Positions 1 through 64,000 of a stretch of 64,000 bases of DNA are shown here, piece by piece (positions within the stretch are counted from its first letter, which is position 1; every line of letters starts with the position of its first letter). The DNA comes from an uncultured Bacteriovoracaceae bacterium (GTDB lineage Bacteria; Bdellovibrionota; Bacteriovoracia; Bacteriovoracales; Bacteriovoracaceae). The position numbers and the translations under genes were made by a program. The notes beneath the pieces were generated by a model. That model was given only the letters and a program-made list of their open reading frames with translations, was not told the DNA's origin and searched no databases. The DNA lies in contig CALIJZ010000010.1 in assembly GCA_938017795.1 (NCBI GenBank), positions 1-64,000 on the forward strand, written 5' to 3'.

Positions 1-2271
1 GTAAGTGCAAGTGTTTACACAGCAGATATAACTCCAAGTGATTTTGGAGGAGTATATTTAGATGTACCAGCAGGTGGATCTATTGATGCTGCCGGAAATC
101 CGTCTCAAGTAGCGGCAACTGTAAGAATAGTTCATACATCAGCAAACCCTATGGTCTCAGTGTGGCAAGTGACTGGAGGAAGCACTGTAACTTTACCTAC
201 AAGAAGTGGATTTACTTATGATGCTTTAATAGATTGGGGAGATGGTAGTACGTTAACAGAATTAACAAGTGCAACAGATCCAAATAGAGTACATACTTAT
301 ACAAACTCTGGAAACTTTACAATCACAATTTATGGTAAAGCTGAAGCATGGTATTTTAATAATAGCGGAGATAAAGATAAAATTCTTTCAGTTTCAGATC
401 TTGGAGATGTTGGTTGGACAGATCTTCATAGTGCATTTGAAGGTTGTTCGAACCTGACTATTGTTAATGGAGGAGACACATCTAAAGTTACAAATATGTA
501 TGAGATGTTTAGAACTACAGCGGTTGCAAATCCATCTACAAGTAGTTGGGATACGTCACAAGTAACCAATATGGGGTATATGTTTTATAATGCCTTAATT
601 GCAAACCCTGATACTACAAATTGGGACACAGCCAATGTTAGTCGTATGGATCATATGTTTTTAAATGCAGCTCTTGCAAATCCTAATACTACAAATTGGG
701 ACGTTTCGAAAGTGACAAATTTCTATAGAACATTTGAGAATGCAGATGCATCAAACCCTGATACTTCAAATTGGAATACATCTAAAGTAACAAACTTTGC
801 GAGAATGTTTTACAATAATGACACAGCAACTCCAGATACATCAGGATGGGATACATCACTTGTTACAACTTTTTCAGGTATGTTTGTAAATTCAGTTGCT
901 AACCCAGACGTTTCTAGTTGGGATGTAAGTAATGCAACTGATTTTCAGTCTATGTTTTATAATGCAGATAACGCTATACCGGATACAAGTAATTGGAATA
1001 CTGCTAAAGCATCGACTTTTTATCAAACATTTAGAAGAGCAGCACTGGCAAATCCGGATACTTCTGGATGGGATACTTCAAAAGTAACAAATATGAATTG
1101 TATGTTTTGTGAAACAAGTGTAGCTAATCCAGATACATCTGGTTGGGATACTTCTAGGGTCGTGAATATGCAAAACACATTTTGGGACGCAGCAGGAGCT
1201 AGTCCAGATGTTTCAGGTTGGGATACTTCTAAAGTAACTACAATGCAGTCTATGTTTCAAAATGCAGATCTTGCAAATCCAGATACGACAAACTTCAACA
1301 CATCAAATGTAGTCAATATGCAGTCTATGTTTAGATATGCTCAAAATGCAAATCCGGTTACTACAAATTGGGATACAGCTAAAGTAACTAACATGGCCTA
1401 TATGTTTGATGATGCTCCTAATGCTAACCCTGATACAGCAAATTGGAATACTGGAAATGTTAATACCATGCGTGAAATGTTTTATAGAGCTACAAATGCA
1501 ACTCCAGATACATCTGGTTGGGATACTTCGAAAGTAACAACTATGTATCGTATGTTTAGACAAAACGGAGCATCTCCCAATACTACAAATTGGAACACGG
1601 CCAATGTTACAAATATGTCAGAGATGTTTTATCAAAACAATCTTACAAATCCAGATACTTCTGGCTGGGATACTTCAAAGGTAACGAATATGAGTAATAT
1701 GTTTGGGTATGCTAGAAATGCAAATCCAGATGTCTCAGGTTTCGATGTTTCTAATGTAACTACTTTATATGCAATGTTTCAATTTGCTGATATTGCAACT
1801 CCTAACGTTGCAAGTTGGGATACTTCAAGTGTTACTGATATGAGGTACCTATTTAGATTTGCACTTTCAGCAAATCCAGATGTTTCAGGTTGGGATACTT
1901 CTAGTGTTACTCAGATGAGAGAACTATTTAGAGATATGCCTTCAGCTAACCCAGATATCTCAAGTTGGGATGTTTCAAGTGTAACGAATATGACTTATAT
2001 GTTTTATAACTCAGATAGCTTTGATCGAGACATGAGTAACTGGGACCTATCAGGTCTAACTGGTAATGCTCTTTATCGGATATTTATTTATTCAAACGGT
2101 TTTAGTAATGCTAGTTGGGGAAGCTTTTTAAATGCTGCAGCTGCGACTGCTACAGCTACGAACTTAACTCAAGTTAGAACTTATGCTAAGTTTCCGGCTT
2201 CTGCTCAAGCTTCGAGAGATTATTTAATCAATACTTTGAATTGGGAAATTGTAGATGGAGGCGCTGAATAA
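1..2271 (+). CDS. BspA-type repeat surface protein, 5' end outside window
   Basis: The frame is open from the first base, so the gene begins upstream and only its last 756 codons are here. The first 45 codons look like the end of a bacterial Ig-like domain (a DAAGNPSQV-type strand). A PKD-like segment with DWGDGST follows. The rest is about 21 copies of a 23-25 residue repeat with the pattern NPDTSGWDTS, KVTNM, x2, MF, typical of BspA/DUF285 leucine-rich-like surface proteins. The last 70 residues are non-repetitive. BspA-type proteins are exported and often act in adhesion; binding here is inferred. The next gene starts 33 bases downstream on the same strand and encodes a large lipoprotein, so the two are probably co-transcribed. 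Confidence 0.85.
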   Translation, partial: VSASVYTADITPSDFGGVYLDVPAGGSIDAAGNPSQVAATVRIVHTSANPMVSVWQVTGGSTVTLPTRSGFTYDALIDWGDGSTLTELTSATDPNRVHTYTNSGNFTITIYGKAEAWYFNNSGDKDKILSVSDLGDVGWTDLHSAFEGCSNLTIVNGGDTSKVTNMYEMFRTTAVANPSTSSWDTSQVTNMGYMFYNALIANPDTTNWDTANVSRMDHMFLNAALANPNTTNWDVSKVTNFYRTFENADASNPDTSNWNTSKVTNFARMFYNNDTATPDTSGWDTSLVTTFSGMFVNSVANPDVSSWDVSNATDFQSMFYNADNAIPDTSNWNTAKASTFYQTFRRAALANPDTSGWDTSKVTNMNCMFCETSVANPDTSGWDTSRVVNMQNTFWDAAGASPDVSGWDTSKVTTMQSMFQNADLANPDTTNFNTSNVVNMQSMFRYAQNANPVTTNWDTAKVTNMAYMFDDAPNANPDTANWNTGNVNTMREMFYRATNATPDTSGWDTSKVTTMYRMFRQNGASPNTTNWNTANVTNMSEMFYQNNLTNPDTSGWDTSKVTNMSNMFGYARNANPDVSGFDVSNVTTLYAMFQFADIATPNVASWDTSSVTDMRYLFRFALSANPDVSGWDTSSVTQMRELFRDMPSANPDISSWDVSSVTNMTYMFYNSDSFDRDMSNWDLSGLTGNALYRIFIYSNGFSNASWGSFLNAAAATATATNLTQVRTYAKFPASAQASRDYLINTLNWEIVDGGAE
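500..2050 (+). repeat. In-frame tandem repeat array (about 72-75 bp period)
   Basis: About 21 degenerate copies encode the W-D-T-S / V-T-N-M / M-F repeat. Aromatic W (F in two copies) and the MF pair recur every 23-25 codons. Copies differ at many third positions and spacing varies by one or two codons, so the array is old rather than a fresh slippage expansion. Confidence 0.85.
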
Positions 2272-2304
2272 TATAGTTTAGTAAAAACTATTAAGGCGGT
2301 ACGT

Positions 2305-5300
2305 ATGTTGAAATATTTATTAATTATTATGTTTTTGTTTTCATGTAACCCAGCGGGTAAGGATGAAGAAGTTAAGAATAACTTTGAGTTTGATAGATCT
2401 CAACTAGGGAAAATCACTTTTGTTGGAGGAGATTTAGATTTTGGATCAATAGCCGTTGGTTCTACTCATGATCGTTTAATTGAGATCAAAAACACTGGAA
2501 AACTTGCAGTTGATGAATTTGAAAAGTTTTTTGATGATGAAAATTTTAATATTACATTTAGATTCTCTGGTGCTGAGAATAAATTCCCAGGAGATAATGG
2601 GACTTGTGAAGACTATTTAGATGTACAAGAGAGTTGTTTTCTTTCATTTACTTATTCACCACTTGTTTCTGAAACCAAAAATGTAGAATTTAAAATGGTT
2701 TATGATGATGGAATTGGTAGATCAGAAAGTACAACTAGAATAAAGTCGTTTGCTGGGATAGAAGAGTCACTTTTAGTAGAGCCAAGCATTATTGATTTTG
2801 AAAAAATTGACTTTAATACTCAAAAAGAATTAGTTGTTACTTTTAGTAACCCTGGTGAACTTTCAATTCTTGATATAAATTTTTCTCTTGATCAAGATAG
2901 TGAAACTCTATACAGTTTAGATTTTAGTGATTCAGATACTACTTGTTATCAGAATATGTTTTTAGATGGTGGTGCTAGTTGTAAGCTTTCTTTTAAAGTA
3001 AATAGTTCTATGGTTAGTATTTATGACAATTATACTGCTCAGTACTTAGTAGATTATAAAAACTATTCAGATCAACAAACAATTAAGAGTTTACAGGGTG
3101 ATATAATTACAGGTGTGTACTCTTTAGAGGGTATTTTAGAACTTACACCAATTCTTGATTATAAAAATATGATTAGTGGTTCATCTAAAATTATTGGCTT
3201 ACAGGTTAAGAACATTGGTCATAATGATGCTATCGTTAAGTCATTTAGTACTTCTTTAGCAAGTTCTCTTTTTAATATTGACCTATCTGATTGTACAAAC
3301 TTAAATAATGAAAACTTTAATGCACCAAATGAGGTGATTATTGAGCCGGGGAGCATTTGTGTTTTAAATGGTACTCTTTCTCCAGACTCGACAATGACTA
3401 CTCAAACTATTTTAGCCAACGATTTATTCTTTTCATATGAGAATAATAAAACTGGTATAGTTAATACCACTAACTCAACTGTCACTGCAAATATTACTAA
3501 GTCAGGAGATATTGAAGTTTTAGATGAGAGTGATATAGCATTTCCTGTTTGGAGTATACCGGCGGCATTTATCTCTGGAGATTCACGGATTTTTGAATCA
3601 GTTGATTTAAAGTTAAGTCATCTTGGAGAAACAGCTGTAACCTTAAATAGTTTTCAAATTACCGGTACAGGAAGTGAATATTTATCCATAAGTGAAAGTT
3701 GTCCATCATTACTTACGAGTGTTGATAGTAGCTGTACTTTTGTTTTAAATATGAACCCAGATCTTACTGCGTATCAAGGCTCTGGTAACACAAATATCTC
3801 TGCAAGTTTACGAATCAATTTTTATGATGAGTCAATCACGCCGATGCAAGATCCAATTCCTAGAAGTTTATATTTACCAATAAGTGGGACCTTGGATGTA
3901 AAAAGTCATCTTGTTTTTGAAAAATTTAATTCTACTCCTAGTGTTGATAACAAAACTGTTGCTCAAAGTGCATTTTTAGAAAAAGTATATGTCAGAAATA
4001 TTGGGGCATTGCCGGAGTCTACTTTTAGTATACAAATAAGCAATGCAACAAATTACTCTGCAGTTAATCAAAATACAGTTGATTCAAACGGGATAAGAAA
4101 TTGTTTAGATATGAATAATTCTGGAGACTCTCTGAATCCTCAGCAACAATGCTTTTATGAGATGAGAGTTTACTCTGCTACAAATGGGACTTTTACAACT
4201 AATTTAACTGTAAATTTTGGTTCAGGAAATACAAGTGATCCTTTCACTGTTAATACAGAAGTTGTTGATGTAGCTAAAATTTCAGTTAATGATGTTGCTC
4301 CTGTCGATTATGCTAGCTTTATCACATATAATGCTGACTATCCTGGAGTTGGCAGTAGTACAAGTTCTGGAGATGGTTCTGTTTCAAGAATGTACTCGGG
4401 CCAAAAAACAGTAGGGAATTCTGAGATTACTACTTTGCCTATCACTGCAAACTTTGACTTGGCAATAATTGACTTTGCTTACGGTGTTGTGGGCGAGACA
4501 GGTGTCAAAAATTTTAAATTAAAAAATACAGGAGAATTTTTTCTTGGTATTAATAGTGTATCAGTAGTTGATATATATAATGAAACATTATCTTCACCTG
4601 TTACGGATGGTATTACCTATAGGACAAGTTCAGGTTGTAAAGCAGGAGCGAGTGTTAATGGAGATTCTGATTGTACAATAGACTTTGATATTAACTATCC
4701 TGATGATGATAGAAGAAGAGCTCAAATTGAAATTAAATACACTGTCGGAGATAAAACAAATCCTGATGATGTTAACTATATCGAGTATACCTCTTATGCA
4801 TTAGTATATTTCCAAGGTTATAATGCTAGTAATGCTGCAGATTTAAAATTCTATGATGGAGCATCAATCCTTTCTGATATTGAGTTAATTGAAACATATG
4901 GAGCAGAGAATTCAAGCTCCATGGATGTGAAAATTCAAAATGATGGAGTTTTAAGTGCAACAGATATTCATTTGGCCCTTGGGCAAAATGGACAAGTATT
5001 AGAATTAACAGGTGCAGGAGATGAGGAAATTGATTTAAGCGATTTTGTTGCTGGTAGTGGAGATCTTTCTGAATACTTCAGAGTAGGGACTTCAGTTTGT
5101 AATAATTCAAGTGGCAATGATATCTTTGTAAGTGGTGATTGTGTATTTGATTTAACTTATTTAGCTAAGACTAAAGGTGAAACTGAGTATGATATTTTAG
5201 CAAGGTATCATAATGGAGTTACTTACGTTTCCAAAACAGTGCCTTTAAAAACAATCGGCTTAGAGCCTGCGAGGCTTGAAATTAGAAATGCCTTAGGGGC

Positions 5301-7026
5301 CTTTCCTGCTTATAATTATAACTTTGAAAAACAAGTGATAGATGAGACTCATGTATTTGAAGTTAAAATTCAAAATACAGGAGAATCTAGTGCTGAAAAT
5401 ATTTTGATTGATTATACTGCTGGGAAATTTTCTTTTGAAAATGCATCGACTCAAACTCCTACTTGTGGCACCCAACTTCCGGCTGATGAGATCTGTTATC
5501 TAAACCTGAGATTTGACCCTGTTTTTGCAGATATTGGAACTCAAATAAGTCGAAATATCATATCAAGCTATGAAACAGGAGAAATTTTATCAGCAGCTCC
5601 AGTTGTTGATACTTTTGAAATAAATGCTTTAGGGTTTACAGAAAATATTCGATCAAAACATTATGGTTGGGATGAGATTCATGCTTCAGGATTTAACCAA
5701 GACTTTGCCGATGCATTAAATCTAAATCCTGCCAATGATTACGCACCTGAAGATTTAGGATATATTAGCTTTTCGTGGTATTCGATGGATGATGTAGATG
5801 GAGCTGTAGATAAATATTTAATTTTTAGATCCAGTCAAGATGATATTGATATTTATAATGATACACCTGTTGCAACTATAATTCCTGATGGAAGTAATGT
5901 TTATACTCATATTGATGAAAGTGTTTCGAATACTCCTTTGAAAGTTTGGTTTTATAAAGTCATACCAGAAAAAAATGGAGCGATCTCAAATATTTTAGAG
6001 GCTGATTACCCAGTTGTTAACCTGAGAATTATTATTCCTAATAAGTTTGAATCACTTGTCCATAAATATATGATGAATAGAGAAGTTTGTAAGTCGATGG
6101 ACTTAGCTGATACAACTTTATCTTCATTTGATCCGCAAGCAAACGGATGTATCTATCAAAACAGTTTTGGAGCTGATCTTTACGTCGACAAAGACTATGA
6201 TATTACAGTTGATTTTTTTGAAACATCTAGTGATTATTTAACAGGGAGTTTTAACTATAATGCTCCAGGTAGCGATCCCGTACAATTACAATTTAATGCG
6301 GCTTTAAGTCATTGTGAGTCTAAAAGTGTGAATTTTAACTCTACTAGTCCAATTTTTCTAAATACTTTTAAAAAGACTTTGCCAAATAGGTTTGACCATA
6401 TGATTTATTCATTAAATGTGACTGGTGAAACTTACCTTTCTAGTAATTGTGAGTATGACTCTACAGATCCTTTAACAGGTGATGCAATCGATTGTCAGTC
6501 TAAATTTTTAATAGAGCAATCTGTTGGCGGATTACCGGAATGGAGTACATCTAGAGTGTCTGGTTATGGAATTGGAGAGCAGACAAATTATACAGCATTT
6601 CTTGATGACGTTATTCAAGGTTTTAATTTTACTAAGATTTATCCAGCATTAGGTGCTGGGGCAAACTCAGCAAAGTTTCAAAGCCCAAGTGTTGTTGGTG
6701 GTTCATGTTTTGACCTTACTGATGGTGTTTTAAAGAAAAAAGGACCAAATGGTTGTGATACTCAAAACTTAGCTGAACTTACATTGGATCCACTCCTTGC
6801 CGGACCACGAGTTATTGATACATCAAGCTTAGATACAAATTCAGACTTTATTTTATGGTATTTTGATTCTGATGTTACTTCTCAAAATATTACTTTGAAC
6901 TCTCAAGTTGGTGGTGGTGATCTATTAGGTCAACCTGCTAAAAATAATTCTTCAAGGTACACAGTTGAATTCGCTCCTTCTTTATTACTTGGAGGGGCAA
7001 GGTGTGTTACACGAGTAGGGTATTAA
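2305..7026 (+). CDS. Large surface lipoprotein with ASH/choice-of-anchor-D-like domains
   Basis: 1573 residues. The N-terminus is a lipoprotein signal with lipobox LFSC, Cys14. The body is a series of beta-rich domains with strands such as LDFGSIAVGS and EIKNTGKLAV, the pattern of ASH/HYDIN-like and choice-of-anchor-D domains. Paired Cys residues recur (for example in PGDNGTCEDYL and QESCFLSF). Around residues 1150-1240 there is an FN3-like region. The last 330 residues begin with LVHKYMMNREVCKSM and end with GARCVTRVGY, an end shared with the lipoproteins at 24895 and 30104. It is probably anchored in the outer membrane. It is a paralogue of the 30104 product (both have FPGD-G--C followed by a C-x-L/M-F segment). 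No catalytic function is visible. Confidence 0.8.
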   Translation: MLKYLLIIMFLFSCNPAGKDEEVKNNFEFDRSQLGKITFVGGDLDFGSIAVGSTHDRLIEIKNTGKLAVDEFEKFFDDENFNITFRFSGAENKFPGDNGTCEDYLDVQESCFLSFTYSPLVSETKNVEFKMVYDDGIGRSESTTRIKSFAGIEESLLVEPSIIDFEKIDFNTQKELVVTFSNPGELSILDINFSLDQDSETLYSLDFSDSDTTCYQNMFLDGGASCKLSFKVNSSMVSIYDNYTAQYLVDYKNYSDQQTIKSLQGDIITGVYSLEGILELTPILDYKNMISGSSKIIGLQVKNIGHNDAIVKSFSTSLASSLFNIDLSDCTNLNNENFNAPNEVIIEPGSICVLNGTLSPDSTMTTQTILANDLFFSYENNKTGIVNTTNSTVTANITKSGDIEVLDESDIAFPVWSIPAAFISGDSRIFESVDLKLSHLGETAVTLNSFQITGTGSEYLSISESCPSLLTSVDSSCTFVLNMNPDLTAYQGSGNTNISASLRINFYDESITPMQDPIPRSLYLPISGTLDVKSHLVFEKFNSTPSVDNKTVAQSAFLEKVYVRNIGALPESTFSIQISNATNYSAVNQNTVDSNGIRNCLDMNNSGDSLNPQQQCFYEMRVYSATNGTFTTNLTVNFGSGNTSDPFTVNTEVVDVAKISVNDVAPVDYASFITYNADYPGVGSSTSSGDGSVSRMYSGQKTVGNSEITTLPITANFDLAIIDFAYGVVGETGVKNFKLKNTGEFFLGINSVSVVDIYNETLSSPVTDGITYRTSSGCKAGASVNGDSDCTIDFDINYPDDDRRRAQIEIKYTVGDKTNPDDVNYIEYTSYALVYFQGYNASNAADLKFYDGASILSDIELIETYGAENSSSMDVKIQNDGVLSATDIHLALGQNGQVLELTGAGDEEIDLSDFVAGSGDLSEYFRVGTSVCNNSSGNDIFVSGDCVFDLTYLAKTKGETEYDILARYHNGVTYVSKTVPLKTIGLEPARLEIRNALGAFPAYNYNFEKQVIDETHVFEVKIQNTGESSAENILIDYTAGKFSFENASTQTPTCGTQLPADEICYLNLRFDPVFADIGTQISRNIISSYETGEILSAAPVVDTFEINALGFTENIRSKHYGWDEIHASGFNQDFADALNLNPANDYAPEDLGYISFSWYSMDDVDGAVDKYLIFRSSQDDIDIYNDTPVATIIPDGSNVYTHIDESVSNTPLKVWFYKVIPEKNGAISNILEADYPVVNLRIIIPNKFESLVHKYMMNREVCKSMDLADTTLSSFDPQANGCIYQNSFGADLYVDKDYDITVDFFETSSDYLTGSFNYNAPGSDPVQLQFNAALSHCESKSVNFNSTSPIFLNTFKKTLPNRFDHMIYSLNVTGETYLSSNCEYDSTDPLTGDAIDCQSKFLIEQSVGGLPEWSTSRVSGYGIGEQTNYTAFLDDVIQGFNFTKIYPALGAGANSAKFQSPSVVGGSCFDLTDGVLKKKGPNGCDTQNLAELTLDPLLAGPRVIDTSSLDTNSDFILWYFDSDVTSQNITLNSQVGGGDLLGQPAKNNSSRYTVEFAPSLLLGGARCVTRVGY

Positions 7027-7038
7027 TCTAATTTATTA

Positions 7039-8523
7039 CTAGTTTGATGAATTTACTTTGTTTAAATTTAAATATTTGAGCAGTTGCTCACTATTGAGAT
7101 GGAATAAATATTGTATTTTTTGATCTCCTCTTGAGATCTTTAAATAATCTTTTTGAAAAAGTGTGATCTTTTCTTCTAGGTTATCAAATGATAATATTTT
7201 TAAGCGTTTAAGCTGACCAATTTTCCTAGCATAATGGTAGTGGTAATTCTCGCACAGATTTTTTTCTATTTCTTCTACAGATTTTTCAACAATCTGCTCA
7301 GATGAATCAATGAGTAAAATATATCTTCTCTGTTTCACCTCTGGAACCATCGCACGAAATGCAGTGTTTGCTAGAGCATTTATGACGTCTTGTTCACTTA
7401 TCTTTTCACCAACAATATCACTAATTATACCGCTTCGACCTATGAAGTCTAAGCAGGGGGTAGATTTATAATAATGAGTACACTTAACTAGATCGTTCGT
7501 TTTGTAACGATAGAGTCCTCCAAATTGTGAAATGATTAGCTCGTAAGTTTGATTCTTTTGAAGTTGATCTATTGATAATATAGAACCGTCTTTATCTATA
7601 AACTCATAATAGATTTCATTTAAAAGAGGTAGAAACCCTTTGGCTTCTATAATTGGAATAGTATATGGCCCTTCTGTCGCAAGTAGACCTTTTTTTTGAA
7701 ACTTAACCCAATGAAGTTTTTCTTTAAGACCTTGAAAGTGATATTTACTAGTAGAACTTCCCCAGCACGAAATGAGCTTCAGTGAAGGAAAACAACTCTT
7801 TGGTTCAAGTGAGGCAAGTGATATTGATGTAAATCTCCATGTTTTATAAAATCCATTATTCAAATCAGTTCTTAATTGTAAATGATTGTTTTGAATATGA
7901 TGAATGATTTCTAATAAGTAAGTCGGAGACCATATCGATATTATTTCAAGATCTCTATTGGATATTAAAAATAATGAGATGATATGTTTGAAATCAAATT
8001 CATTTTCTATTTTTTTTAAATCCTCAATTTGAATGAGGAAAGGTTTGGAAAAAATAGATAGAAACTTACCTAGATATTGGCTGTCATCTTCTAGACCCTC
8101 GTTTTTATTATCTACTTGAGTGCTAACTGAAATAAAAACTTTATGAGTTTGAAATTTATAATTAGATGTAAGGTCTTTAGTCCAGATTAAAAACATATTT
8201 CTAAAACTAGATAATAATCCTAACGTATATGGAATTTTTTTATTTTTACCTGAGCTCCCAGATGTCATTTCATGAAACATTGGGTGCTTAGGTGTTAATT
8301 GGTTATCAATATATGGTTCAAGGTCTTGATAACTATGAAGAGGTAAGTCATCAAAGTCTTTTTGGATTAGTTTATAAAATTCTGAATTATAGTATAATTG
8401 CTCAATTTTTTTTTTTGTTTTCTTTTGTGAATTGACTGGGGAATTTAAAGAGTCATGAAATGCCCTATACTTTCTAGAAGCTAGAATATTAATAAAAAAT
8501 AAAATAATTTTCTTTATAATCAT
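7039..8523 (-). CDS. GH3-family acyl-adenylating enzyme (acyl-amide synthetase-like)
   Basis: 494 residues, a usual GH3 length. The ATP-binding P-loop-like motif TSGSSGKNKKIPYT lies near residue 88. The C-terminal half has GGLYRYKTNDLVKCT, then FIGRSGIISDIVGEKISEQDV, both diagnostic of the GH3 auxin-responsive family within the ANL-type adenylating enzymes. GH3 enzymes activate a carboxylic acid as the acyl-AMP and usually pass it to an amine. The substrate here is unknown; the surrounding oxygenases suggest an oxidised fatty or aromatic acid. The start is an ATG without a good ribosome site. The gene lies at the distal end of the minus-strand oxygenase cluster, separated from it by a plus-strand Mpo1-like gene. 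Confidence 0.85.
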   Translation of the reverse strand: MIIKKIILFFINILASRKYRAFHDSLNSPVNSQKKTKKKIEQLYYNSEFYKLIQKDFDDLPLHSYQDLEPYIDNQLTPKHPMFHEMTSGSSGKNKKIPYTLGLLSSFRNMFLIWTKDLTSNYKFQTHKVFISVSTQVDNKNEGLEDDSQYLGKFLSIFSKPFLIQIEDLKKIENEFDFKHIISLFLISNRDLEIISIWSPTYLLEIIHHIQNNHLQLRTDLNNGFYKTWRFTSISLASLEPKSCFPSLKLISCWGSSTSKYHFQGLKEKLHWVKFQKKGLLATEGPYTIPIIEAKGFLPLLNEIYYEFIDKDGSILSIDQLQKNQTYELIISQFGGLYRYKTNDLVKCTHYYKSTPCLDFIGRSGIISDIVGEKISEQDVINALANTAFRAMVPEVKQRRYILLIDSSEQIVEKSVEEIEKNLCENYHYHYARKIGQLKRLKILSFDNLEEKITLFQKDYLKISRGDQKIQYLFHLNSEQLLKYLNLNKVNSSN

Positions 8524-8560
8524 TGTTGAAAAGTTTCTTCCTATAAGTAGAATATACCTT

Positions 8561-8971
8561 ATGAAACAAGAAACTACTAAGAAAGAAAGATCTGATAAAA
8601 TTAAGGCCTTAGATCCAGATCAATTTGAATCATATGAAGATTATTTCTTAGCTATTCACCTAAATCCTAGAGTTGCCTTAATGCATTCTGTCGGTTTCGT
8701 AATAGGTCTTTTTATCTTTCCATTGGCTATCTATTTTCTGAGTTGGTACCTTTTTATTATATACCTTTGTTTTTTTTATGGATTCGGATTTATCTCTCAT
8801 TATCTATTTGATGGTGTTCCTTCTAGAACAGCAAAAGAAGCTCCGTGGAAATCTTTTGAATACGCAATCAAGGTGAATTTACTCTATATGTTAGGAAGGT
8901 TACCAAAGGTAAGAAGAGAGTTATTTAATAAATATGACTTTTTGGAAAATGTTTATTTCAAATCCCATTGA
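8561..8971 (+). CDS. Mpo1/DUF962-like membrane protein, possible 2-hydroxy fatty acid dioxygenase
   Basis: 136 residues with two or three membrane segments (about residues 45-90). The patterns AIHLNPRVALMHSVGFVIG and GFISHYLFDGVPSRTAKEAPWKS resemble DUF962/Mpo1 proteins, where conserved His residues bind Fe(II) and the yeast member shortens 2-hydroxy fatty acids. The resemblance is in the spacing of H, G and P and is not strong. The gene starts 37 bases from the divergent GH3 gene and overlaps the ferritin-like gene tail-to-tail by 19 bases. It fits the oxidised-lipid theme of the cluster. It could instead be an unrelated small membrane protein. Confidence 0.5.
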   Translation: MKQETTKKERSDKIKALDPDQFESYEDYFLAIHLNPRVALMHSVGFVIGLFIFPLAIYFLSWYLFIIYLCFFYGFGFISHYLFDGVPSRTAKEAPWKSFEYAIKVNLLYMLGRLPKVRRELFNKYDFLENVYFKSH

Positions 8972-9843
8972 GGTTTAAAACAATTTGTCTTTTCTAAATC
9001 GTCGGCAATATCTTGAACTCCCGCCTTGATGAGAAGTTTTTTTATAATATTTAATTTTTCCATTGATTCTTGTTCACCATTAATTTCATGATAAATCATG
9101 TTTTTTTGTCTCTTATTTAAATGCCCACAACCTTGCTCAATTGAATTTAATAATGCCCAAGGTCCGCATCCAACCATATACAAAAACTTTGCTAAAACTT
9201 CTTTTATATATTCATATTCGTTAGTAGTTAAATTATTAGTATTAAATAAAACAAGTCCACTTCCGTGGTGTGAAGCTTCATCAATTAAAATTAACGAAAA
9301 GATTTCCTTTAGCTCAGGATCGATAGCTCCTTGTTGCATTTTTTTATAATGTTCTAAGCCCCAACCTTCGAGAATAATTTGCATAATAAGCAAGAGAGAT
9401 CTTCGTGAACCATGAATCACAACTTCTTTAAGTAAAGAGATGAATGAATCATTTGTGATATTGTCTGGATCAATAAATCTTTGTATGAAGCTTAAGTGGA
9501 TGGCTTCTTCTTGAGCAAAAGTGGAATAGAGCATTTGTTCAGATTGGCTATGGGCCAGTAAGCTCATTTTTGCACAATAACTCATTCCCGCATCTTCAAT
9601 GGCATAAGACTCTAATAATCTAGATTGAGCACAATTAGATAGAACTTGGTTTTGTTGGGCTTGATTAAAGCCATTATAAAGAGATACTTTATCTAAGTTA
9701 AATGATGACTCCTTCCATAAGCTTGAATAGTTGGAATCAGATTTTTTTCCAAAGTTAATTTTTTTAGCAAGAATCTTTTCTATTCCTGATTTACTATTGG
9801 ATTTTAAATCTTTAAATAGAGAATGTTCTAATTCTTTTTTCAA
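8953..9843 (-). CDS. Ferritin-like carboxylate di-iron protein, probable oxygenase
   Basis: 296 residues, mostly helical. A full set of di-iron ligands is visible: Glu in the AIEDAG helix, then EEAIH (E-x2-H), Glu in ILEGWGLEHY, then DEASHH (E-x2-H). This E / ExxH / E / ExxH arrangement is that of ferritin-like di-iron oxygenases and N-oxygenases. The length exceeds plain ferritin, which favours an enzyme over storage. It is the last gene of a minus-strand operon and its ATG overlaps the upstream SDR stop codon (ATGA). An electron donor could be the ferredoxin at 17373. The substrate is unknown. Confidence 0.7.
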   Translation of the reverse strand: MKKELEHSLFKDLKSNSKSGIEKILAKKINFGKKSDSNYSSLWKESSFNLDKVSLYNGFNQAQQNQVLSNCAQSRLLESYAIEDAGMSYCAKMSLLAHSQSEQMLYSTFAQEEAIHLSFIQRFIDPDNITNDSFISLLKEVVIHGSRRSLLLIMQIILEGWGLEHYKKMQQGAIDPELKEIFSLILIDEASHHGSGLVLFNTNNLTTNEYEYIKEVLAKFLYMVGCGPWALLNSIEQGCGHLNKRQKNMIYHEINGEQESMEKLNIIKKLLIKAGVQDIADDLEKTNCFKPQWDLK

Positions 9844-10691
9844 GAAAACTTCTTTTTGAAAATGGTATTTAATAAATATTGATAAATTCGCTCTGGTAGT
9901 AGCTTTTTTGTTATATTGAGCATTTTTGCATCTAGCCCTAAATGAACACTTCGTGGATTGGAGTTGGATTTTAAAATTTTCAAGACTTCTGATCCTATTT
10001 TTTTAGGCCCTGGAGCTTTTCCACTGCTTTGAAGTTTCTGAGTAAATTCTTTATAACTCTTGTATTGTTTTTTATATATTGGATTTTCACTTGAATCTTC
10101 GGGAGCCCATAAAACATTTTTCATAAACTTTGTCTTATGACCACCAGGTAAAATACTACAAACTTGTATCCCATGAGGTGAGAGTTCATATCTTAGACCT
10201 TCAGTTAAACCTTCAAGTGCAAATTTACTTGCTGAATATAAGGCCCCAAGAGGATAGGAAAATTGACCCATAATTGAAGTGATATTAATTATTTTCCCTT
10301 CGTTTTTTCTTAAGCTTGGAAGAAAACCTCTAATAAGTTTAACAGGGCCAAAGAAATTTACTTCCATTTGATATCGAATTTGCTCATCTCTAAAATGCTC
10401 TAGCGGCCCAAAGCTGCCTAGGCCTGCATTATTTATCAAGGCCTTAATTGAGTCCGAATGATTCTTATTAACTTCAGCTATAAATTGATCACAGCTGTCT
10501 TGCTTGGATATGTCTAAGTCATATAGAAATAGTTTGTTTTCAAATTCTTTTAATAAGTTAGTAAAAAGATCTTTTCTTTCATTTAGATTTCTAACAGTTC
10601 CTATGATGGTGAATCCTTCATCCAAGAGAGTTTTTACCATACTCTCTCCAAAGCCTGATGTGACTCCAGTTATGATAATTGTATTTTTCAT
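9840..10691 (-). CDS. Short-chain dehydrogenase/reductase (SDR)
   Basis: 283 residues, classical SDR. The cofactor motif TGVTSGFG lies at residues 8-15, NNAG near residue 89, a catalytic Ser in NITSIMGQF and YSASK near residue 155. Classical SDRs oxidise or reduce alcohol/carbonyl groups with NAD(P)(H). It overlaps both neighbours by four bases (ATGA junctions), so it is translationally coupled in the oxygenase operon. The likely job is interconversion of a hydroxyl introduced by a neighbouring oxygenase; this is inferred from context. Confidence 0.88.
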   Translation of the reverse strand: MKNTIIITGVTSGFGESMVKTLLDEGFTIIGTVRNLNERKDLFTNLLKEFENKLFLYDLDISKQDSCDQFIAEVNKNHSDSIKALINNAGLGSFGPLEHFRDEQIRYQMEVNFFGPVKLIRGFLPSLRKNEGKIINITSIMGQFSYPLGALYSASKFALEGLTEGLRYELSPHGIQVCSILPGGHKTKFMKNVLWAPEDSSENPIYKKQYKSYKEFTQKLQSSGKAPGPKKIGSEVLKILKSNSNPRSVHLGLDAKMLNITKKLLPERIYQYLLNTIFKKKFS

Positions 10692-11455
10692 TTTCTACCT
10701 TTTTGGAATGTTTTCTTTATAAATTTATATAAAAACTTAATTGGATAAGAAGTAATTAAGAAAAAATCAATAATAGCAACACATGCGAGCTCATCCCCTT
10801 GTTGCCATTTAGGGTTTGCATTTTGAAAATAATTTATATTAGGATTATCTAATAAATTTTTATTAATAGGGGAGACATTTGGCTTGAGATGATCTTTAGC
10901 ATTTACAAATTTATCCGCTTTAACAATACCTTGATCTGATGAGAAAGCATCATCAAAAAACTTTACTCCAAGTTCTTTGATGAGATTAGAATAATAATCT
11001 GGTATCAACTTATCATATCTTGGCCAATAGGAATTATAATTATTTGTCATAAGCAGATAGGTTTTATAGCCCTTAGAAACTAAAAACCAGTATACATTTT
11101 TAAATGGATTTTTTAATTTTTCACTAAGCATGAACCAAAAAAATGCTTTGACTAAAGCTTTTTGTCCCCAATATTGCTCATTAACAACAGTATCACCGCT
11201 AAATAATACTCTTATTTTAGAACCTTGGAAATCAATGGTTGTGGCCACAATAGTAGAAAAGCCTTCAATTTTTTTAGAATTTCTATCTGTCATTAAAAAC
11301 ACATGACTTTTATTTTTGATGTCTTTAAGAAAGTTTTCAAAAGTAACACCTGAGTAATATTTATTGAAGATATTAAACATTGATTTAAGTTGATTTTCTG
11401 AAAGAGTAGACCTTTCAATACATTTTGCTATTAGTAAATGTTTCTTAGCACTCAT
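10688..11455 (-). CDS. GNAT-like protein, putative acyltransferase
   Basis: 255 residues. The segment KKIEGFSTIVATTIDFQGS followed by VRVLFSGDTVVNEQYWGQKALVKAFFWF-like spacing (central beta strands, then a G-Q-K-A loop and helix) resembles a GNAT acetyltransferase core. The acyl-CoA loop is not a textbook Q/R-x2-G-x-G/A, so the call is tentative. There is no signal peptide; a hydrophobic stretch near residues 225-245 could sit at the membrane. It is coupled to the Rieske gene upstream (overlap of four bases) and to the SDR downstream. In this cluster it may acylate the product, but nothing in the sequence fixes the substrate. Confidence 0.45.
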   Translation of the reverse strand: MSAKKHLLIAKCIERSTLSENQLKSMFNIFNKYYSGVTFENFLKDIKNKSHVFLMTDRNSKKIEGFSTIVATTIDFQGSKIRVLFSGDTVVNEQYWGQKALVKAFFWFMLSEKLKNPFKNVYWFLVSKGYKTYLLMTNNYNSYWPRYDKLIPDYYSNLIKELGVKFFDDAFSSDQGIVKADKFVNAKDHLKPNVSPINKNLLDNPNINYFQNANPKWQQGDELACVAIIDFFLITSYPIKFLYKFIKKTFQKGRK

Positions 11456-12462
11456 GCGTCAGGATTAACTTCGATAAATGTATAACTTTGTTTTTCTAAA
11501 TGTTGAATGAAATTTATTATAGACTTGTCTTCTTTAAGAGGGTTTTTTAGTTGAAATCTTATAGATTTAAAAACCTCAGTATCTCCTTTGGCAAAATAAT
11601 TTCCAACAACTTTGGTCGCAAATAAAATAATTGGATTAAATAGGCCAAGAATGCCTTTTCTTTTTTTTGTCAGAAGTATAGTTAGACCTTCTGTTTCGCC
11701 TTTTAAATTTGGTCTGAGTGCGAAAATAATATGAAAGTGTAAAAAATCTGGTCCTATCGTAACAGAGCCTGTAGATCCGTTGGTGTAGCACATGGAATAT
11801 GTTAAATCTTCTCTATAGAGCCATTTAAGAATCGAAGAAAACCATTTATTATCTGGAGCTCTTGTTTTGTTATTAAACTGAATAACAGATTCAGTTAAAA
11901 CTTTTGTTTCAAAATCTATATTTAGTGGGAGATTATGAACAGAAGTGAAATGTTGAGCATCTATTGCATTAATCATGACTACGTTTGGATGGCACTCTTT
12001 TACAAAAGTATTTCCAAATGATGATTGAGTTTCTATGCCCTTTAGCTCTGGAATAAAATGCACCTCATGTGATTGAACGTCCTCTCCCATAAAAATCCAG
12101 ATGACATCATATTTTTCACGGACATGATATTTAGTAATACCAAGATCCGACACAGGGTTTTTCCTGCAAGGTATATCAACTAGTTGGCCTTCACCATTAA
12201 ATTTCCAAGCATGAAAGAAACAACGGATTCCATTCTTGTCTACTTTACCTTCAGCAAGATGGGCACCCATATGTGGACAATAGGCTTCAAGAGCATAAAC
12301 TTTACCATCTTCCTTGCCCCGAAAAAATACTATCTCTTCGCCCATGAAGTTTAGATTTTTAATTTTTCCTTTTTTAAGATCACTAGATTTAAACGCCCAA
12401 TACCAACCTGTGGTTAATTTATTGTTTTGGTTAAATAATTTAGTATTTGCTAAAGAAGACAT
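11452..12462 (-). CDS. Rieske non-haem iron oxygenase, alpha-type (first of two)
   Basis: 336 residues. The Rieske cluster ligands are Cys62-x-His64 (CPHMGAH) and Cys81-x2-His84 (CFFHAW). The mononuclear iron site is in NAIDAQHFTSVH, the D-x2-H-x4-H pattern of aromatic-ring and lipid Rieske oxygenases. It therefore has both the electron-receiving cluster and the catalytic iron. It lies second in the minus-strand operon, 36 bases after the MMPL exporter. The ferredoxin at 17373 in the facing operon may supply electrons. The start ATG has no clear ribosome site. Confidence 0.88.
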   Translation of the reverse strand: MSSLANTKLFNQNNKLTTGWYWAFKSSDLKKGKIKNLNFMGEEIVFFRGKEDGKVYALEAYCPHMGAHLAEGKVDKNGIRCFFHAWKFNGEGQLVDIPCRKNPVSDLGITKYHVREKYDVIWIFMGEDVQSHEVHFIPELKGIETQSSFGNTFVKECHPNVVMINAIDAQHFTSVHNLPLNIDFETKVLTESVIQFNNKTRAPDNKWFSSILKWLYREDLTYSMCYTNGSTGSVTIGPDFLHFHIIFALRPNLKGETEGLTILLTKKRKGILGLFNPIILFATKVVGNYFAKGDTEVFKSIRFQLKNPLKEDKSIINFIQHLEKQSYTFIEVNPDA

Positions 12463-12498
12463 ACATTAGAAAGTATACATGAACTTTATATTCTTTTC

Positions 12499-14661
12499 CT
12501 AATTATTTCTAAAATTTGTTATTTGCATCATTCTTAAAAGAGCTGGCAGAAGTAAAAGATCACATAATAAGGCGCTTAATAGAGTGAGGGATATAAAAAT
12601 GGCAAGAAAAGAAGATACTTTTAGTGAACCTAAGAAAAATACAGGTAAAGATAAAATAAATATAAGCGTTGTGATACTTAGGGCTTTACCAGTTTCTTTT
12701 ATACATATATCAATACTTTCCTGAAAAGATTTAGTTTGAATTTCTCTATGATATCGATCTAAGAAATGAATAGTATCATCGATTGAAATCCCCATGGCAA
12801 TTGATACTAATATAATAAAATTACTATCAATATTAAATTCAAAAATACCCAATGCTCCTATTAAAATCACAAATGGAAATATATTAGGAATCATAGCGAC
12901 CAAAGAGAGTTTGAAGGATCGTAATAATATCATAAAAACAATAAAGATTACACAGAAGTTAAATAGAAAAGATTTTAAAAAACTCGAAGCGAGTTTACTG
13001 AATATATGGTTTCTTACAAGAATAAAACCAGTAGGTTGGATTTTAAATTTATTATTAGGTATTTTCTCTATTGATTCTAAAAAATCATGTGAGCTTTTTG
13101 AAGATAGATCCTTCAAGGTCACATTAAAGATATACTCATCATTTTTACTATAATACTGAGTTATTCCACGATTTCTATAAAGAAGTTTGATTATACGATT
13201 AGCAGATTGTTTTGAATCTAAGGTCTGAGTTAGATATCTACGCAACTCTATGAGTGAATCTATTTCTTTGAAATTTTTTAATTTTGAGATATGTTTTTCA
13301 GTGTTTTCAATATCATCTAGAAAATTTTCACTTAAAAATTTTTCTGAGTTAGCTATAATGAGTTTTATCTGACCTATTATATTAAAGTTTTCTTTAAAGA
13401 AATTCACTGATTTGGAGTAAGGATGATGAGGGATAAACTTATCATAGACATTATCATCTATTTTTATTTTAGGTAGGAATATTAGGCTAATAAAAGTCAG
13501 AGCCAAAAAGACAAGGACGGTTACTTTTTTATATTTTTGACAAATACTGCTAAAGTGCTCAAGCAGATAGTTATTAAATTGTTTAGTTGGAAGCTTTATC
13601 TGAAAAGTCTTAATGAAAAATGGAAGAAAGTAGATAGAAAAGAAATATGCAAATATTGAACCGAATGCACAATAGATTCCAAACATTTGTATTGGACGCA
13701 TACCACTAAAGATCAAAGAGCAAAAGGCAAGAGAAGTTGTTACTGTTGTAAAAAAGCATGGCCTTTTTATTTTATCCAAGGTCTTGGCAATTCGATTGGA
13801 GACTGAACCTGTTGTATCAAGGTAGCTAGAATAAAAATGTACTTGGTCGGATGTACCAATAATAAGTAAAAATAATAATGACATGGAACTAAATGGTCCG
13901 AGGCCATTATCTATTAAGAAAATAGAAATAAACTGAGTGAAAAAACCTAGAAATGTTATGAAGTAGAATAAAGCAACTATTTTAAATGATTTGAAAAATA
14001 AAAAAAATAATACTCCAAGGACCAAAAACAATATTGGCATAACAAGGTTATTACTTCTTAAGGTTTCTAGTGTGAAATGATACTTAATACTCTTATTGCC
14101 CCAGTGGTGGAAATTAAGTTTATTATTAAATGAGAATGAATTTATCTTTTCTAATAATGGCTTTAGCTCAATGTCTGCTCTTGTATTGCTTGGTTGTAGG
14201 GTTAAGAATATTAAAAAAGCATCTTGGTTTTTTGAGGTAAACTTTCGTTGAAAGAATTTTGATTTTAGAGCATTGTCCTGTGTTTGAGTATCTTCGCCTT
14301 TAGTAAAGAAATTTTGAAGCGAAAATTTCTTGTCTCTAAATTTGAAATAAAAAAAGTCTAAAGGAGTAGTAATTGATTTTATTTCAGCTAAGGATTCTAA
14401 TGAGTGTTTAATTTTATTAGATAGATGAAAAATTTTCTCTGTGGTAAGTCTAGAGTTATCCTTTGTTTGAAAACCAAGAACTAGAACATCATCTTCTTTA
14501 AATCTTTCTTGGAAGCGCTTATATTGCACATAAGACTGACTGTTGCTGTCAATTAACTGGGATATATCAAATGGTTTTAGGTCATTTCGTAGAGAGACAA
14601 ACAGGAACATTAAGGCAGTAGTAAATAAAATGATAAGTGTTATGTTTGAAGTCTTGTTCAC
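12499..14661 (-). CDS. MMPL/RND-family exporter
   Basis: 720 residues in two repeats. Each has one N-terminal membrane helix, a soluble periplasmic loop and a block of five helices (helices near residues 10-25, 200-350, 370-395 and 540-715). The helix 4 segment of the second half, IAMGISIDDTIHFLDRYH, carries the acidic GxSxDD pattern of proton-driven RND/MMPL transporters. The first half has IGTSDQVHFYSSY at the same place. Single polypeptides of this size move lipids such as hopanoids or mycolate precursors in other bacteria. It is the first gene of the minus-strand operon, so it is probably the exporter of the pathway product. The start is GTG, without a clear ribosome site. Confidence 0.83.
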   Translation of the reverse strand: MNKTSNITLIILFTTALMFLFVSLRNDLKPFDISQLIDSNSQSYVQYKRFQERFKEDDVLVLGFQTKDNSRLTTEKIFHLSNKIKHSLESLAEIKSITTPLDFFYFKFRDKKFSLQNFFTKGEDTQTQDNALKSKFFQRKFTSKNQDAFLIFLTLQPSNTRADIELKPLLEKINSFSFNNKLNFHHWGNKSIKYHFTLETLRSNNLVMPILFLVLGVLFFLFFKSFKIVALFYFITFLGFFTQFISIFLIDNGLGPFSSMSLLFLLIIGTSDQVHFYSSYLDTTGSVSNRIAKTLDKIKRPCFFTTVTTSLAFCSLIFSGMRPIQMFGIYCAFGSIFAYFFSIYFLPFFIKTFQIKLPTKQFNNYLLEHFSSICQKYKKVTVLVFLALTFISLIFLPKIKIDDNVYDKFIPHHPYSKSVNFFKENFNIIGQIKLIIANSEKFLSENFLDDIENTEKHISKLKNFKEIDSLIELRRYLTQTLDSKQSANRIIKLLYRNRGITQYYSKNDEYIFNVTLKDLSSKSSHDFLESIEKIPNNKFKIQPTGFILVRNHIFSKLASSFLKSFLFNFCVIFIVFMILLRSFKLSLVAMIPNIFPFVILIGALGIFEFNIDSNFIILVSIAMGISIDDTIHFLDRYHREIQTKSFQESIDICIKETGKALSITTLIFILSLPVFFLGSLKVSSFLAIFISLTLLSALLCDLLLLPALLRMMQITNFRNN

Positions 14662-14761
14662 TTGAAATATATTATCAGATTTAAATGATAATTATATGTA
14701 TCTTTTTGTTTAATCCTAGCTATAATAATCATGAGAAAATTAATCAAATAGAGGCTATCTT

Positions 14762-16180
14762 ATGAAAAGAATTTTACTAGGCTTAATTATCTTTGGAATT
14801 TGTGTATTTGGTTATTATCAAAACACAAATGTCAGAACTCTTAGTTCCAAAGCTTTAAAGAAAACTTCTCAAAGAGTAATATCTTCTGAAAGTAGTTTAA
14901 CAGATATTGATGCTGATATTGTAGCAATAAATAGTCAAAGATCTTTGAAATCAATCTTTGGTAAAATCATCACAGAATCTAAAAATACAGATATTGAATC
15001 AGAGCGTGGAAAACAGTTAAGAGTTTATGCGACTCTTGTTGCTCCTGCAGCTCATCTTGAGGGAATTATTTGGAGACTTAGAACTCTTGCTAAAAAGTCA
15101 GGCTATATTCACTATAATGCTATTCAATATATCTCTAAGGCTTATTATCAAAATTATTTATTTGGTGAGCATATTTCTCATCTGCTAGATTTTTTCATTC
15201 ATCCGCCCTCTGGTGGAGATGGGATAATGCCAATGGATTCAATTCAGCAATTTAAATCAATAAAAGAGTTACAAGAATTTACTTATCAAGTTGTTCGACC
15301 CTCTATAGAGTCAGCAATTAGATCTTTAGATGAACTGATAAATTCTAAATCAAGTTCTACTTGGAAATTTAAAGTTAACCCCGATTTATTTGCAGGAAAT
15401 AATATTTTTTCAAATAAAACTCATGTGAATTTTCATGGAGGGAATTTATATTATTTAAGATCTCTTTTTAATAGAGGCTTGAGTTTAATTGAAGCATTTA
15501 ATATCTATAACTTAGATGACGCTCTAGTAGTTCTAAATAAACTTGTAAGAGCAACTGCAATGGATAATATCTTTAAAGAAAATGGATTGCCTGAAACACT
15601 TTCACCAAGAGAGATGGTTCCTATTATAAAAAAGTATAGTAAGTTTATGACTGCTAAGGGTGATGATGCTGAGTATAGAAAATCATTAAGAAAAATGCTT
15701 GATTTATATGAACTTGCGATGAGAGATGAGAAAAAATCATATAACCTTGCTTTAGTTCTAGATGATGAGCAAAGTTTATTCCGCAGAGAGGTTTTAAGTT
15801 TAAATAAAGAAGAAAAAAAGACTAAGCATGCTGATATTTTAAAACTAATTGATGCCGCTAAAAACGGAAGATCTTTTGCTTTTTATGATTTACGAAATGG
15901 TCAAGAGTTAACAATCAACCCAGCAGCTTTTTTAAGTATTAATAGAGATCTTAAAAGCTATTTACCTACAAGTTTTAATACCGATGGTGGAAGATCATCT
16001 TTTAAGAGAAATGATAAAACGAGATTGAATTATAATTATGGCCAGCCAGTGTCTTGGCCTGACCATAGTTTTAATGGATTTTTAAATGCAAATTCCGGAG
16101 AGGAAGTTTATCAATATATAGGTGCTATGAAGCTTGATCCTGCTTTGAATATCCTTGTTAATTTTTTCCCTGTTCCTTAA
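14762..16180 (+). CDS. Exported protein of unknown function, first gene of plus-strand oxygenase operon
   Basis: 472 residues. The N-terminus is a signal or anchor (MKRILLGLIIFGICVFGYY). The motif TSQRVISSES near residues 34-43 recurs in the lipoprotein at 21673 just after its signal. The remainder is largely helical with conserved-looking His/Asn-rich segments such as KTHVNFHGGNLYYLRSL. I recognise no family. A good ribosome site (agagg) lies six bases before the ATG. The gene is divergent from the MMPL exporter, and the di-iron oxygenase starts 14 bases after its stop, so it belongs to the cluster and may act on or carry the product in the periplasm. Confidence 0.7.
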   Translation: MKRILLGLIIFGICVFGYYQNTNVRTLSSKALKKTSQRVISSESSLTDIDADIVAINSQRSLKSIFGKIITESKNTDIESERGKQLRVYATLVAPAAHLEGIIWRLRTLAKKSGYIHYNAIQYISKAYYQNYLFGEHISHLLDFFIHPPSGGDGIMPMDSIQQFKSIKELQEFTYQVVRPSIESAIRSLDELINSKSSSTWKFKVNPDLFAGNNIFSNKTHVNFHGGNLYYLRSLFNRGLSLIEAFNIYNLDDALVVLNKLVRATAMDNIFKENGLPETLSPREMVPIIKKYSKFMTAKGDDAEYRKSLRKMLDLYELAMRDEKKSYNLALVLDDEQSLFRREVLSLNKEEKKTKHADILKLIDAAKNGRSFAFYDLRNGQELTINPAAFLSINRDLKSYLPTSFNTDGGRSSFKRNDKTRLNYNYGQPVSWPDHSFNGFLNANSGEEVYQYIGAMKLDPALNILVNFFPVP

Positions 16181-16183
16181 TTT

Positions 16184-16197
16184 AAGAGGTTGGTATT
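16184..16197 (+). promoter_or_regulatory. Ribosome binding site and ATT start of di-iron oxygenase gene
   Basis: AAGAGG at 16184-16189, a five-base spacer and ATT at 16195. The same AAGAGG with a six-base spacer precedes the TTG start at 21487, so this site type is used elsewhere in the window. Confidence 0.6.
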
Positions 16198-17376
16198 AAG
16201 TTTTCTAAACAAGAAAAAGAAAAACTATATAACTCTTTAGGGTATAAGAAGATTCTTTTAAATCATAAAAGAAATATTGCTCAGGATAATACTGAAGAGT
16301 TAGATAAACTTGCCAGTGAATTTAATTATAATGACTGCAAAGATGAATATTGGAACCCTGAAGAGTTTTCATTACTCTATGGGACTGCAGTATGGGATCA
16401 ATCTAGCAAGCACCAAAAAAAAGTTCTCAATCATTTATACTGGGTAGGATATTATTCACAAATTATCAGTGCTGAAATTGCGACAATTTATTTAAATCAA
16501 GTTGCAGCAGCAGGGCTTTATACAATAGAGAACTTTAGGAAAGTTTGTGATGATTTGGATTTTGAGTCTGCTCAAGAAAGAGCTCATATAAATGCTTTCA
16601 AAGAAATAGCTGAAAAGACAGAGTTAGAACTCTTTAATGAAAGAGTATTTACTTTCCCTATGAAGTACTTCGCTTCGGAAACAATGATTTATCAAAATAC
16701 AAATTGGTTTAAGGAGCAATGGAAAAAAATACTTATCAATTCTTATACGCTTTTATCTACTGGTAATGCATTTTTAGCAAGTCAGTATTTAACAATTAGA
16801 GGTTTAAGGACTCTTAAGGGGAAGATTATTCAACATCAACTGAGTAAATACTTTATTAATCATCCAAATCAAGACTTAGCCCCTATACCTTCAAAGATTA
16901 GTTATCACCATTTCCTTGATGAGTCTTATCATTTTAACTCTTCAACTATTATAGGCCTAGAGCTTTCTCAAGAACTTAGGGCCCCAACAAAATTTGAAAA
17001 AATTATCGTAAACAAAGCTATCGAAGGGTGCCAAAAAGATCATCGATATTTTAATAATGTGGTAAATGGTATTTTTTGGTACACACCAGCAATTTATCAT
17101 ACAGTATTGAAGGTTTTACAAGGTCCAGTCTTTAGTTTGAGTCAAAAAGATTCGATAATTCTTATGAAGAAATCTTTTTGTGAAGAAAATGATGGATTAT
17201 CCCTTGCTCATAAGTCTCACCAGATCACAATTGATAATTATATTGAGTATGTTAAAGATGTTGATTTTATTAATTCTAAAAATAAGCAGATGTCTATCTT
17301 GAAAAAAAGTTCTAACCTTGATTTTATTTTAAAAGAAAATAAAAAAGAGTTTAATAAATTCCAGGGAGCTTTGTGA
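16195..17376 (+). CDS. AurF-like di-iron oxygenase with a probable ATT start codon
   Basis: 393 residues if started at ATT 16195. The frame is open from a stop at 16183-16185, and no ATG, GTG or TTG occurs in it until TTG 16555. A ribosome site AAGAGG (16184-16189) lies five bases before ATT 16195. The extra 120 residues carry Glu94, which fits as the first iron ligand; then come Glu128-x2-His131 and His239-x3-Glu243-x2-His246, the pattern of AurF-type di-iron N-oxygenases. A TTG start would delete Glu94. A Glu equivalent to the third-helix ligand of AurF is not obvious. The GTG of the ferredoxin gene overlaps the stop, pointing to a redox pair. The substrate is unknown. Confidence 0.75.
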   Translation: MKFSKQEKEKLYNSLGYKKILLNHKRNIAQDNTEELDKLASEFNYNDCKDEYWNPEEFSLLYGTAVWDQSSKHQKKVLNHLYWVGYYSQIISAEIATIYLNQVAAAGLYTIENFRKVCDDLDFESAQERAHINAFKEIAEKTELELFNERVFTFPMKYFASETMIYQNTNWFKEQWKKILINSYTLLSTGNAFLASQYLTIRGLRTLKGKIIQHQLSKYFINHPNQDLAPIPSKISYHHFLDESYHFNSSTIIGLELSQELRAPTKFEKIIVNKAIEGCQKDHRYFNNVVNGIFWYTPAIYHTVLKVLQGPVFSLSQKDSIILMKKSFCEENDGLSLAHKSHQITIDNYIEYVKDVDFINSKNKQMSILKKSSNLDFILKENKKEFNKFQGAL

Positions 17377-17660
17377 AACATATAATAAGTTTTGAAAATA
17401 AGAAAAATGTTGAAGTAGGTGAAGGAAAGTTATTATCAGAGGAGCTTGATATAGGAAGTAGTCCAGTCTTATTTGGTTGTAGAACCGGAATATGTGGAAC
17501 TTGTTTGGTAAAAGTAAAAAATGGCTCAGAACATCTAAATGCTCTTACTCAAGAGGAAAAAGAAGTCCTTGAGCTTTGCTCTAGTGATTTGAAAAATGAT
17601 AGACTGGCCTGCCAATTGAGAATAAAAGGAAATGTAAATCTTGAGTATCTTGGAAAATAA
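17373..17660 (+). CDS. Plant-type [2Fe-2S] ferredoxin
   Basis: 95 residues. The ligands Cys36, Cys41, Cys44 and Cys80 form the C-x4-C-x2-C...C pattern of plant-type ferredoxins (CRTGICGTC, then LACQL). The GTG start overlaps the stop of the di-iron oxygenase, and the following Rieske gene begins inside this gene's 3' end. The tight coupling suggests it supplies electrons to the di-iron and Rieske oxygenases of the cluster. No ferredoxin reductase gene is present in the window, so a housekeeping reductase is probably used. Confidence 0.92.
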   Translation: MKHIISFENKKNVEVGEGKLLSEELDIGSSPVLFGCRTGICGTCLVKVKNGSEHLNALTQEEKEVLELCSSDLKNDRLACQLRIKGNVNLEYLGK

Positions 17661-18681
17661 TATATCAGAAAAGTCTTATTGGTATATTGCTTGCCAATCT
17701 GATGAATTAAAAGACAAGCCAATTCAGAGAACTATCTTAAATGAATGGATTGTTTTATTTCGATCTAAAGATGGAAGAGCCGTGGCATTACAGGATAGAT
17801 GTCCGCATCGTAATTTTAAATTATCAGAAGGAAAAATTGAAGATGGGTGTTTACGATGTCCTTATCATGGTTGGTTGATTGATGATAGAGCTAAAGTCAT
17901 CGAAATCCCCAGTGAGGGAGAAGCTTATAAGAAAAATCCGACTAAAAAAGCGATTCAATATCTAGTTAAAGAAGTTGATGATTTAATCTATATAAAATTA
18001 GAATCCATTGAAAATGTACAGGAGTCTCCTTTTCCGATGCCTTTTTATAAATCGCCAGGTTATAAGACTGTGCGATTATTTAATGTGTTTAAAAACAATG
18101 TTACTAATTGTGCAGAAAATTATGTTGATGTCCCTCATACTGTTTTTGTTCACCGAAATATTTTCAGAAAAAGCGAAAACAAGAAAGTAGATTTAAATGT
18201 GAAAAGAGAAAATGGATCAGTTATTGTTGATTATATTAATGAGACAGATAATCTTGGCTGGTTTAGCCGGTTTTTAAATCCTAGAAAACTCCCTATCTAT
18301 CATAGAGATCATTTCCATGGACCTAATATTACTTCTGTTCATTATAAAATTGGAGAAGGTAAAGAGTTTTACATAACGTCTCAATGCATTCCAATAAATG
18401 ATCACCTGACACATGTCTATACTGATCTGACCTATAGATTTGGATTTTTAAATTATTTTGTTGGACCGATGGTTAAGTATCAAGGTCAAAAAGTCATTGA
18501 TCAGGATATTGAGGCCTTAAATATTCAAAATGAAGTCATAGAAAAATATGGAACAAAATTTCAAAATAGCCCTTCAGATATTATTCATGTCTATATCGAA
18601 ACAATTAGAGATGCTATTAGCAGGGGAGATGACCCTGGAGATCTACCCAATAAGGAAGCAAAGTTAAGTATATGGATTTAA
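17641..18681 (+). CDS. Rieske non-haem iron oxygenase, alpha-type (second of two)
   Basis: 346 residues. Rieske ligands are Cys54-x-His56 (CPHRNF) and Cys73-x2-His76 (CPYHGW). The catalytic iron site is in ENYVDVPHTVFVH, D-x2-H-x4-H. The start is TTG 17641: AAAGGA at 17625-17630 is ten bases upstream, while the next TTG (17650) would be too far. It overlaps the ferredoxin gene by 20 bases. It is diverged from the Rieske protein at 11452, so the two probably act at different steps. The best-fit role is hydroxylation or desaturation of the pathway intermediate. Confidence 0.9.
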   Translation: MSILENNISEKSYWYIACQSDELKDKPIQRTILNEWIVLFRSKDGRAVALQDRCPHRNFKLSEGKIEDGCLRCPYHGWLIDDRAKVIEIPSEGEAYKKNPTKKAIQYLVKEVDDLIYIKLESIENVQESPFPMPFYKSPGYKTVRLFNVFKNNVTNCAENYVDVPHTVFVHRNIFRKSENKKVDLNVKRENGSVIVDYINETDNLGWFSRFLNPRKLPIYHRDHFHGPNITSVHYKIGEGKEFYITSQCIPINDHLTHVYTDLTYRFGFLNYFVGPMVKYQGQKVIDQDIEALNIQNEVIEKYGTKFQNSPSDIIHVYIETIRDAISRGDDPGDLPNKEAKLSIWI

Positions 18682-19418
18682 ATCTCATCATTTTCATTAG
18701 CTTTATTTTATTAATAGGACATATCTTTCTTAACGTTGATTTACGCTTGGGAGTTTTGAGTAAATCAAAGTTTGAATGGTTTCTTGATACGAGTAATTTA
18801 TTTATACAAGGTATTATCATTCCATTAGTTCAAACATTTCTGATTTCTTATGTTTTTGTGCTTTTATTTTCATCCTACCAAGGGATCTTAGACCTTAATC
18901 CTGTGGCTAGTTTTTTATTAAACTTTGTATTCGTAGATTATTTATATTATTGGAATCATCGGTTGTTTCATCATAAAAACCTATGGCCTCTTCATTTGGT
19001 TCATCACACAATGGAGCGATTTGATGTGATTGCAACATCTAGAAATACATTATGGTCTTCATTTTTTATTATATACTTATGGGTAAATGGTTTATTTATT
19101 TTTCTTTTAAAAGATAGCTTCTATTTTGTGCTGGCCATTTGTGTGACAGCATCTTTAGATTTATGGAGACATTCTAATTTTTTTCATCCTAAACTTCAAA
19201 GGATATTCTCAAAATGGTTTTTTCTTATTACTCCTTATGATCATTCTGTTCATCATTCTAAAAATGCAAGAAATAATTTTGGAGCAAATTTAAACTTATT
19301 TGATAAGTTACATGGAACTTATCTTTATAAAAACACAATGGAGCAAAACATGGGGATCTTTTCAAAATTATCACCATTTAGACAACTCCTTTACCCCTTT
19401 GAGAGATTAGAGAAATGA
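18672..19418 (+). CDS. Fatty acid hydroxylase / sterol desaturase family membrane di-iron enzyme
   Basis: 248 residues with four or so membrane helices. The His-rich iron motifs are HRLFHH and HLVHH, followed later by DHSVHH, the eight-His arrangement of the fatty acid hydroxylase superfamily. Members hydroxylate or desaturate fatty acids, sterols and carotenoids at the membrane. It overlaps the Rieske gene by ten bases and the next gene by four. A ribosome site AAGGAAG lies about 13 bases upstream, inside the Rieske gene. It is strong evidence that the cluster product is a membrane-soluble, lipid-like compound. Confidence 0.9.
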   Translation: MDLNLIIFISFILLIGHIFLNVDLRLGVLSKSKFEWFLDTSNLFIQGIIIPLVQTFLISYVFVLLFSSYQGILDLNPVASFLLNFVFVDYLYYWNHRLFHHKNLWPLHLVHHTMERFDVIATSRNTLWSSFFIIYLWVNGLFIFLLKDSFYFVLAICVTASLDLWRHSNFFHPKLQRIFSKWFFLITPYDHSVHHSKNARNNFGANLNLFDKLHGTYLYKNTMEQNMGIFSKLSPFRQLLYPFERLEK

Positions 19419-20068
19419 CCTTAGGAGCTTTACTCATTCAATTTGTGCCAGTTAGTTTGATTCTTATAAATATTTTGTTTTTTATTAATTTTGTTCGCTT
19501 CCCTGGTCTAGTTTCATTTTTGTTCTTTCTTTTTTCAGTCTTTTTTATTCCTGTTCTTTTATACAGGTGCCATAATTTTTTTCTTCCTTTGCAAGAGGGG
19601 AAGTTTGATATAATTGCAAAAAAATATAACCCTTGGTATGGTTCGATGCAGTTTCAGTTAATTTTTTCAGCTCTTCCATTTCTAGAAGGAATCTTGAGAA
19701 TCATTCCTGGGTTTTATAGCTTTTGGCTTAGGCTTTGGGGAGCTAAAGTTGGCAAGCGTGTGTATTGGACTCCTAATATTACTATCAATGATAGAACTCT
19801 AATTGAGATAGGCAATGATTGTGTCTTTGGACATAAATGCGAATTTATTTCTCATGTCATTTCACCTCGCAATAATACTATGATGTTATTGGTTAAAAGA
19901 ATCAAGATAGGTGATGATGCATTTATTGGCGCAGCTAGCCGCTTTGGTCCTGGGGTAGTTATAGAATCTGGGTGCCAATTACCTGTTTGTACCGATGGAC
20001 AAATAAATCAAGTTTTTGAAAAAGGCAACTTTGTCAGTAGAGAATTTGTTCAAAAAAATCAAAAATAA
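19415..20068 (+). CDS. Left-handed beta-helix (hexapeptide) acyltransferase-like protein
   Basis: 217 residues. Two membrane helices in the first 55 residues precede a C-terminal hexapeptide repeat domain (IEIGNDCVFGHKCEF, then IKIGDDAFIGAASRFGPGVVIESGCQLPV), a left-handed beta helix. Such proteins transfer acetyl or other acyl groups, often to sugars or amines. The active-site His could be in HKCEFISHV. It is the last gene of the plus-strand operon (ATGA junction with the hydroxylase). It probably acylates the final product at the membrane; the acceptor is unknown. Confidence 0.75.
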   Translation: MTLGALLIQFVPVSLILINILFFINFVRFPGLVSFLFFLFSVFFIPVLLYRCHNFFLPLQEGKFDIIAKKYNPWYGSMQFQLIFSALPFLEGILRIIPGFYSFWLRLWGAKVGKRVYWTPNITINDRTLIEIGNDCVFGHKCEFISHVISPRNNTMMLLVKRIKIGDDAFIGAASRFGPGVVIESGCQLPVCTDGQINQVFEKGNFVSREFVQKNQK

Positions 20069-20074
20069 TAAAAA

Positions 20075-21487
20075 TCAAAGAAAAGCTTGAGCACAACTTA
20101 GTTCATTTAACATCGAAATTAATTTCTCACTATCCACTTTTTCATAACTAGAAGTAAATGGTCTATCGTTGATAGTACTGACTTTATGAAGAATATATTC
20201 TCCAGTATTTACTTCTTTACCTATCACGTGAGAGTCATCAATTGTTTTTAGTCCAATAAATGGATCTCCAGTTGTGATTATTTCACCAATTGCATCTATG
20301 CTACCTTTAATTTTTATTCCCTTATCATTAATTATGATTTGAGCCGCTTCATCTTTACTAAAAGAAGTATCCACAAGAGCTATTTGGAATCCAGTTTTTT
20401 GATCTTTTAATATAACAGGATAGTCTCCAGTAGGAGTGTGACCAACAATCGTTCTTTTAAGACCTGCTTGCTTAGCATTTTTTAAAAACTCTTCTCTTGG
20501 AAGTTGAGGATTACCATTTTTATCAGAATATCTTCCATAAATGAAACTTCGAGGGTTTTTACCTGTATGGCCAGTGGGTTCTTGGAAGCGAACCAAGTCC
20601 ATCCACTCAGAATCACTCTTTAGGTTACCGTTATCTAGTTCAGTTTCCCAGCTCTTAATAAGTCTATGAGTGTTTTGGTTGACTTGTTCAATCCAAGTTT
20701 TGAGCTCATTTATATTTTGAGGAATTTTTTTTCTTTCATTTTTACTAAAAGGAATATAACCAAAGTTTTCTTCACCTACAAATCCATGAGCTGCAAGTGT
20801 ATTATCATTGGTTAAATAGAGCATTTGACTATTTTTAATATAAGTTCTCATTCTCCCATTAATTTTAAAATCATCTAAAAAACTATCTAGAACCATTTGA
20901 TCAGTAATAGAGTTTAGATCTATTTCTTTAAGAAGGGCCATTTCATGTTTTCTATTTTCAAAAGCTTTCCCAGCACCCATTGTTTTTTCTAAAATATGCT
21001 TAAGTCTATTGGGTTTATTATCAACTCTACCGTTTAACCACTCTTGATAAAGTAACCAGCGTTCTTGTTCGTCATTAACACCCAAGATTCTGGGAGCTTT
21101 CTCCATGGCCGTATCGCTTAGCTCATTAGGAATTCTCATCTTATTAATGTCACGGTTTCCGGCTATTTGAATATATTGATTTGGATAACGCTTTTTTAAA
21201 CTATTAAGAGTATCTAGGATTCTAATTGATCCTGGCCCTTTATCAATTGAATCTCCGATAAAGATCAAAGTTGTTCCTTCTTGAATATGAAGGTTACCAT
21301 CTTCAAAATACAAATTTTCACTTTTATTTATATAGTTCAGAAACCTTTCAAGATTACCTTCAATATCTCCTAAGACTTCATATTTCATATTGATCTGATT
21401 TGCTAAGTTTTCATATAATGATTGACTTGATGAAAGATGCGAAAAAGTAAAAAATAAAAAACATATTACTAAATTGAATTTTATCAA
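20075..21487 (-). CDS. Secreted metallophosphoesterase with altered metal-site residues
   Basis: 470 residues with a signal peptide (to about residue 21). Calcineurin-like motifs appear in order: GDIEGN near residue 41, GDSIDKGPGS near 77, AGNRDIN near 107 and VGHTP near 347. In most of the family the first is DxHG and the third is GNHE; here the first His is Glu and the third reads GNRD. Activity may be changed, or the protein may belong to a distinct subfamily. The start is TTG: AAGAGG sits six bases upstream, and an overlapping ATG is out of frame and stops at once. The gene is convergent with the oxygenase operon, seven bases away. Confidence 0.75.
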   Translation of the reverse strand: MIKFNLVICFLFFTFSHLSSSQSLYENLANQINMKYEVLGDIEGNLERFLNYINKSENLYFEDGNLHIQEGTTLIFIGDSIDKGPGSIRILDTLNSLKKRYPNQYIQIAGNRDINKMRIPNELSDTAMEKAPRILGVNDEQERWLLYQEWLNGRVDNKPNRLKHILEKTMGAGKAFENRKHEMALLKEIDLNSITDQMVLDSFLDDFKINGRMRTYIKNSQMLYLTNDNTLAAHGFVGEENFGYIPFSKNERKKIPQNINELKTWIEQVNQNTHRLIKSWETELDNGNLKSDSEWMDLVRFQEPTGHTGKNPRSFIYGRYSDKNGNPQLPREEFLKNAKQAGLKRTIVGHTPTGDYPVILKDQKTGFQIALVDTSFSKDEAAQIIINDKGIKIKGSIDAIGEIITTGDPFIGLKTIDDSHVIGKEVNTGEYILHKVSTINDRPFTSSYEKVDSEKLISMLNELSCAQAFL

Positions 21488-21672
21488 TTCATACCTCTTT
21501 AAAACACGATGCTAAATACTCAACAATTCAATTTACTAATTTTTTAGGAATTTGAATACTTTTGAAACGATACCTCAGATTTATATACTCAGTTATTTAA
21601 GACCTAAAGTAATCAACAAACTAAACCGATAATTATTTAATAATTATGTATCCAATAAAACTGGGGTAGTCC

Positions 21673-22545
21673 ATGAAATCACAAATATTTATCGTTCTTA
21701 TTTTACTTTCTTGCTCTCAAATTGAAAAAAATAGCTTTGAAGGGACAAGTAATCGAATAATATCCAGTGAGTCTGATTTTACTCCTCTAGTGCAATTTAA
21801 AGTTAATATAGAAATAAGAAATGCTAAAAAGATGGATCTAGATAAAACAAATGAAGTTGTTACTGAGCTTCAAATAGGTAGGAGAGGAAGTTGGAGAAAA
21901 TCAAATCGATATATAAAGACTAAGGTAAAAGTCAAAGAAGGCGAGACGAAAAAGACTCTACAGACAAGTGTTTATATACCAGAACATCTTTTAAATGACT
22001 TTAAGATAAATCTTAGGGTTTATGAATCTGATCCAACTTTACATGGAGGATCTTTTGGTTCACTCAATCCAGATGATCATATATACACAAATGAAACTGT
22101 TTTATCAGAAGATTTTGAAGGCGATGGACATTGGATTGTAACAAATACTGATATTGGTCAAATCTCATATAATATAGTGAGAAAAAAAATAGAAAACTCA
22201 AGAGATACGAACTTAGTTATATCTGATATTCTAAAGGTCTTAAAATCAAGTGGTAAAAGAAATTATTGTGAACAGCTTAACTATTTAAAATTTTTAAGTA
22301 GTGAGACTGAAAGATATGAACAAGAAGTTTTAAAAATTAAGAGACGTCATGACTTAAAACTTTCAGATGAGTATAAAGAATATGGTAACGTCTTATTTTC
22401 ACGATTTGTAGGACACCTAATTAGAAACATCAATGATTTGAGAGAGATCGATAGTATTTTAAAAGATTCTTACACACCTATGAACTCTAAAAGTTTCTTC
22501 GGGGGATTTCGAGATCTTAAGTGTTCTTCAACTACACATTATTAG
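21673..22545 (+). CDS. Lipoprotein of unknown function
   Basis: 290 residues. The lipobox ILLSC puts the modified Cys at residue 14. Just after it comes TSNRIISSES, which recurs as TSQRVISSES in the exported protein at 14762. Residues 45-165 are beta-rich (VQFKVNIEIRNAKKMD, then INLRVYESDP), like a C2-type sandwich, and the last 120 residues are helical. I recognise no family. The gene is divergent from the phosphoesterase gene (185-base gap) and followed by a long non-coding stretch. Confidence 0.7.
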   Translation: MKSQIFIVLILLSCSQIEKNSFEGTSNRIISSESDFTPLVQFKVNIEIRNAKKMDLDKTNEVVTELQIGRRGSWRKSNRYIKTKVKVKEGETKKTLQTSVYIPEHLLNDFKINLRVYESDPTLHGGSFGSLNPDDHIYTNETVLSEDFEGDGHWIVTNTDIGQISYNIVRKKIENSRDTNLVISDILKVLKSSGKRNYCEQLNYLKFLSSETERYEQEVLKIKRRHDLKLSDEYKEYGNVLFSRFVGHLIRNINDLREIDSILKDSYTPMNSKSFFGGFRDLKCSSTTHY

Positions 22546-22928
22546 CACTTGCTAAACAAGACTTGGCTTTTTTAGTTTGTTGTCAGTTTGGAGTTTGGCA
22601 GACTTTTATTTATCAAAGAGTTTTTCAGAATCAATTTTATAAATGGTTTTCTGCCCACCTCTAATAAAACGTTCCCCAATATTGGACATTTCAAAGGAAA
22701 TTATACGCAGTCCTAGGATATGTTGTGTGTTTTTTTTTGAAATTTTAACTCAAAACTCATGTGAGAAAAATAGTGGTCACTAATGCATTATATACAAAAA
22801 GAAGAGTAGGCTTAAGATTTATTCTGAACTACTTGGAATTAAAGAGATACTTGAAACTTCCGATTAGTTTTCACTTATAGAGTTTAAACTATAGAGATAA
22901 AGCTCTATTAGTGAAAGGTTTAATTAAA
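22546..22928. other. Intergenic region before the FN3 lipoprotein genes
   Basis: There is no complete gene. On the minus strand, about 22610-22735 reads as a short open stretch ending in KTIYKIDSEKLFDK and a stop; this resembles the end of the small protein at 43301 (KTPIYKIDFDKIYIRS). It may be a gene remnant. No clear terminator is visible after 22545. The last 40 bases hold the start region of the next gene. Confidence 0.35.
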
Positions 22929-24884
22929 GTGAATATTAGAAAATTATTTATAATTAAAGTAATATGCCTGATTTTTGGATTATCATCATGTAATGGAACT
23001 ATAGAAGATGGATCACTAGGTTCAAAGAATAATGTTCAAGATGATGAGAGTTTTTTGGAATATGATGGAATATTTGAGTTAAAAGCAATTTCTGATACAA
23101 GGGTTGAAGTATATTTCTCACCTCATGAAAACGAGACAAAATCATCTGTTTATCTTATAAGTTACCAAGGCTTAGATACACCTATCTCAGTCCCAGTCGA
23201 AATCTTGGAAAAAGATTATCGTGGGCTTTATCTATATACCGTGAGCGGACTTGATTTAGGGACTTTCTATTATTTTACTGTTCAAGTAAAAGACACAGCT
23301 TCAAATCAGGTTAGCAATAATTTCACCAATCTTACAGAAATGACCTTTACCAATAAGACTGCAGATTTTTCAGGAATATCAATAGTTGAGCCAAGTCCAG
23401 GTATCAATGCTTTGACAAGTATTCAGGCATTTTGGGTGCCTGCTACAAAGATTGGAAGTCTCGTCTCACCCAATGAAATTGATCCAGTAGGTTATGAAGT
23501 AACTTTATTACAAGGTGGTAGTACTGTAACACCGGAAGACTTTGATAATGAGAATGTTTCAGATGAATTGCGCCGAGTGTTTCTTGTTTCTTCTGATACA
23601 AGCTTTTTAACAATTGATTCCCTTGTTGAGGATACAAATTATTTTGTAAGAGTTAGAGCAATTCACAAAGGGTTTCTTGATAATCCAAATGATCAAGATT
23701 ATAAAGTAGAAGATAATAATAAATACATTAATTATAAAACTCCTTCTTCATCTGCAGATAGCCTTTTCTTTGATTCAAATAGTCTTTCTATAAATGCTCC
23801 AGGAGATTATTCTGGTTATTATACAATTAACTTAAATTGGACTTTCCCAGTTGGAGTTTATGATCATTATCGGATCTATTATACACAAAGTCCTTTTATA
23901 AACTTAGAAAACGGATTTAATGGTGCAGCATTATGTAATGGACAAGACTCTGGAAACTCAGCAGTTTCATGTAAAATATCAGATTATACGAATGTAAGTG
24001 ATGTTATTGCAGGACTTGTTCCTAACTCAATATATCAGGTGATGCTTAAAGTTTGTCAAAATACAGATTGTACTGTTTCAAAAGAATCTATTGTAAGGAC
24101 CGAATCCACAATTCCTGGGTTGATTGAATTTGCCGGTATTACGAAGATAGATAATCCAGTAAACCCTGATAAGTTAGATGAAGTTATAGTTCATCTTTCA
24201 CCTCTTGATCTAAGTACCGGAGTCATTGATGGACTTATTATATCTCACGAAGTTTCTGCAGGGAGTTTCGTGCCACTTAATCATCCTGAAATTGCGCCGC
24301 CTACAACTGGTCCTTCTATTGCTCAGTTTCATTATGAAGATACGTTTGTAAAAATTAGAGGTCTTGACGCTGACTCTGGAGAACAATATTGTTTTCAAGC
24401 TTTACCATTTCTTTATGATGCCAATTCTGAAGTACAAGTTGCTAGTTCAGGGGTTCGAAAATGTATAACTCCAGAGAAAATAGAACCTAATGCGATGGAA
24501 TTTCTAGGAGCTAATGATTGTCCAAACACTGGACCCAATTTTGTTTCAGTGAGATGGACCATGCCTACAGGTGGGCTCTACAGTCATTTTGAGGTGATTG
24601 TAAAAGATGTCCTTCCAGTGGATCCAAATGATCCTCCAATTCCAGGATTTAGTTACACAGATGCTGCGATAGAAAATGATGCTGACCCTGAGCCATCAGA
24701 TCCTATATATACAACCTATATTGTGGATCGCTTTAATCAAGAGTTTACGATTACGGGATTAACTTCAAATACTCAATATGAAGTTGGAGTTAGAACATAT
24801 TTTAATAATGGGAGTGGTGTTTTGAGAAATGTACTTTCTGCTCAAACAAGATTTGTGAGCTGTACTACACCAGCATATCCATAG
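22929..24884 (+). CDS. Lipoprotein with fibronectin type III-like domains (short paralogue)
   Basis: 651 residues from GTG 22929, chosen because AAAGG lies ten bases upstream; an in-frame GTG at 22911 has no good ribosome site and adds six residues. The signal ends in the lipobox LSSC. Several FN3-like beta domains follow (for example LTIDSLVEDTNYFVRVRAIH and ITGLTSNTQYEVGVRTYF). It matches the N-terminal part of the next gene's product along its length but lacks that protein's long C-terminal domain, so the pair arose by duplication. It is probably surface anchored. Its role is unknown; binding or scaffolding is inferred. Confidence 0.75.
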   Translation: MNIRKLFIIKVICLIFGLSSCNGTIEDGSLGSKNNVQDDESFLEYDGIFELKAISDTRVEVYFSPHENETKSSVYLISYQGLDTPISVPVEILEKDYRGLYLYTVSGLDLGTFYYFTVQVKDTASNQVSNNFTNLTEMTFTNKTADFSGISIVEPSPGINALTSIQAFWVPATKIGSLVSPNEIDPVGYEVTLLQGGSTVTPEDFDNENVSDELRRVFLVSSDTSFLTIDSLVEDTNYFVRVRAIHKGFLDNPNDQDYKVEDNNKYINYKTPSSSADSLFFDSNSLSINAPGDYSGYYTINLNWTFPVGVYDHYRIYYTQSPFINLENGFNGAALCNGQDSGNSAVSCKISDYTNVSDVIAGLVPNSIYQVMLKVCQNTDCTVSKESIVRTESTIPGLIEFAGITKIDNPVNPDKLDEVIVHLSPLDLSTGVIDGLIISHEVSAGSFVPLNHPEIAPPTTGPSIAQFHYEDTFVKIRGLDADSGEQYCFQALPFLYDANSEVQVASSGVRKCITPEKIEPNAMEFLGANDCPNTGPNFVSVRWTMPTGGLYSHFEVIVKDVLPVDPNDPPIPGFSYTDAAIENDADPEPSDPIYTTYIVDRFNQEFTITGLTSNTQYEVGVRTYFNNGSGVLRNVLSAQTRFVSCTTPAYP

Positions 24885-24894
24885 GAGATTTTAG

Positions 24895-27800
24895 GTGATT
24901 AAGTTATCAAAGATTATATTTATTTTATTTCTTGCCAGTTGTGCAGGAGAAATTGATTCGGGGTTTGTAGATCCTACTAAATTAGGTACTGATGATATTG
25001 AGCCACTTGAATATTCTGGCGTGATTGAAGTAAATCCTATCTCCCACAACAAGCTTGAAGTATTTTTTCCCGTTGCTGATGGAGCAAATGTAAATTTAGT
25101 TTATAGAATATTTATTAATGATAATGAAATTGCTCTTCAGTCTAATGGAACGGCATTAGAATTAGATCCTCTTGGTCGCTATCGAGTAACGCTTGATTCT
25201 TATGGTCTAAGAAAAGATATAGAGATCAATACTTTCTATAAAGTACGAGTCGAAGTTTATGACTCCATAAAAGACGTAGGTAGTGAATCTGAAAAATCAA
25301 TTCAAATTCAAACATTTAATAATGAAACTGCTGAGTTTAATGGTATTACTTCAGCAAATGTTATGGCAGGTGTTAGTGGATTAAGTTCAATTCTAGTTAA
25401 ATGGCAGTTTGCCGAAAAGTACGGAACAGTTATCACTCCCCATATTAAAGATGTTGCTCAATATGAGATAAAATATATTTCAGCTAATCTTGGCTATAGA
25501 AACTTAAATAATGATTCCGTTGCACTTGAAGCTGGTGAGAAAGGGTTAGTTCTTGTAAGTGGAGATTTAAACGAGTTGCAAGTAAGTGGATTAAATCCAG
25601 ATACTAAATATTATTTTCAAGTAAGGGCCATTCATAATGGTTATGGAGAGTTTAGCAATACAATTCCTAATTATAGAAAAGATGAAAATACATCTATGAA
25701 AATTGCAAACACACTTACTGATGCTTCAAGTATTTCTTTCTTGAGCTCTTCTTTAAAAGTTGATAATGCTAAAGGAATTTCTGGACTTACAGATATAACT
25801 GTTGAATGGGATGGAGCTATTGGTCCTTATTATAAATATTATCTAGTTCATAAAGAAGTTGATTCATTTCAAGAGCCTGATAAGTTATTACCAGGTGAGA
25901 TTGAAACCTTAATCTCAGGTGCTCAGCCCAATGTTATGGAAGTTAATGCAGGATTAACTTCAGAAGTAGTTTCAAGCCTAGAATCATATAAGTTTTATCA
26001 ATTTAAACTTGTAGTCTGTACTGATGTTGATTGTTCACAAACTAATCGCTTGTATAGTGATTTAAGGGCGATACAAGTTGCCCCTGATTTAGCTCCATTT
26101 TATGGAATTACTTCAATTGATAATCCACGTACCAGCCAAGAGATAGCCGATAAAATTATACATTTAAACTTCTCTGCTCCACTTGTTTCGTTGGGCTATA
26201 TGGAGGAACTTAAATTAAATTGTCATACTAGTACAAGTGATCCTACTCCTGAAGCAAATTGTCCTTGGGATATAGTTACACCAAGTAATATAAATACTTT
26301 TTTAAATCAAGATTTTGGTGGGCTTGAGGAAATATCTATTAAATATACCGGATCAAATCCTTTTAGCAGTACTAACTTTTGCTTTTCAATGACTCCAGTT
26401 ATAGGACCTACTGACCCACCAGATAATTTTTTTAAAGAGATGAAGCAAAGCTCACTTGTCATAAAATGTATTACACCTGAAGAGAAAACACCTACACTGG
26501 TAGAGTTTCCTGGTAAAACAATTCAATGTAATACTAATCAAACAAACCTAACTGTAACTTGGCCTGAGCCAACAGCTGGTTTATACAGCAACTTCTTGGT
26601 TGTTTGGAAACAAAAAGATAGCAGTCCTTTCGATATGGGGCTTGGAATTCAAGCTTTTGAAAGTCAAACAGATAATGAAGTTGAAACAAACCTTTATAAA
26701 TACGCAGTAATAAATAAAGGAACAAACTTTAAGGAAATTACAGATTTAGCAGTAGGGAAAAGTTATCATACTGCTGTGATTGCAGTCCAAATCGATGGTG
26801 CTAATTCTTATCGTTACGGAGAAATTAATTCAAGAAACTCATCTTGTTTGATACCTGTACCAAACCCTAAGTTTAATGAATGGGTTGAGGTTGTTTCTCT
26901 TGGTCCAAAAGTTGATGGTCTTGTAGAGCCTTTTGATACAGTTATAGATGGTGATAAATATTTAAATGAGTCACTTGATAATAATGGTGTTCCTGTAGAA
27001 ACTTCAAGTGCAAGTAGTGAAGTCTTTGATGGAGTTAAGGGTGAAAATGATGATCAATCGAGTTCAGAAGGAATGATTCGAATTACTTGGAAAGATAATC
27101 TTATTTATGAAACCGAAGAGTTTCATTCATACTTTCCTGAAACTGCAGCTTCAAGGAGTGAGAGACGAATTGGTTATCGAATATATCGCTCAGATGATAA
27201 CCGTTTAACATGGAAAGATTTAACTGCTGAATCTGGTCTTATTAAAGCTGTTCCGACAACATATTTTGAGAAAGTCGGTGAAGAAAGTGAAAACTCTAAC
27301 CTAGCAACATTCACAGATTATTCTGCAAGTTATGCAAAAGATGGAGAAACCTTTGGATCTACATATGTTACAAAAACTGAAAGAGCGAGAATCTTTTGGT
27401 ACAAAGTTATTACAGTCTATAAAGGTCAAGAATTAGAGTATGAAGACGAGATTTCAAACCCTCAACATATGATTAGAGTCTTACTTCCTCCACCCAATAT
27501 GGCATTGGTTCATAGATGGATTGGAAATAGAACAATGTGTAAGGAGATGAATAAACCAATTAATAAAGAAGCCGGAGGTCATTATACTTGTGATTATCTT
27601 GGTCTAGGCTCTAGTCCGAAATCTCAGCCTTGGGTTGTTGGACAGGGAGTTTATGATATTGGTGGTGATCTTTTGGTAGATCGTTTTGAATTAGGTTGTA
27701 ACTTTACTCGAGGTTCAGGATCTGGTTTGGCTGAAAACAAAGCCTCATTGGCATTAATAGGCCCTCAGAAAGTAGGTTGTACTGAAGCTAGTACACATGA

Positions 27801-30114
27801 ATATGGAACTTCAAATTCTTCAGTTACAGGTCCAACAAGTCAAAATGGCTCAAAGTCTGGAGCAAAGGATAAAGAACTTATAAGTGGTGATTGTATCGGG
27901 CTACGAGAAACCGGTGCTATCAATGTTAAAACCTCAGCTGGTCCTGGAAGAGGAGAAACTGCAGGTGGGTACGTAATACCAGGTATTTTAGGATTAGGAG
28001 CTAATAACAGTGTTCCTTTTGACGATCCGGCATACACTATTGGAATTGGTGACCCTACCACTGATGATGCTTATAGAGATTTAAACACTACAGAGACTGT
28101 AAACCAAGTTGCTCAGTATGATAAATTTTTTAATGATCATATGGCTAAATCAGAATTTGGGGCAGTTTACAAAATGCGATCTACTGCCACTGGTTGGAAA
28201 TTTCTTCCTTCATACTTAACTGGTAAAAAAATTACTGATCTGACTGGATCAACTGAGATATACGAAAGAACTCCTAGGAAGGCTAGAATAAATTCTTGTC
28301 TTATGAATCTTCCATATTTGGCAGCTGGAAATAATTTGAAATCACGGTGGCTTCCTGTCACTCATATGGGAAGTGATACTTTTCAAGATATAAAGGATAA
28401 TGATCTGTATTATGACTCTAATGCAGGTAGCGATGTGCAATTTCCAGGTATTGTTACTGGTTCTAAAAGAATTGATCTCAATATGCCTGTTGTTAGAGCA
28501 ATAGCTTCAAATAATGCCAAACTCCCTCCAATGGATGGTATGGCTCCAATTGATTTACATAATATTTGTGGGACTTTTGAAGTTGAAGTTGGACACGAAT
28601 CAGAAGGAAATTTTGAAGTTTTAAGGGCAGCTGAACAAAAAAGATCAATGAGGCGAAAAGAATTTATTGTTTCTTCAGCTTGGGGAGATCGGCTAAATGT
28701 TGATAAAATAGTTAACCTAGAAAAAGGCTTTAAGGATGTAGAAGGTCCAATCACTACAAATTCAAAGTGCAATACTTATGATTCAAATTTGAAACCTGCT
28801 GGACAAGATTTCACCTTAGCTGAAAGTAGTCATTATGATAGTACTTATCCATCTAAACCAAGTGAAGGGGATGCATATTTAATGACTGGTTCATCAAAAA
28901 TTGATGGAAATAAAAACAGTGAAGATTGTGTAAGCAAGTTTGGAATTCAAGACTTGGTCGGAAATTTTGCTGAACTTACTTCTGAGAGATTATTTTGCGA
29001 TAGCTCTACTGACCATATTGTTTTAGGACCAATTGGAGCAAAAGATGATAGTCGTTATGCAAAAAAAATAGGTCAAGGACATTGGTTTACTACAGATGTT
29101 TTTGCTCCGTGGACTCTTTCACAAGAAGAAACTGGTCGTTGTTCCAGTATAGAAGTAGGAGCTCAAAGATCTATCGCAACTGTTCAAAATGGTAGAGTGC
29201 GTACTCTTTATGAAAATAAAGTAGTAAATGGTGAGCAAACCCAAGTACTGGCAGACTATATAAGAAAATTTAAAGCTTTTGATCAGGAAGCTGTAGAAGA
29301 TTTAAGATCAGCTGATGGAAATTATCTTGATTTTGGACAAACTCACTTTGGTGGTCCAATAAATAGAATGGATAGGATTGCAATGGTAGATAGAGTCAGA
29401 AGCCATTCAGCTGCTCGAGGCGATGATGCGATTAACCATGATCTTAAAGGAGAAGCTTTATCTGCATATTTCAATCCAGTATTAGGAATCCCTTTAGAAT
29501 GTGGTGAAAGTAGTACTGAGTTTGGTTGTGGTACAAATCAAGGTGTCGTAGCTGAGTCAACATCATTTATTATAAAATCACCTGCTACTACAGAAGAACC
29601 TGAACAATATATCCATATTGGAAACAGTGAAAACTATTCACAAGGGATGGCCGATATTCATTGGAATTACAGTTCTAGATACGCAATTGGTCCAGATAAT
29701 GATCTGAGATTAACCTTTGATTTATATACTAATTGGCTAGAACCCGACAAGTGGGATGATGAGGGTAGTTACTTAGATGGAGCATTTACTTTAGGTCGAG
29801 TTGAGGGTGGAGAGTTTGTAGAAGATCCTAATGATAATGATCCTCCACCAGCTCCTAATTTTGCAGGTAGACTTTATTGGACTATGGAAAGAACCAGTGC
29901 TCCACACGATAGGATAGAAAATGCTATCGATAGTTATTCTAGAATCAGTTTTATTAATGGGGGGGACCTTAGATACAAAGGGTCTGGTCGCTATTCGTTA
30001 TTTATGCAAGCACGAACTGATCAATTAATGAGATTCAATGGGGCAACTCCAAGCTCTATACTTTCACCTCAAAAAGGTGGGCGATGTGTAATTAAGGTGA
30101 AATATGACTATTAA
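24895..30114 (+). CDS. Giant FN3 lipoprotein with degenerate FGE-sulfatase-like C-terminus
   Basis: 1739 residues. The GTG start follows TAGGAGA by seven bases; the lipobox is LASC. Residues 40-800 hold FN3-like domains. From about residue 865 (ALVHRWIGNRTMCKEM) the protein resembles formylglycine-generating-enzyme domains: RKEFIVSSAWGD, CNTYDSNLKPAG, GIQDLVGNFAELTSE and a terminal GGRCVIKV, which recall LPTEAEWEYA, CN, GLYDMVGNVWEWTSD and GFRCV. Key catalytic features are diverged and long insertions are present, so it may be a fold reused for binding. It lies ten bases after the shorter paralogue and overlaps the next gene by 11 bases. It is probably on the cell surface. Confidence 0.75.
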   Translation: MIKLSKIIFILFLASCAGEIDSGFVDPTKLGTDDIEPLEYSGVIEVNPISHNKLEVFFPVADGANVNLVYRIFINDNEIALQSNGTALELDPLGRYRVTLDSYGLRKDIEINTFYKVRVEVYDSIKDVGSESEKSIQIQTFNNETAEFNGITSANVMAGVSGLSSILVKWQFAEKYGTVITPHIKDVAQYEIKYISANLGYRNLNNDSVALEAGEKGLVLVSGDLNELQVSGLNPDTKYYFQVRAIHNGYGEFSNTIPNYRKDENTSMKIANTLTDASSISFLSSSLKVDNAKGISGLTDITVEWDGAIGPYYKYYLVHKEVDSFQEPDKLLPGEIETLISGAQPNVMEVNAGLTSEVVSSLESYKFYQFKLVVCTDVDCSQTNRLYSDLRAIQVAPDLAPFYGITSIDNPRTSQEIADKIIHLNFSAPLVSLGYMEELKLNCHTSTSDPTPEANCPWDIVTPSNINTFLNQDFGGLEEISIKYTGSNPFSSTNFCFSMTPVIGPTDPPDNFFKEMKQSSLVIKCITPEEKTPTLVEFPGKTIQCNTNQTNLTVTWPEPTAGLYSNFLVVWKQKDSSPFDMGLGIQAFESQTDNEVETNLYKYAVINKGTNFKEITDLAVGKSYHTAVIAVQIDGANSYRYGEINSRNSSCLIPVPNPKFNEWVEVVSLGPKVDGLVEPFDTVIDGDKYLNESLDNNGVPVETSSASSEVFDGVKGENDDQSSSEGMIRITWKDNLIYETEEFHSYFPETAASRSERRIGYRIYRSDDNRLTWKDLTAESGLIKAVPTTYFEKVGEESENSNLATFTDYSASYAKDGETFGSTYVTKTERARIFWYKVITVYKGQELEYEDEISNPQHMIRVLLPPPNMALVHRWIGNRTMCKEMNKPINKEAGGHYTCDYLGLGSSPKSQPWVVGQGVYDIGGDLLVDRFELGCNFTRGSGSGLAENKASLALIGPQKVGCTEASTHEYGTSNSSVTGPTSQNGSKSGAKDKELISGDCIGLRETGAINVKTSAGPGRGETAGGYVIPGILGLGANNSVPFDDPAYTIGIGDPTTDDAYRDLNTTETVNQVAQYDKFFNDHMAKSEFGAVYKMRSTATGWKFLPSYLTGKKITDLTGSTEIYERTPRKARINSCLMNLPYLAAGNNLKSRWLPVTHMGSDTFQDIKDNDLYYDSNAGSDVQFPGIVTGSKRIDLNMPVVRAIASNNAKLPPMDGMAPIDLHNICGTFEVEVGHESEGNFEVLRAAEQKRSMRRKEFIVSSAWGDRLNVDKIVNLEKGFKDVEGPITTNSKCNTYDSNLKPAGQDFTLAESSHYDSTYPSKPSEGDAYLMTGSSKIDGNKNSEDCVSKFGIQDLVGNFAELTSERLFCDSSTDHIVLGPIGAKDDSRYAKKIGQGHWFTTDVFAPWTLSQEETGRCSSIEVGAQRSIATVQNGRVRTLYENKVVNGEQTQVLADYIRKFKAFDQEAVEDLRSADGNYLDFGQTHFGGPINRMDRIAMVDRVRSHSAARGDDAINHDLKGEALSAYFNPVLGIPLECGESSTEFGCGTNQGVVAESTSFIIKSPATTEEPEQYIHIGNSENYSQGMADIHWNYSSRYAIGPDNDLRLTFDLYTNWLEPDKWDDEGSYLDGAFTLGRVEGGEFVEDPNDNDPPPAPNFAGRLYWTMERTSAPHDRIENAIDSYSRISFINGGDLRYKGSGRYSLFMQARTDQLMRFNGATPSSILSPQKGGRCVIKVKYDY

Positions 30115-33100
30115 AGTTTATCTTTATATAATCTTTTTTATACTCATCTCTTGTGAACAAAAGACAAATAATGTTGAACTTAATGATGATTCAGTACTTC
30201 AGACTGTTGATTTAAGTATCAATGATATTGAAGCAGGAGAAGAAATCTTTTTAGGCGAGTTTTCTCCGGGGCAAGAAAGTATTCCGGTGGAAATACAAAT
30301 TTTTAATTCGAATGAAAAATATCATATTGAAGACTTTAAGTTGGAGTTTGTTGAACAAAGCTCTATGCTGAAATTCTTTTCTGATGGCGAAGCTGGTGCA
30401 GTCTTTCCAGGAGATGGCGGAGATTGTACGCAAACTTTAAATTCACTTGGAACTTGTAAAGCTATGCTAGAGTTTTCTCCGATCAAGCAAGGAGAATTTA
30501 AATTTCAGGTCAAGGCAACTTATCTCAACTTACTTGGACCGACTGAGCATATACTTACATTCAGTGCTTTTGTTGGAGTACAAGGAGAGTTAGAGTTTGT
30601 CGAAAATATTAGTTCTCTTGATTTTGGTGTCTTTGCTAATGCAGAAGATGAATATACTGAAAAAATATTAACTGTTCGAAATATAGGACAAATTAAAGTT
30701 GAAAATATAAATCTTGAAATTGATATATCAAATGATCAAATTAGTGATTTTCAAATTTCAAAAAATAATTGTCTTGATGCTCTTATTAGTGAGGATCAAT
30801 GTGAGATTACTATTAAATTCAAACCAATAGGTGATAATATTAACTCAGCTGACAACTTTCATGCAGCAAGCTTGGTCATAGAATATGACAGAGATAGCGC
30901 TGGTAGCGAAGGAACGTTGACTAAACCTATGAGGGCCTATTCAACGAGAATTGAAGGAAAATTTAGATTATTAGGAGCTCAATCGCATGGCTTCGAACCA
31001 ATAACACTTGGAAATGAAACGAAAAAAGATGTTGTCTTTCAAAGTTTTGGGTTGAAAGAAGGGATTATAAAAAGTGTTTTTATAAAGAATCAATCGGGAC
31101 AAATGCTTGGAACTTGTGCTCTTCCTGTTAATGCTAATGGATATTTAACATGTGTAAATGATCTTGGAGCTAGTGAAACTCTGACAGATTTTCCATATAA
31201 AATGAAAGACTTAAATAATTGCCTTGAGAAGGCAATAAAAGGAATAGAAGGAATAGGGCTAGAAACAAATTGTGGTTTCGAGCTTACATTTCATGAAAGT
31301 TATCAGTCTATAGCACCTAAGTTCTATTCGGGTAATATTCTTGGATTAAATTATGATTCAACTTATCAAGATCAAGAAACTTTAAAGTCAGAAGACTTTT
31401 TTAGCTTTTCAGCAGAGTCTTTAAACAGTGCCTGCCTCAGCTTTGGAGCTTTATCTTTTGAATTATTCTCAGGAGATACTACTATTTCTCAATTAAATCC
31501 ATTGCAAACAGGATCATATTGCTACGCTCATGAAAGAGAAATTGAATTTGATAATAATAATGAAATCAGCGTAGTAAAATTTCAAACTGCAAATCCTAAA
31601 AATTGGTCAGTAGAAATTTCAAATTTATCAGGTCAACAAATTTCTTCTTTAGAAGTCATAATGGGAGGCAAGGTTCTAAGCTCTACAAGTCAAAATCTAA
31701 ATCTACCATCAGCATATAAAAATGTTACAACTACTTGTACTGCTCTGCTACCCAATGAGGCCATGGAGCAGAAATGTTTCGTTAATTTTGATTTTAGTCT
31801 ACTAGAATCGACAATAGCTCAAGAAAATATCGACGCCTTTGATGAAGTATTAGATGCTGCTAATCAAATTGGGTATAAATATATCGATATTTACTATAAT
31901 GATGGTGCGAACTTTCAAGACGATGGTGTTACAGCACTTGCTAAAAAAAGAGCTCGATTAAAAATAAAAATGAAAGTCGAAAGACGAGCTTTCTTAGTGG
32001 TTGATGTAACTAAAGAAGGGACTACGGATTACCCAGTGGGATCTCCTAATCTTCCTGAAATAAGAAATATTACTCTGACGAATCAAGGCTCTAAGGCTAT
32101 TCCATATATTAAAGTTTTAGCTGATTATGATGAAATTAATCCTAACAATTATGGTGTAAAGATCTTAGAAAGCTCAAGCTGTCTATCTTATATCGATCCG
32201 GATATTTCTCTCCAGCAAAATGTAAACCCTCCTGACCCATTAGTTACTCAATTACCAGCTGGGGCTAGTTGTGAACTAAATATTCATATTGATCAGAAAG
32301 CATATGAAGATGTTTCAAGGACGAGTTTTATACTAGATCCATACGTTGATAAGCGTGTTAATTATACATCAATGGTTTGGTATAATCTTTTTGCTCCAGG
32401 TTTAACAACGGATGAACAAATCTCTGGAGGCACTTATAAACAAGCGTTTAATGTTTTGAGAACAGGAACTTTTTATAGAGAGTATTTTCGAGACTTTGAT
32501 TCTTCTAATAATAATACAATGGAAGCTTGGGAGCAGAAGGGAAGAGAAATTAAAATGGATTTTGATTTCCAATATTATAATGGTGATGAAGATGCCGTGG
32601 AAGCTGAACCTGATCTTGGAGTGTTAAGGCCTGTTGAGAACAGATCTAGCCCTATAACCGTAGGTATAAAAACCCTTGAATTAGCAAAGTTAATACCAGA
32701 AACGGTTTTTCCATATCACGCTGCACTTATTTATCGTCCTTCTTTGACACTCCCAGCACTTAGTATCCCTGACTATCTTGCGGCTCCTAAGTCAGGGGGG
32801 CTGTTTTATTATCAAAATAGATTAACTTATGCTTATGATGAGGTTCCAAAAGCTGTAAACCTTCCACCAGTGTTATATAATGCGGTACCAAGTCAGCCAA
32901 GTCGTAAGGGAGCTAGCTTCATCAGATATTATTATGCTAGAGCTAATAATTTTAGTACTACTCAGTTTAATCCTATTTATTTTCTTGCTCGGACAAACTC
33001 TTTTGATGTTGCAAAACCATTTATTGAGACTCAAATTTCGTTAGAAAGTGAACCTGAAAATATAGACTATGCAGTTCATTTTGGAACTTTTCCTTCTCAA

Positions 33101-35437
33101 AAGTTAGATGGGGCTCCCGTTGAGCAATACTTCCATTTTAGATTGTATAATCGTGGGCAGGTAAATCTAGAAATTAAAAGTCTTAAATTTTTAAAGAAAG
33201 GAACTCCTTCGGCCTCTGCTTTCACCTTTATAACCCCGGAGCACTTACCTACTAGTAATCCGAGAAAAAAGAAACCAAATCAAAACCAAATCATTCAACT
33301 AAGACTTTCTACTGATACTGCAGGAGTCTATTCGGATATTGTAGAAGTTGTTTATTTTAATGGAGTTGAAGAGAAAACAAAAAGAATATTAGTAATAGCA
33401 GACGTGATAGATGATTCCCCGCGAATTAGTATCAAAACTCGTTCTTACGATGTGGTTGAGTCCACCGATAATAATGGGCAAGTAAATGTCTCAGAGGCAC
33501 TTGAAGTTCCTGTTGCATATAAAGAAAACTTTAATGATGATCTGCTTAAATATAATCCTTATTATAGGTATACTTCAGGTATTGATTTTGATACTGAAGT
33601 AATCAAAATGCGAGCCATAGCAGGCTCTCCAGTTTATGGAAAGAAGAGAATTGAAATAGTTAATGATAGTCTTCATGAGATGAAAACCTTGAGGGTATTT
33701 CTTGGAAGAGATATGGGAACTAAGGCCACACTTGCTGATAAAATTCTTATTGCTATTACAAATCCATCTCAGCCAATATACTTGAGTCGTCCTTTAGCAG
33801 GTGATAATGGGTGTTTGGAAAAAGATAGTAATGGTGTAGGGATTGAGAATTTTAATTTGGCTGCAGGGGAATCTTGTTTTATAGATTTAAAGTATCAGCC
33901 TGTCGAAGGGTCACTAGAGGCCTTTCATGAATTAGCCATTAGTTATCAAATACAAGACCGTCAATATACTTTAAGAAAGTTAATTGTTCACTTTGAACCT
34001 TTTCCTCCGGCTAATTTAATTGTTGAAAATGTAAATACTGTATCTGTCCAAGATAATTCAGCAGGTGGTGCTATACAAAGGTCTTATCCAACTTACTTTG
34101 GGGGTCAAAGTGATCCATCACATTTAAAATTAAATGTTTTTCCTGAAATTGCGACAAGAGGTTGTAGTACTTGTTTAAGTCGTATGAAAGTTGTTAATAA
34201 TGCCTCTAAAAAAGCAACTTTACTCAAAGCTTACCGTGTACTCAAGGGGGCTGGTTATGAGACTGCTTTAATTCCTGCAAATGGAGACGAGCATCAAGTC
34301 GCCCAGAGCGGTAGTGGATTAATTAAAGTCTTTGCAAATCGAGCTTGTTTTTATGGTGATGATGAGTTTGATGATTCTCTTGAGCCAGAAGAAAAAGGGA
34401 TGAATTTTGAAACTGTGGCTGAGTGCTATTTAACTGTTAAGTATACAGATCATGGCCAAAGTCTTACTAACTTTGCAATTGAGGAAAGAGATACTGTTGC
34501 TGAAATTTTGTATTACAATAATGATTGGTTATCTCATGATAACTTCTTTGTGCATGCAACTGGATTTGTTGAACCAAACCAAATGAATATTGCTGAATCT
34601 GAAGATGAAAGTGATTATTATAACGTAGAAGCAAACTCATCTGGAGCAATATCTTTTTCTTGGCCAAAGCTGAGTGAGAAAAATGCAAATTGGGGAACAC
34701 TCACATCTTATCGAGTTTATTATAGCAGTAATGATGGAGATTTTAACAATATTTACCGAACACAAGCTGCTTATGTTGATGTGCCTACAGAGAGTGTAAG
34801 CTTTAACCCAGGAGACTTTGCTGAAGGAGAATTTGTTTATTTTAGAGTAGTTGGACTTAGATCTAAAGCAGTCGGTGGAACTGATAAGTTGTACATTTCT
34901 GAGTCACCTTTAGGAATCTTACAGATAGTCGTTCCTCCTGCTGACATGACTTATATCTATGAAGAGAATATTTTACTTTCTCACAAGAAATCTGACGATT
35001 TGATGAGTAAGACCGCTGCGTTAAGTAATTGTCAATCACAAGATGTAGAGCTCTTGAAAAATAATTCAACTTTAAATTTCCCTATGAGTTTAATGGGGGC
35101 CAATGAGTGGAGCTATATTGAAAGCGACAGTGGAGTCAGTGATTATTCTAATGCAATTAATATACCCCACTGGACTACCCAGGTTAGTGACATAGAAGAA
35201 GTATTAGAGCAAAGAGACTTACTTGATCAATATAATCCATCAGTTAAAATCGATGCTTTCTCAGCACCTGATTATCTAGTTTATATGAAAAATTGTACGA
35301 ACTTACCTAGTTGTAACATGCTATCTCTAATTAGAGGAGGAGATGAAGCAATTGATCTTTACCTAAATGGCTATCTATATGTTGATGAAGCAGTTTTTGA
35401 TAAAGCGTATTCTCGATGTGTGGTTGAGTTACCTTAA
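30104..35437 (+). CDS. Giant lipoprotein with ASH/choice-of-anchor-D-like domains
   Basis: 1777 residues, lipobox LISC. It overlaps the preceding gene by 11 bases. Repeated beta domains have strands like LDFGVFANAEDEYTEKILTVRNIGQ and Cys pairs (GGDCTQTL, GTCKAML), the same architecture as the lipoprotein at 2305. Near residues 1500-1600 there is an FN3-like domain (SYRVYYSSNDGDF), followed by a short C-terminal segment ending SRCVVELP, a reduced version of the RCV-ending domain of the 24895 product. It is the last gene of the lipoprotein operon. The motor operon follows 56 bases later with its own promoter. A cell-surface structural or adhesive role is inferred. Confidence 0.78.
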   Translation: MTIKVYLYIIFFILISCEQKTNNVELNDDSVLQTVDLSINDIEAGEEIFLGEFSPGQESIPVEIQIFNSNEKYHIEDFKLEFVEQSSMLKFFSDGEAGAVFPGDGGDCTQTLNSLGTCKAMLEFSPIKQGEFKFQVKATYLNLLGPTEHILTFSAFVGVQGELEFVENISSLDFGVFANAEDEYTEKILTVRNIGQIKVENINLEIDISNDQISDFQISKNNCLDALISEDQCEITIKFKPIGDNINSADNFHAASLVIEYDRDSAGSEGTLTKPMRAYSTRIEGKFRLLGAQSHGFEPITLGNETKKDVVFQSFGLKEGIIKSVFIKNQSGQMLGTCALPVNANGYLTCVNDLGASETLTDFPYKMKDLNNCLEKAIKGIEGIGLETNCGFELTFHESYQSIAPKFYSGNILGLNYDSTYQDQETLKSEDFFSFSAESLNSACLSFGALSFELFSGDTTISQLNPLQTGSYCYAHEREIEFDNNNEISVVKFQTANPKNWSVEISNLSGQQISSLEVIMGGKVLSSTSQNLNLPSAYKNVTTTCTALLPNEAMEQKCFVNFDFSLLESTIAQENIDAFDEVLDAANQIGYKYIDIYYNDGANFQDDGVTALAKKRARLKIKMKVERRAFLVVDVTKEGTTDYPVGSPNLPEIRNITLTNQGSKAIPYIKVLADYDEINPNNYGVKILESSSCLSYIDPDISLQQNVNPPDPLVTQLPAGASCELNIHIDQKAYEDVSRTSFILDPYVDKRVNYTSMVWYNLFAPGLTTDEQISGGTYKQAFNVLRTGTFYREYFRDFDSSNNNTMEAWEQKGREIKMDFDFQYYNGDEDAVEAEPDLGVLRPVENRSSPITVGIKTLELAKLIPETVFPYHAALIYRPSLTLPALSIPDYLAAPKSGGLFYYQNRLTYAYDEVPKAVNLPPVLYNAVPSQPSRKGASFIRYYYARANNFSTTQFNPIYFLARTNSFDVAKPFIETQISLESEPENIDYAVHFGTFPSQKLDGAPVEQYFHFRLYNRGQVNLEIKSLKFLKKGTPSASAFTFITPEHLPTSNPRKKKPNQNQIIQLRLSTDTAGVYSDIVEVVYFNGVEEKTKRILVIADVIDDSPRISIKTRSYDVVESTDNNGQVNVSEALEVPVAYKENFNDDLLKYNPYYRYTSGIDFDTEVIKMRAIAGSPVYGKKRIEIVNDSLHEMKTLRVFLGRDMGTKATLADKILIAITNPSQPIYLSRPLAGDNGCLEKDSNGVGIENFNLAAGESCFIDLKYQPVEGSLEAFHELAISYQIQDRQYTLRKLIVHFEPFPPANLIVENVNTVSVQDNSAGGAIQRSYPTYFGGQSDPSHLKLNVFPEIATRGCSTCLSRMKVVNNASKKATLLKAYRVLKGAGYETALIPANGDEHQVAQSGSGLIKVFANRACFYGDDEFDDSLEPEEKGMNFETVAECYLTVKYTDHGQSLTNFAIEERDTVAEILYYNNDWLSHDNFFVHATGFVEPNQMNIAESEDESDYYNVEANSSGAISFSWPKLSEKNANWGTLTSYRVYYSSNDGDFNNIYRTQAAYVDVPTESVSFNPGDFAEGEFVYFRVVGLRSKAVGGTDKLYISESPLGILQIVVPPADMTYIYEENILLSHKKSDDLMSKTAALSNCQSQDVELLKNNSTLNFPMSLMGANEWSYIESDSGVSDYSNAINIPHWTTQVSDIEEVLEQRDLLDQYNPSVKIDAFSAPDYLVYMKNCTNLPSCNMLSLIRGGDEAIDLYLNGYLYVDEAVFDKAYSRCVVELP

Positions 35438-35456
35438 TAAATTAAAGCCTAGACAC

Positions 35457-35486
35457 TTGATTATTAAAATCTAAACGTTATATACT
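35457..35486 (+). promoter_or_regulatory. Sigma-70-type promoter of the motor operon
   Basis: TTGATT (35457-35462), an 18-base spacer and TATACT (35481-35486). The expected transcription start is about 35493, right at the GTG 35494, so the first gene may be translated from a leaderless message. Confidence 0.5.
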
Positions 35487-35493
35487 AATTAAG

Positions 35494-36882
35494 GTGACAA
35501 TTTTAAAAATTATTCTGAATAGACGTGCTCAATCTTACGAAAAAATTTTGGTATTGATCTTCCTATTTTTCATACCTTCACTTTTTAGCCAAGAGGTCTT
35601 GTTTAAACCCGGTGAGAAAATCAAACTCTACCTTAAACCAATTCAATCAGAGGTTCTTACAAAGCAGCAAAAAATCTCTCATTTAAAATCAGCATTCCAA
35701 GTCATTTTAAAAAAGAGACAGTATCAAGTTTTATTAGGAATCCTACCTCCGCTAGCAAACCAGAACCAAGCAACCTATCACTCTGTTGAGATTCAAATTG
35801 GTAAAAAGAAAGAATATTTTCTTACTGCACTACTTAAAGATGAATCAAATAATGAAATCCTAAAAAAAGTAAATAGAAAGATGATTCCTAAGCTTAATCT
35901 AAGCAGAGCGGTTTATATTGCCGTTGAAAAGCTTTTTGAAGATATTGTCTTCAAAGAAATGGAGAGTTACACCGAAAATCTAAACGAGAAAACTCGGAAG
36001 AAAAGAAAAGTATCAAGAGCTAAGAAAAGAAGAGAAGCAGAAAAAAAAAAGCCTATTCGTAAGGCTCCAAGAGTGGCTAAAGAGCTTAATGAAAAACGAG
36101 TCGCCGTAAAAGTACCAAAGCCAAAGAAAAAAATTAAAAGAAAAGAAAAAAGCTTAAAAGAGAATATAGATCAATATTTGGCAAAAAATAAATCAAAAAT
36201 AAGAGATAAATTTTCTGACAAAGAAGATAATGAAGCAGACGATTTTGTTGCAGAAAGAGTTAAGAAAGATTTTTTATTAAGCCTTAACCTTTATCGATCT
36301 CAAATAGATACAACTGATTTTGAACTTGTTCACAACACTTTTACGGGTGTGAGATTTGGTGTTTGGGGCAATATAATAAAATTTAAGAATTCTTCATTCA
36401 ATGCCAATTTCTCTATAGGAACTTTGGTGAGAAATACAGATGAATATGATATTCCGCCATATTACAAGGCAGGCCTAAATTATTCGTATCTATTTTCTTC
36501 TTTTAATAGTGTCATTACGGCTGGGGTTGATTATGAAACTTATAGTTTCATAAATATACCTGTTTTTGGAAGAGGGTTTCAAACAGCAAAAAATAAAATG
36601 ATTTGGGCTAAATTGAGAGGAGACATCTATTTTAAGAGTTTAAGAAATTTAAATTTGTCACTTCTGTATGCCAAATCATTGAGCTCAAGTTTATCTTATG
36701 GTCCTGGAGAATTAGATCCCATGTCTGGTAATTTTATTGAAGCAAGTCTTTCTGTTATTGTTTTTAAAACATTCCGAGCTGGCTTTTCTTATCAAAAGTT
36801 AGCTCTAGATGGAAAGAGTTACGTGAACCCTTTGTCTGCTGATGAAAATCAGTTATCATTAGTCTTGAGTTATTTATTATGA
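35494..36882 (+). CDS. Outer-membrane barrel protein with charged linker, motor operon gene 1
   Basis: 462 residues from GTG 35494. The N-terminus is a signal sequence (hydrophobic residues 18-32). Residues 45-160 form a small alpha/beta domain. Residues 165-245 are an extreme Lys/Arg/Glu-rich linker, probably a long helix or coil. Residues 260-462 alternate polar/hydrophobic strands (LLSLNLYRSQID, GVRFGVWGNIIKF, GLNYSYLF) and end in a hydrophobic strand, as outer-membrane barrels do. The charged linker could span the periplasm or bind peptidoglycan. The stop overlaps the next start (ATGA). No family is recognised. Confidence 0.65.
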   Translation: MTILKIILNRRAQSYEKILVLIFLFFIPSLFSQEVLFKPGEKIKLYLKPIQSEVLTKQQKISHLKSAFQVILKKRQYQVLLGILPPLANQNQATYHSVEIQIGKKKEYFLTALLKDESNNEILKKVNRKMIPKLNLSRAVYIAVEKLFEDIVFKEMESYTENLNEKTRKKRKVSRAKKRREAEKKKPIRKAPRVAKELNEKRVAVKVPKPKKKIKRKEKSLKENIDQYLAKNKSKIRDKFSDKEDNEADDFVAERVKKDFLLSLNLYRSQIDTTDFELVHNTFTGVRFGVWGNIIKFKNSSFNANFSIGTLVRNTDEYDIPPYYKAGLNYSYLFSSFNSVITAGVDYETYSFINIPVFGRGFQTAKNKMIWAKLRGDIYFKSLRNLNLSLLYAKSLSSSLSYGPGELDPMSGNFIEASLSVIVFKTFRAGFSYQKLALDGKSYVNPLSADENQLSLVLSYLL

Positions 36883-37481
36883 AAAAAATTTTATTTTCTA
36901 TTATCTTCTTAGCTTTTTCTGGCTTTGCCTCAGATGAGCTACATGAGTTACAAGTAGGTTTTGGATATAACCAAGTAAGTTTCGATGAAAAAGAAACTTC
37001 GATTGAATTTGATGATAATGATTTAAAGCGACCTGCTGAAAGTGGAAGTCTTTCTGTCATCTCACTTAATGCTTCATATGGGCTAATCAACTTCACTAAT
37101 CAAACTCTTTTTGTAAATGGAGTATTTCCTCTAATAAATAGTGGTGATGAAAACTATTATCAAGGAAGTGTTTCTATCAAGCATTATTTTAAAAACTTAA
37201 ATACAATCAAAAATTATGATTTTCCTGATGGGAATTTAACTATTTCTCCTAGGCTTAGATATTATCTTGGCCTTGAAACTGGAATTGCATATATGGTTTA
37301 TACCACTACTAATGCCAAAAAAGATGATACTTCTTTTCTATTAAGAGCATTGGGTGGAGCATCTTATATGTTTACTCAGAAAATGGGTGTTGATGTTGAA
37401 GCTGGCTATGGTAGAGCAACAGGCTCAATCACTTCAAGTTCATTAATAAATGGATCCTTATCTCTTGTTCTATTCATCTAA
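36879..37481 (+). CDS. Small outer-membrane beta-barrel protein, motor operon gene 2
   Basis: 200 residues. A signal peptide (MKKILFSIIFLAFSGFAS) is followed by amphipathic strands with aromatic ends (LQVGFGYNQVSF, ISLNASYGLINF, LSLVLFI at the C-terminus). The size and terminal strand suit an eight-stranded barrel. It starts inside the stop of gene 1, so production is coupled. In this operon the two barrels are the natural outer-membrane end of the machine; this is inferred from location. Confidence 0.7.
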   Translation: MKKILFSIIFLAFSGFASDELHELQVGFGYNQVSFDEKETSIEFDDNDLKRPAESGSLSVISLNASYGLINFTNQTLFVNGVFPLINSGDENYYQGSVSIKHYFKNLNTIKNYDFPDGNLTISPRLRYYLGLETGIAYMVYTTTNAKKDDTSFLLRALGGASYMFTQKMGVDVEAGYGRATGSITSSSLINGSLSLVLFI

Positions 37482-37570
37482 CTATATTGTGTAGAAGATC
37501 AAAGAGGCTCAACTAAGTAAATTTTTCTACTATCTCTTTATTTTCTCAACTCATTGTAAACTATTGGAAG

Positions 37571-38176
37571 ATGAAAAAATTTATTCTGTCATTAATGTTG
37601 TCTTTCTTGTTATCTGGTCAAGCTTTGGCTGGAAAGTTAGTTATTAAAAGCAATCCTGAAGATAGCACTGTCTATGTGGTACGAGCTAATGGGAAAGAAG
37701 TTAAAGTGGGAAAAACTCCTTTTGAAGGAGATCTCTCAAATTTAACCAGTCGCTACGTTAAAAGCGATAGTTTTGTTATAACACTCAAGAAAAAAGGCTA
37801 TGAAGATTATCGAGTATTAATGGCCAAAAACTCTAACGTTGATATGAATTTATCGGCAAACCTAACTATTCATGAAAAAGTTTCCAGCATCAAGGAATAT
37901 GATTTGTTAATTGCAGATCTATTTGATGTTCAAAGACTAATGAGAAGTAAAAACTACTCAGACGCTCAAGGGAAACTTGATAGCCTGGAGAAAAAATATA
38001 ATGGTTTTTCTATTATACCAGAATTAAAGGGAATTGCTTATTACATGAGTAAAGATATTGAAAAATCTCTTTCTCACTTTAGAAGAGCTTTTTCTGTTAA
38101 TCCTGAAAACAAAGATGCTTACAAAATGAAAGTATATTTAGAGAAAAAACTTGGTGTAGGCTCAGAGAAGTTATAG
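37571..38176 (+). CDS. Periplasmic PEGA and TPR protein, motor operon gene 3
   Basis: 201 residues. The signal peptide ends near GQALAG. Residues 20-95 match a PEGA domain (LVIKSNPEDSTVYV, VGKTPFEGDL, ITLKKKGYEDYR), a small beta fold common on bacterial cell surfaces. Residues 110-190 form TPR-like helices (LKGIAYYMSKDIEKSLSHFRRAFSVNPEN). PEGA and TPR parts usually mediate protein-protein contact, so it may link inner- and outer-membrane parts. The next gene starts at the base after its stop codon. Confidence 0.78.
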   Translation: MKKFILSLMLSFLLSGQALAGKLVIKSNPEDSTVYVVRANGKEVKVGKTPFEGDLSNLTSRYVKSDSFVITLKKKGYEDYRVLMAKNSNVDMNLSANLTIHEKVSSIKEYDLLIADLFDVQRLMRSKNYSDAQGKLDSLEKKYNGFSIIPELKGIAYYMSKDIEKSLSHFRRAFSVNPENKDAYKMKVYLEKKLGVGSEKL

Positions 38177-40381
38177 ATGAAAAATAAACATAAAACATTA
38201 AACTATTTTTTTCTGATTTTTCTATTATTTACTAACTCTTTAGGTCTTACTCAACAGAAAGTAATAATAAAAGAATCTGTTGAATGGCAAAAAATTCAAT
38301 TAGAGGAAAAGCTTTATAAGAAAGTAGATCAGCAATTAGGAGCAATCCTAGATAAGAAAAATTATATTATTAAAGTAGATGCAATTATTGATGAAGAAGT
38401 TCCTCTTCGGTTTGATGCAAATGAAAACATTGATGATTATATGGGTTCAATCGACTTTGATCGAAAATACGAGAACGAAAATAATAAAGATATTAATGGA
38501 AACTCTACTAATGAAAATGAGGCAAACTCTAAAGAGGGTAATGCTGGTTTCCGAGACGATGGTATAAAAGTTTCTGATATACAATTTGATGAATCTAATG
38601 GTGATTATATTGCTTTTTCTAAAATCGGGTTAGAAGTTCCTATAGTTGAAAAATATATGAAAGGAGAGACTTCTCCAAGAAACCAAAACGGAAAAGCATC
38701 TTCAAGTACAAATCAAAATGAGAAAAAATTTGAAACAATTCTTAGACATCCTCAAGAGGTCTTAAGAGAAAATATTATTAAGGATACGACTGTTAATAAA
38801 AAGTACTTTGAGTATTTATATCGATATAATAAGGCTTTTGATCTTTTTGATTATATTACAGATATTAAAATTGATGTTATTCTTGATAAGAATCTTCCAG
38901 AAGAAATTCAAAGCATTACAAAAAGAGTACTTAGAGATCTTAAGATTTCTGTTGCTGGAATAGAACCAGCAATAAAGGTAAAAGTAAGTGCACTTTCTTA
39001 TACTCCTAAACCTAAGAAGAAAGTTGAAACTGAACCTATTGTAAAAAAGAAGACATTTGATGATTACCTTGAGTGGGTTTCAAAGTTTGCTAATGTTATT
39101 GCTGCGATATTGGGATCACTACTTCTAGGGGTGATAGGTTTTGTTCTTATCTCATTTTACTTTCGAAAAATGGAGCAAAGAAATCTCCAAGAGAGTATGG
39201 CATTAAATATGAATGACTCTGGTATGGGTAAAGAGGACAAAGAAGAGACTGCAGCATCAGCTGGTATTGGAGGAGACTTAGGCCAAGGCGAACCTGGTGA
39301 TCTCTCTATCAATGGAGCACAAAGATTTGAAAAATTTTGGAGCTATAATAAGCAAGAAGCTTTAGTTTTTCTAAAAAATGTTCTAGGAGAAAGTAGCAAA
39401 GAGTCACAATTGGCACTTACGGCGCTTGCGCAACAATTAGATAATGATGTTCTAAGAGAGATTTTCTCTCTTATGAGTGAACAAGATAGATCAAACTGGA
39501 AAGATAAAATTCAGAGTTTCTTAACACCTGAAGATTTAAAGAGAGCTGATACTTATATTTCAGAAAAAGTAGTGAGTGAGATGATTGTTCCATCTGCGAT
39601 CAAAGATCCAGAACTAGTATCACTTATAATGAATCTATCTCCTGAACAAGGTGTGCATTTTGTTCAAAGCAACCCAGAGTATGGGGCAATCTTGCTTAAT
39701 CTAATGAACACTCAATATTCTAGTAATATTTTAGCAAAATTGACTCCAGAAGAGAGTATAGCAGTGTTAGAAAAAGGCTTACATTATTCACCTGTTGATT
39801 TTATTAAAAAAGCAGATGATTTTAAAATGATGTTATCTGGCTACGAAGTTGGATTAAAGAAACTTCCTTTTGGACATAAGCTTATTGATATGTTGGATAA
39901 AGTAGATGCACAAAAAGAAGAGATTATTTTTGCAACACTTGCTAAGGCCGATGATCCGGAGCTTCTTAAGAAGGCCTTGAAAGCATATTTCCCTAGTTCA
40001 CAAATTAAACGTCTTCCAAAAAATTTCATGAGAGTTGTGATCAATAAATATTCACTTCAATCAAAAGTTGAACTTCTAATGTCAGTAGATAAAAAACTGA
40101 GAGAGCATTTACTTGAGATTTTTGCAAAACAGGGAAGTACAGCCAGAGATCTTATGGATTTAGAATTTAAGAACTTAAAAGAAAACGCAGCTTTAAAGAA
40201 GAAAATGGTTGATCAAAAAGATGAAATTTGGAAAAGTTTCATGACACATTTAAGAGGATTTATAAGCGGCGATGACATCTATCGTGCTGAGATTGATAAA
40301 GTTTTAAATAGTTATAGTGAAAAGCTTGTGAATGGATCAGCAGACCCTAAAAAGGTTGTAAAACTGAAGGCAGTGTCATGA
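38177..40381 (+). CDS. FliF-like/FliG-like fusion protein, probable motor rotor or force-transfer component
   Basis: 734 residues. A signal or first membrane segment (about 8-25) is followed by a periplasmic region with a ring-building-like fold (ITDIKIDVILDKNLPEEIQSITKRVLRDL, near 230-265), as in the MS-ring protein FliF. One membrane helix lies at about 300-330. From about 383 the cytoplasmic part resembles FliG: helical ARM-like units (IMNLSPEQGVHFVQSNPEYG) and, near the torque region, LAKADDPELLKKALKAYF, matching the FliG helix with charged residues facing the stator. FliF and FliG are normally separate proteins. The stop overlaps gene 5; MotA and MotB follow. Fusion and role are inferred from pattern, not alignment. 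Confidence 0.6.
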   Translation: MKNKHKTLNYFFLIFLLFTNSLGLTQQKVIIKESVEWQKIQLEEKLYKKVDQQLGAILDKKNYIIKVDAIIDEEVPLRFDANENIDDYMGSIDFDRKYENENNKDINGNSTNENEANSKEGNAGFRDDGIKVSDIQFDESNGDYIAFSKIGLEVPIVEKYMKGETSPRNQNGKASSSTNQNEKKFETILRHPQEVLRENIIKDTTVNKKYFEYLYRYNKAFDLFDYITDIKIDVILDKNLPEEIQSITKRVLRDLKISVAGIEPAIKVKVSALSYTPKPKKKVETEPIVKKKTFDDYLEWVSKFANVIAAILGSLLLGVIGFVLISFYFRKMEQRNLQESMALNMNDSGMGKEDKEETAASAGIGGDLGQGEPGDLSINGAQRFEKFWSYNKQEALVFLKNVLGESSKESQLALTALAQQLDNDVLREIFSLMSEQDRSNWKDKIQSFLTPEDLKRADTYISEKVVSEMIVPSAIKDPELVSLIMNLSPEQGVHFVQSNPEYGAILLNLMNTQYSSNILAKLTPEESIAVLEKGLHYSPVDFIKKADDFKMMLSGYEVGLKKLPFGHKLIDMLDKVDAQKEEIIFATLAKADDPELLKKALKAYFPSSQIKRLPKNFMRVVINKYSLQSKVELLMSVDKKLREHLLEIFAKQGSTARDLMDLEFKNLKENAALKKKMVDQKDEIWKSFMTHLRGFISGDDIYRAEIDKVLNSYSEKLVNGSADPKKVVKLKAVS

Positions 40382-41643
40382 GAAATATAATAGCATTATT
40401 GATAGGGTTAACATGTAGTTTTCAACTATATGCTTCAGTATTGGATGCAACACAATACTCAGTATTAGAATCTGTTAAAGCCAATAATTTAATTATATCT
40501 ATTAATAGTGATATTAATAAAGTTATAGATAAAAAAGAGCCAACTTATAAAGAGGTATTACATAATTTTATTAGTTTAGGGAAATCAATTGATGCTAGTA
40601 ATCTTTCAGAGAAGAAAAAAAATACTCTAAAATTAGATTTAAATACGAATTACAAAAAATTTAAAACTGATCCAGCACAATTTAAAAATTTTTCTAATGA
40701 AAATGCAATTTATAAAACTATCGACCCTCTAGTGATATTTAGTATATTTGTTATGACTTGTTTAGTTGGAGCTATTTTGTATTCATTTAGAAGCAAGATT
40801 TTTGGAAAGTCATTTAATTTAGAGCAATATCTAGGTTCTTATATGGAAGGTGGGCATGTAAAACTCCCTACTCTTGTTTTTGATTTAACAAGTCAGAAGA
40901 TTACATATAAAAATATAGCTTTTGAAAATATTTTTGTTTCTAAGACAGAGGACGAATTTTTTGAACAAGTAAGTTTATTTCTTAAACAAAGTGATGGAAT
41001 TGAAGGTGATAAATTCCAGGCGAAAGTTAAGAATGAAATTTATATGGTTACAAGAAAAAAGGTTGAATTTAATTCTCGAAAATATAATATTATCCATCTT
41101 ATAGATTTCGAAAGTTCTATAGCTCAAAATGTTCCTAAGAGAAGTAATCTTCCAGAGTTACCAGTAGCACAACTTAATACAATTGATGGAATGCTAGAAG
41201 AGTATTTCTTCCAAAACTCATTTCTTTTTCAACTAAAAGGTGTTTTAGTTCAATATAAGACTGAAATTGGAAACCAAGATATTCCTGTTGGTTCTAAGAA
41301 AGTTGCAAATTCCTTGAATACTATTGTCTGCAATTTTTTAAAGATTTCAGATCAAAAGAAACTAAAAACAATGCAAATTAATTGCTCCAAAAAAATCAAT
41401 GATTTATATATTGAGTTTATATTTGATTCACCTGAGGTGGTCAGAAAATTTAAAGAGAACTCTCATGATACATTAAGAGAGATTAAGAAAGATTTTAATC
41501 TTGGCGTAAAGTTCCAACCACGAATTTTCATTGGAAAGAATCAAGCATCTGTTATTATGATGTTTCCTCTTATCCTGAATCCAGGGAATAAAATAGCTCT
41601 TGAAAAAAACATCAAAGTAAAAACTACTTCAGCTAGAGCTTGA
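40378..41643 (+). CDS. Membrane-anchored cytoplasmic protein, possible degenerate PAS/kinase-like module, motor operon gene 5
   Basis: 421 residues. A signal peptide (residues 1-19), a helical periplasmic part, one membrane helix near 118-138, then about 285 cytoplasmic residues. Residues 160-245 have PAS-like strands (LVFDLTSQKITYKNIAFENIF, IYMVTRKKVEF). Residues 300-410 vaguely resemble a histidine-kinase ATPase domain: VANSLNTIVCNFLKI near the N-box place and a last strand ASVIMMFPLIL. No phospho-acceptor His or G-boxes are evident, so it would be catalytically dead. It lies between the FliF/FliG-like gene (four-base overlap) and motA (25 bases). It may replace FliM/FliN as switch or regulator. 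Function unknown. Confidence 0.55.
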   Translation: MRNIIALLIGLTCSFQLYASVLDATQYSVLESVKANNLIISINSDINKVIDKKEPTYKEVLHNFISLGKSIDASNLSEKKKNTLKLDLNTNYKKFKTDPAQFKNFSNENAIYKTIDPLVIFSIFVMTCLVGAILYSFRSKIFGKSFNLEQYLGSYMEGGHVKLPTLVFDLTSQKITYKNIAFENIFVSKTEDEFFEQVSLFLKQSDGIEGDKFQAKVKNEIYMVTRKKVEFNSRKYNIIHLIDFESSIAQNVPKRSNLPELPVAQLNTIDGMLEEYFFQNSFLFQLKGVLVQYKTEIGNQDIPVGSKKVANSLNTIVCNFLKISDQKKLKTMQINCSKKINDLYIEFIFDSPEVVRKFKENSHDTLREIKKDFNLGVKFQPRIFIGKNQASVIMMFPLILNPGNKIALEKNIKVKTTSARA

Positions 41644-41668
41644 GTATCATATTTAATAAGAGGCAAGG

Positions 41669-42451
41669 ATGAATATTTTCTCCATTATTGGTTTTGTTAT
41701 CGCAAGTATCGTTCTTTTAGTTGGACTTAGACTTGCAAGTGATGATCTAGGATTATTTTTCAATATACCTAGTTTGTTCATTGTTATTGGAGGAACCTTT
41801 GCTTCAACTTCGATTTCATTTCAACTCAATAGACTTTTTGCTTTCTTCAAGATTTTTATAGATAGAGTGCTTTTAGGAAAGAAAACAAACTATACACGAG
41901 TTGTAGAACAGATCATTAGAATTGCCGATGCGAGTAAAAAGGGACAACCAATTGAGTCTCAACTTTCTTTAGCTAATGATGTTTTTCTCAAAGAATCTCT
42001 AGATATTCTCAACGAAGGAATCCTTGATAATGAAAACGTAGTTGCAGTTATGAAGGATAGAAACGAAAATTTATTACTTAATAATATGCAAGAAGCTAAT
42101 AAAATTAAGACAGTAAGTAAATTTCCACCTGCCTTTGGTATGATTGGAACAACAATTGGTATGATTGTTTTACTGGCCAACCTTAATGGTGAAAATGCTA
42201 TGCAGACGATTGGTCCTGCTATGGGGATTTGTCTTATTACTACTCTTTATGGTGCGGTATTAGCGAATTTACTATTTATTCCAATTGCTGAAAATTTAGT
42301 AGAAGATTCTAAAGAGCGATATTTAAAAAACAAAATAGTAGTAAAAGGTCTTTCTCTAATTATTAAAAATACTAATCCCGTGATTGTAGCAGAAGAGTTA
42401 AATTCATTTTTGCCTCCGAAAGATCGTTTGGATTGGAAGAAAGTGATATAA
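41669..42451 (+). CDS. motA: MotA/PomA-type stator channel protein
   Basis: 260 residues with four membrane helices (about 1-20, 30-52, 152-172, 180-205). FPPAFGMIGTTIGMI carries the conserved Pro of MotA helix 3, and TTLYGAVLANLLFIPIAENL is helix 4. The cytoplasmic loop between helices 2 and 3 has charged residues that in flagella contact FliG. MotA and MotB form an ion channel (usually a 5:2 ring) that turns ion flow into torque. No other flagellar gene is in the window, and the partner here is probably the FliG-like domain encoded at 38177. It is eight bases from motB. Confidence 0.93.
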   Translation: MNIFSIIGFVIASIVLLVGLRLASDDLGLFFNIPSLFIVIGGTFASTSISFQLNRLFAFFKIFIDRVLLGKKTNYTRVVEQIIRIADASKKGQPIESQLSLANDVFLKESLDILNEGILDNENVVAVMKDRNENLLLNNMQEANKIKTVSKFPPAFGMIGTTIGMIVLLANLNGENAMQTIGPAMGICLITTLYGAVLANLLFIPIAENLVEDSKERYLKNKIVVKGLSLIIKNTNPVIVAEELNSFLPPKDRLDWKKVI

Positions 42452-42458
42452 AACAATT

Positions 42459-43247
42459 ATGGATGATCAAAGACTTCAAGCACTTATGCAAGAAATGGAA
42501 AGCGACGGTGGTACCCAAGACTGGTTAATCAGTTATGCTGATATGATGACGTTGATTGCCAACTTTTTCATCCTAATGCTCGCTTTTGCAAACTTTGACC
42601 CTATTGGCTTTAATGATAAAGCTGAAAAACTCTCAAAAGCATTTCGTAAAGATGAGTTCAAAACTAGTGTCGAAGAAAAGTTTGATACAATAAAAGAAGA
42701 GCTCTCAGTGCATCCCGAAATGCAAAAAAAACTAAAGATGAGTATTAAAGATGGTGGTCTCCTCATCACTTTTACTGGAACAGTTTTATTTGGAAAAAAT
42801 CAATACAAAATAAGTGAAGAAAACCAAATGGTCTTAGATGCTATGATTGATATAATTAAAGGCCAAGACCCAGCATTTCGTATCTTGGTTGAAGGACATA
42901 CTGATAGTGACAAGCAAGGAAGAAAAAAGTTTTTCCAATCAGATTGGATGTTAAGTTCAGCTAGAGCTGCAGCTATTATTGAAAGATTTCAATATTTTGG
43001 GTTTAATCCAGCGAATTTAGTAGCTATTGGCCATGGTTCTACTCAACCTATAATTGCTGAAAAAGATAGTGAAGGTGCTTATATACAAGAAAATCTCGAA
43101 CAAAATAGAAGAGTTTCTATAAAGGTCTTAAGAGCTTTAGAAAAAGGACAAACTAAATTTGGCCTAGGTGGATATTTCCAAGATTCAACAAATTCTGAAG
43201 AAGAAAAAAGTCGTTTTATCGATCAAGAATATAAAAGCAGTAAATAG
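42459..43247 (+). CDS. motB: MotB/PomB-type stator protein with OmpA-like peptidoglycan-binding domain
   Basis: 262 residues. One membrane helix with the ion-carrying Asp28 (SYADMMTLI), as in Asp32 of Escherichia coli MotB. Residues 75-115 form the linker/plug region. The C-terminal OmpA-like domain (ILVEGHTDSDKQG, SSARAAAIIERF, LVAIGHGSTQP) binds peptidoglycan and holds the stator still. The tail after residue 235 is charged. It is the last gene of the motor operon. The ion (proton or sodium) cannot be told from sequence alone. Confidence 0.94.
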   Translation: MDDQRLQALMQEMESDGGTQDWLISYADMMTLIANFFILMLAFANFDPIGFNDKAEKLSKAFRKDEFKTSVEEKFDTIKEELSVHPEMQKKLKMSIKDGGLLITFTGTVLFGKNQYKISEENQMVLDAMIDIIKGQDPAFRILVEGHTDSDKQGRKKFFQSDWMLSSARAAAIIERFQYFGFNPANLVAIGHGSTQPIIAEKDSEGAYIQENLEQNRRVSIKVLRALEKGQTKFGLGGYFQDSTNSEEEKSRFIDQEYKSSK

Positions 43248-43300
43248 ATCTATCCATTAATAAATTTCAAAATTAAATTTAAAATGTGATTCAAGACTAA

Positions 43301-43552
43301 TCAGCTTCTTATATATATTTTATCAAAATCAATTTTATATATTGGAGTCTTGCCATCACTATGAACCTTAGTGAAAATCAAATATTCAGGTTTCAAATCC
43401 GGAGATATTATCAGGTCATCTTTAATCCCTTCTTGAAAAGTTTGTAAAAACTCAGCATCGATTACAATGAGATATTTCTCTCCACTTTTTACAGGTATTG
43501 GATAAAGATAGTGTTTATTATCTATTAATATGTCTTTGAAATCGGTTCTCAT
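43301..43552 (-). CDS. Small protein of unknown function
   Basis: 83 residues with mixed alpha/beta character (YLYPIPVKSGEKYLIVIDAEF, then KTPIYKIDFDKIYIRS). There is no signal peptide or recognised motif. The end resembles a short minus-strand remnant near 22620. The gene converges on motB, 54 bases away. The coding call rests on length, composition and the remnant match; the ribosome site is weak. Confidence 0.5.
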   Translation of the reverse strand: MRTDFKDILIDNKHYLYPIPVKSGEKYLIVIDAEFLQTFQEGIKDDLIISPDLKPEYLIFTKVHSDGKTPIYKIDFDKIYIRS

Positions 43553-43657
43553 TTTAATACTACTCTTTGTTGAATAACTATACCTATAATTTTGAGTTGA
43601 ATTAGTCTATTTAAACGTACAATTAAAAATTTCTTCATAAACTTTCACTTTCTCGCT

Positions 43658-43707
43658 GTTGACTTAAGTAGCAACAGTAGTTGATGGTGAGGCATCTATC
43701 TAATTTA
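43658..43707 (+). promoter_or_regulatory. Conserved promoter element A (copy 1)
   Basis: GTTGACTT at 43658, CAACAGTAGTTG at 43672-43683 and TCTATCTAATTTA at 43695-43707. The same three blocks, at exactly the same spacing, lie upstream of the peroxidase gene (copy 2). CAAC-N4-GTTG is a short palindrome that could bind a dimeric regulator. The downstream gene starts at 43805. Confidence 0.5.
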
Positions 43708-43804
43708 AAAAATATATTCTTTAATCCCTTTGAGACAAACATAATATTCAGTGCTTTTTTTATACAAACACTGGGTTAACAAACATTTTTCATAGGAGAA
43801 AAAC

Positions 43805-44044
43805 ATGAAAACACTTTTAATTGGTACATTATTTCAACTTGGTGGTTTATACAACAGCCAGTCTACAAGGTTAGACGTTCTTGAAAAACTAAACACTATT
43901 GAGGTTTGCAAAAGTACAGCTAATTACATTACTCAAAACTATATTAGTACAAGTAAATCTCGAGTTGCAGGTGAATTAAAATGTATAGTCATAGATGAAG
44001 TAACAGGAGAGGAGATTAATAAGCTTCGAGTTTTTAAAAAATAG
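43805..44044 (+). CDS. Small secreted or peripheral protein
   Basis: 79 residues. The N-terminus is mildly hydrophobic (MKTLLIGTLFQLGGLYN) and could be a weak signal. Two Cys residues (in EVCKSTANY and LKCIVIDE) might form a disulphide. AGGAGA lies five bases before the ATG. A strong terminator follows at 44081, so it is a single-gene unit. It shares an upstream element with the peroxidase gene, hinting at joint control. Function unknown. Confidence 0.65.
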   Translation: MKTLLIGTLFQLGGLYNSQSTRLDVLEKLNTIEVCKSTANYITQNYISTSKSRVAGELKCIVIDEVTGEEINKLRVFKK

Positions 44045-44080
44045 TAATAAATACATTTACAGAAACGTTTTTTGATTAAC

Positions 44081-44111
44081 AAAGGGGCTCCGAGAAAGAG
44101 CCCCTTTTTTT
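44081..44111 (+). terminator. Intrinsic terminator after the small gene at 43805
   Basis: Stem AAAGGGGCTC / GAGCCCCTTT with a 7-base loop, and a run of seven T running into the right arm (44105-44111). Confidence 0.9.
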
Positions 44112-44220
44112 ATTGGATGATTTTTTACTTTTCTTGAGTTTATGATTTTGTAATAGGTTTTAACTTCAAGTTACAAGCCTATACCCTGTAGATTTAATTC
44201 TAACTTTGAATTATCCATTT

Positions 44221-44270
44221 GTTGACTTCTTAGACAACAGGAGTTGTGGTAATTGTGTCTATCTCATTTA
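44221..44270 (+). promoter_or_regulatory. Conserved promoter element A (copy 2)
   Basis: GTTGACTT at 44221, CAACAGGAGTTG at 44235-44246 and TCTATCTCATTTA at 44258-44270. It aligns without gaps to copy 1 (33 of 50 positions, concentrated in the three blocks). The di-haem peroxidase gene starts 67 bases further on. Confidence 0.55.
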
Positions 44271-44336
44271 TTACAAATAGATTTATATTCACTATAGAAT
44301 ACTTAGATAAACCTTGGTGATAATTGGAGATGAAAA

Positions 44337-45311
44337 ATGTACTTATTTATTAAAGTTTTAGTGATCTTTATTTGTGTTTTTTCTTGTACTAAAAATGTAC
44401 AAAAAAAGTCTCCTCAAAAGCCAATATCAAAATTGGATAGGGAACTTCTACAAGAGGCTCAAGATACTTTTGGGGTTTTAGAAAAATATACTTCAAAGAA
44501 TTCTCACAAGGTCGCTCTTGGAAAAAAGTTGTATTTAGACCCTAGTTTATCAAAAAGTGGAACTATTTCTTGTAATTCTTGTCATAATTTAGATAATTTT
44601 GGTGTAGATAATGAAGTAACTTCTCCTGGTCATGATGGTAGGAGAGGAGACCGAAACTCACCCTCATCATTTAATGCTCATTTAAACGTTGCTCAGTTTT
44701 GGGATGGGAGAGCAAAAGATCTTAAGGAGCAAGCTTTAGGGCCGCTACTAAATCCAATTGAACATGGACTTGCGTCAAAAGAAGAAACTATAAAAATCAT
44801 CAGTACTAAGAGTTATAGTGATGCTTTTAAAAAGAGTTATAATACTGAGAATTCACTTACCTTTGAAAATATCGGAGATGCAATTGCTGAGTTTGAAAAA
44901 ACCTTAATAACTCCTGGAAAGTTTGATGAATATTTAAAAGGAGATATCTTGGCCTTATCAGCCTTAGAAAGAAGAGGCTTAAAGAAGTTTATAGAAGTTG
45001 GTTGTACTAGTTGTCATTACGGTGCGGCATTAGGTGGTCAGGACTATCATAAACTTGGATTAGTTGAATCATATCCAACAAAAGACCTTGGCAGATATAA
45101 TGTTACTAAAGATGAAGATGATAAATATGTTTTTAAAGTGCCTAATCTAAGAAATATAGAAAAAACTGCTCCGTACTTTCATGATGGTCATGTTAAAACT
45201 CTGGATGAAGCAGTAAAGCTGATGGCTAAACATCAGCTAGGAGAGGAATTAGAAAAGAAAGATATCAATGAAATTGTAACTTTCTTAAAGGCCCTAACGG
45301 GAAAACTTTAA
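44337..45311 (+). CDS. Di-haem cytochrome c peroxidase, lipoprotein-anchored
   Basis: 324 residues. A short signal with lipobox VFSC suggests a lipid anchor in the periplasm. Two c-type haem sites are present: CNSCH near residue 79 and CTSCH near 224. NVAQFWDGRAKDLKEQA and KVPNLRNIEKTAPYFHDGHV are typical of the bacterial CcpA/MauG family. It reduces hydrogen peroxide with electrons from cytochrome c. It has its own promoter region with element A. The OhrR-type regulator downstream (46864) also senses peroxides, but no link is shown. Confidence 0.92.
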   Translation: MYLFIKVLVIFICVFSCTKNVQKKSPQKPISKLDRELLQEAQDTFGVLEKYTSKNSHKVALGKKLYLDPSLSKSGTISCNSCHNLDNFGVDNEVTSPGHDGRRGDRNSPSSFNAHLNVAQFWDGRAKDLKEQALGPLLNPIEHGLASKEETIKIISTKSYSDAFKKSYNTENSLTFENIGDAIAEFEKTLITPGKFDEYLKGDILALSALERRGLKKFIEVGCTSCHYGAALGGQDYHKLGLVESYPTKDLGRYNVTKDEDDKYVFKVPNLRNIEKTAPYFHDGHVKTLDEAVKLMAKHQLGEELEKKDINEIVTFLKALTGKL

Positions 45312-45324
45312 TTAACTCTTAAGG

Positions 45325-45336
45325 CAACAGTTGTTG
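45325..45336 (+). promoter_or_regulatory. Palindromic CAAC-N4-GTTG site (copy 3, core only)
   Basis: CAACAGTTGTTG matches the palindromic core of element A. The flanking blocks are weaker (ATTAACTC in place of GTTGACTT; no TCTATCT). It lies 172 bases before the next gene. Confidence 0.35.
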
Positions 45337-45508
45337 ACTAAAAAACCAAGAAAGAGATTCTTATACAAGTGATTAATATTACTAAGTTTTGGAATATAAA
45401 GTTTTATTAAGTTAAAGGTGATTTAATTGTCACTCGATGTTTTTTGTCCTAAATTTTTTAAAATTGAACTCTGTGAAAAAATCAGATTATTAACAAGGAG
45501 ATATTTCT

Positions 45509-46273
45509 ATGATCAATTCATTCTTACTACTTTTACTATTTTCTACTGTAAACCTTTATGCTCAAACACCTAAGGGAGGTCCTGTTGCAAAGTTTGATCT
45601 TTTATCTAGAGAAGCTTTTAAAGAAGAAACTCCAGGATCGATGATTGAAACTTATTTTGAATTAAAAAAAGAAATGAGCGCTGAGAGTATTTATAAAGAT
45701 TTTTCACTTAGAGCTTATATTTCAAAAGATGGAACAAAAGGAACAGTTACAGGTTACTTCGGCAACGTTCTTGGTTTTGCAGCCCACCCTAAAGTGAAAA
45801 AATTGAAGATTGGTTATAATGATTATAAGAAACATTATAGAGTTGATTTCTATGGGATGGGTTTCAAAAAACCTACTTCAAAGTTTAGGGAGATTGATAG
45901 AAGAGGCGAGGAATTTGAACTTGTTAATAAAAATTTAATTTATGTTCATAAACTCAAGAGTAACGGTGATAGAAGAAATTTAATGGCAAAAATTTATTCA
46001 ATAAATCCAGTTTTGTCGATACGAATCGGAGAGGCATGCTCTGTTAAAGGAAATGGCTCTTTAGGATCAGAAGATAGAGTGATGGAGCTAGTTACTCGTA
46101 GTGCTAATGGAGATAAAATGTATCATTATGGTCGATTAACCTATGCTTCATTTGGGTCTCTTTATAATATTAGAAACTTGCCTCTTAAGAAGGCCAATGA
46201 TGGGAGTCGCTGTATTCCTCAACAAACATTTACTTGTATTGAGTTAGGGTGCCCTCCAGTGTCTGGCTTATAA
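45509..46273 (+). CDS. Secreted protein of unknown function
   Basis: 254 residues with a clear signal peptide (to VNLYAQ). The body is beta-rich (GTVTGYFGNVLGFAAHP, YRVDFYGMGFKKP) and the end is Cys-rich (RCIPQQTFTCIELGCPP), so disulphides are likely. AAGGAGA precedes the ATG by eight bases. It ends in a strong terminator. No family is recognised; its place next to a peroxidase and a shared core operator are the only functional hints. Confidence 0.7.
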   Translation: MINSFLLLLLFSTVNLYAQTPKGGPVAKFDLLSREAFKEETPGSMIETYFELKKEMSAESIYKDFSLRAYISKDGTKGTVTGYFGNVLGFAAHPKVKKLKIGYNDYKKHYRVDFYGMGFKKPTSKFREIDRRGEEFELVNKNLIYVHKLKSNGDRRNLMAKIYSINPVLSIRIGEACSVKGNGSLGSEDRVMELVTRSANGDKMYHYGRLTYASFGSLYNIRNLPLKKANDGSRCIPQQTFTCIELGCPPVSGL

Positions 46274-46284
46274 TTCTTGTATAT

Positions 46285-46336
46285 TAGAACTCTCAGGCTT
46301 AAATTATGGCCTGAGAGTTCTATAGATTTTCTTTTT
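46285..46336 (+). terminator. Intrinsic terminator after 46273
   Basis: A perfect 13-base-pair stem (AGAACTCTCAGGC at 46286-46298 with GCCTGAGAGTTCT at 46309-46321), a ten-base loop and a T-rich tail. Confidence 0.85.
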
Positions 46337-46501
46337 TGAACAAGTGTACAAATCCCGAAGAGATTCCGGGTTATTTCTATGCTAATTTCGAAGTTATTAT
46401 TACAACTCTTTGATTTTAATTCCTAGAACTCTATTAGTTACTTAGAATTTCAATTTTTTTTTCATTTTTAATGGTGGAAAGTTTTTGAAATTCTTGATAG
46501 C

Positions 46502-46538
46502 TGGAGGCAGATTTGAACTGCGACTTCCGGGATATGAA
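46502..46538 (-). other. tRNA 3'-half-like fragment, part of a diverged repeat (copy 1)
   Basis: Read on the minus strand it shows a CAT loop segment, CCCGG, then GCAGTTCAAATCTGC (a T-arm with a four-pair stem) and ends CTCCA. A proper 5' half with pairing stems is missing. A related sequence lies at 49163-49188 and similarity continues for about 100 bases beyond each. It is probably a decayed tRNA or an attachment-site scar; a functional tRNA is excluded. Confidence 0.3.
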
Positions 46539-46827
46539 AAAGATTTATAATATTTGTATGTATCTGAATTCCTAAAGAAAATTTTATAAATCTAGATAGG
46601 TAAGTCATTTTTTAGTTCATTGTCTTTCTACTAAACTATTAGGGTTTTGGTGGCAGTTGAGCTCAACTCTATTTTTTTATAAATTTAGATTTTAAGCCAA
46701 AGTTTTAATATCTAAATTTGAGGCAAGCGAGTTTTTAGTCCATACAGAAATATTCGAAATATGTAATACTCCAAGGCACCATAGATTCCAGAAAACGTAT
46801 AGTTTTTACCAAGGGGACATATTTCAG

Positions 46828-46854
46828 TTGTAATTATCTAGTGCACAATATAAT
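46828..46854 (+). promoter_or_regulatory. Promoter and possible operator of the OhrR-type gene
   Basis: TTGTAA (46828-46833), a 15-base spacer and TATAAT (46849-46854). TTGT and ACAA arms flank the spacer, reminiscent of OhrR boxes. The start codon lies only nine bases after the -10 hexamer, so the message is probably leaderless. Confidence 0.45.
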
Positions 46855-46863
46855 AGTGTATGT

Positions 46864-47292
46864 ATGGATATTAATCAATTTTTGTGCTTTGCTCTCTATT
46901 CGACCTCACGATCTATGACGCAGCTCTATCGTAAATATCTAGGTGAATATGATCTAACTTATCCTCAATTAATGGTGTTGGTTGTTCTTTGGAGTGATGA
47001 TAAACAAACCATTAATGAGATAGGAGCAAAGCTTTATTTAGAGACTGGAACATTGACTCCACTTCTAAAAAGATTAGAGAAGAAAGGATTTATAAATCGT
47101 ATTCGTTCTAAAGATGATGAGCGGATTGTTATTGTTAGTCTATCCAAAGAAGGAAAAAAGTTTAAAAAGAAACTTGGTCCGCTAGCAAGTACAATGTTGT
47201 GTGATTTATCAATGCAACCAGATGAAGTTCAAAAATTAGTATCAAAAATCCATTCTGTGAGAAAAAATATCGCTATAAGTCTAAAAAGCTAA
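46864..47292 (+). CDS. ohrR: MarR-family organic peroxide sensor, OhrR type
   Basis: 142 residues. The opening NQFLCFALYSTSRSMTQLYRKYL carries the peroxide-sensing Cys8, matching the reactive Cys of OhrR. A winged helix follows (YPQLMVLVVLW, GTLTPLLKRLEKKGFINR, RSKDDERIVIVSL). A second Cys near the end (TMLCDLSM) fits the two-Cys class that forms a disulphide on oxidation. OhrR represses the peroxidase gene ohr; no ohr gene lies in this window. No ribosome site precedes the ATG. The genes that follow encode secreted proteins that may be targets, but this is a guess. Confidence 0.85.
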   Translation: MDINQFLCFALYSTSRSMTQLYRKYLGEYDLTYPQLMVLVVLWSDDKQTINEIGAKLYLETGTLTPLLKRLEKKGFINRIRSKDDERIVIVSLSKEGKKFKKKLGPLASTMLCDLSMQPDEVQKLVSKIHSVRKNIAISLKS

Positions 47293-47318
47293 AAATCTCT
47301 TGATTTTTCTTAGGTCTA

Positions 47319-47341
47319 ATAAAAGCAAGAAGAGCTTTTAT
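47319..47341 (+). terminator. Hairpin after the OhrR-type gene
   Basis: A perfect eight-base-pair stem ATAAAAGC / GCTTTTAT with a seven-base loop. A T tract is missing on the plus side, so termination may be weak. Confidence 0.35.
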
Positions 47342-47470
47342 GTACTAATTATTTCAATGATTTCTATGTATTATACTTTTTTATATCGCCCACGATTTAA
47401 TTGTGGACAATCTTAATTGGGGTAAGTATTGTACCTCAAGAAGAACGAATAATATTCAAAAGGAGAATAA

Positions 47471-48085
47471 ATGAAATTTATAATTAGCTTACTCACTATC
47501 ACTACAATAAACTACGCATTAGCAGGAGGGGGAGATAATTGTGGAGACAAAGGCTGCCTAGTGTACCCATCAAAAGAAATTGCAAAATGCAAAATTGTAA
47601 AGCCAAAGTTTGTAAACCTAGAGCAACTTGGCTTAGGAAATCATGATTCGTATGAAAGAGCAGCTAGATATCTTAATAGATTAAGAACAGAAAAAATATT
47701 AAAAATAATGGGAGGTACAACCTTTACAAGAACAAAAGGGAATTCGCGCTACAAATTACCTAACTCTATGTATTCTGTTGGACTTGAAAGTTCTAAAGAA
47801 AAGAATTTTGAAAGAGGTCCAGATTCCGTAGAAGGTCGTTATACTACTTTACCTGATCATATTGTATATAAAAAGCCACTTAGATTTGGAATGCTTGAAT
47901 TGTATAAGTCAATGACGGGATCTTATGGTCTTTATGATTTCCCATTGATCAAATCACTTAAAATTTCTCTTAAGAAAAGTGCTGACAAGAAATTTGTGAG
48001 TTTTAAAATTAAAGCTAATCATAAGTTTAGTTTTCACAAAAATAAAAGTCTGACTATTGTTGAAGGTCTTTTACACTGTAAATAG
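47471..48085 (+). CDS. Secreted protein of unknown function
   Basis: 204 residues with a signal peptide ending near YALAG. The mature start is GGGDNCGDKGCLVYP, with two early Cys residues and two later ones (AKCKIV, LLHCK). The middle is basic. AAAAGGAGA stands six bases before the ATG. It is followed by a long hairpin and then another secreted protein gene. No family is recognised. Confidence 0.65.
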   Translation: MKFIISLLTITTINYALAGGGDNCGDKGCLVYPSKEIAKCKIVKPKFVNLEQLGLGNHDSYERAARYLNRLRTEKILKIMGGTTFTRTKGNSRYKLPNSMYSVGLESSKEKNFERGPDSVEGRYTTLPDHIVYKKPLRFGMLELYKSMTGSYGLYDFPLIKSLKISLKKSADKKFVSFKIKANHKFSFHKNKSLTIVEGLLHCK

Positions 48086-48098
48086 ATTGATTAACTTC

Positions 48099-48151
48099 AA
48101 GTTCGATTACTAGTGTGAAATTTGTAACATTTTATTCTAGTAATCAAACTT
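48099..48151 (+). other. Long hairpin between two secreted-protein genes
   Basis: Arms AAGTTCGATTACTAG (48099-48113) and CTAGTAATCAAACTT (48137-48151) pair at 14 of 15 positions around a 23-base loop. The ribosome site of the next gene (AAAAGG, 48153) begins one base later. It could be a terminator with read-through, or a 5' structure that limits translation. Confidence 0.5.
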
Positions 48152-48164
48152 AAAAGGAAAAAAT

Positions 48165-49103
48165 ATGAAACATATATGGATCTTTTCAATTATCTCGATC
48201 TTCTCTTCAGTTATGCTTTACTCAAAAGATAATCAGGAGTTAGATGCTAATTTTGTAGCTTTAAGGGCAGTTGAAAAACAATCTCTTTTATATAAAAAAG
48301 TTCAAAAGTCTGAATACTCTCAGCCTCAGATAATGAAGCAAAAAAATCCTTCAACACTTTCTATGGCAAGTTTACTTTCTGCGAAGTCACTTATGAAATC
48401 TTTTCTTTTGACATCAGATGAGTTCCCAAAGGAGAGAACAAAATTACTACATACTTATGGATCAGTTGCTAAAATTAGCTTTGAACCGACTAGAAACCCT
48501 AATGAGTATACAGGGTTATTTGCCTCTGGGGCTCATGGAATTATTCGATTATCTCTTGCTTCATTGAGTGATAACTATACTCCAGGAATTGCTATAAAGT
48601 TCTTAATTGATAATAACATTAGTCAACATGCCTTTGCGATGGATTCTTTAGATGGACAAGGAGATGATTTCAACTTTTTTTCTCATTCTTTTAAAACAAA
48701 AATTAAAGATCCAAAGAGCCGATTATTAAGAACATTATCCAAGGTATTTAAAAAAGCATTAATCTTACTTCACTCAGAAGTCCCAGATCCAACTTTTCAG
48801 TCTGTTAAAGATCTTGCAAAATTAAACCGTTTTGGAGATCAAGTTAAAAAATCTAAAGCTCCCTTTGCTTTGACTTTTCAACCGAGTAAAAAAATGGATA
48901 ACTTTGAAGGAAGAGGAAACAATTTGAGAGTAACTCTCAAAAGTTCTAAATTACTTAAGAAAGGATTTATCCTTTATAAAGTTTATGCTCAGAAATCAAA
49001 AAAATCAAAAAGGGAGTTAATAGGTCGAATTAAACTTGAGTCTAAACTTATACCAAGTCGCTATGGTGATAGAAAACTGTTTTTTCGACATAATATCGAC
49101 TAA
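48165..49103 (+). CDS. Secreted protein with distant catalase-like pattern
   Basis: 312 residues with a signal peptide (to about residue 20). The segment GLFASGAHGIIRLSLASLSDN, then TPGIAIKFLIDNNIS and DDFNFF, recalls the catalase core order RFSTV, DPRGFAVKFYT and PVFFIRD, so a haem-binding catalase-like fold is possible. The proximal Tyr motif and distal His are not evident. AAAAGGA precedes the ATG. Next to a peroxide sensor and a peroxidase, a peroxide-related role is attractive but unproven; it may be something else. Confidence 0.5.
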   Translation: MKHIWIFSIISIFSSVMLYSKDNQELDANFVALRAVEKQSLLYKKVQKSEYSQPQIMKQKNPSTLSMASLLSAKSLMKSFLLTSDEFPKERTKLLHTYGSVAKISFEPTRNPNEYTGLFASGAHGIIRLSLASLSDNYTPGIAIKFLIDNNISQHAFAMDSLDGQGDDFNFFSHSFKTKIKDPKSRLLRTLSKVFKKALILLHSEVPDPTFQSVKDLAKLNRFGDQVKKSKAPFALTFQPSKKMDNFEGRGNNLRVTLKSSKLLKKGFILYKVYAQKSKKSKRELIGRIKLESKLIPSRYGDRKLFFRHNID

Positions 49104-49131
49104 TCTGATGAGTTGGCATTATCTCAAGTAG

Positions 49132-49162
49132 AGCAGACTAAGGATCAGTGCCTTGGTCTGCT
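49132..49162 (+). terminator. Hairpin after 49103, probable terminator
   Basis: AGCAGACTAAGG pairs with CCTTGGTCTGCT (one T-G wobble) around a seven-base loop. The T run after it is short. Confidence 0.5.
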
Positions 49163-49188
49163 TTAACTGCCGACTCTTGGGATATGAA
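49163..49188 (-). other. Diverged repeat (copy 2) of the tRNA-like fragment
   Basis: AACTGCCGACTCTTGGGATATGAA aligns with the copy at 46515-46538 with one or two gaps. The two copies bracket the OhrR-type gene and two secreted-protein genes. Confidence 0.3.
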
Positions 49189-49446
49189 TTCTGATGAAGC
49201 GTTTATAAATATTTAATATTACAAAGAAAAATTAACAATTTTTGTATTAATCGATTTTTGAGTTCCTTTTTTCTTTCAAGTTCCGAAGGCCTTAGAGCAT
49301 CGGTGGAAGTATTACTAAGTGATTTCTTTGAGTCATTTTTTTCACGAATAGTAGACCTTTGTTTCTGGTAATCAGCAATTTACATGCATGTTAATTCATG
49401 AAAAAAAGTTCTTGTTTTTTCTTGAGAACAATGTTATTCATAATAA

Positions 49447-49728
49447 ATGAAAGAATGGACATTTTTTACAAACTACGCACATATATATTTCCTATTGGCA
49501 TTAGAAGAAAATTTAACTGTGAGAGAAATATCACTTAAGGTAGGAATTACTGAAAGATCTGCTTTGACAATTATTCATGAATTAGAAAAAGATAAGTATA
49601 TTAAAAGAGAAAAATTAGGCAGAAATAATATTTATAAAATTATAGGAAAGAAATCACTTAAACACCCTTTAGAGTCAAAAGTGAAAATAAAAGATATAGT
49701 TGAACTTATTAAAAATGCGAATAAATGA
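49447..49728 (+). CDS. Small winged-helix DNA-binding regulator
   Basis: 93 residues. LTVREISLKVGITERSALTIIHELEKDKYIKREKLGRNNIYKI is a winged helix-turn-helix of the MarR/ArsR size, with recognition helix at about 33-50. There is no ligand domain beyond it. No ribosome site is visible. It lies 41 bases before an HPF-like gene, so it may control that stress gene or the local cluster. Confidence 0.7.
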   Translation: MKEWTFFTNYAHIYFLLALEENLTVREISLKVGITERSALTIIHELEKDKYIKREKLGRNNIYKIIGKKSLKHPLESKVKIKDIVELIKNANK

Positions 49729-49769
49729 TTTCAGATTTGAAAGATTAATTAAAAACAAGGGAATTAAAA

Positions 49770-50081
49770 ATGGATAAAGTTCAAATTCAATGGGGAGATT
49801 TAGAGCGGACCGAAGCTATTGAGAAAGACGTTTGGGAAAAATCAAAGAAAATTTTAGAATTTGCTCCTTCTGCAACGGTTTTAAATGTAAATTTAAAAGT
49901 CATTAATTCAGTTAAGAGTGCTGGGGTAGCGACTCAAGGAGTCTTAATGGAATTAAGATTGCCCAATAGACAAGATATTCGGACAGAAAAAGAAGGCGAC
50001 GATTTGTATCGATTAATAAAAGATGCTCAAGCCGCTATATTGACTCAAATTAAGTCTAAAAAAGATAGGAAGCTCATCTAA
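49770..50081 (+). CDS. HPF/RaiA-like ribosome hibernation factor
   Basis: 103 residues, the length of short HPF. The beta-alpha pattern NVNLKVINSVKSAG, GVLMELRLPNRQDIRTEKEGDDLYRLIKDAQAAILTQIKSKKDRK matches the S30EA/HPF fold (ELxLPG, DLYxAID, LxxQLxKxK). HPF binds the small ribosomal subunit and preserves inactive ribosomes under stress. A second, more diverged member is at 55467. A ribosome site AAGGGA precedes the ATG. Confidence 0.68.
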   Translation: MDKVQIQWGDLERTEAIEKDVWEKSKKILEFAPSATVLNVNLKVINSVKSAGVATQGVLMELRLPNRQDIRTEKEGDDLYRLIKDAQAAILTQIKSKKDRKLI

Positions 50082-50701
50082 TATTAAGGTGTATTGTTTT
50101 AGTGAAATTTATATTTATAAAAACTTAAACATAAAAGACTAAAAGAAGGTAAAATTTCATATGAAATATTTATAATTTTTATATGTGTTAAGAGGGCCTT
50201 AAGCATTAGAGTCATGATTCCTGCATACCCAATAAATACATAATTGCTTTGACTATGAAGGAGCATAATTGCAAAAGAGATCTTGAAAATTCCGACGAAA
50301 TCTCTTGGCCAATTTGGATATCTAAACTCTTTGGATTCCGTGATGATGTTTTCATATCTAATAACCCATACAAAGAATATGGAGTTACTTTAGTAAGTTG
50401 GTCGGTTTTCTAAAATATTTGGTGGATTAGGACTATTAATCGGTTCTACTCTTTACTGGGTTCAATTAGTTTCATCCCTTGGATTAGCTATACTTATGCT
50501 TTTAGTGGTAATTGTATGGTTGAAAATCAAAGTTAGGTTTATATTGATTCTTCCCCACATTTTTCTTATTCATAGCTAATTTCTATATATTCTTAGCTCC
50601 ATTAATTTGTTTTTATAATGAGTGAAGCTTTGTCTATGTACAGTGCACTTAAAAATTCAAAGAATACCTTTAAGATAGATATTATACATGAAAAAGGAAG
50701 T
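50082..50701. other. Stretch with gene remnants
   Basis: No intact gene is seen. The minus strand holds the DoxX-like remnant at 50099-50389. On the plus strand, about 50412-50576 reads as a hydrophobic frame (LGLLIGSTLYW, LAILMLLVVIVWLKI) without a start codon; it may be the broken end of a small membrane protein. The start region of the 50702 gene closes the stretch. Confidence 0.4.
50099..50389 (-). pseudogene. DoxX-like membrane protein remnant
   Basis: 97 codons are open up to a stop at 50390-50392, and no usable start precedes the conserved part. The reading KEFRYPNWPRDFVGIFKISFA, then FIGYAGIMTLMLKALLTHIK resembles DoxX-like proteins (P-x-W-x-x-F-x-G, then G-x-x-M-x-x-A-x-x-T-H). The first membrane helix is missing, so this is an N-terminally truncated relic. 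Confidence 0.4.
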
Positions 50702-50887
50702 ATGTTTAATTTATTCAAAAAAGACCCTATTAAAAAACTTGAAGCTGAGTATTCTGAATTTTTAAGTAAATCAGTTAATGCCCAGAGAAGAGGTGATATC
50801 GAGCTTTATAGTGAACTAGCATTTGAGGCTGATAAAATTCTTAAAAAAATTGAGAAGTTAAAGTCAGGTAGTAAACAACAAGTCTGA
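50702..50887 (+). CDS. Small DUF6435/Lacal_2735-like protein
   Basis: 61 residues: MFNLFKKDPIKKLEAEY, then a charged helical hairpin with RRGDIELYSELAFEADKILKKIE. The M-F-x-L-F-K-K-D/K-P opening is characteristic of this family of unknown function. In-frame ATGs at 50618 and 50636 would add unlike residues; AAGGA three bases before 50702 and the family start favour 50702. It lies among stress-type genes. Function unknown. Confidence 0.65.
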   Translation: MFNLFKKDPIKKLEAEYSEFLSKSVNAQRRGDIELYSELAFEADKILKKIEKLKSGSKQQV

Positions 50888-50969
50888 TGATTTATATTAA
50901 CTGTTTGATTAACAACCAACTTTAATAAAGAAGCTGGTTGTTAACTTCTAATTTTTCTCGTTTTTTTGA

Positions 50970-51290
50970 TTAATCCTCTTGATCTACTTTATTACAATAC
51001 CTTGTGTAAGGAACTGCAATTAACCTTTTATTTTCTATGAGCCTACCAGTTCTCTCACATAGTCCATACCCTCCTTGATTAATCTTCTTCAAAGCATGAT
51101 CTATTTCATTAATAATCTTATCTGCTTCTTTTCTAAAAAATGAAGAACTCTGAATGTATTGTTGAGCATGTGCTCGTTCTAAATCTTTAGCTGAGTGCTT
51201 ATAGTTAATCCTTCTATTAACTCTTTTAGAATACTTATTTCTTAAATTTTTCAATTTCTCTTTACACAATTTTAAAAATCTTCTTTCCAT
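50970..51290 (-). CDS. DksA/TraR-like protein with degenerate zinc finger
   Basis: 106 residues. A coiled-coil region (residues 35-70) leads to GGYGLCERTGRLIENKRLIAVPYTRYC, which follows the DksA/TraR finger (GxYGxCxxCGxxIxxxRLxAxPxTxxCxxC) but keeps only one Cys in each half. Zinc binding may be lost or use other residues. DksA-type proteins bind RNA polymerase and adjust transcription in starvation. GGGAGGA lies five bases before the ATG. Confidence 0.78.
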   Translation of the reverse strand: MERRFLKLCKEKLKNLRNKYSKRVNRRINYKHSAKDLERAHAQQYIQSSSFFRKEADKIINEIDHALKKINQGGYGLCERTGRLIENKRLIAVPYTRYCNKVDQED

Positions 51291-51374
51291 AACATCCTCC
51301 CTTTAATTTTAACTGACCGGTTAAGTAGAAAATAAGTAAAAAGCGGTAATAAACACATTAGAATGAAAAGTGTT

Positions 51375-51617
51375 TCATACATGATTGGTCTCCTTGTTTG
51401 TTGTTAATGATGGAATTAAACTCAAAGCATAAATATTGATAGATTCTTTGGAATTATTTTGACACCAGTATTTTAGTTTTGAAAAACCTATGAACTTATA
51501 GGGTTTTTCAAATTCGTTAATAGTATCTATAAGTAGGCACTTTGAAGCATTCTGATCTACTTTTGTACTGGCAATAGAGTAAAAACTAAATGATAAAAGC
51601 AATAATAATAATTTCAT
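51375..51617 (-). CDS. Small secreted protein
   Basis: 80 residues from ATG 51617, chosen over an upstream in-frame ATG at 51683 because AAGGAAA stands directly before it and a clean signal peptide (MKLLLLLLSFSFYSIAS) results. Two Cys residues in the mature part (SKCLLI, KYWCQN) may pair. No family is recognised. Confidence 0.6.
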   Translation of the reverse strand: MKLLLLLLSFSFYSIASTKVDQNASKCLLIDTINEFEKPYKFIGFSKLKYWCQNNSKESINIYALSLIPSLTTNKETNHV

Positions 51618-51802
51618 AATTTTCCTTAAGTTAAAACTTGCAATAAGAATAACATGAAGAATAAAACATGCAATCATTTTCATGTGTTTTTATCTACACA
51701 TTTATCGATTATTAAAGACAGTAAGTATAGAAAATTACATGGGGAGTAAAAGCATAACTCAGCACTCAAGTGTTTCTGTTTAGATGCTTAGAAAGTATTG
51801 AC

Positions 51803-52696
51803 CTAATTACTAGTTAGATTTTCAGGCCTTGCGGGTAATAAAGTAGAGTTAATATTAATATCTCGTTGAGGAAATGGAATAGAGATTTTGTTATCTTTTA
51901 GAATATTTAAAATCATATATCTTACATCAGACTCAATAAACCTTTTATCATCAACGTTAAATATTTTAAGACTAAACTCAACTCTAAAATTTAAAGATGA
52001 ATCTGCAAAATCAGTGAATAAGACTTTAATAGCAGGACTAGTTAAAATCCGTCCATGAGATTTTAGGCCATCAATAATAATCTTATCTAAAATCTTTACT
52101 TGAGTTCCATACGAGACACTAAAGGAGACTCCTGTTCTAACGATATTATTTTTATAAGTAAAATTTGTCAGCTTAGATTCGATGATTTTACTATTTGGAA
52201 TAAAAATATGTTGATTACCAAATGTTTTCAATTTTGTACTTCTAAGTCCTATAGACTCGACTTCATGTATATCATTATCATTATTTATAAAGTCCCCAAC
52301 CTTAATGGGCCGCTCAAATATAATAACAATTCCACTCATGAAATTATTGAGAATTGCTTGGGATCCAAAACCAACTCCAATTGCTAATGCTCCACCTAGT
52401 AAGGTAAATACTGTTATTGGAATATTTGCTATTTTTAAAGAAAATAGAACTACCAGTAGTAACGCGACATAAAATAGACAAAGCTCTAGAAGGTAAGTAG
52501 AGCTTTTATCCAATGTAAATTTACTCGTTACTAGACTGAGTATTTTCTTGACCATTCTACGGCTAATTAAAATACCTAGGATTAGACAGAATAGGCCAAT
52601 AACCATAGACCCTATAGTTATTGATTGATTATCAACCGAAATAATATTAAGACGCCAGACTTCCTGGAATGAATTGAAAATATCCTTAGATTTCAT
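51803..52696 (-). CDS. MscS-family mechanosensitive channel
   Basis: 297 residues. Three membrane helices (about 25-45, 68-88, 92-125). The pore helix GGALAIGVGFGSQAILNNFMSGIVIIFERPIKVGDFI has the Gly/Ala packing of MscS helix 3. The cytoplasmic beta and alpha/beta domains follow (LRSTKLKTFGNQHIFIPNSKI). It releases solutes on osmotic downshock. AAGGAG precedes the ATG. It is one of three MscS proteins in the window. Confidence 0.93.
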   Translation of the reverse strand: MKSKDIFNSFQEVWRLNIISVDNQSITIGSMVIGLFCLILGILISRRMVKKILSLVTSKFTLDKSSTYLLELCLFYVALLLVVLFSLKIANIPITVFTLLGGALAIGVGFGSQAILNNFMSGIVIIFERPIKVGDFINNDNDIHEVESIGLRSTKLKTFGNQHIFIPNSKIIESKLTNFTYKNNIVRTGVSFSVSYGTQVKILDKIIIDGLKSHGRILTSPAIKVLFTDFADSSLNFRVEFSLKIFNVDDKRFIESDVRYMILNILKDNKISIPFPQRDININSTLLPARPENLTSN

Positions 52697-52752
52697 GACT
52701 CCTTATACATAATAGTCGTAGTGAATGTCACTGAAAATTGTTATAAAGACTT

Positions 52753-54471
52753 ATGAGCTTAGTTCATGAGATTGATTCAATTAAGGCAGATGCACTTAAA
52801 GATATTGACTATTATTTTGAAGGTGTATTCACAAACTCTGGAGTACTAGAAGGTAGTTCCTTTTTTCAGGAACTAATACGACGACTTGAGTATAAAATAA
52901 TCCCTCGAGTTTATCATGATCGAGACGTTAGAAAATTTATTTTTGTTCCTCGAATTAGGAAGGCTTTAAAGAGTGAAACTTACTCTGACTGTGATATAAA
53001 AGAGATTTTCCAAGCTATTTCAAATTTAAATACTCGATCTAAAGATGTCATTGAAAGAGAATTAGTTAAAGCTTTGGAATTAAACTTGTTAAGATTTAAA
53101 TATCATTTGAACGCCTCAAGTTTTCATATGAAAAACTTATGTCACCCTGAAGAAATACTTAATGTTGAAAAAATCGAATTCCTATTTAGTACTTATAAAG
53201 AGAATTATTCACGAGAAAGCATTGATCAGCTCAAGGATGTTTTAAGTAAAAAAGTTTCAAAGTTAGAAAAATCTAAATATATAGGAAATAGTGGGGTTTC
53301 TTTTGATTTATCCTATCGATACTTAATTAGCGAAGATTTATTAAAAAGATTTGTAAAACTCTTAAGCTTTCATTATTTCTTAAAAAGCAATCACTTCTCA
53401 GAGGAGCTTTATGATTTTTTTAAAATCCTAAAGTCAGAGATAGTAAAGTCAAGATCTGTATTTTCTTTAATTGGCAATTATTGGTCAATTATAAATTATG
53501 AGGCGACTGAATACTCCGCTCGTTTGGGAAGGAAATATGCAAGTTCATCTTTGACGGGTATCTTTTCAATTTTCAAGAGTGCTTTGATTGGAGGGTGCTT
53601 TGTTGGGCTCTTAGCATTTATTAAACCACTTCTAAGTATTGAACTTGTAAATCATACATTTCTTAAATACCTAACTCATGCTGGCCTTTATTGTTTTATT
53701 TTTCTATGTATTTATTTTTGTAAAGGGGTGTTAGCAACGAAGCAACCAGCGAAGATTATATGTTCAATTTTAAATATCTTAGATACAAAAGATCAATCTG
53801 ATCAATCTCTTGGTGAGATTTCCAAGCTATTAAGGATGTCTATCGTTAATCAGTTTTTTTCTATCATAGGTAATGTTATTGCTGCCATTGGCTGTTCATA
53901 TCTTCTTTTTTTTCTTTTTGATAAAATTAGTTTCTCTCCACTTGATAGTACTGTTTTAATTAATGAGTTTAATAGTCTGAATTTTTGGGAGTCCAAGTCT
54001 TTAATTTATGCTTGTATCGCTGGAGTATGGTTAGTATTAAGTGGTATTGCTGGCGGGCTTGTAGATAATTGGTATAGAGAGAAAAATTTTCACCTTGCTC
54101 ACAATAGAGAATTTTCTTCTCTAGCTAAAAAATGCTTTAAGTTTTTCGCAGAGCATATTGGGCAGATCGCTTCAAGTGTTTTTCTAGCGCTAGCCTTAGG
54201 TTTTTCTCCCTATTTAGGCCATCTACTAGGACTAGATTTATCGATTAGACACGTTACTTTTGCTAGTGCCCAGGTACCATATATTTTTTTCTCATCATCT
54301 ACTTTTGAATTAAGTACTTTTACCCCAGTATTGCTGGGGCTTATAGCTATTGGTTTTTTTAATGTTTTAGTGGGATATATTTTAACGTTTTATATGCTTT
54401 TTAAGTCAAGGGAAATGAAATCTCATAATATGAGAAAGTTATTTTTGAAATTGTTTTTTATAAAGCCATAG
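52753..54471 (+). CDS. Gcr/SpecificRecomb-family membrane protein
   Basis: 572 residues. The N-terminal 260 residues are soluble and helical; five or six membrane helices follow. Motifs such as GIAGGLVDNWY and GHLLGLDLSIRHVTFASAQV match the family named site-specific recombinase Gcr (consensus SGYLDN and LGxPLDIRHITFS). Despite the name, the sequence shows no integrase or resolvase active site and is clearly a membrane protein, so I do not call it a mobile element. The gene is divergent from the MscS gene (56-base gap). The role is unknown. Confidence 0.75.
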   Translation: MSLVHEIDSIKADALKDIDYYFEGVFTNSGVLEGSSFFQELIRRLEYKIIPRVYHDRDVRKFIFVPRIRKALKSETYSDCDIKEIFQAISNLNTRSKDVIERELVKALELNLLRFKYHLNASSFHMKNLCHPEEILNVEKIEFLFSTYKENYSRESIDQLKDVLSKKVSKLEKSKYIGNSGVSFDLSYRYLISEDLLKRFVKLLSFHYFLKSNHFSEELYDFFKILKSEIVKSRSVFSLIGNYWSIINYEATEYSARLGRKYASSSLTGIFSIFKSALIGGCFVGLLAFIKPLLSIELVNHTFLKYLTHAGLYCFIFLCIYFCKGVLATKQPAKIICSILNILDTKDQSDQSLGEISKLLRMSIVNQFFSIIGNVIAAIGCSYLLFFLFDKISFSPLDSTVLINEFNSLNFWESKSLIYACIAGVWLVLSGIAGGLVDNWYREKNFHLAHNREFSSLAKKCFKFFAEHIGQIASSVFLALALGFSPYLGHLLGLDLSIRHVTFASAQVPYIFFSSSTFELSTFTPVLLGLIAIGFFNVLVGYILTFYMLFKSREMKSHNMRKLFLKLFFIKP

Positions 54472-54491
54472 TTAAAACTAGGGCTTTATAA
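54458..54491 (+). terminator. Hairpin over the stop codon of the Gcr-family gene
   Basis: TTATAAAGCC (54458-54467) pairs perfectly with GGCTTTATAA (54482-54491) around a 14-base loop that contains the stop codon. There is no T tract beyond the stem. Confidence 0.45.
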
Positions 54492-54536
54492 TTTGGTATT
54501 ACTAGATTCTTATTCGAAACTTATGAAAATAAAAGA

Positions 54537-54923
54537 TTATTTCAGTTTAAGTAAATATAATGTTTTGGAACTAAGTTCTGTGACATCATCAAGTATAGTG
54601 ACGAGCTCATCAGACCCTAGTAATTCAGATTCAGATAATTTGTTTTTATAACTATTTACAAGTTTCCTGTAATTTTTAATTTCTTCTCTAGCAGATGTGA
54701 TATCAAATTTTTCTTGATTAGTTTTTTCTACAGAAATATTTTTAAAGTGAATATTTATATCATTACCTAAAGCCGATTCTACAAGGCTGTCTGTAAAGGT
54801 TTCATTTTGGGTTAAGAAAGTTTCGAAAGTTGTATGTTGCTGAACGGAATCAGTCATCCAGTGCCACATTCTCGATTTTACATTAATTTCTAACATTTGT
54901 GATATAAGCTTTTCTAATTCCAT
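54537..54923 (-). CDS. Helical protein, possibly Dps/ferritin-like fold
   Basis: 128 residues, all helical. KSRMWHWMTDSVQQHTTFETFLTQNETFTDSLVESALG recalls the first helices of Dps-like proteins (HWxxxxxxxH...lxxxIDxLxExxxG), including some phage relatives such as DUF5856. Iron ligands are incomplete. AGAAGGAAG precedes the ATG. Neighbours are stress genes. The family call is tentative. Confidence 0.4.
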   Translation of the reverse strand: MELEKLISQMLEINVKSRMWHWMTDSVQQHTTFETFLTQNETFTDSLVESALGNDINIHFKNISVEKTNQEKFDITSAREEIKNYRKLVNSYKNKLSESELLGSDELVTILDDVTELSSKTLYLLKLK

Positions 54924-55006
54924 AACTTCCTTCTGGTTTTTTAGTTTGATCTATAGATAGCAAAAGAGATGAGTAATGAAAAGTTTCCCTCTTCAAATAT
55001 ATTGAG

Positions 55007-55042
55007 AACTAAAGCTGTACTAATATAGTTACAGCTTTAGTT
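55007..55042 (-). terminator. Strong hairpin terminator after the OB-like gene
   Basis: A perfect 13-base-pair stem, AACTAAAGCTGTA (55007-55019) with TACAGCTTTAGTT (55030-55042), ten-base loop. It lies 17 bases after the stop of the gene at 55060. Confidence 0.7.
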
Positions 55043-55059
55043 TTAGTTTAAACTCTCAT

Positions 55060-55470
55060 TTAGGCAAAACTATATGAGGATTCAAGGATGTCTGGGAGTT
55101 GATGCTTTTTAGGAATATGAATTGAAAAATCCTCATCCCATAATTGTCCAGATTGTAAGTCCCTCAAGTACATAGAGGATGAACTAGAATCTAGAAAATC
55201 TTTGATTGTCTTTAGTTTTATAAACTTATCTCCATACTTGTTATGAGTTACTTCTCCTGTTACTTCGACCTTTTTATTAAGTAATCGTTTCAGTCGGTTC
55301 TTATATCTATACTCCTTAAGAATTATATCTTCTCCTTCATTGGAATAAATAGAGAACTTGATGGCCTTTCCTTTACGATCCCAGGCAATAGGGATGAGTG
55401 TTCCAATAATAGTTTGTTTTTTATTATTAGGAGTTTTTAGAGTCAATGTCTTATGGCAAAGTTTTTTCAT
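55060..55470 (-). CDS. Small protein with possible OB-fold
   Basis: 136 residues from ATG 55470, preferred over an upstream in-frame ATG at 55554 because AGGAGG stands eight bases before it and the start overlaps the upstream stop (ATGA). Residues 20-92 (KQTIIGTLIPIAWDRKGKAIKFSIYS, KVEVTGEVTHNKYGDKFIKLKTIKDF) look like a five-stranded OB-type barrel, as in nucleic-acid-binding proteins. The last 35 residues are a tail. It is coupled to the HPF-like gene, so an RNA- or ribosome-related role is possible. Confidence 0.55.
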   Translation of the reverse strand: MKKLCHKTLTLKTPNNKKQTIIGTLIPIAWDRKGKAIKFSIYSNEGEDIILKEYRYKNRLKRLLNKKVEVTGEVTHNKYGDKFIKLKTIKDFLDSSSSSMYLRDLQSGQLWDEDFSIHIPKKHQLPDILESSYSFA

Positions 55471-55853
55471 AATGTGTAACCTCCTGTATTGCTTTGATAT
55501 TGATGCTCCATTATTGGTAATGCGTTTTTTGGTGAAAAGCGATCTTTCTTCCAATTTGCTATTTGTTGGTCAATTTCCAATTTAAGTTCCTCATATATCT
55601 CTAAAGGATCATCTCCTAATGAATTTGCTTCGAATTGCTTGCCAGCAGAGTTAATAACTAAATCACCCTGTATACGAGATCCTATATTGGTGAAATTTAA
55701 TTTGATAGTGGAATAAGATGGCGATCGAACTTCTAATGTTTTTAACTTTTGTTTAATTTTGAATACTTGATCACTTGATAACTTAATCCCAACCTCATTA
55801 ATTGAGAAGTTTTCAAAAAAAGTAGGGTTGAGATAGTCTGTCAATGCTTTCAT
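55467..55853 (-). CDS. Diverged HPF/RaiA-like protein
   Basis: 128 residues from ATG 55853; AGGAGG is five bases upstream, while an upstream in-frame ATG has none. The core (KIKQKLKTLEVRSPSYSTIKLNFTNIG, VINSAGKQFEANSLGDDPLEIYEELKLEIDQQIANWKKDRF) fits the HPF-like pattern of SPxxAxI, a short hairpin, GDDPxxAxxxL and QIxxWKxxR seen in paralogues of the ribosome hibernation factor. It is the first gene of a two-gene operon with the OB-like protein. It may act on ribosomes in stress. Confidence 0.55.
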   Translation of the reverse strand: MKALTDYLNPTFFENFSINEVGIKLSSDQVFKIKQKLKTLEVRSPSYSTIKLNFTNIGSRIQGDLVINSAGKQFEANSLGDDPLEIYEELKLEIDQQIANWKKDRFSPKNALPIMEHQYQSNTGGYTL

Positions 55854-55920
55854 AGAACCTCCTTGCTTCAAGATTTGTATACGTTTCTTTTATTAAAGAA
55901 CTCGTATGATAGTTATGTAT

Positions 55921-55997
55921 GCTTGAAGCTTGAGTTTTTTGATAAGAAGCTTGATTGTAAAAAGTTCTTCTTTAATCAAAAATTCAAGCCTCAAAGC
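55921..55997. repeat. Long imperfect inverted repeat (hairpin)
   Basis: The left arm 55921-55949 and right arm 55967-55997 pair along about 29 positions with a few mismatches and bulges; the loop is 17 bases. Outer pairs are GCTT/AAGC-like and inner pairs AAGAAG / CTTCTTT. It could encode a small structured RNA, be a two-way terminator or be a mobile-element scar. Confidence 0.5.
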
Positions 55998-56092
55998 TTT
56001 ATTAGTAATAAAAGATGTTTTCTTCATCATCTTTTAAAAAGATAAATTCATAAAAAAAATTGTCAAGGGTAGTCTGAAAAAAAATATTAAAG

Positions 56093-56122
56093 GGTTGACA
56101 CTAATTCTAATGCACCCAATTT
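56093..56122 (+). promoter_or_regulatory. Heat-shock-like promoter upstream of Hsp20 operon
   Basis: GGTTGACA at 56093-56100 and CACCCAATTT at 56113-56122. The C-rich -10 region about 14 bases after the -35 is the RpoH arrangement (CTTGAAA / CCCCATTT) and the downstream operon ends in Hsp20. Confidence 0.4.
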
Positions 56123-56179
56123 AAAAGTAAGATGTGCAGCTAATAAAAGCTGTAAAACTTATTATTCAAGGAGGTATTG

Positions 56180-56467
56180 ATGAAAAAAAGTGTTTGTAAA
56201 CTTATGTTTCTTGTTGTTTTTACCTTGATGTTTTCAGGTAAATTAATCGCCGGAAACGTGACCTATCAAGATGGGGAGAAAGAATCCATGAGAAGTTTAA
56301 GTTTCTTAGTTGATTATCCTTGTACGTCTTCAAGGATGAACTACCCATTAAAAAGTATGATTGATGAAAGCTGCAATCAAAATTCAACTTTTAAACTTTA
56401 TAATAAAGTTGATGATTTCTCAGCAGGTTTTAATCAGAACAATAATTTCAAACAAACAATTAACTAA
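56180..56467 (+). CDS. Small secreted protein upstream of Hsp20 gene
   Basis: 95 residues from ATG 56180, with AAGGAGG five bases before it. A signal peptide ends at about residue 25 (KLIAG). The mature part has two Cys residues (DYPCTSS, DESCNQN) and is rich in Asn. No family is recognised. It lies 14 bases before the Hsp20 gene under a heat-shock-like promoter, so it may be a periplasmic stress protein. Confidence 0.65.
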   Translation: MKKSVCKLMFLVVFTLMFSGKLIAGNVTYQDGEKESMRSLSFLVDYPCTSSRMNYPLKSMIDESCNQNSTFKLYNKVDDFSAGFNQNNNFKQTIN

Positions 56468-56481
56468 CAAGGAGGAACTAC

Positions 56482-56967
56482 ATGTTCAGAACAACATTTT
56501 TACCATTAGAAGAGATGAAAATTCACCCTGCTTTTTGGGGATTTAAAAGAGACTTTTTCCAGGAAAAATATGAGATGGATAATCTCTTGGAGGGTAGTAA
56601 AAGTAATTTTATGAATTTTAAAGAGACAGATAAAGCTTATTTATTCAGTATAGACTTCCCAGGAGTGAGCAAAAGTGACCTTGGAATTGAAATTGAGAAT
56701 GATAAAATTTTAATTTCAGGCACTAGGAAAAGCTCTTTTTCTGAAACGTTGAAAGACCAGGAGATTTCAAGAGTTGTAAATGTTCCTAAATTTGTAGATA
56801 AGAATAAGATCCAAGCTTATCATGAAAATGGAGTACTTTATATTTCGCTTCCTAAGTTGGAGAAGCCTAAAGCTCGAAAAATAAAAATCTCTGATGGTAT
56901 TAAAGAGTCTTCTTGGAAAAATCTTTTAGGTTTTGAAAAGAAGGACAATAAGATTACTGTTTCTTAG
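56482..56967 (+). CDS. Small heat shock protein (Hsp20/alpha-crystallin)
   Basis: 161 residues. The alpha-crystallin domain covers about residues 45-140: YLFSIDFPGVSKSDLGIEIENDKILISGTR, then YHENGVLYISLPK, with the A-x-x-x-N-G-V-L pattern in conserved form (HENGVLYI). Such proteins bind unfolding proteins in large oligomers without ATP. AAGGAGGA precedes the ATG. A terminator follows at 56975. Confidence 0.93.
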   Translation: MFRTTFLPLEEMKIHPAFWGFKRDFFQEKYEMDNLLEGSKSNFMNFKETDKAYLFSIDFPGVSKSDLGIEIENDKILISGTRKSSFSETLKDQEISRVVNVPKFVDKNKIQAYHENGVLYISLPKLEKPKARKIKISDGIKESSWKNLLGFEKKDNKITVS

Positions 56968-56974
56968 AAAATCC

Positions 56975-57004
56975 ATGCTTGGGGGCAATGCCTCCAAGCA
57001 TTTT
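56975..57004 (+). terminator. Intrinsic terminator after Hsp20 gene
   Basis: A 12-base-pair stem, ATGCTTGGGGGC with GCCTCCAAGCAT (one G-T wobble), three-base loop, then TTTT. Confidence 0.8.
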
Positions 57005-57087
57005 AAGTGAATATTTAGAGTTGGTTAAATTTTTACTAAAAACAAGTCTTTAATATTAATCAAACATTTTATTAAAGTGAATAAAAT

Positions 57088-57999
57088 TTAAAAAGGTGCA
57101 TACTCATCAGGCTTAGTTGATGGAATTGTCCATCTCTGTTTTGCAGACAAATTTTGGTCATGATTAATATTTCTTGGAATCTGCATTTGATCTCCATACA
57201 ACCAAAGAATCAAGTTTGTTCTTTCTCCACTGAGAATTGGTTGAGCTGCGTGTACGACACTCCCTCTATGAATCATTGCAACACCTGGCTTGAAAGATAG
57301 TCTATTCACTTTCCCTGTATTAGGATCGTGAAAGTCAACTTCTGAACCTGTGAACTCTTCATCTGGTAGATTTAAATTAATGTTTAAAGTTACTGAGGAT
57401 GCATCGGAATGCATACGAATAGATGTATCTTTTTCTGGTTGATACTGTATCGAAAAACCAAAAGTTTGTGTGTCATAACCTATAATCTCTGGGAATAAGA
57501 GGCGAGCAATTGGCCTCATGTATCTATCAAGTAACTCTTTATAGAGAACTTGAAATGATGGAGCAGCAAGGTAGCCCTCTGATCGTTGATCTAACATGGC
57601 CCCTTTTCTATTTAGAACAATTCCATAAGGAGGTCTAAGTGGAATATTAGCTTTATCAATTTTATCTAAATAGTCTCGAAACTCTTTTAATTTTTCAGGA
57701 TTAAAAAATTGAAACTGATAGACTCCAGGTGATACTTCTTCAAGCAGGTCTTGAACAAAGTTTTCTTTTTCTGGATCAAGCCATGCTTGATCAATAACTT
57801 CTGCTAGCTTTTTATCAATGAGGTGATTACTTAAAAAATCAAATGAACATTTTTCACTATCTTCCCATTCTTTCCACGCATTAACGAGCAAGCTTTTATT
57901 TTTATTCCAAAAATCTTTAACATTATAATCTCTTCTGAGAACCTCATCTCTTGAGGGCTCTTCTAAATTTCTGGCTTTTTCTAAATTTATCATAGACAT
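57088..57999 (-). CDS. 2-oxoglutarate/Fe(II)-dependent oxygenase
   Basis: 303 residues. The C-terminal double-stranded beta helix has RMHSDASS (His-x-Asp iron ligands), a later His in GSVVHAAQPI and the 2-oxoglutarate Arg in SGERTNLILW, the prolyl-4-hydroxylase-like order H-x-D...H...R. It hydroxylates a protein or small molecule; the target is unknown. AAGGAG precedes the ATG. It follows the quinone oxidoreductase gene by 16 bases and is probably in its operon, thus under LysR control. Confidence 0.82.
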   Translation of the reverse strand: MSMINLEKARNLEEPSRDEVLRRDYNVKDFWNKNKSLLVNAWKEWEDSEKCSFDFLSNHLIDKKLAEVIDQAWLDPEKENFVQDLLEEVSPGVYQFQFFNPEKLKEFRDYLDKIDKANIPLRPPYGIVLNRKGAMLDQRSEGYLAAPSFQVLYKELLDRYMRPIARLLFPEIIGYDTQTFGFSIQYQPEKDTSIRMHSDASSVTLNINLNLPDEEFTGSEVDFHDPNTGKVNRLSFKPGVAMIHRGSVVHAAQPILSGERTNLILWLYGDQMQIPRNINHDQNLSAKQRWTIPSTKPDEYAPF

Positions 58000-58015
58000 C
58001 TATGTCTCCTTTTTT

Positions 58016-59002
58016 CTAAATTGAAACGACAATTTTCCCAAGTGCCGTTGCACTGGCGAGGTGATCGTGGGCCTTACCGATCTCTTCTAGCTTAAAGTCT
58101 TTTTTATCTATATAGGGCTTCATATTTCCTGAATCTATGATCTTAGATAATTCAGATAAAATTTCACCATGAACTTCTCTTTTATGATTATAGAGCATTG
58201 GGATAAGCATAAAGATGACATGAAGAGACAATCCTTTGAAGTGAGCAGTAGTTAAATCTATTTCTACCAAAGAAACCGTTGTCGCAATATGAGCATTTAA
58301 AGCAGCAGCATTAAAAGAATTAATTAAATTAGCTCCACCAACAGAATCAAAAATAACATCAAATCCTGTACCATTCGTATATTTTTCAACATAATTCTCT
58401 ACCGTTTCATTTTTAAAATTTATAGGAGTCGCTCCTAGATCTTTAATTAGATTTAATTGCTCGTCTGTTCCACCAGTTGAGAAAACCTCAGCTCCAAAGT
58501 ACTTTGCAAGTTGCACAGCTAAGTGACCAACTCCTCCTGCACCACCGTGAACTAAAACTTTTTGTCCTTTGTGAACGGCCGCTCTTGTTAGACCCTCATA
58601 AGCAGTAATTCCAACCAGTGGTATGCCAGCAGCTTCTTTCATAGATAAAGACTTCGGCTTTAAAGCGACAAGCTTTTCATCAGCAAGCATATATTCAGCT
58701 AAAGTCCCTTGAAGATCAGCTAATCCACCTGCACAGCCATAAACCTCGTCTCCAACTGAAAACTTTGTAGTTCCTTCTCCTACTTTTTCCACAGTACCAG
58801 CAAAATCCATTCCTAGGATTGCAGGAGGGTCAGGCGATAAAGGAAGGTCTTTACCCATCTGACGAATCATAGTATCTACTGTATTAACACTGGTTGCAGC
58901 GACTTTTACTAAAATATGACCTGGTTTTAGAGAAGGCGTTTCTACCTCAGACTTTTCAAAAACCTCTGTTCCACCAAATTTGTTAATAATCATAGCTTTC
59001 AT
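58016..59002 (-). CDS. Medium-chain NADPH:quinone oxidoreductase-like enzyme
   Basis: 328 residues, an MDR-superfamily zinc-free reductase. The N-terminal catalytic domain contains ILGMDFAGTVEKVGEG; the nucleotide-binding motif is HGGAGGVGHLAVQLAKYFGA near 150. Catalytic zinc Cys residues are absent, as in quinone and enone reductases. GGAGG precedes the ATG. It is divergent from the LysR-type gene, with the 27-base operator between them. It likely detoxifies quinones or unsaturated carbonyls. Confidence 0.9.
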   Translation of the reverse strand: MKAMIINKFGGTEVFEKSEVETPSLKPGHILVKVAATSVNTVDTMIRQMGKDLPLSPDPPAILGMDFAGTVEKVGEGTTKFSVGDEVYGCAGGLADLQGTLAEYMLADEKLVALKPKSLSMKEAAGIPLVGITAYEGLTRAAVHKGQKVLVHGGAGGVGHLAVQLAKYFGAEVFSTGGTDEQLNLIKDLGATPINFKNETVENYVEKYTNGTGFDVIFDSVGGANLINSFNAAALNAHIATTVSLVEIDLTTAHFKGLSLHVIFMLIPMLYNHKREVHGEILSELSKIIDSGNMKPYIDKKDFKLEEIGKAHDHLASATALGKIVVSI

Positions 59003-59075
59003 ATTTAAACCTCCATTTAAGTTGTTAAGTTATTATATTTACGTTTTAAAGTTTTGATAATATAGTCAATCTAAG

Positions 59076-59102
59076 AATCAGTTTTTAGTTTTTATTGATA
59101 AT
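59076..59102 (+). promoter_or_regulatory. LysR-type operator, copy 1
   Basis: A 27-base sequence beginning AATCAGTTTTTAG and ending ATTGATAAT. It contains an ATCA...TGAT dyad, as LysR sites do. It lies six bases before the LysR-type start codon and 74 before the divergent reductase gene. The reverse complement, with only two differences, occurs at 60046-60072. Confidence 0.7.
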
Positions 59103-59108
59103 AAGCAT

Positions 59109-60014
59109 ATGAATATTGAACACCTTAAGTTATTTACTCGGGTAGCAGTTTTGGAAAATATCAGCCAAGCAGGTAAAGAGCTTGGCCTTTCTCCAGCAGT
59201 ATCGAGTTCTCATATTAATAAGTTAGAAAGTGACCTAGGTACTCGTCTTATACATAGAACAACCAGAAAAGTTTCATTAAGTGAAGAAGGGGAAGCTTTT
59301 TTACCTCATGCTATGGGAATTCTTGAAAGTATTGAAGCAGGAAAGGCGTCAATAGGTGCTGGCTCTATTTCTCCAAAAGGAAAATTAAGAATTACGGCTC
59401 CAGCTTCTTTTGGAAGGATGCATATAATTCCTGCTCTGGATGAATTCTTATCTAAATACCCAGATCTCGATGTAGAAATGCATCTTAGTGATTCAATAGT
59501 TGATCTGGTTGAAGGTGGTTATGATGTTGCCATTAGGGACGCATCAATGAATGATTCATCTATGATTGCTAGAAAGCTTGCCTCAGATAATAGGGTTATA
59601 TGTGCTTCACAGGAATATATTTCAAAGTTTGGTAGGCCAGAGAAACCAGAAGATTTAAAAAAACATCGTTGTGTTAATTTAATGGGACTTGAGTCTTGGA
59701 TCTTTGAAACACCTAAAGGACAAAAAACTATAAAGACCAATAATAGATTTCGTACAGATAATGGGGAAGCTGCACGGGATGCAGCTATTCAAGGATTGGG
59801 GATTACTTTAACTTCTACTTGGTGTAGCTACGAGCAATTAAAGTCTGGAGAGTTACAACAGGTATTAAGTGATTATCCTTTAGTTTCTAATGTTGATCTT
59901 TGGGCGGTTTATCCAAGTTCTAGATTGTTGGCTCCAAAAGTTAGAGTTTTTATAGACTATTTAGTTGAGTGCTTTTCCGAGACTCCATATTGGGATAAAA
60001 ATCTACTTTCTTAA
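59109..60014 (+). CDS. LysR-family transcriptional regulator
   Basis: 301 residues. The N-terminal helix-turn-helix is FTRVAVLENISQAGKELGLS, with the recognition helix in PAVSSSHINKLESDLGTRLIHRTTRKV. Residues 90-295 are the effector-binding domain (GKLRITAPASFGRMHIIPAL, DNGEAARDAAIQGLGITLTS). It is the PA14/DsdC-like subgroup that often controls adjacent oxidoreductases. Operator copies lie in its own promoter and before the SDR gene, so it probably controls both flanks and itself. Confidence 0.92.
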   Translation: MNIEHLKLFTRVAVLENISQAGKELGLSPAVSSSHINKLESDLGTRLIHRTTRKVSLSEEGEAFLPHAMGILESIEAGKASIGAGSISPKGKLRITAPASFGRMHIIPALDEFLSKYPDLDVEMHLSDSIVDLVEGGYDVAIRDASMNDSSMIARKLASDNRVICASQEYISKFGRPEKPEDLKKHRCVNLMGLESWIFETPKGQKTIKTNNRFRTDNGEAARDAAIQGLGITLTSTWCSYEQLKSGELQQVLSDYPLVSNVDLWAVYPSSRLLAPKVRVFIDYLVECFSETPYWDKNLLS

Positions 60015-60045
60015 GTTTTAAGTGATTAAAATCGAACTAGTTTTA

Positions 60046-60072
60046 ATTATCAATGAAATCTAAAAACTGATT
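60046..60072 (-). promoter_or_regulatory. LysR-type operator, copy 2 (inverted)
   Basis: It matches copy 1 at 25 of 27 positions in reverse complement. It lies 71 bases before the SDR gene, a usual place for LysR activation. Confidence 0.7.
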
Positions 60073-60143
60073 ATCTAACCATACCTCTTATCAAAAAAGA
60101 AAACTAACTATAAAGTTTAGTTAGAATTTAAAGGGAGATAAAC

Positions 60144-60917
60144 ATGAATAAAAAAACAATCTTAATAACAGGGGCAACAGACGGTATTGGGCTAGAAACA
60201 GCCAAGAAATTAAAATCTTTAGGTCATATTGTTATTATTCACGGCAGAAATCCTGAGAAATTAAAAAAAGTCTCTTCTGAATTAGAAGTTGAATTTTTTA
60301 AAGCCGACTTCTCAAACCTCTCAGAGGTCAATGCTATGGCTGATGAGATTTTAGAGAAATATAAAAGTCTGGATGTTTTGATTAATAATGCAGGAGTCTT
60401 TAAAACCTCTAAACCTAGGACGAATGATGGATACGATGTTCGTTATGTCGTAAATACATTTGCTCCTTACTTACTTACAAAAAAAATAATTCCAATACTA
60501 AGAGATGGAAGAGTGATCAACCTTTCTTCAGCAGCTCAGGCATCAGTTGATTTTGAAGCATTAATGGGAAAAACGCAGATGAGTGACTTTGAAGCTTATG
60601 CTCAAAGCAAACTTGCAATTACTATGTGGTCTAGACATATGGCAAATGAACTTGGGAGTGAAGGTCCTACTATTCTTGCGGTCAACCCAGCTTCTTTACT
60701 TGGAACCAAGATGGTAAAAGAAGGATTTAATACAGAAGGCAATGATATAAATATTGGAGTTAATATCATCACTAGTTTATCACTGGATGCTGAACATGCT
60801 CAGCACTCAGGACAATATTATGATAACGATAATAAAAGGTATTCTGCTCCTCAAGCAGACGGACTTGATGATGCTAAGGCAAAAAAAATAGTAGAACTTA
60901 TTGAAGAGATAATATGA
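60144..60917 (+). CDS. Short-chain dehydrogenase/reductase (retinol dehydrogenase-like)
   Basis: 257 residues. TGATDGIG is the cofactor loop (residues 8-15), NNAGV lies near 80, the catalytic Ser is in NLSSAAQA and YAQSK near 150. Arg in IIHGRNPEKL suggests NADP(H). AAGGGAG precedes the ATG by six bases. An inverted LysR operator upstream ties it to the regulator and the quinone reductase. Probable carbonyl reduction. Confidence 0.9.
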   Translation: MNKKTILITGATDGIGLETAKKLKSLGHIVIIHGRNPEKLKKVSSELEVEFFKADFSNLSEVNAMADEILEKYKSLDVLINNAGVFKTSKPRTNDGYDVRYVVNTFAPYLLTKKIIPILRDGRVINLSSAAQASVDFEALMGKTQMSDFEAYAQSKLAITMWSRHMANELGSEGPTILAVNPASLLGTKMVKEGFNTEGNDINIGVNIITSLSLDAEHAQHSGQYYDNDNKRYSAPQADGLDDAKAKKIVELIEEII

Positions 60918-61031
60918 AGTATATAATTACAAAATCCAGAATTTATAACAATTAAGTGTGTATTTAAATATGAAGCATTTGGGCGAGACTGAATCTTTGG
61001 AAAAAGTAAAATTCTAAGAGAAGATAGCAGT

Positions 61032-61526
61032 ATGAAAGATGTACGCGTAGAAGTAAAAAGAATCAATGGCTATTTAAAAGAGATAACAACCTTTCTAGAT
61101 TCTTCTGGGAAGCCAATTAGCCATGTCGTTAACCCCATCATGACTGAGCTACGTCCAAGAGATGTGTTACAAATCTTTGTTGGAGTAATGATCTTTGGAG
61201 CACCGCTTTGTTATACGGAAGAAATTTGGAATCTTAGTATTGAGATCAGTCTGATAAATTTGAACTTAATTAATATAATAGGTTTCATATTATTATCATC
61301 GTTTGTTTATATGAACTTCTATCGATTTAAGATTAAAGGAAATGTAATTAATTTTTTGAAGCGATCGTGTGCAATTTATACTATTACTTTTGTGACGATT
61401 GGATTGTTTTTACTTTTAATAGGCAAACTTCCTCTTCAAGAAAGCTTTCTAATAGGCTATAAACGTGTTTCTCTAATTGCTTTTCCTAGTTTATTCAGTG
61501 CTGCGATTAGTGACTTGTTAAAATGA
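61032..61526 (+). CDS. DUF2391-like integral membrane protein
   Basis: 164 residues with four membrane helices. RPRDVLQIFVGVMIFGAPLCYTEEIWNL and KRVSLIAFPSLFSAAISDLL match the pattern of DUF2391/TIGR02587 proteins (RDxLQxxVGxxxxxxPxxxTEExW, then KRxxVxAFPxxFxAxxxD). Function unknown. The ribosome site is weak. A hairpin follows. Confidence 0.75.
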   Translation: MKDVRVEVKRINGYLKEITTFLDSSGKPISHVVNPIMTELRPRDVLQIFVGVMIFGAPLCYTEEIWNLSIEISLINLNLINIIGFILLSSFVYMNFYRFKIKGNVINFLKRSCAIYTITFVTIGLFLLLIGKLPLQESFLIGYKRVSLIAFPSLFSAAISDLLK

Positions 61527-61577
61527 TTTCAATTTCTGTTTTTTAGTGGTGCTTAGAATATTTAAAAACCTAAAATC

Positions 61578-61604
61578 TAAATGAAATAAATATTTTCATT
61601 TTTA
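61578..61604. terminator. Two-way terminator-like hairpin
   Basis: AAATGAAA pairs with TTTCATTT around a short AT loop, followed by T on the plus side. It lies between two convergent genes. Confidence 0.4.
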
Positions 61605-61625
61605 ATGATTCACTTTGAAAAGTAT

Positions 61626-62930
61626 TTAGTCCAACAAGTTCTCACCTGAATCGGATAAAGAAGCTTGGTCAGCTTGCTTTCTTACTTCTTCGATTTCATT
61701 CTTAATATCTACGGAAGAATTATCTGGCTCTCTTGACTCTAACTTTTCCCTATTGTCATTAGGACTTGAAATTTTTGTATTATTATCACTTTTAACTAAC
61801 TCTAAGGGAGAAGCAAAAACGACTTCTCGAGCATCATCAGGCATAGAAATATTGGCCATAAGTAAAGCATCCTTTGTTTTTTGGATTGCTTGAGATCGAA
61901 TTTTTGTAATACTATAATCAACAGCATTGAGCCAAAAATATACCTTAAGATTCACTGTTGATGCACCTAGGGCATCAGCGGCAATTAAAGGAGCAGGGCT
62001 TTTTAGAACTTGAGGTATTGATAAGAGTTGTTCAATAATTATATCTCGTACGTTATTTATAGAGTCATCATATCCAATACCTACGGTGAAGTTAGCTCTC
62101 ATATTTGGGTTTCTTGTGAGATTTTTAATTGTGGCCTTTGCGACCTCATGATTAGGGAGAATTAAATTATTACCTTCATAATCCATTAAGGTCGTTCCTC
62201 TAGTTGTAACAGCTTGAACTATTCCTTCAATGTCATTTATTTGTACTATCTCTCCTTTTCGAAATACATCTCTAATACTGATTAAGAGTCCTGAAATATA
62301 ATTCTCAAATGTAGGTTTAAGCGCAAGCCCAAGTCCAAGTCCTAATGCACCGGTACCACCAAGAATTGAATAAGCAAGGCCTGATAAATTACTAGCTTTG
62401 AGAGCAAGGTAAACACCCATAAACATTATGATAATAAAGCAGATGTTTGAAATTGCTTGAGTGATAAGAGAGTTAGAAGTTTTTTTGCTAAGTAAATATC
62501 TTGCAAGTTTTCTAGCAAGAAAAGATAAAAATAAAAAAACTAATAGAAGTATAAGTGAAGAAAGTAAATAGGGTGATATCTTTTGAGCTTTTAAAACAAT
62601 ATTATCTATTTCTTGGCTAGCTGGGCTTAGAGTATTTGCACCTTTAAATGAAAATTCAGCGTTATCAATGACAGCTACGACTCCATCAGTTTTTTCTATG
62701 ATTTCTTGAATCCACTTCTTTTTTTGGACTGAAGGATATTCACCTTCAATAAAAACTAACCCTTCATCTACGCGAATCTTAATTTTGGGAAACCAGTTAG
62801 AGGCCTTAATTATCTTAGTTATCCTAGTTTCAATTGATTCATCAGCTTTACTTTTAGGGACACTTGTACCAAAGCCACTTAGAGGAAATTGAAATAAAAT
62901 TATAAGTAAAAGAGTTTTTATTTTGAACAT
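61626..62930 (-). CDS. BON-domain MscS-family mechanosensitive channel
   Basis: 434 residues. A signal peptide is followed by a BON-like domain (residues 30-100: IKIRVDEGLVFIEGEYPS, VVAVIDNAEF), which may bind lipid. Three or more membrane helices follow (about 130-245), with the pore helix GGTGALGLGLGLALKPTFENYISGLLISI. The cytoplasmic MscS domain comes next; the last 60 residues are charged and probably disordered. No ribosome site is visible. It is divergent from the next MscS gene. Confidence 0.9.
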   Translation of the reverse strand: MFKIKTLLLIILFQFPLSGFGTSVPKSKADESIETRITKIIKASNWFPKIKIRVDEGLVFIEGEYPSVQKKKWIQEIIEKTDGVVAVIDNAEFSFKGANTLSPASQEIDNIVLKAQKISPYLLSSLILLLVFLFLSFLARKLARYLLSKKTSNSLITQAISNICFIIIMFMGVYLALKASNLSGLAYSILGGTGALGLGLGLALKPTFENYISGLLISIRDVFRKGEIVQINDIEGIVQAVTTRGTTLMDYEGNNLILPNHEVAKATIKNLTRNPNMRANFTVGIGYDDSINNVRDIIIEQLLSIPQVLKSPAPLIAADALGASTVNLKVYFWLNAVDYSITKIRSQAIQKTKDALLMANISMPDDAREVVFASPLELVKSDNNTKISSPNDNREKLESREPDNSSVDIKNEIEEVRKQADQASLSDSGENLLD

Positions 62931-63120
62931 GATAAATTGTTGTAGTCATCTTGACGATTTATGTCAATGTTCAACTGTTATTGTCTCTTAATACTTAAGA
63001 ATAAATCATTTAATATTTAAATGTGAAGAAAACTACACAGTTTTAAATGCAATTTTAAATATACATTAAAAGAAACAAGTTATTGTAATTAATAGAATTA
63101 ATATTTTAAAAGGATCAATT

Positions 63121-64000
63121 GTGGATTTCGGTTTTATATCAGAAGGGTTAACAAAATTATATGATAAGCTTGAAGGTTGGGGAGCCGGCATTATTAAGAT
63201 GCTCCCTAATCTTGTCATTGCAACTTTAACAATACTCGTTTTTTGGGGACTAGGTCATTGGGGATATAAACTGATGAGACGTATCTTAAAAAAGACACAC
63301 TTTAATGAAAGTCTTGAGCATTTGTTAGCAAGTATCTTCCGTATAGCTATTGTTATGTTAGGTGTTATCTTAGCACTAGCTGTTATGGATCTTCAAAAAA
63401 CAGTTTTTTCTATGCTGGCTGGAGTTGGTGTCGTTGGACTTGCCTTAGGTTTTGCCTTCCAAGATTTAGCTGCAAACTTTATGGCTGGAGTAATGTTAGC
63501 TGTTAAGTCCCCAGTTAATATTGGTGATATGATTGAAATAAACGGGACAATGGGAAAAGTTATTCGAATACGTTTAAGGGAAACTTTAATTAGAGACCTA
63601 GATGGGCATGACGTTTTTATTCCCAATAAAGATTTTACTACCAATCAATTAATTAATTATACAAGTAACGGACGTCGAAGAATTGAGGTGAAAGTTGGTA
63701 TTGGTTATGAAGATAACGCTCAAGAGGGAATTGAGGTAGTGAGAAAAGCATTAACTTCAGTTGATGGGGTCTTATCTAATCCAGCTCCAGAGGCTTATGT
63801 CGTTGAGTTAGGAGGAAGTTCGGTTAATATTGTAGCTCATCTTTGGTTTAAATATCCTGAAGGTGATTATTTAAAAATTCAAAGTGAAGCCACAGTTAGA
63901 GTAAAAGAAAAATTGGAGGCATCAAGGTTTAATATACCTTTTCCTATAAGAACTCTACAGCTTTCTCCAGAGCAAAACAAGGATGCAAAATCAGCTTTAG
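63121..64000 (+). CDS. MscS-family mechanosensitive channel, 3' end outside window
   Basis: 293 codons are open to the window end. The start is GTG 63121 with AAAAGGA six bases before it. Three membrane helices (about 28-48, 65-88, 90-125) lead to the pore helix MLAGVGVVGLALGFAFQDLAANFMAGVMLAV, then the cytoplasmic domain (DLDGHDVFIPNKDFTTNQLINYT). Only the last residues are missing. It is a typical small MscS. Confidence 0.93.
   Translation, partial: MDFGFISEGLTKLYDKLEGWGAGIIKMLPNLVIATLTILVFWGLGHWGYKLMRRILKKTHFNESLEHLLASIFRIAIVMLGVILALAVMDLQKTVFSMLAGVGVVGLALGFAFQDLAANFMAGVMLAVKSPVNIGDMIEINGTMGKVIRIRLRETLIRDLDGHDVFIPNKDFTTNQLINYTSNGRRRIEVKVGIGYEDNAQEGIEVVRKALTSVDGVLSNPAPEAYVVELGGSSVNIVAHLWFKYPEGDYLKIQSEATVRVKEKLEASRFNIPFPIRTLQLSPEQNKDAKSAL

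Follow-up and report, generated by a model that had tools for sequence, protein, structure and literature searches.

Introduction

FliG is the rotor of the bacterial flagellum. In the predatory phylum Bdellovibrionota, the three motAB pairs of Bdellovibrio bacteriovorus HD100 have been reported to contribute to a single flagellum (Morehouse 2011, cited in PMC11323537 and PMC12827227). According to a 2026 review (PMC13104615), the machinery behind gliding in this phylum is still unidentified, and the search for its motor, adhesins and force transmission poses a major open challenge. Homologues of the Agl-Glt gliding system occur in Bdellovibrio, where the cluster Bd0828–0838 is the older candidate for gliding (PMC3169522); this counts against assigning gliding to the genes described below. 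We found no open-access paper that names a non-flagellar machine composed of FliG and MotAB. Here, we describe a gene set of this kind in a 64,000-nucleotide stretch of DNA (the window) from an uncultured Bacteriovoracaceae bacterium.

Organization of the gene run

The preliminary description of this locus had placed seven tightly packed genes at 35494–43247, and all seven open reading frames (ORFs) were found there on the plus strand, with overlaps or gaps of 0 to 90 bases. The uninterrupted co-directional run starts at 22911, and the unit is larger than the seven genes first described. Three giant lipoprotein genes (22911–35437) are located at its head and end 57 bases before gene A. Y (22911–24884), the first gene of the run, encodes a 657-aa lipoprotein with the lipobox LSSC and an fn3 domain (65.3 bits), and Z1 (24895–30114) encodes a 1739-aa lipoprotein with an fn3 domain (50.4 bits); both are predicted surface proteins. 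Z2 (30104–35437) encodes a 1777-aa lipoprotein (lipobox LISC) with a choice-of-anchor-D repeat, which matched NF012200 at 34.5 bits, below the cut-off of 45. In other genomes, homologues of Y adjoin the system, those of Z1 are found beside many related clusters, and those of Z2 lie directly upstream of the operon. The type of surface protein varies by lineage, with fn3/anchor-D proteins in Bacteriovoracaceae and VWA and FG-GAP/fn3 proteins beside the clusters of the HD100 type. Such proteins (fn3/anchor-D, VWA, FG-GAP) were linked to the loci repeatedly, and we counted this in favor of a motor.

Gene A (35494–36882) encodes a secreted protein with a signal peptide evident in its sequence, a Lys-rich linker and a possible C-terminal outer-membrane barrel. 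It matched Lepto_7_Nterm at 21.4 bits, below the cut-off, and no significant barrel match was found for it, so the reading of A as a barrel is a guess from the sequence; its homologues occupy the same position in related genomes. Gene B (36879–37481) encodes a predicted outer-membrane beta-barrel of about 200 aa, which scored 26.8 bits against OMP_b-brl, just below the cut-off of 28.7, and which adjoins D in most loci. The prediction of both barrels, as proposed originally, is weak. C (37571–38176) is a periplasmic protein containing TPR and a PEGA domain that passed its cut-off (25.5 versus 20.8 bits), in agreement with the preliminary description.

The next two proteins, D (38177–40381) and E (40378–41643), showed no significant match in Pfam or NCBIfam when the window proteins were searched alone, so that the claims of FliF, FliG and PAS similarity required profiles and structural models. 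E contains a signal peptide, a transmembrane segment (TM) at about 111–139, a PAS domain and a degenerate histidine-kinase ATPase-like domain. Its AlphaFold2 model, of modest confidence (mean pLDDT 58), matched PAS proteins and histidine kinases in Foldseek, which supports the earlier proposal of a membrane-anchored PAS-like protein and suggests a degenerate histidine-kinase ATPase-like fold behind the PAS domain. The sequence link between E and W, the PAS proteins of other clusters, was marginal; therefore, we call E the positional equivalent of W and not its orthologue. E, a probable regulator, and A, which occurs in Bacteriovoracaceae, are lineage accessories outside the phylum-wide core, which comprises B, C, D, MotA and MotB.

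Flagellar-type stator genes in a host without flagellar markers

MotA (41669–42451) contained PF01618 (57.4 bits), and its best NCBIfam match was PomA, at 143.9 bits versus 14.5 bits for TolQ. MotB (42459–43247) matched MotB_plug (43.3 bits) and OmpA (52.9 bits), the latter corresponding to an OmpA-like peptidoglycan-binding domain, and has kept the transmembrane Asp (SYADMM). As judged by family score, MotA and MotB are of the flagellar type, and the stator is MotAB rather than TolQR-type, as had been proposed. In a MotA tree, a long branch (support 93/96) separated all 43 fusion-linked rows (those associated with D) from the flagellar and flagellar-like MotAs, with thin sampling outside the fusion-linked group (only six rows). 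A MotA search of the host genome found two MotAs, both in D clusters.

The host genome is 94.8% complete. Neither in this genome nor in the three congeners compared with it did we find FlhA, FliM, flagellin or an over-threshold FliG_C; FlhA was present in 117 of the 129 genomes of the order. As the host has no FlhA, FliM, flagellin or canonical FliG, MotAB here cannot serve a flagellum. This rules out the objection, raised beforehand, that these motAB genes might belong to a normal flagellum, and extends to the whole host genome the original remark that FliM, export and filament genes are missing (as judged by FlhA, FliM and flagellin). A lone YscJ_FliF protein encoded on contig 51 had no flagellar neighbors and was left apart from the system.

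Protein D contains a FliG-like domain

A profile of D, built from 22 relatives and searched against all PDB sequences, returned four matches (FliG, FliG, FliF and FliF), the FliF-like part preceding the FliG-like part along the chain. The sole significant match was FliG MC (3ajc, E=2.6e-6). In the AlphaFold2 model of D, the FliG-like region (380–720) had a pLDDT of about 86, and the first twelve PDB matches in Foldseek were all FliG (best E=6.5e-5, about 315–330 columns), with full-length FliG from C-ring structures ranking highest; the TM-scores were low because the helical domains differ in relative position. The window D itself matched no FliG Pfam model, and a single-protein scan of genome contigs with D gave zero matches. 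Orthologues of D exceeded the Pfam cut-offs for FliG_M in one search (29.1; cut-off 25) and for FliG_C (40.2; cut-off 23.3), FliG_M (32; cut-off 25) and FliG_N (25.5; cut-off 25), and further orthologues scored 48.9 for FliG_M and 39.5 for FliG_C. When D was aligned by hhalign with ten canonical FliG proteins of the same phylum, we obtained P=95.5% and E=1.4e-8 over 260 columns; P was still 89 after removal of the four closest relatives and only 16 for the Bacteriovoracaceae members of D alone. A second hhalign figure for the FliG homology was P=98.4 (E=6e-15). Reversed and column-shuffled controls remained below 1%, as did most controls once unrelated families were included. These data confirm that D carries a FliG-like domain, by profile and fold for the window protein and by Pfam cut-offs for its orthologues, and the structure prediction that had been set beforehand as a possible refutation returned FliG.

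The FliM-binding motif EHPQ was present in 10/10 canonical FliG proteins, and HPQ was found in only one of 31 D proteins; its loss from the other 30 is in line with the absence of FliM. We compared the torque helix by alignment with the E. coli FliG charges R281, D288 and D289. The D289-equivalent was acidic (E/D) in all 31 D proteins, and the R281-equivalent was Lys in 22/31 and Thr in the window D.

The remainder of D runs from a signal peptide through a helix-strand unit, a long insertion and a strand-helix-strand unit to the TM, which is the topology of a FliF cut down to its third ring-building motif. Against this motif (RBM3), D gave an hhalign P of 17%, and the stretch ahead of its FliG part gave P=35% against the FliF C-terminal tail; Foldseek probabilities for FliF were 0.18–0.30. 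D had no YscJ_FliF match, and hence RBM1, RBM2 and the first TM of the MS ring were not found. Order and topology fit a FliF-like periplasmic part and the scores are low, so this likeness is suggestive only; of the two halves originally assigned to D, the FliG-like one is firm and the FliF-like one weak.

Distribution in Bdellovibrionota

The host genome contains a paralogous second cluster on contig 6 (locus L006), with giant lipoproteins, MotA, MotB, a PilZ protein, PEGA/TPR and D, followed by a cyclase-like gene. Within the order, 46 of the 129 genomes gave profile matches to D, and within the phylum 80 of the 369 did; some of these matches were weak. The core (PEGA/TPR protein, FliF-FliG fusion, barrel and MotAB) recurs across the Bdellovibrionota, with 63 distinct loci, and is common to at least seven families; the usual block outside Bacteriovoracaceae is C-D-B-MotA-MotB. 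Among the 42 distinct D loci flanked on both sides by at least 6 kb of sequence, C was present in 39, MotA plus MotB in 34 and B in 31; the linkage of the D gene is not due to chance. In some Bacteriovoracaceae loci MotAB lies more than 12 kb from D (about 18 kb in G046), and three of the 63 loci had no other core gene; in one of these, the sequence extends for just 1.5 kb on one side. Of the host's three congeners, two gave no sign of the fusion D, which indicates that it is dispensable.

A second type of D was recovered at nearly full length from about 25 genomes. The same five parts make up its clusters, and it matched the profile D_FliFG with P=98.45 (E=4e-15, hhalign); its comparison with the profile Dall was left out as circular, since Dall includes one HD100-type member. 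A third type (750–800 aa, FliG_M/FliG_C) is located directly before MotA or one gene away. The reference genome of the second type is one that we take to be the standard laboratory strain, B. bacteriovorus HD100. In that genome the fusion is 577 aa long, and the linked MotAB genes lie at 2.919 Mb (minus strand), a position that fits Bd3021/Bd3020; these genes have been named MotA2/MotB2 (PMC11323537). Thus, motAB2 of what appears to be HD100, so far counted as a flagellar stator, would belong to the core set.

Proposed mechanism and alternative explanations

The combination of a flagellar-type MotAB and a FliG-like D in a host without a flagellum suggests that the motor core has been reused across the envelope. 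We consider it very likely that the locus encodes some form of MotAB motor dedicated to a non-flagellar task, and probable that this is an ion-driven rotor-stator machine of the envelope built from the flagellar torque core. As expected of their families, MotA and MotB would form the ion-driven stator, anchored to peptidoglycan by the OmpA domain of MotB. D would be the rotor: its cytoplasmic FliG-like end would present the torque helix to MotA, and its TM and periplasmic FliF-RBM3-like domain, probably arranged in a ring, would transmit the movement to the periplasm. C would link D to barrel B and, in Bacteriovoracaceae, to A and to Y, Z1 and Z2, the giant surface lipoproteins that may be set in motion or placed under load against the exterior. 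FliM/FliN, the export gate, rod, hook and filament would be dispensed with, and E (PAS/pseudokinase), together with the PilZ and cyclase genes of the paralogous cluster, may regulate the motor. The layout from inner to outer membrane is supported; with the flagellum-derived rotor, the MotAB type and the absence of a flagellum from the genome, it is what stands of the earlier interpretation, in which the FliF part is weak.

The suggested role in surface motility or predation is a plausible candidate function, drawn from the linked surface lipoproteins and from analogy with known machines. That this motor would drive gliding by exerting force on surface adhesins is a prospect somewhat short of even. 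More tentatively still, the loci may represent a phylum-wide rotary class, in which a one-chain FliF-FliG with its own MotAB, including HD100 motAB2, turns an outer-membrane or surface assembly and acts as the missing motor for gliding or prey contact.

The constant partners of D are the PEGA/TPR protein and the barrel, the surface lipoproteins vary between lineages, and no diagnostic locomotion gene is present. These features would also suit a transducer resembling Tol-Pal or TonB, in which MotAB and D pull C and the barrel for outer-membrane upkeep, import, or the secretion or assembly of the giant lipoproteins, without contributing to movement. We regard this as unlikely, because the conservation of a rotor-type FliG domain together with MotAB points to torque and not to mere pulling, and the stator is PomA/MotA-like and not TolQ/ExbB-like. 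It is more doubtful that surface proteins are rotated or moved in prey attachment, invasion or exit and not in gliding. The carriers belong to a predator phylum and include the cultured Bacteriovorax sp. BSW11_IV (found by a PEGA/TPR alignment search), with VWA, FG-GAP and fn3 surface proteins nearby; however, the system is patchy within predator genera, and many carriers are metagenome genomes of which the lifestyle is not known.

The three-MotAB model of B. bacteriovorus implies a flagellar accessory, in which an alternative stator uses an adaptor of its own to assist the normal flagellum, and most carriers also have FlhA. This explanation is very improbable: the system has been kept twice in a genome with no FlhA, FliM, FliG or flagellin, and D is without the FliM-binding motif. 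Moreover, FliL-Bd1076 of HD100 binds MotB3, with no interaction detected for MotB2, and a motA3 mutant is defective in flagellar motility (PMC11323537). The idea of a decaying remnant of a lost flagellar operon, which the loss of flagella in the host genus might suggest, can practically be dismissed, as it is contradicted by the distribution (the same core in at least seven families, most carriers being flagellated with a separate canonical FliG) and by intact ORFs in two copies in one genome.

Comparison with known systems

Read as an envelope motor, the gene set is a concrete candidate for the gliding motor of Bdellovibrionota and suggests a re-reading of the model in which three MotAB pairs serve one flagellum. 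Here, a conserved FliG-type rotor with MotAB stands by itself in a bacterium that lacks a flagellum, which bears on the use, or possible origin, of the flagellar motor separately from export and filament.

The MotB matched ZorB of the Zorya defense system (ZorAB, a MotAB-related pair) at 50 bits as a generic relative, and no match to ZorA, ZorC or ZorD was obtained; a Zorya identity was rejected. Tol-Pal and ExbBD-TonB share the stator superfamily and the energizing of the outer membrane through the periplasm, but the stator described here has a MotB plug and OmpA domain, and a FliG-type rotor is present. The Agl-Glt machine of Myxococcus is likewise envelope-spanning, with an ion-driven stator, periplasmic TPR, outer-membrane parts and a surface adhesin, which is the VWA protein CglB in Agl-Glt (PMC13104615) and would be an fn3, FG-GAP or VWA protein here. 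In contrast to the PomA-scoring stator of this locus, that of Agl is of the TolQR class and works with no FliG/FliF rotor, and Pfam scans of the system named none of the Glt families. Shared with the flagellar motor are the MotAB type and a FliG-like, putative torque domain connected with a TM and a possibly FliF-like periplasmic part. The present system differs from it in having no FliM/FliN, export gate, rod, hook or filament, in carrying the FliF-like and FliG-like parts on one chain with FliF reduced to one periplasmic domain, and in being tied to PEGA/TPR and outer-membrane proteins. As a whole, the system would resemble the flagellar motor core in its working and Agl-Glt in its layout, but the tests made here place it in neither; its parts belong to known families, and what is new, as judged from open-access papers, is their combination as a stand-alone envelope motor.

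Related loci and proteins

A cluster paralogous to the MotAB cluster of the window is located on contig 6 of the host genome (locus L006, 46000-65102), and comprises genes for giant lipoproteins, MotA, MotB, a PilZ protein, a PEGA/TPR protein and a FliF-FliG fusion (the predicted rotor protein), together with a cyclase-like gene. Next to this cluster, on its downstream side, is encoded a protein of 773 aa built from LDKLDN-type repeats. The congener G068 retains the motAB side of this second cluster (L117 and L103); all that is left of its fusion gene is fragments located at the ends of contigs, which may reflect a break in the assembly. Within the window, a second set of giant predicted surface proteins, a pair, is encoded at 151-7026: one contains DUF285 repeats (439 bits), and the other (1573 aa) carries HYDIN/anchor-D-like Ig domains, similar to the type of Z2, one of the giant lipoproteins encoded upstream of motAB.

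A 498-aa protein with an above-threshold YscJ_FliF match (contig 51, L007:915-2411) adjoins sigma-54-type regulators in the host genome, which lacks a flagellum; no flagellar genes surround it. Flagellated Bacteriovoracaceae encode, alongside canonical FliG, one to three proteins per genome of ~140-160 aa consisting of FliG_C alone (G046:C1:1207331, G046:C2:231018 and G043:C1:207905; also G045, G089 and G104). A third class of FliG-domain proteins (750-900 aa) is common in families f22 and f26 and occurs in G318, G333, G347, G331 and G312; at both loci examined (L157:8480-10729 and L158:8380-10767), the gene lies immediately upstream of MotA/MotB or one gene away.

The motAB2 locus (L112:2421-17987) of G132, which is probably Bdellovibrio bacteriovorus HD100, contains a FliG fusion, a PEGA/TPR lipoprotein and a barrel. 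Upstream of these are genes for a VWA protein and for a predicted surface protein of 1482 aa.
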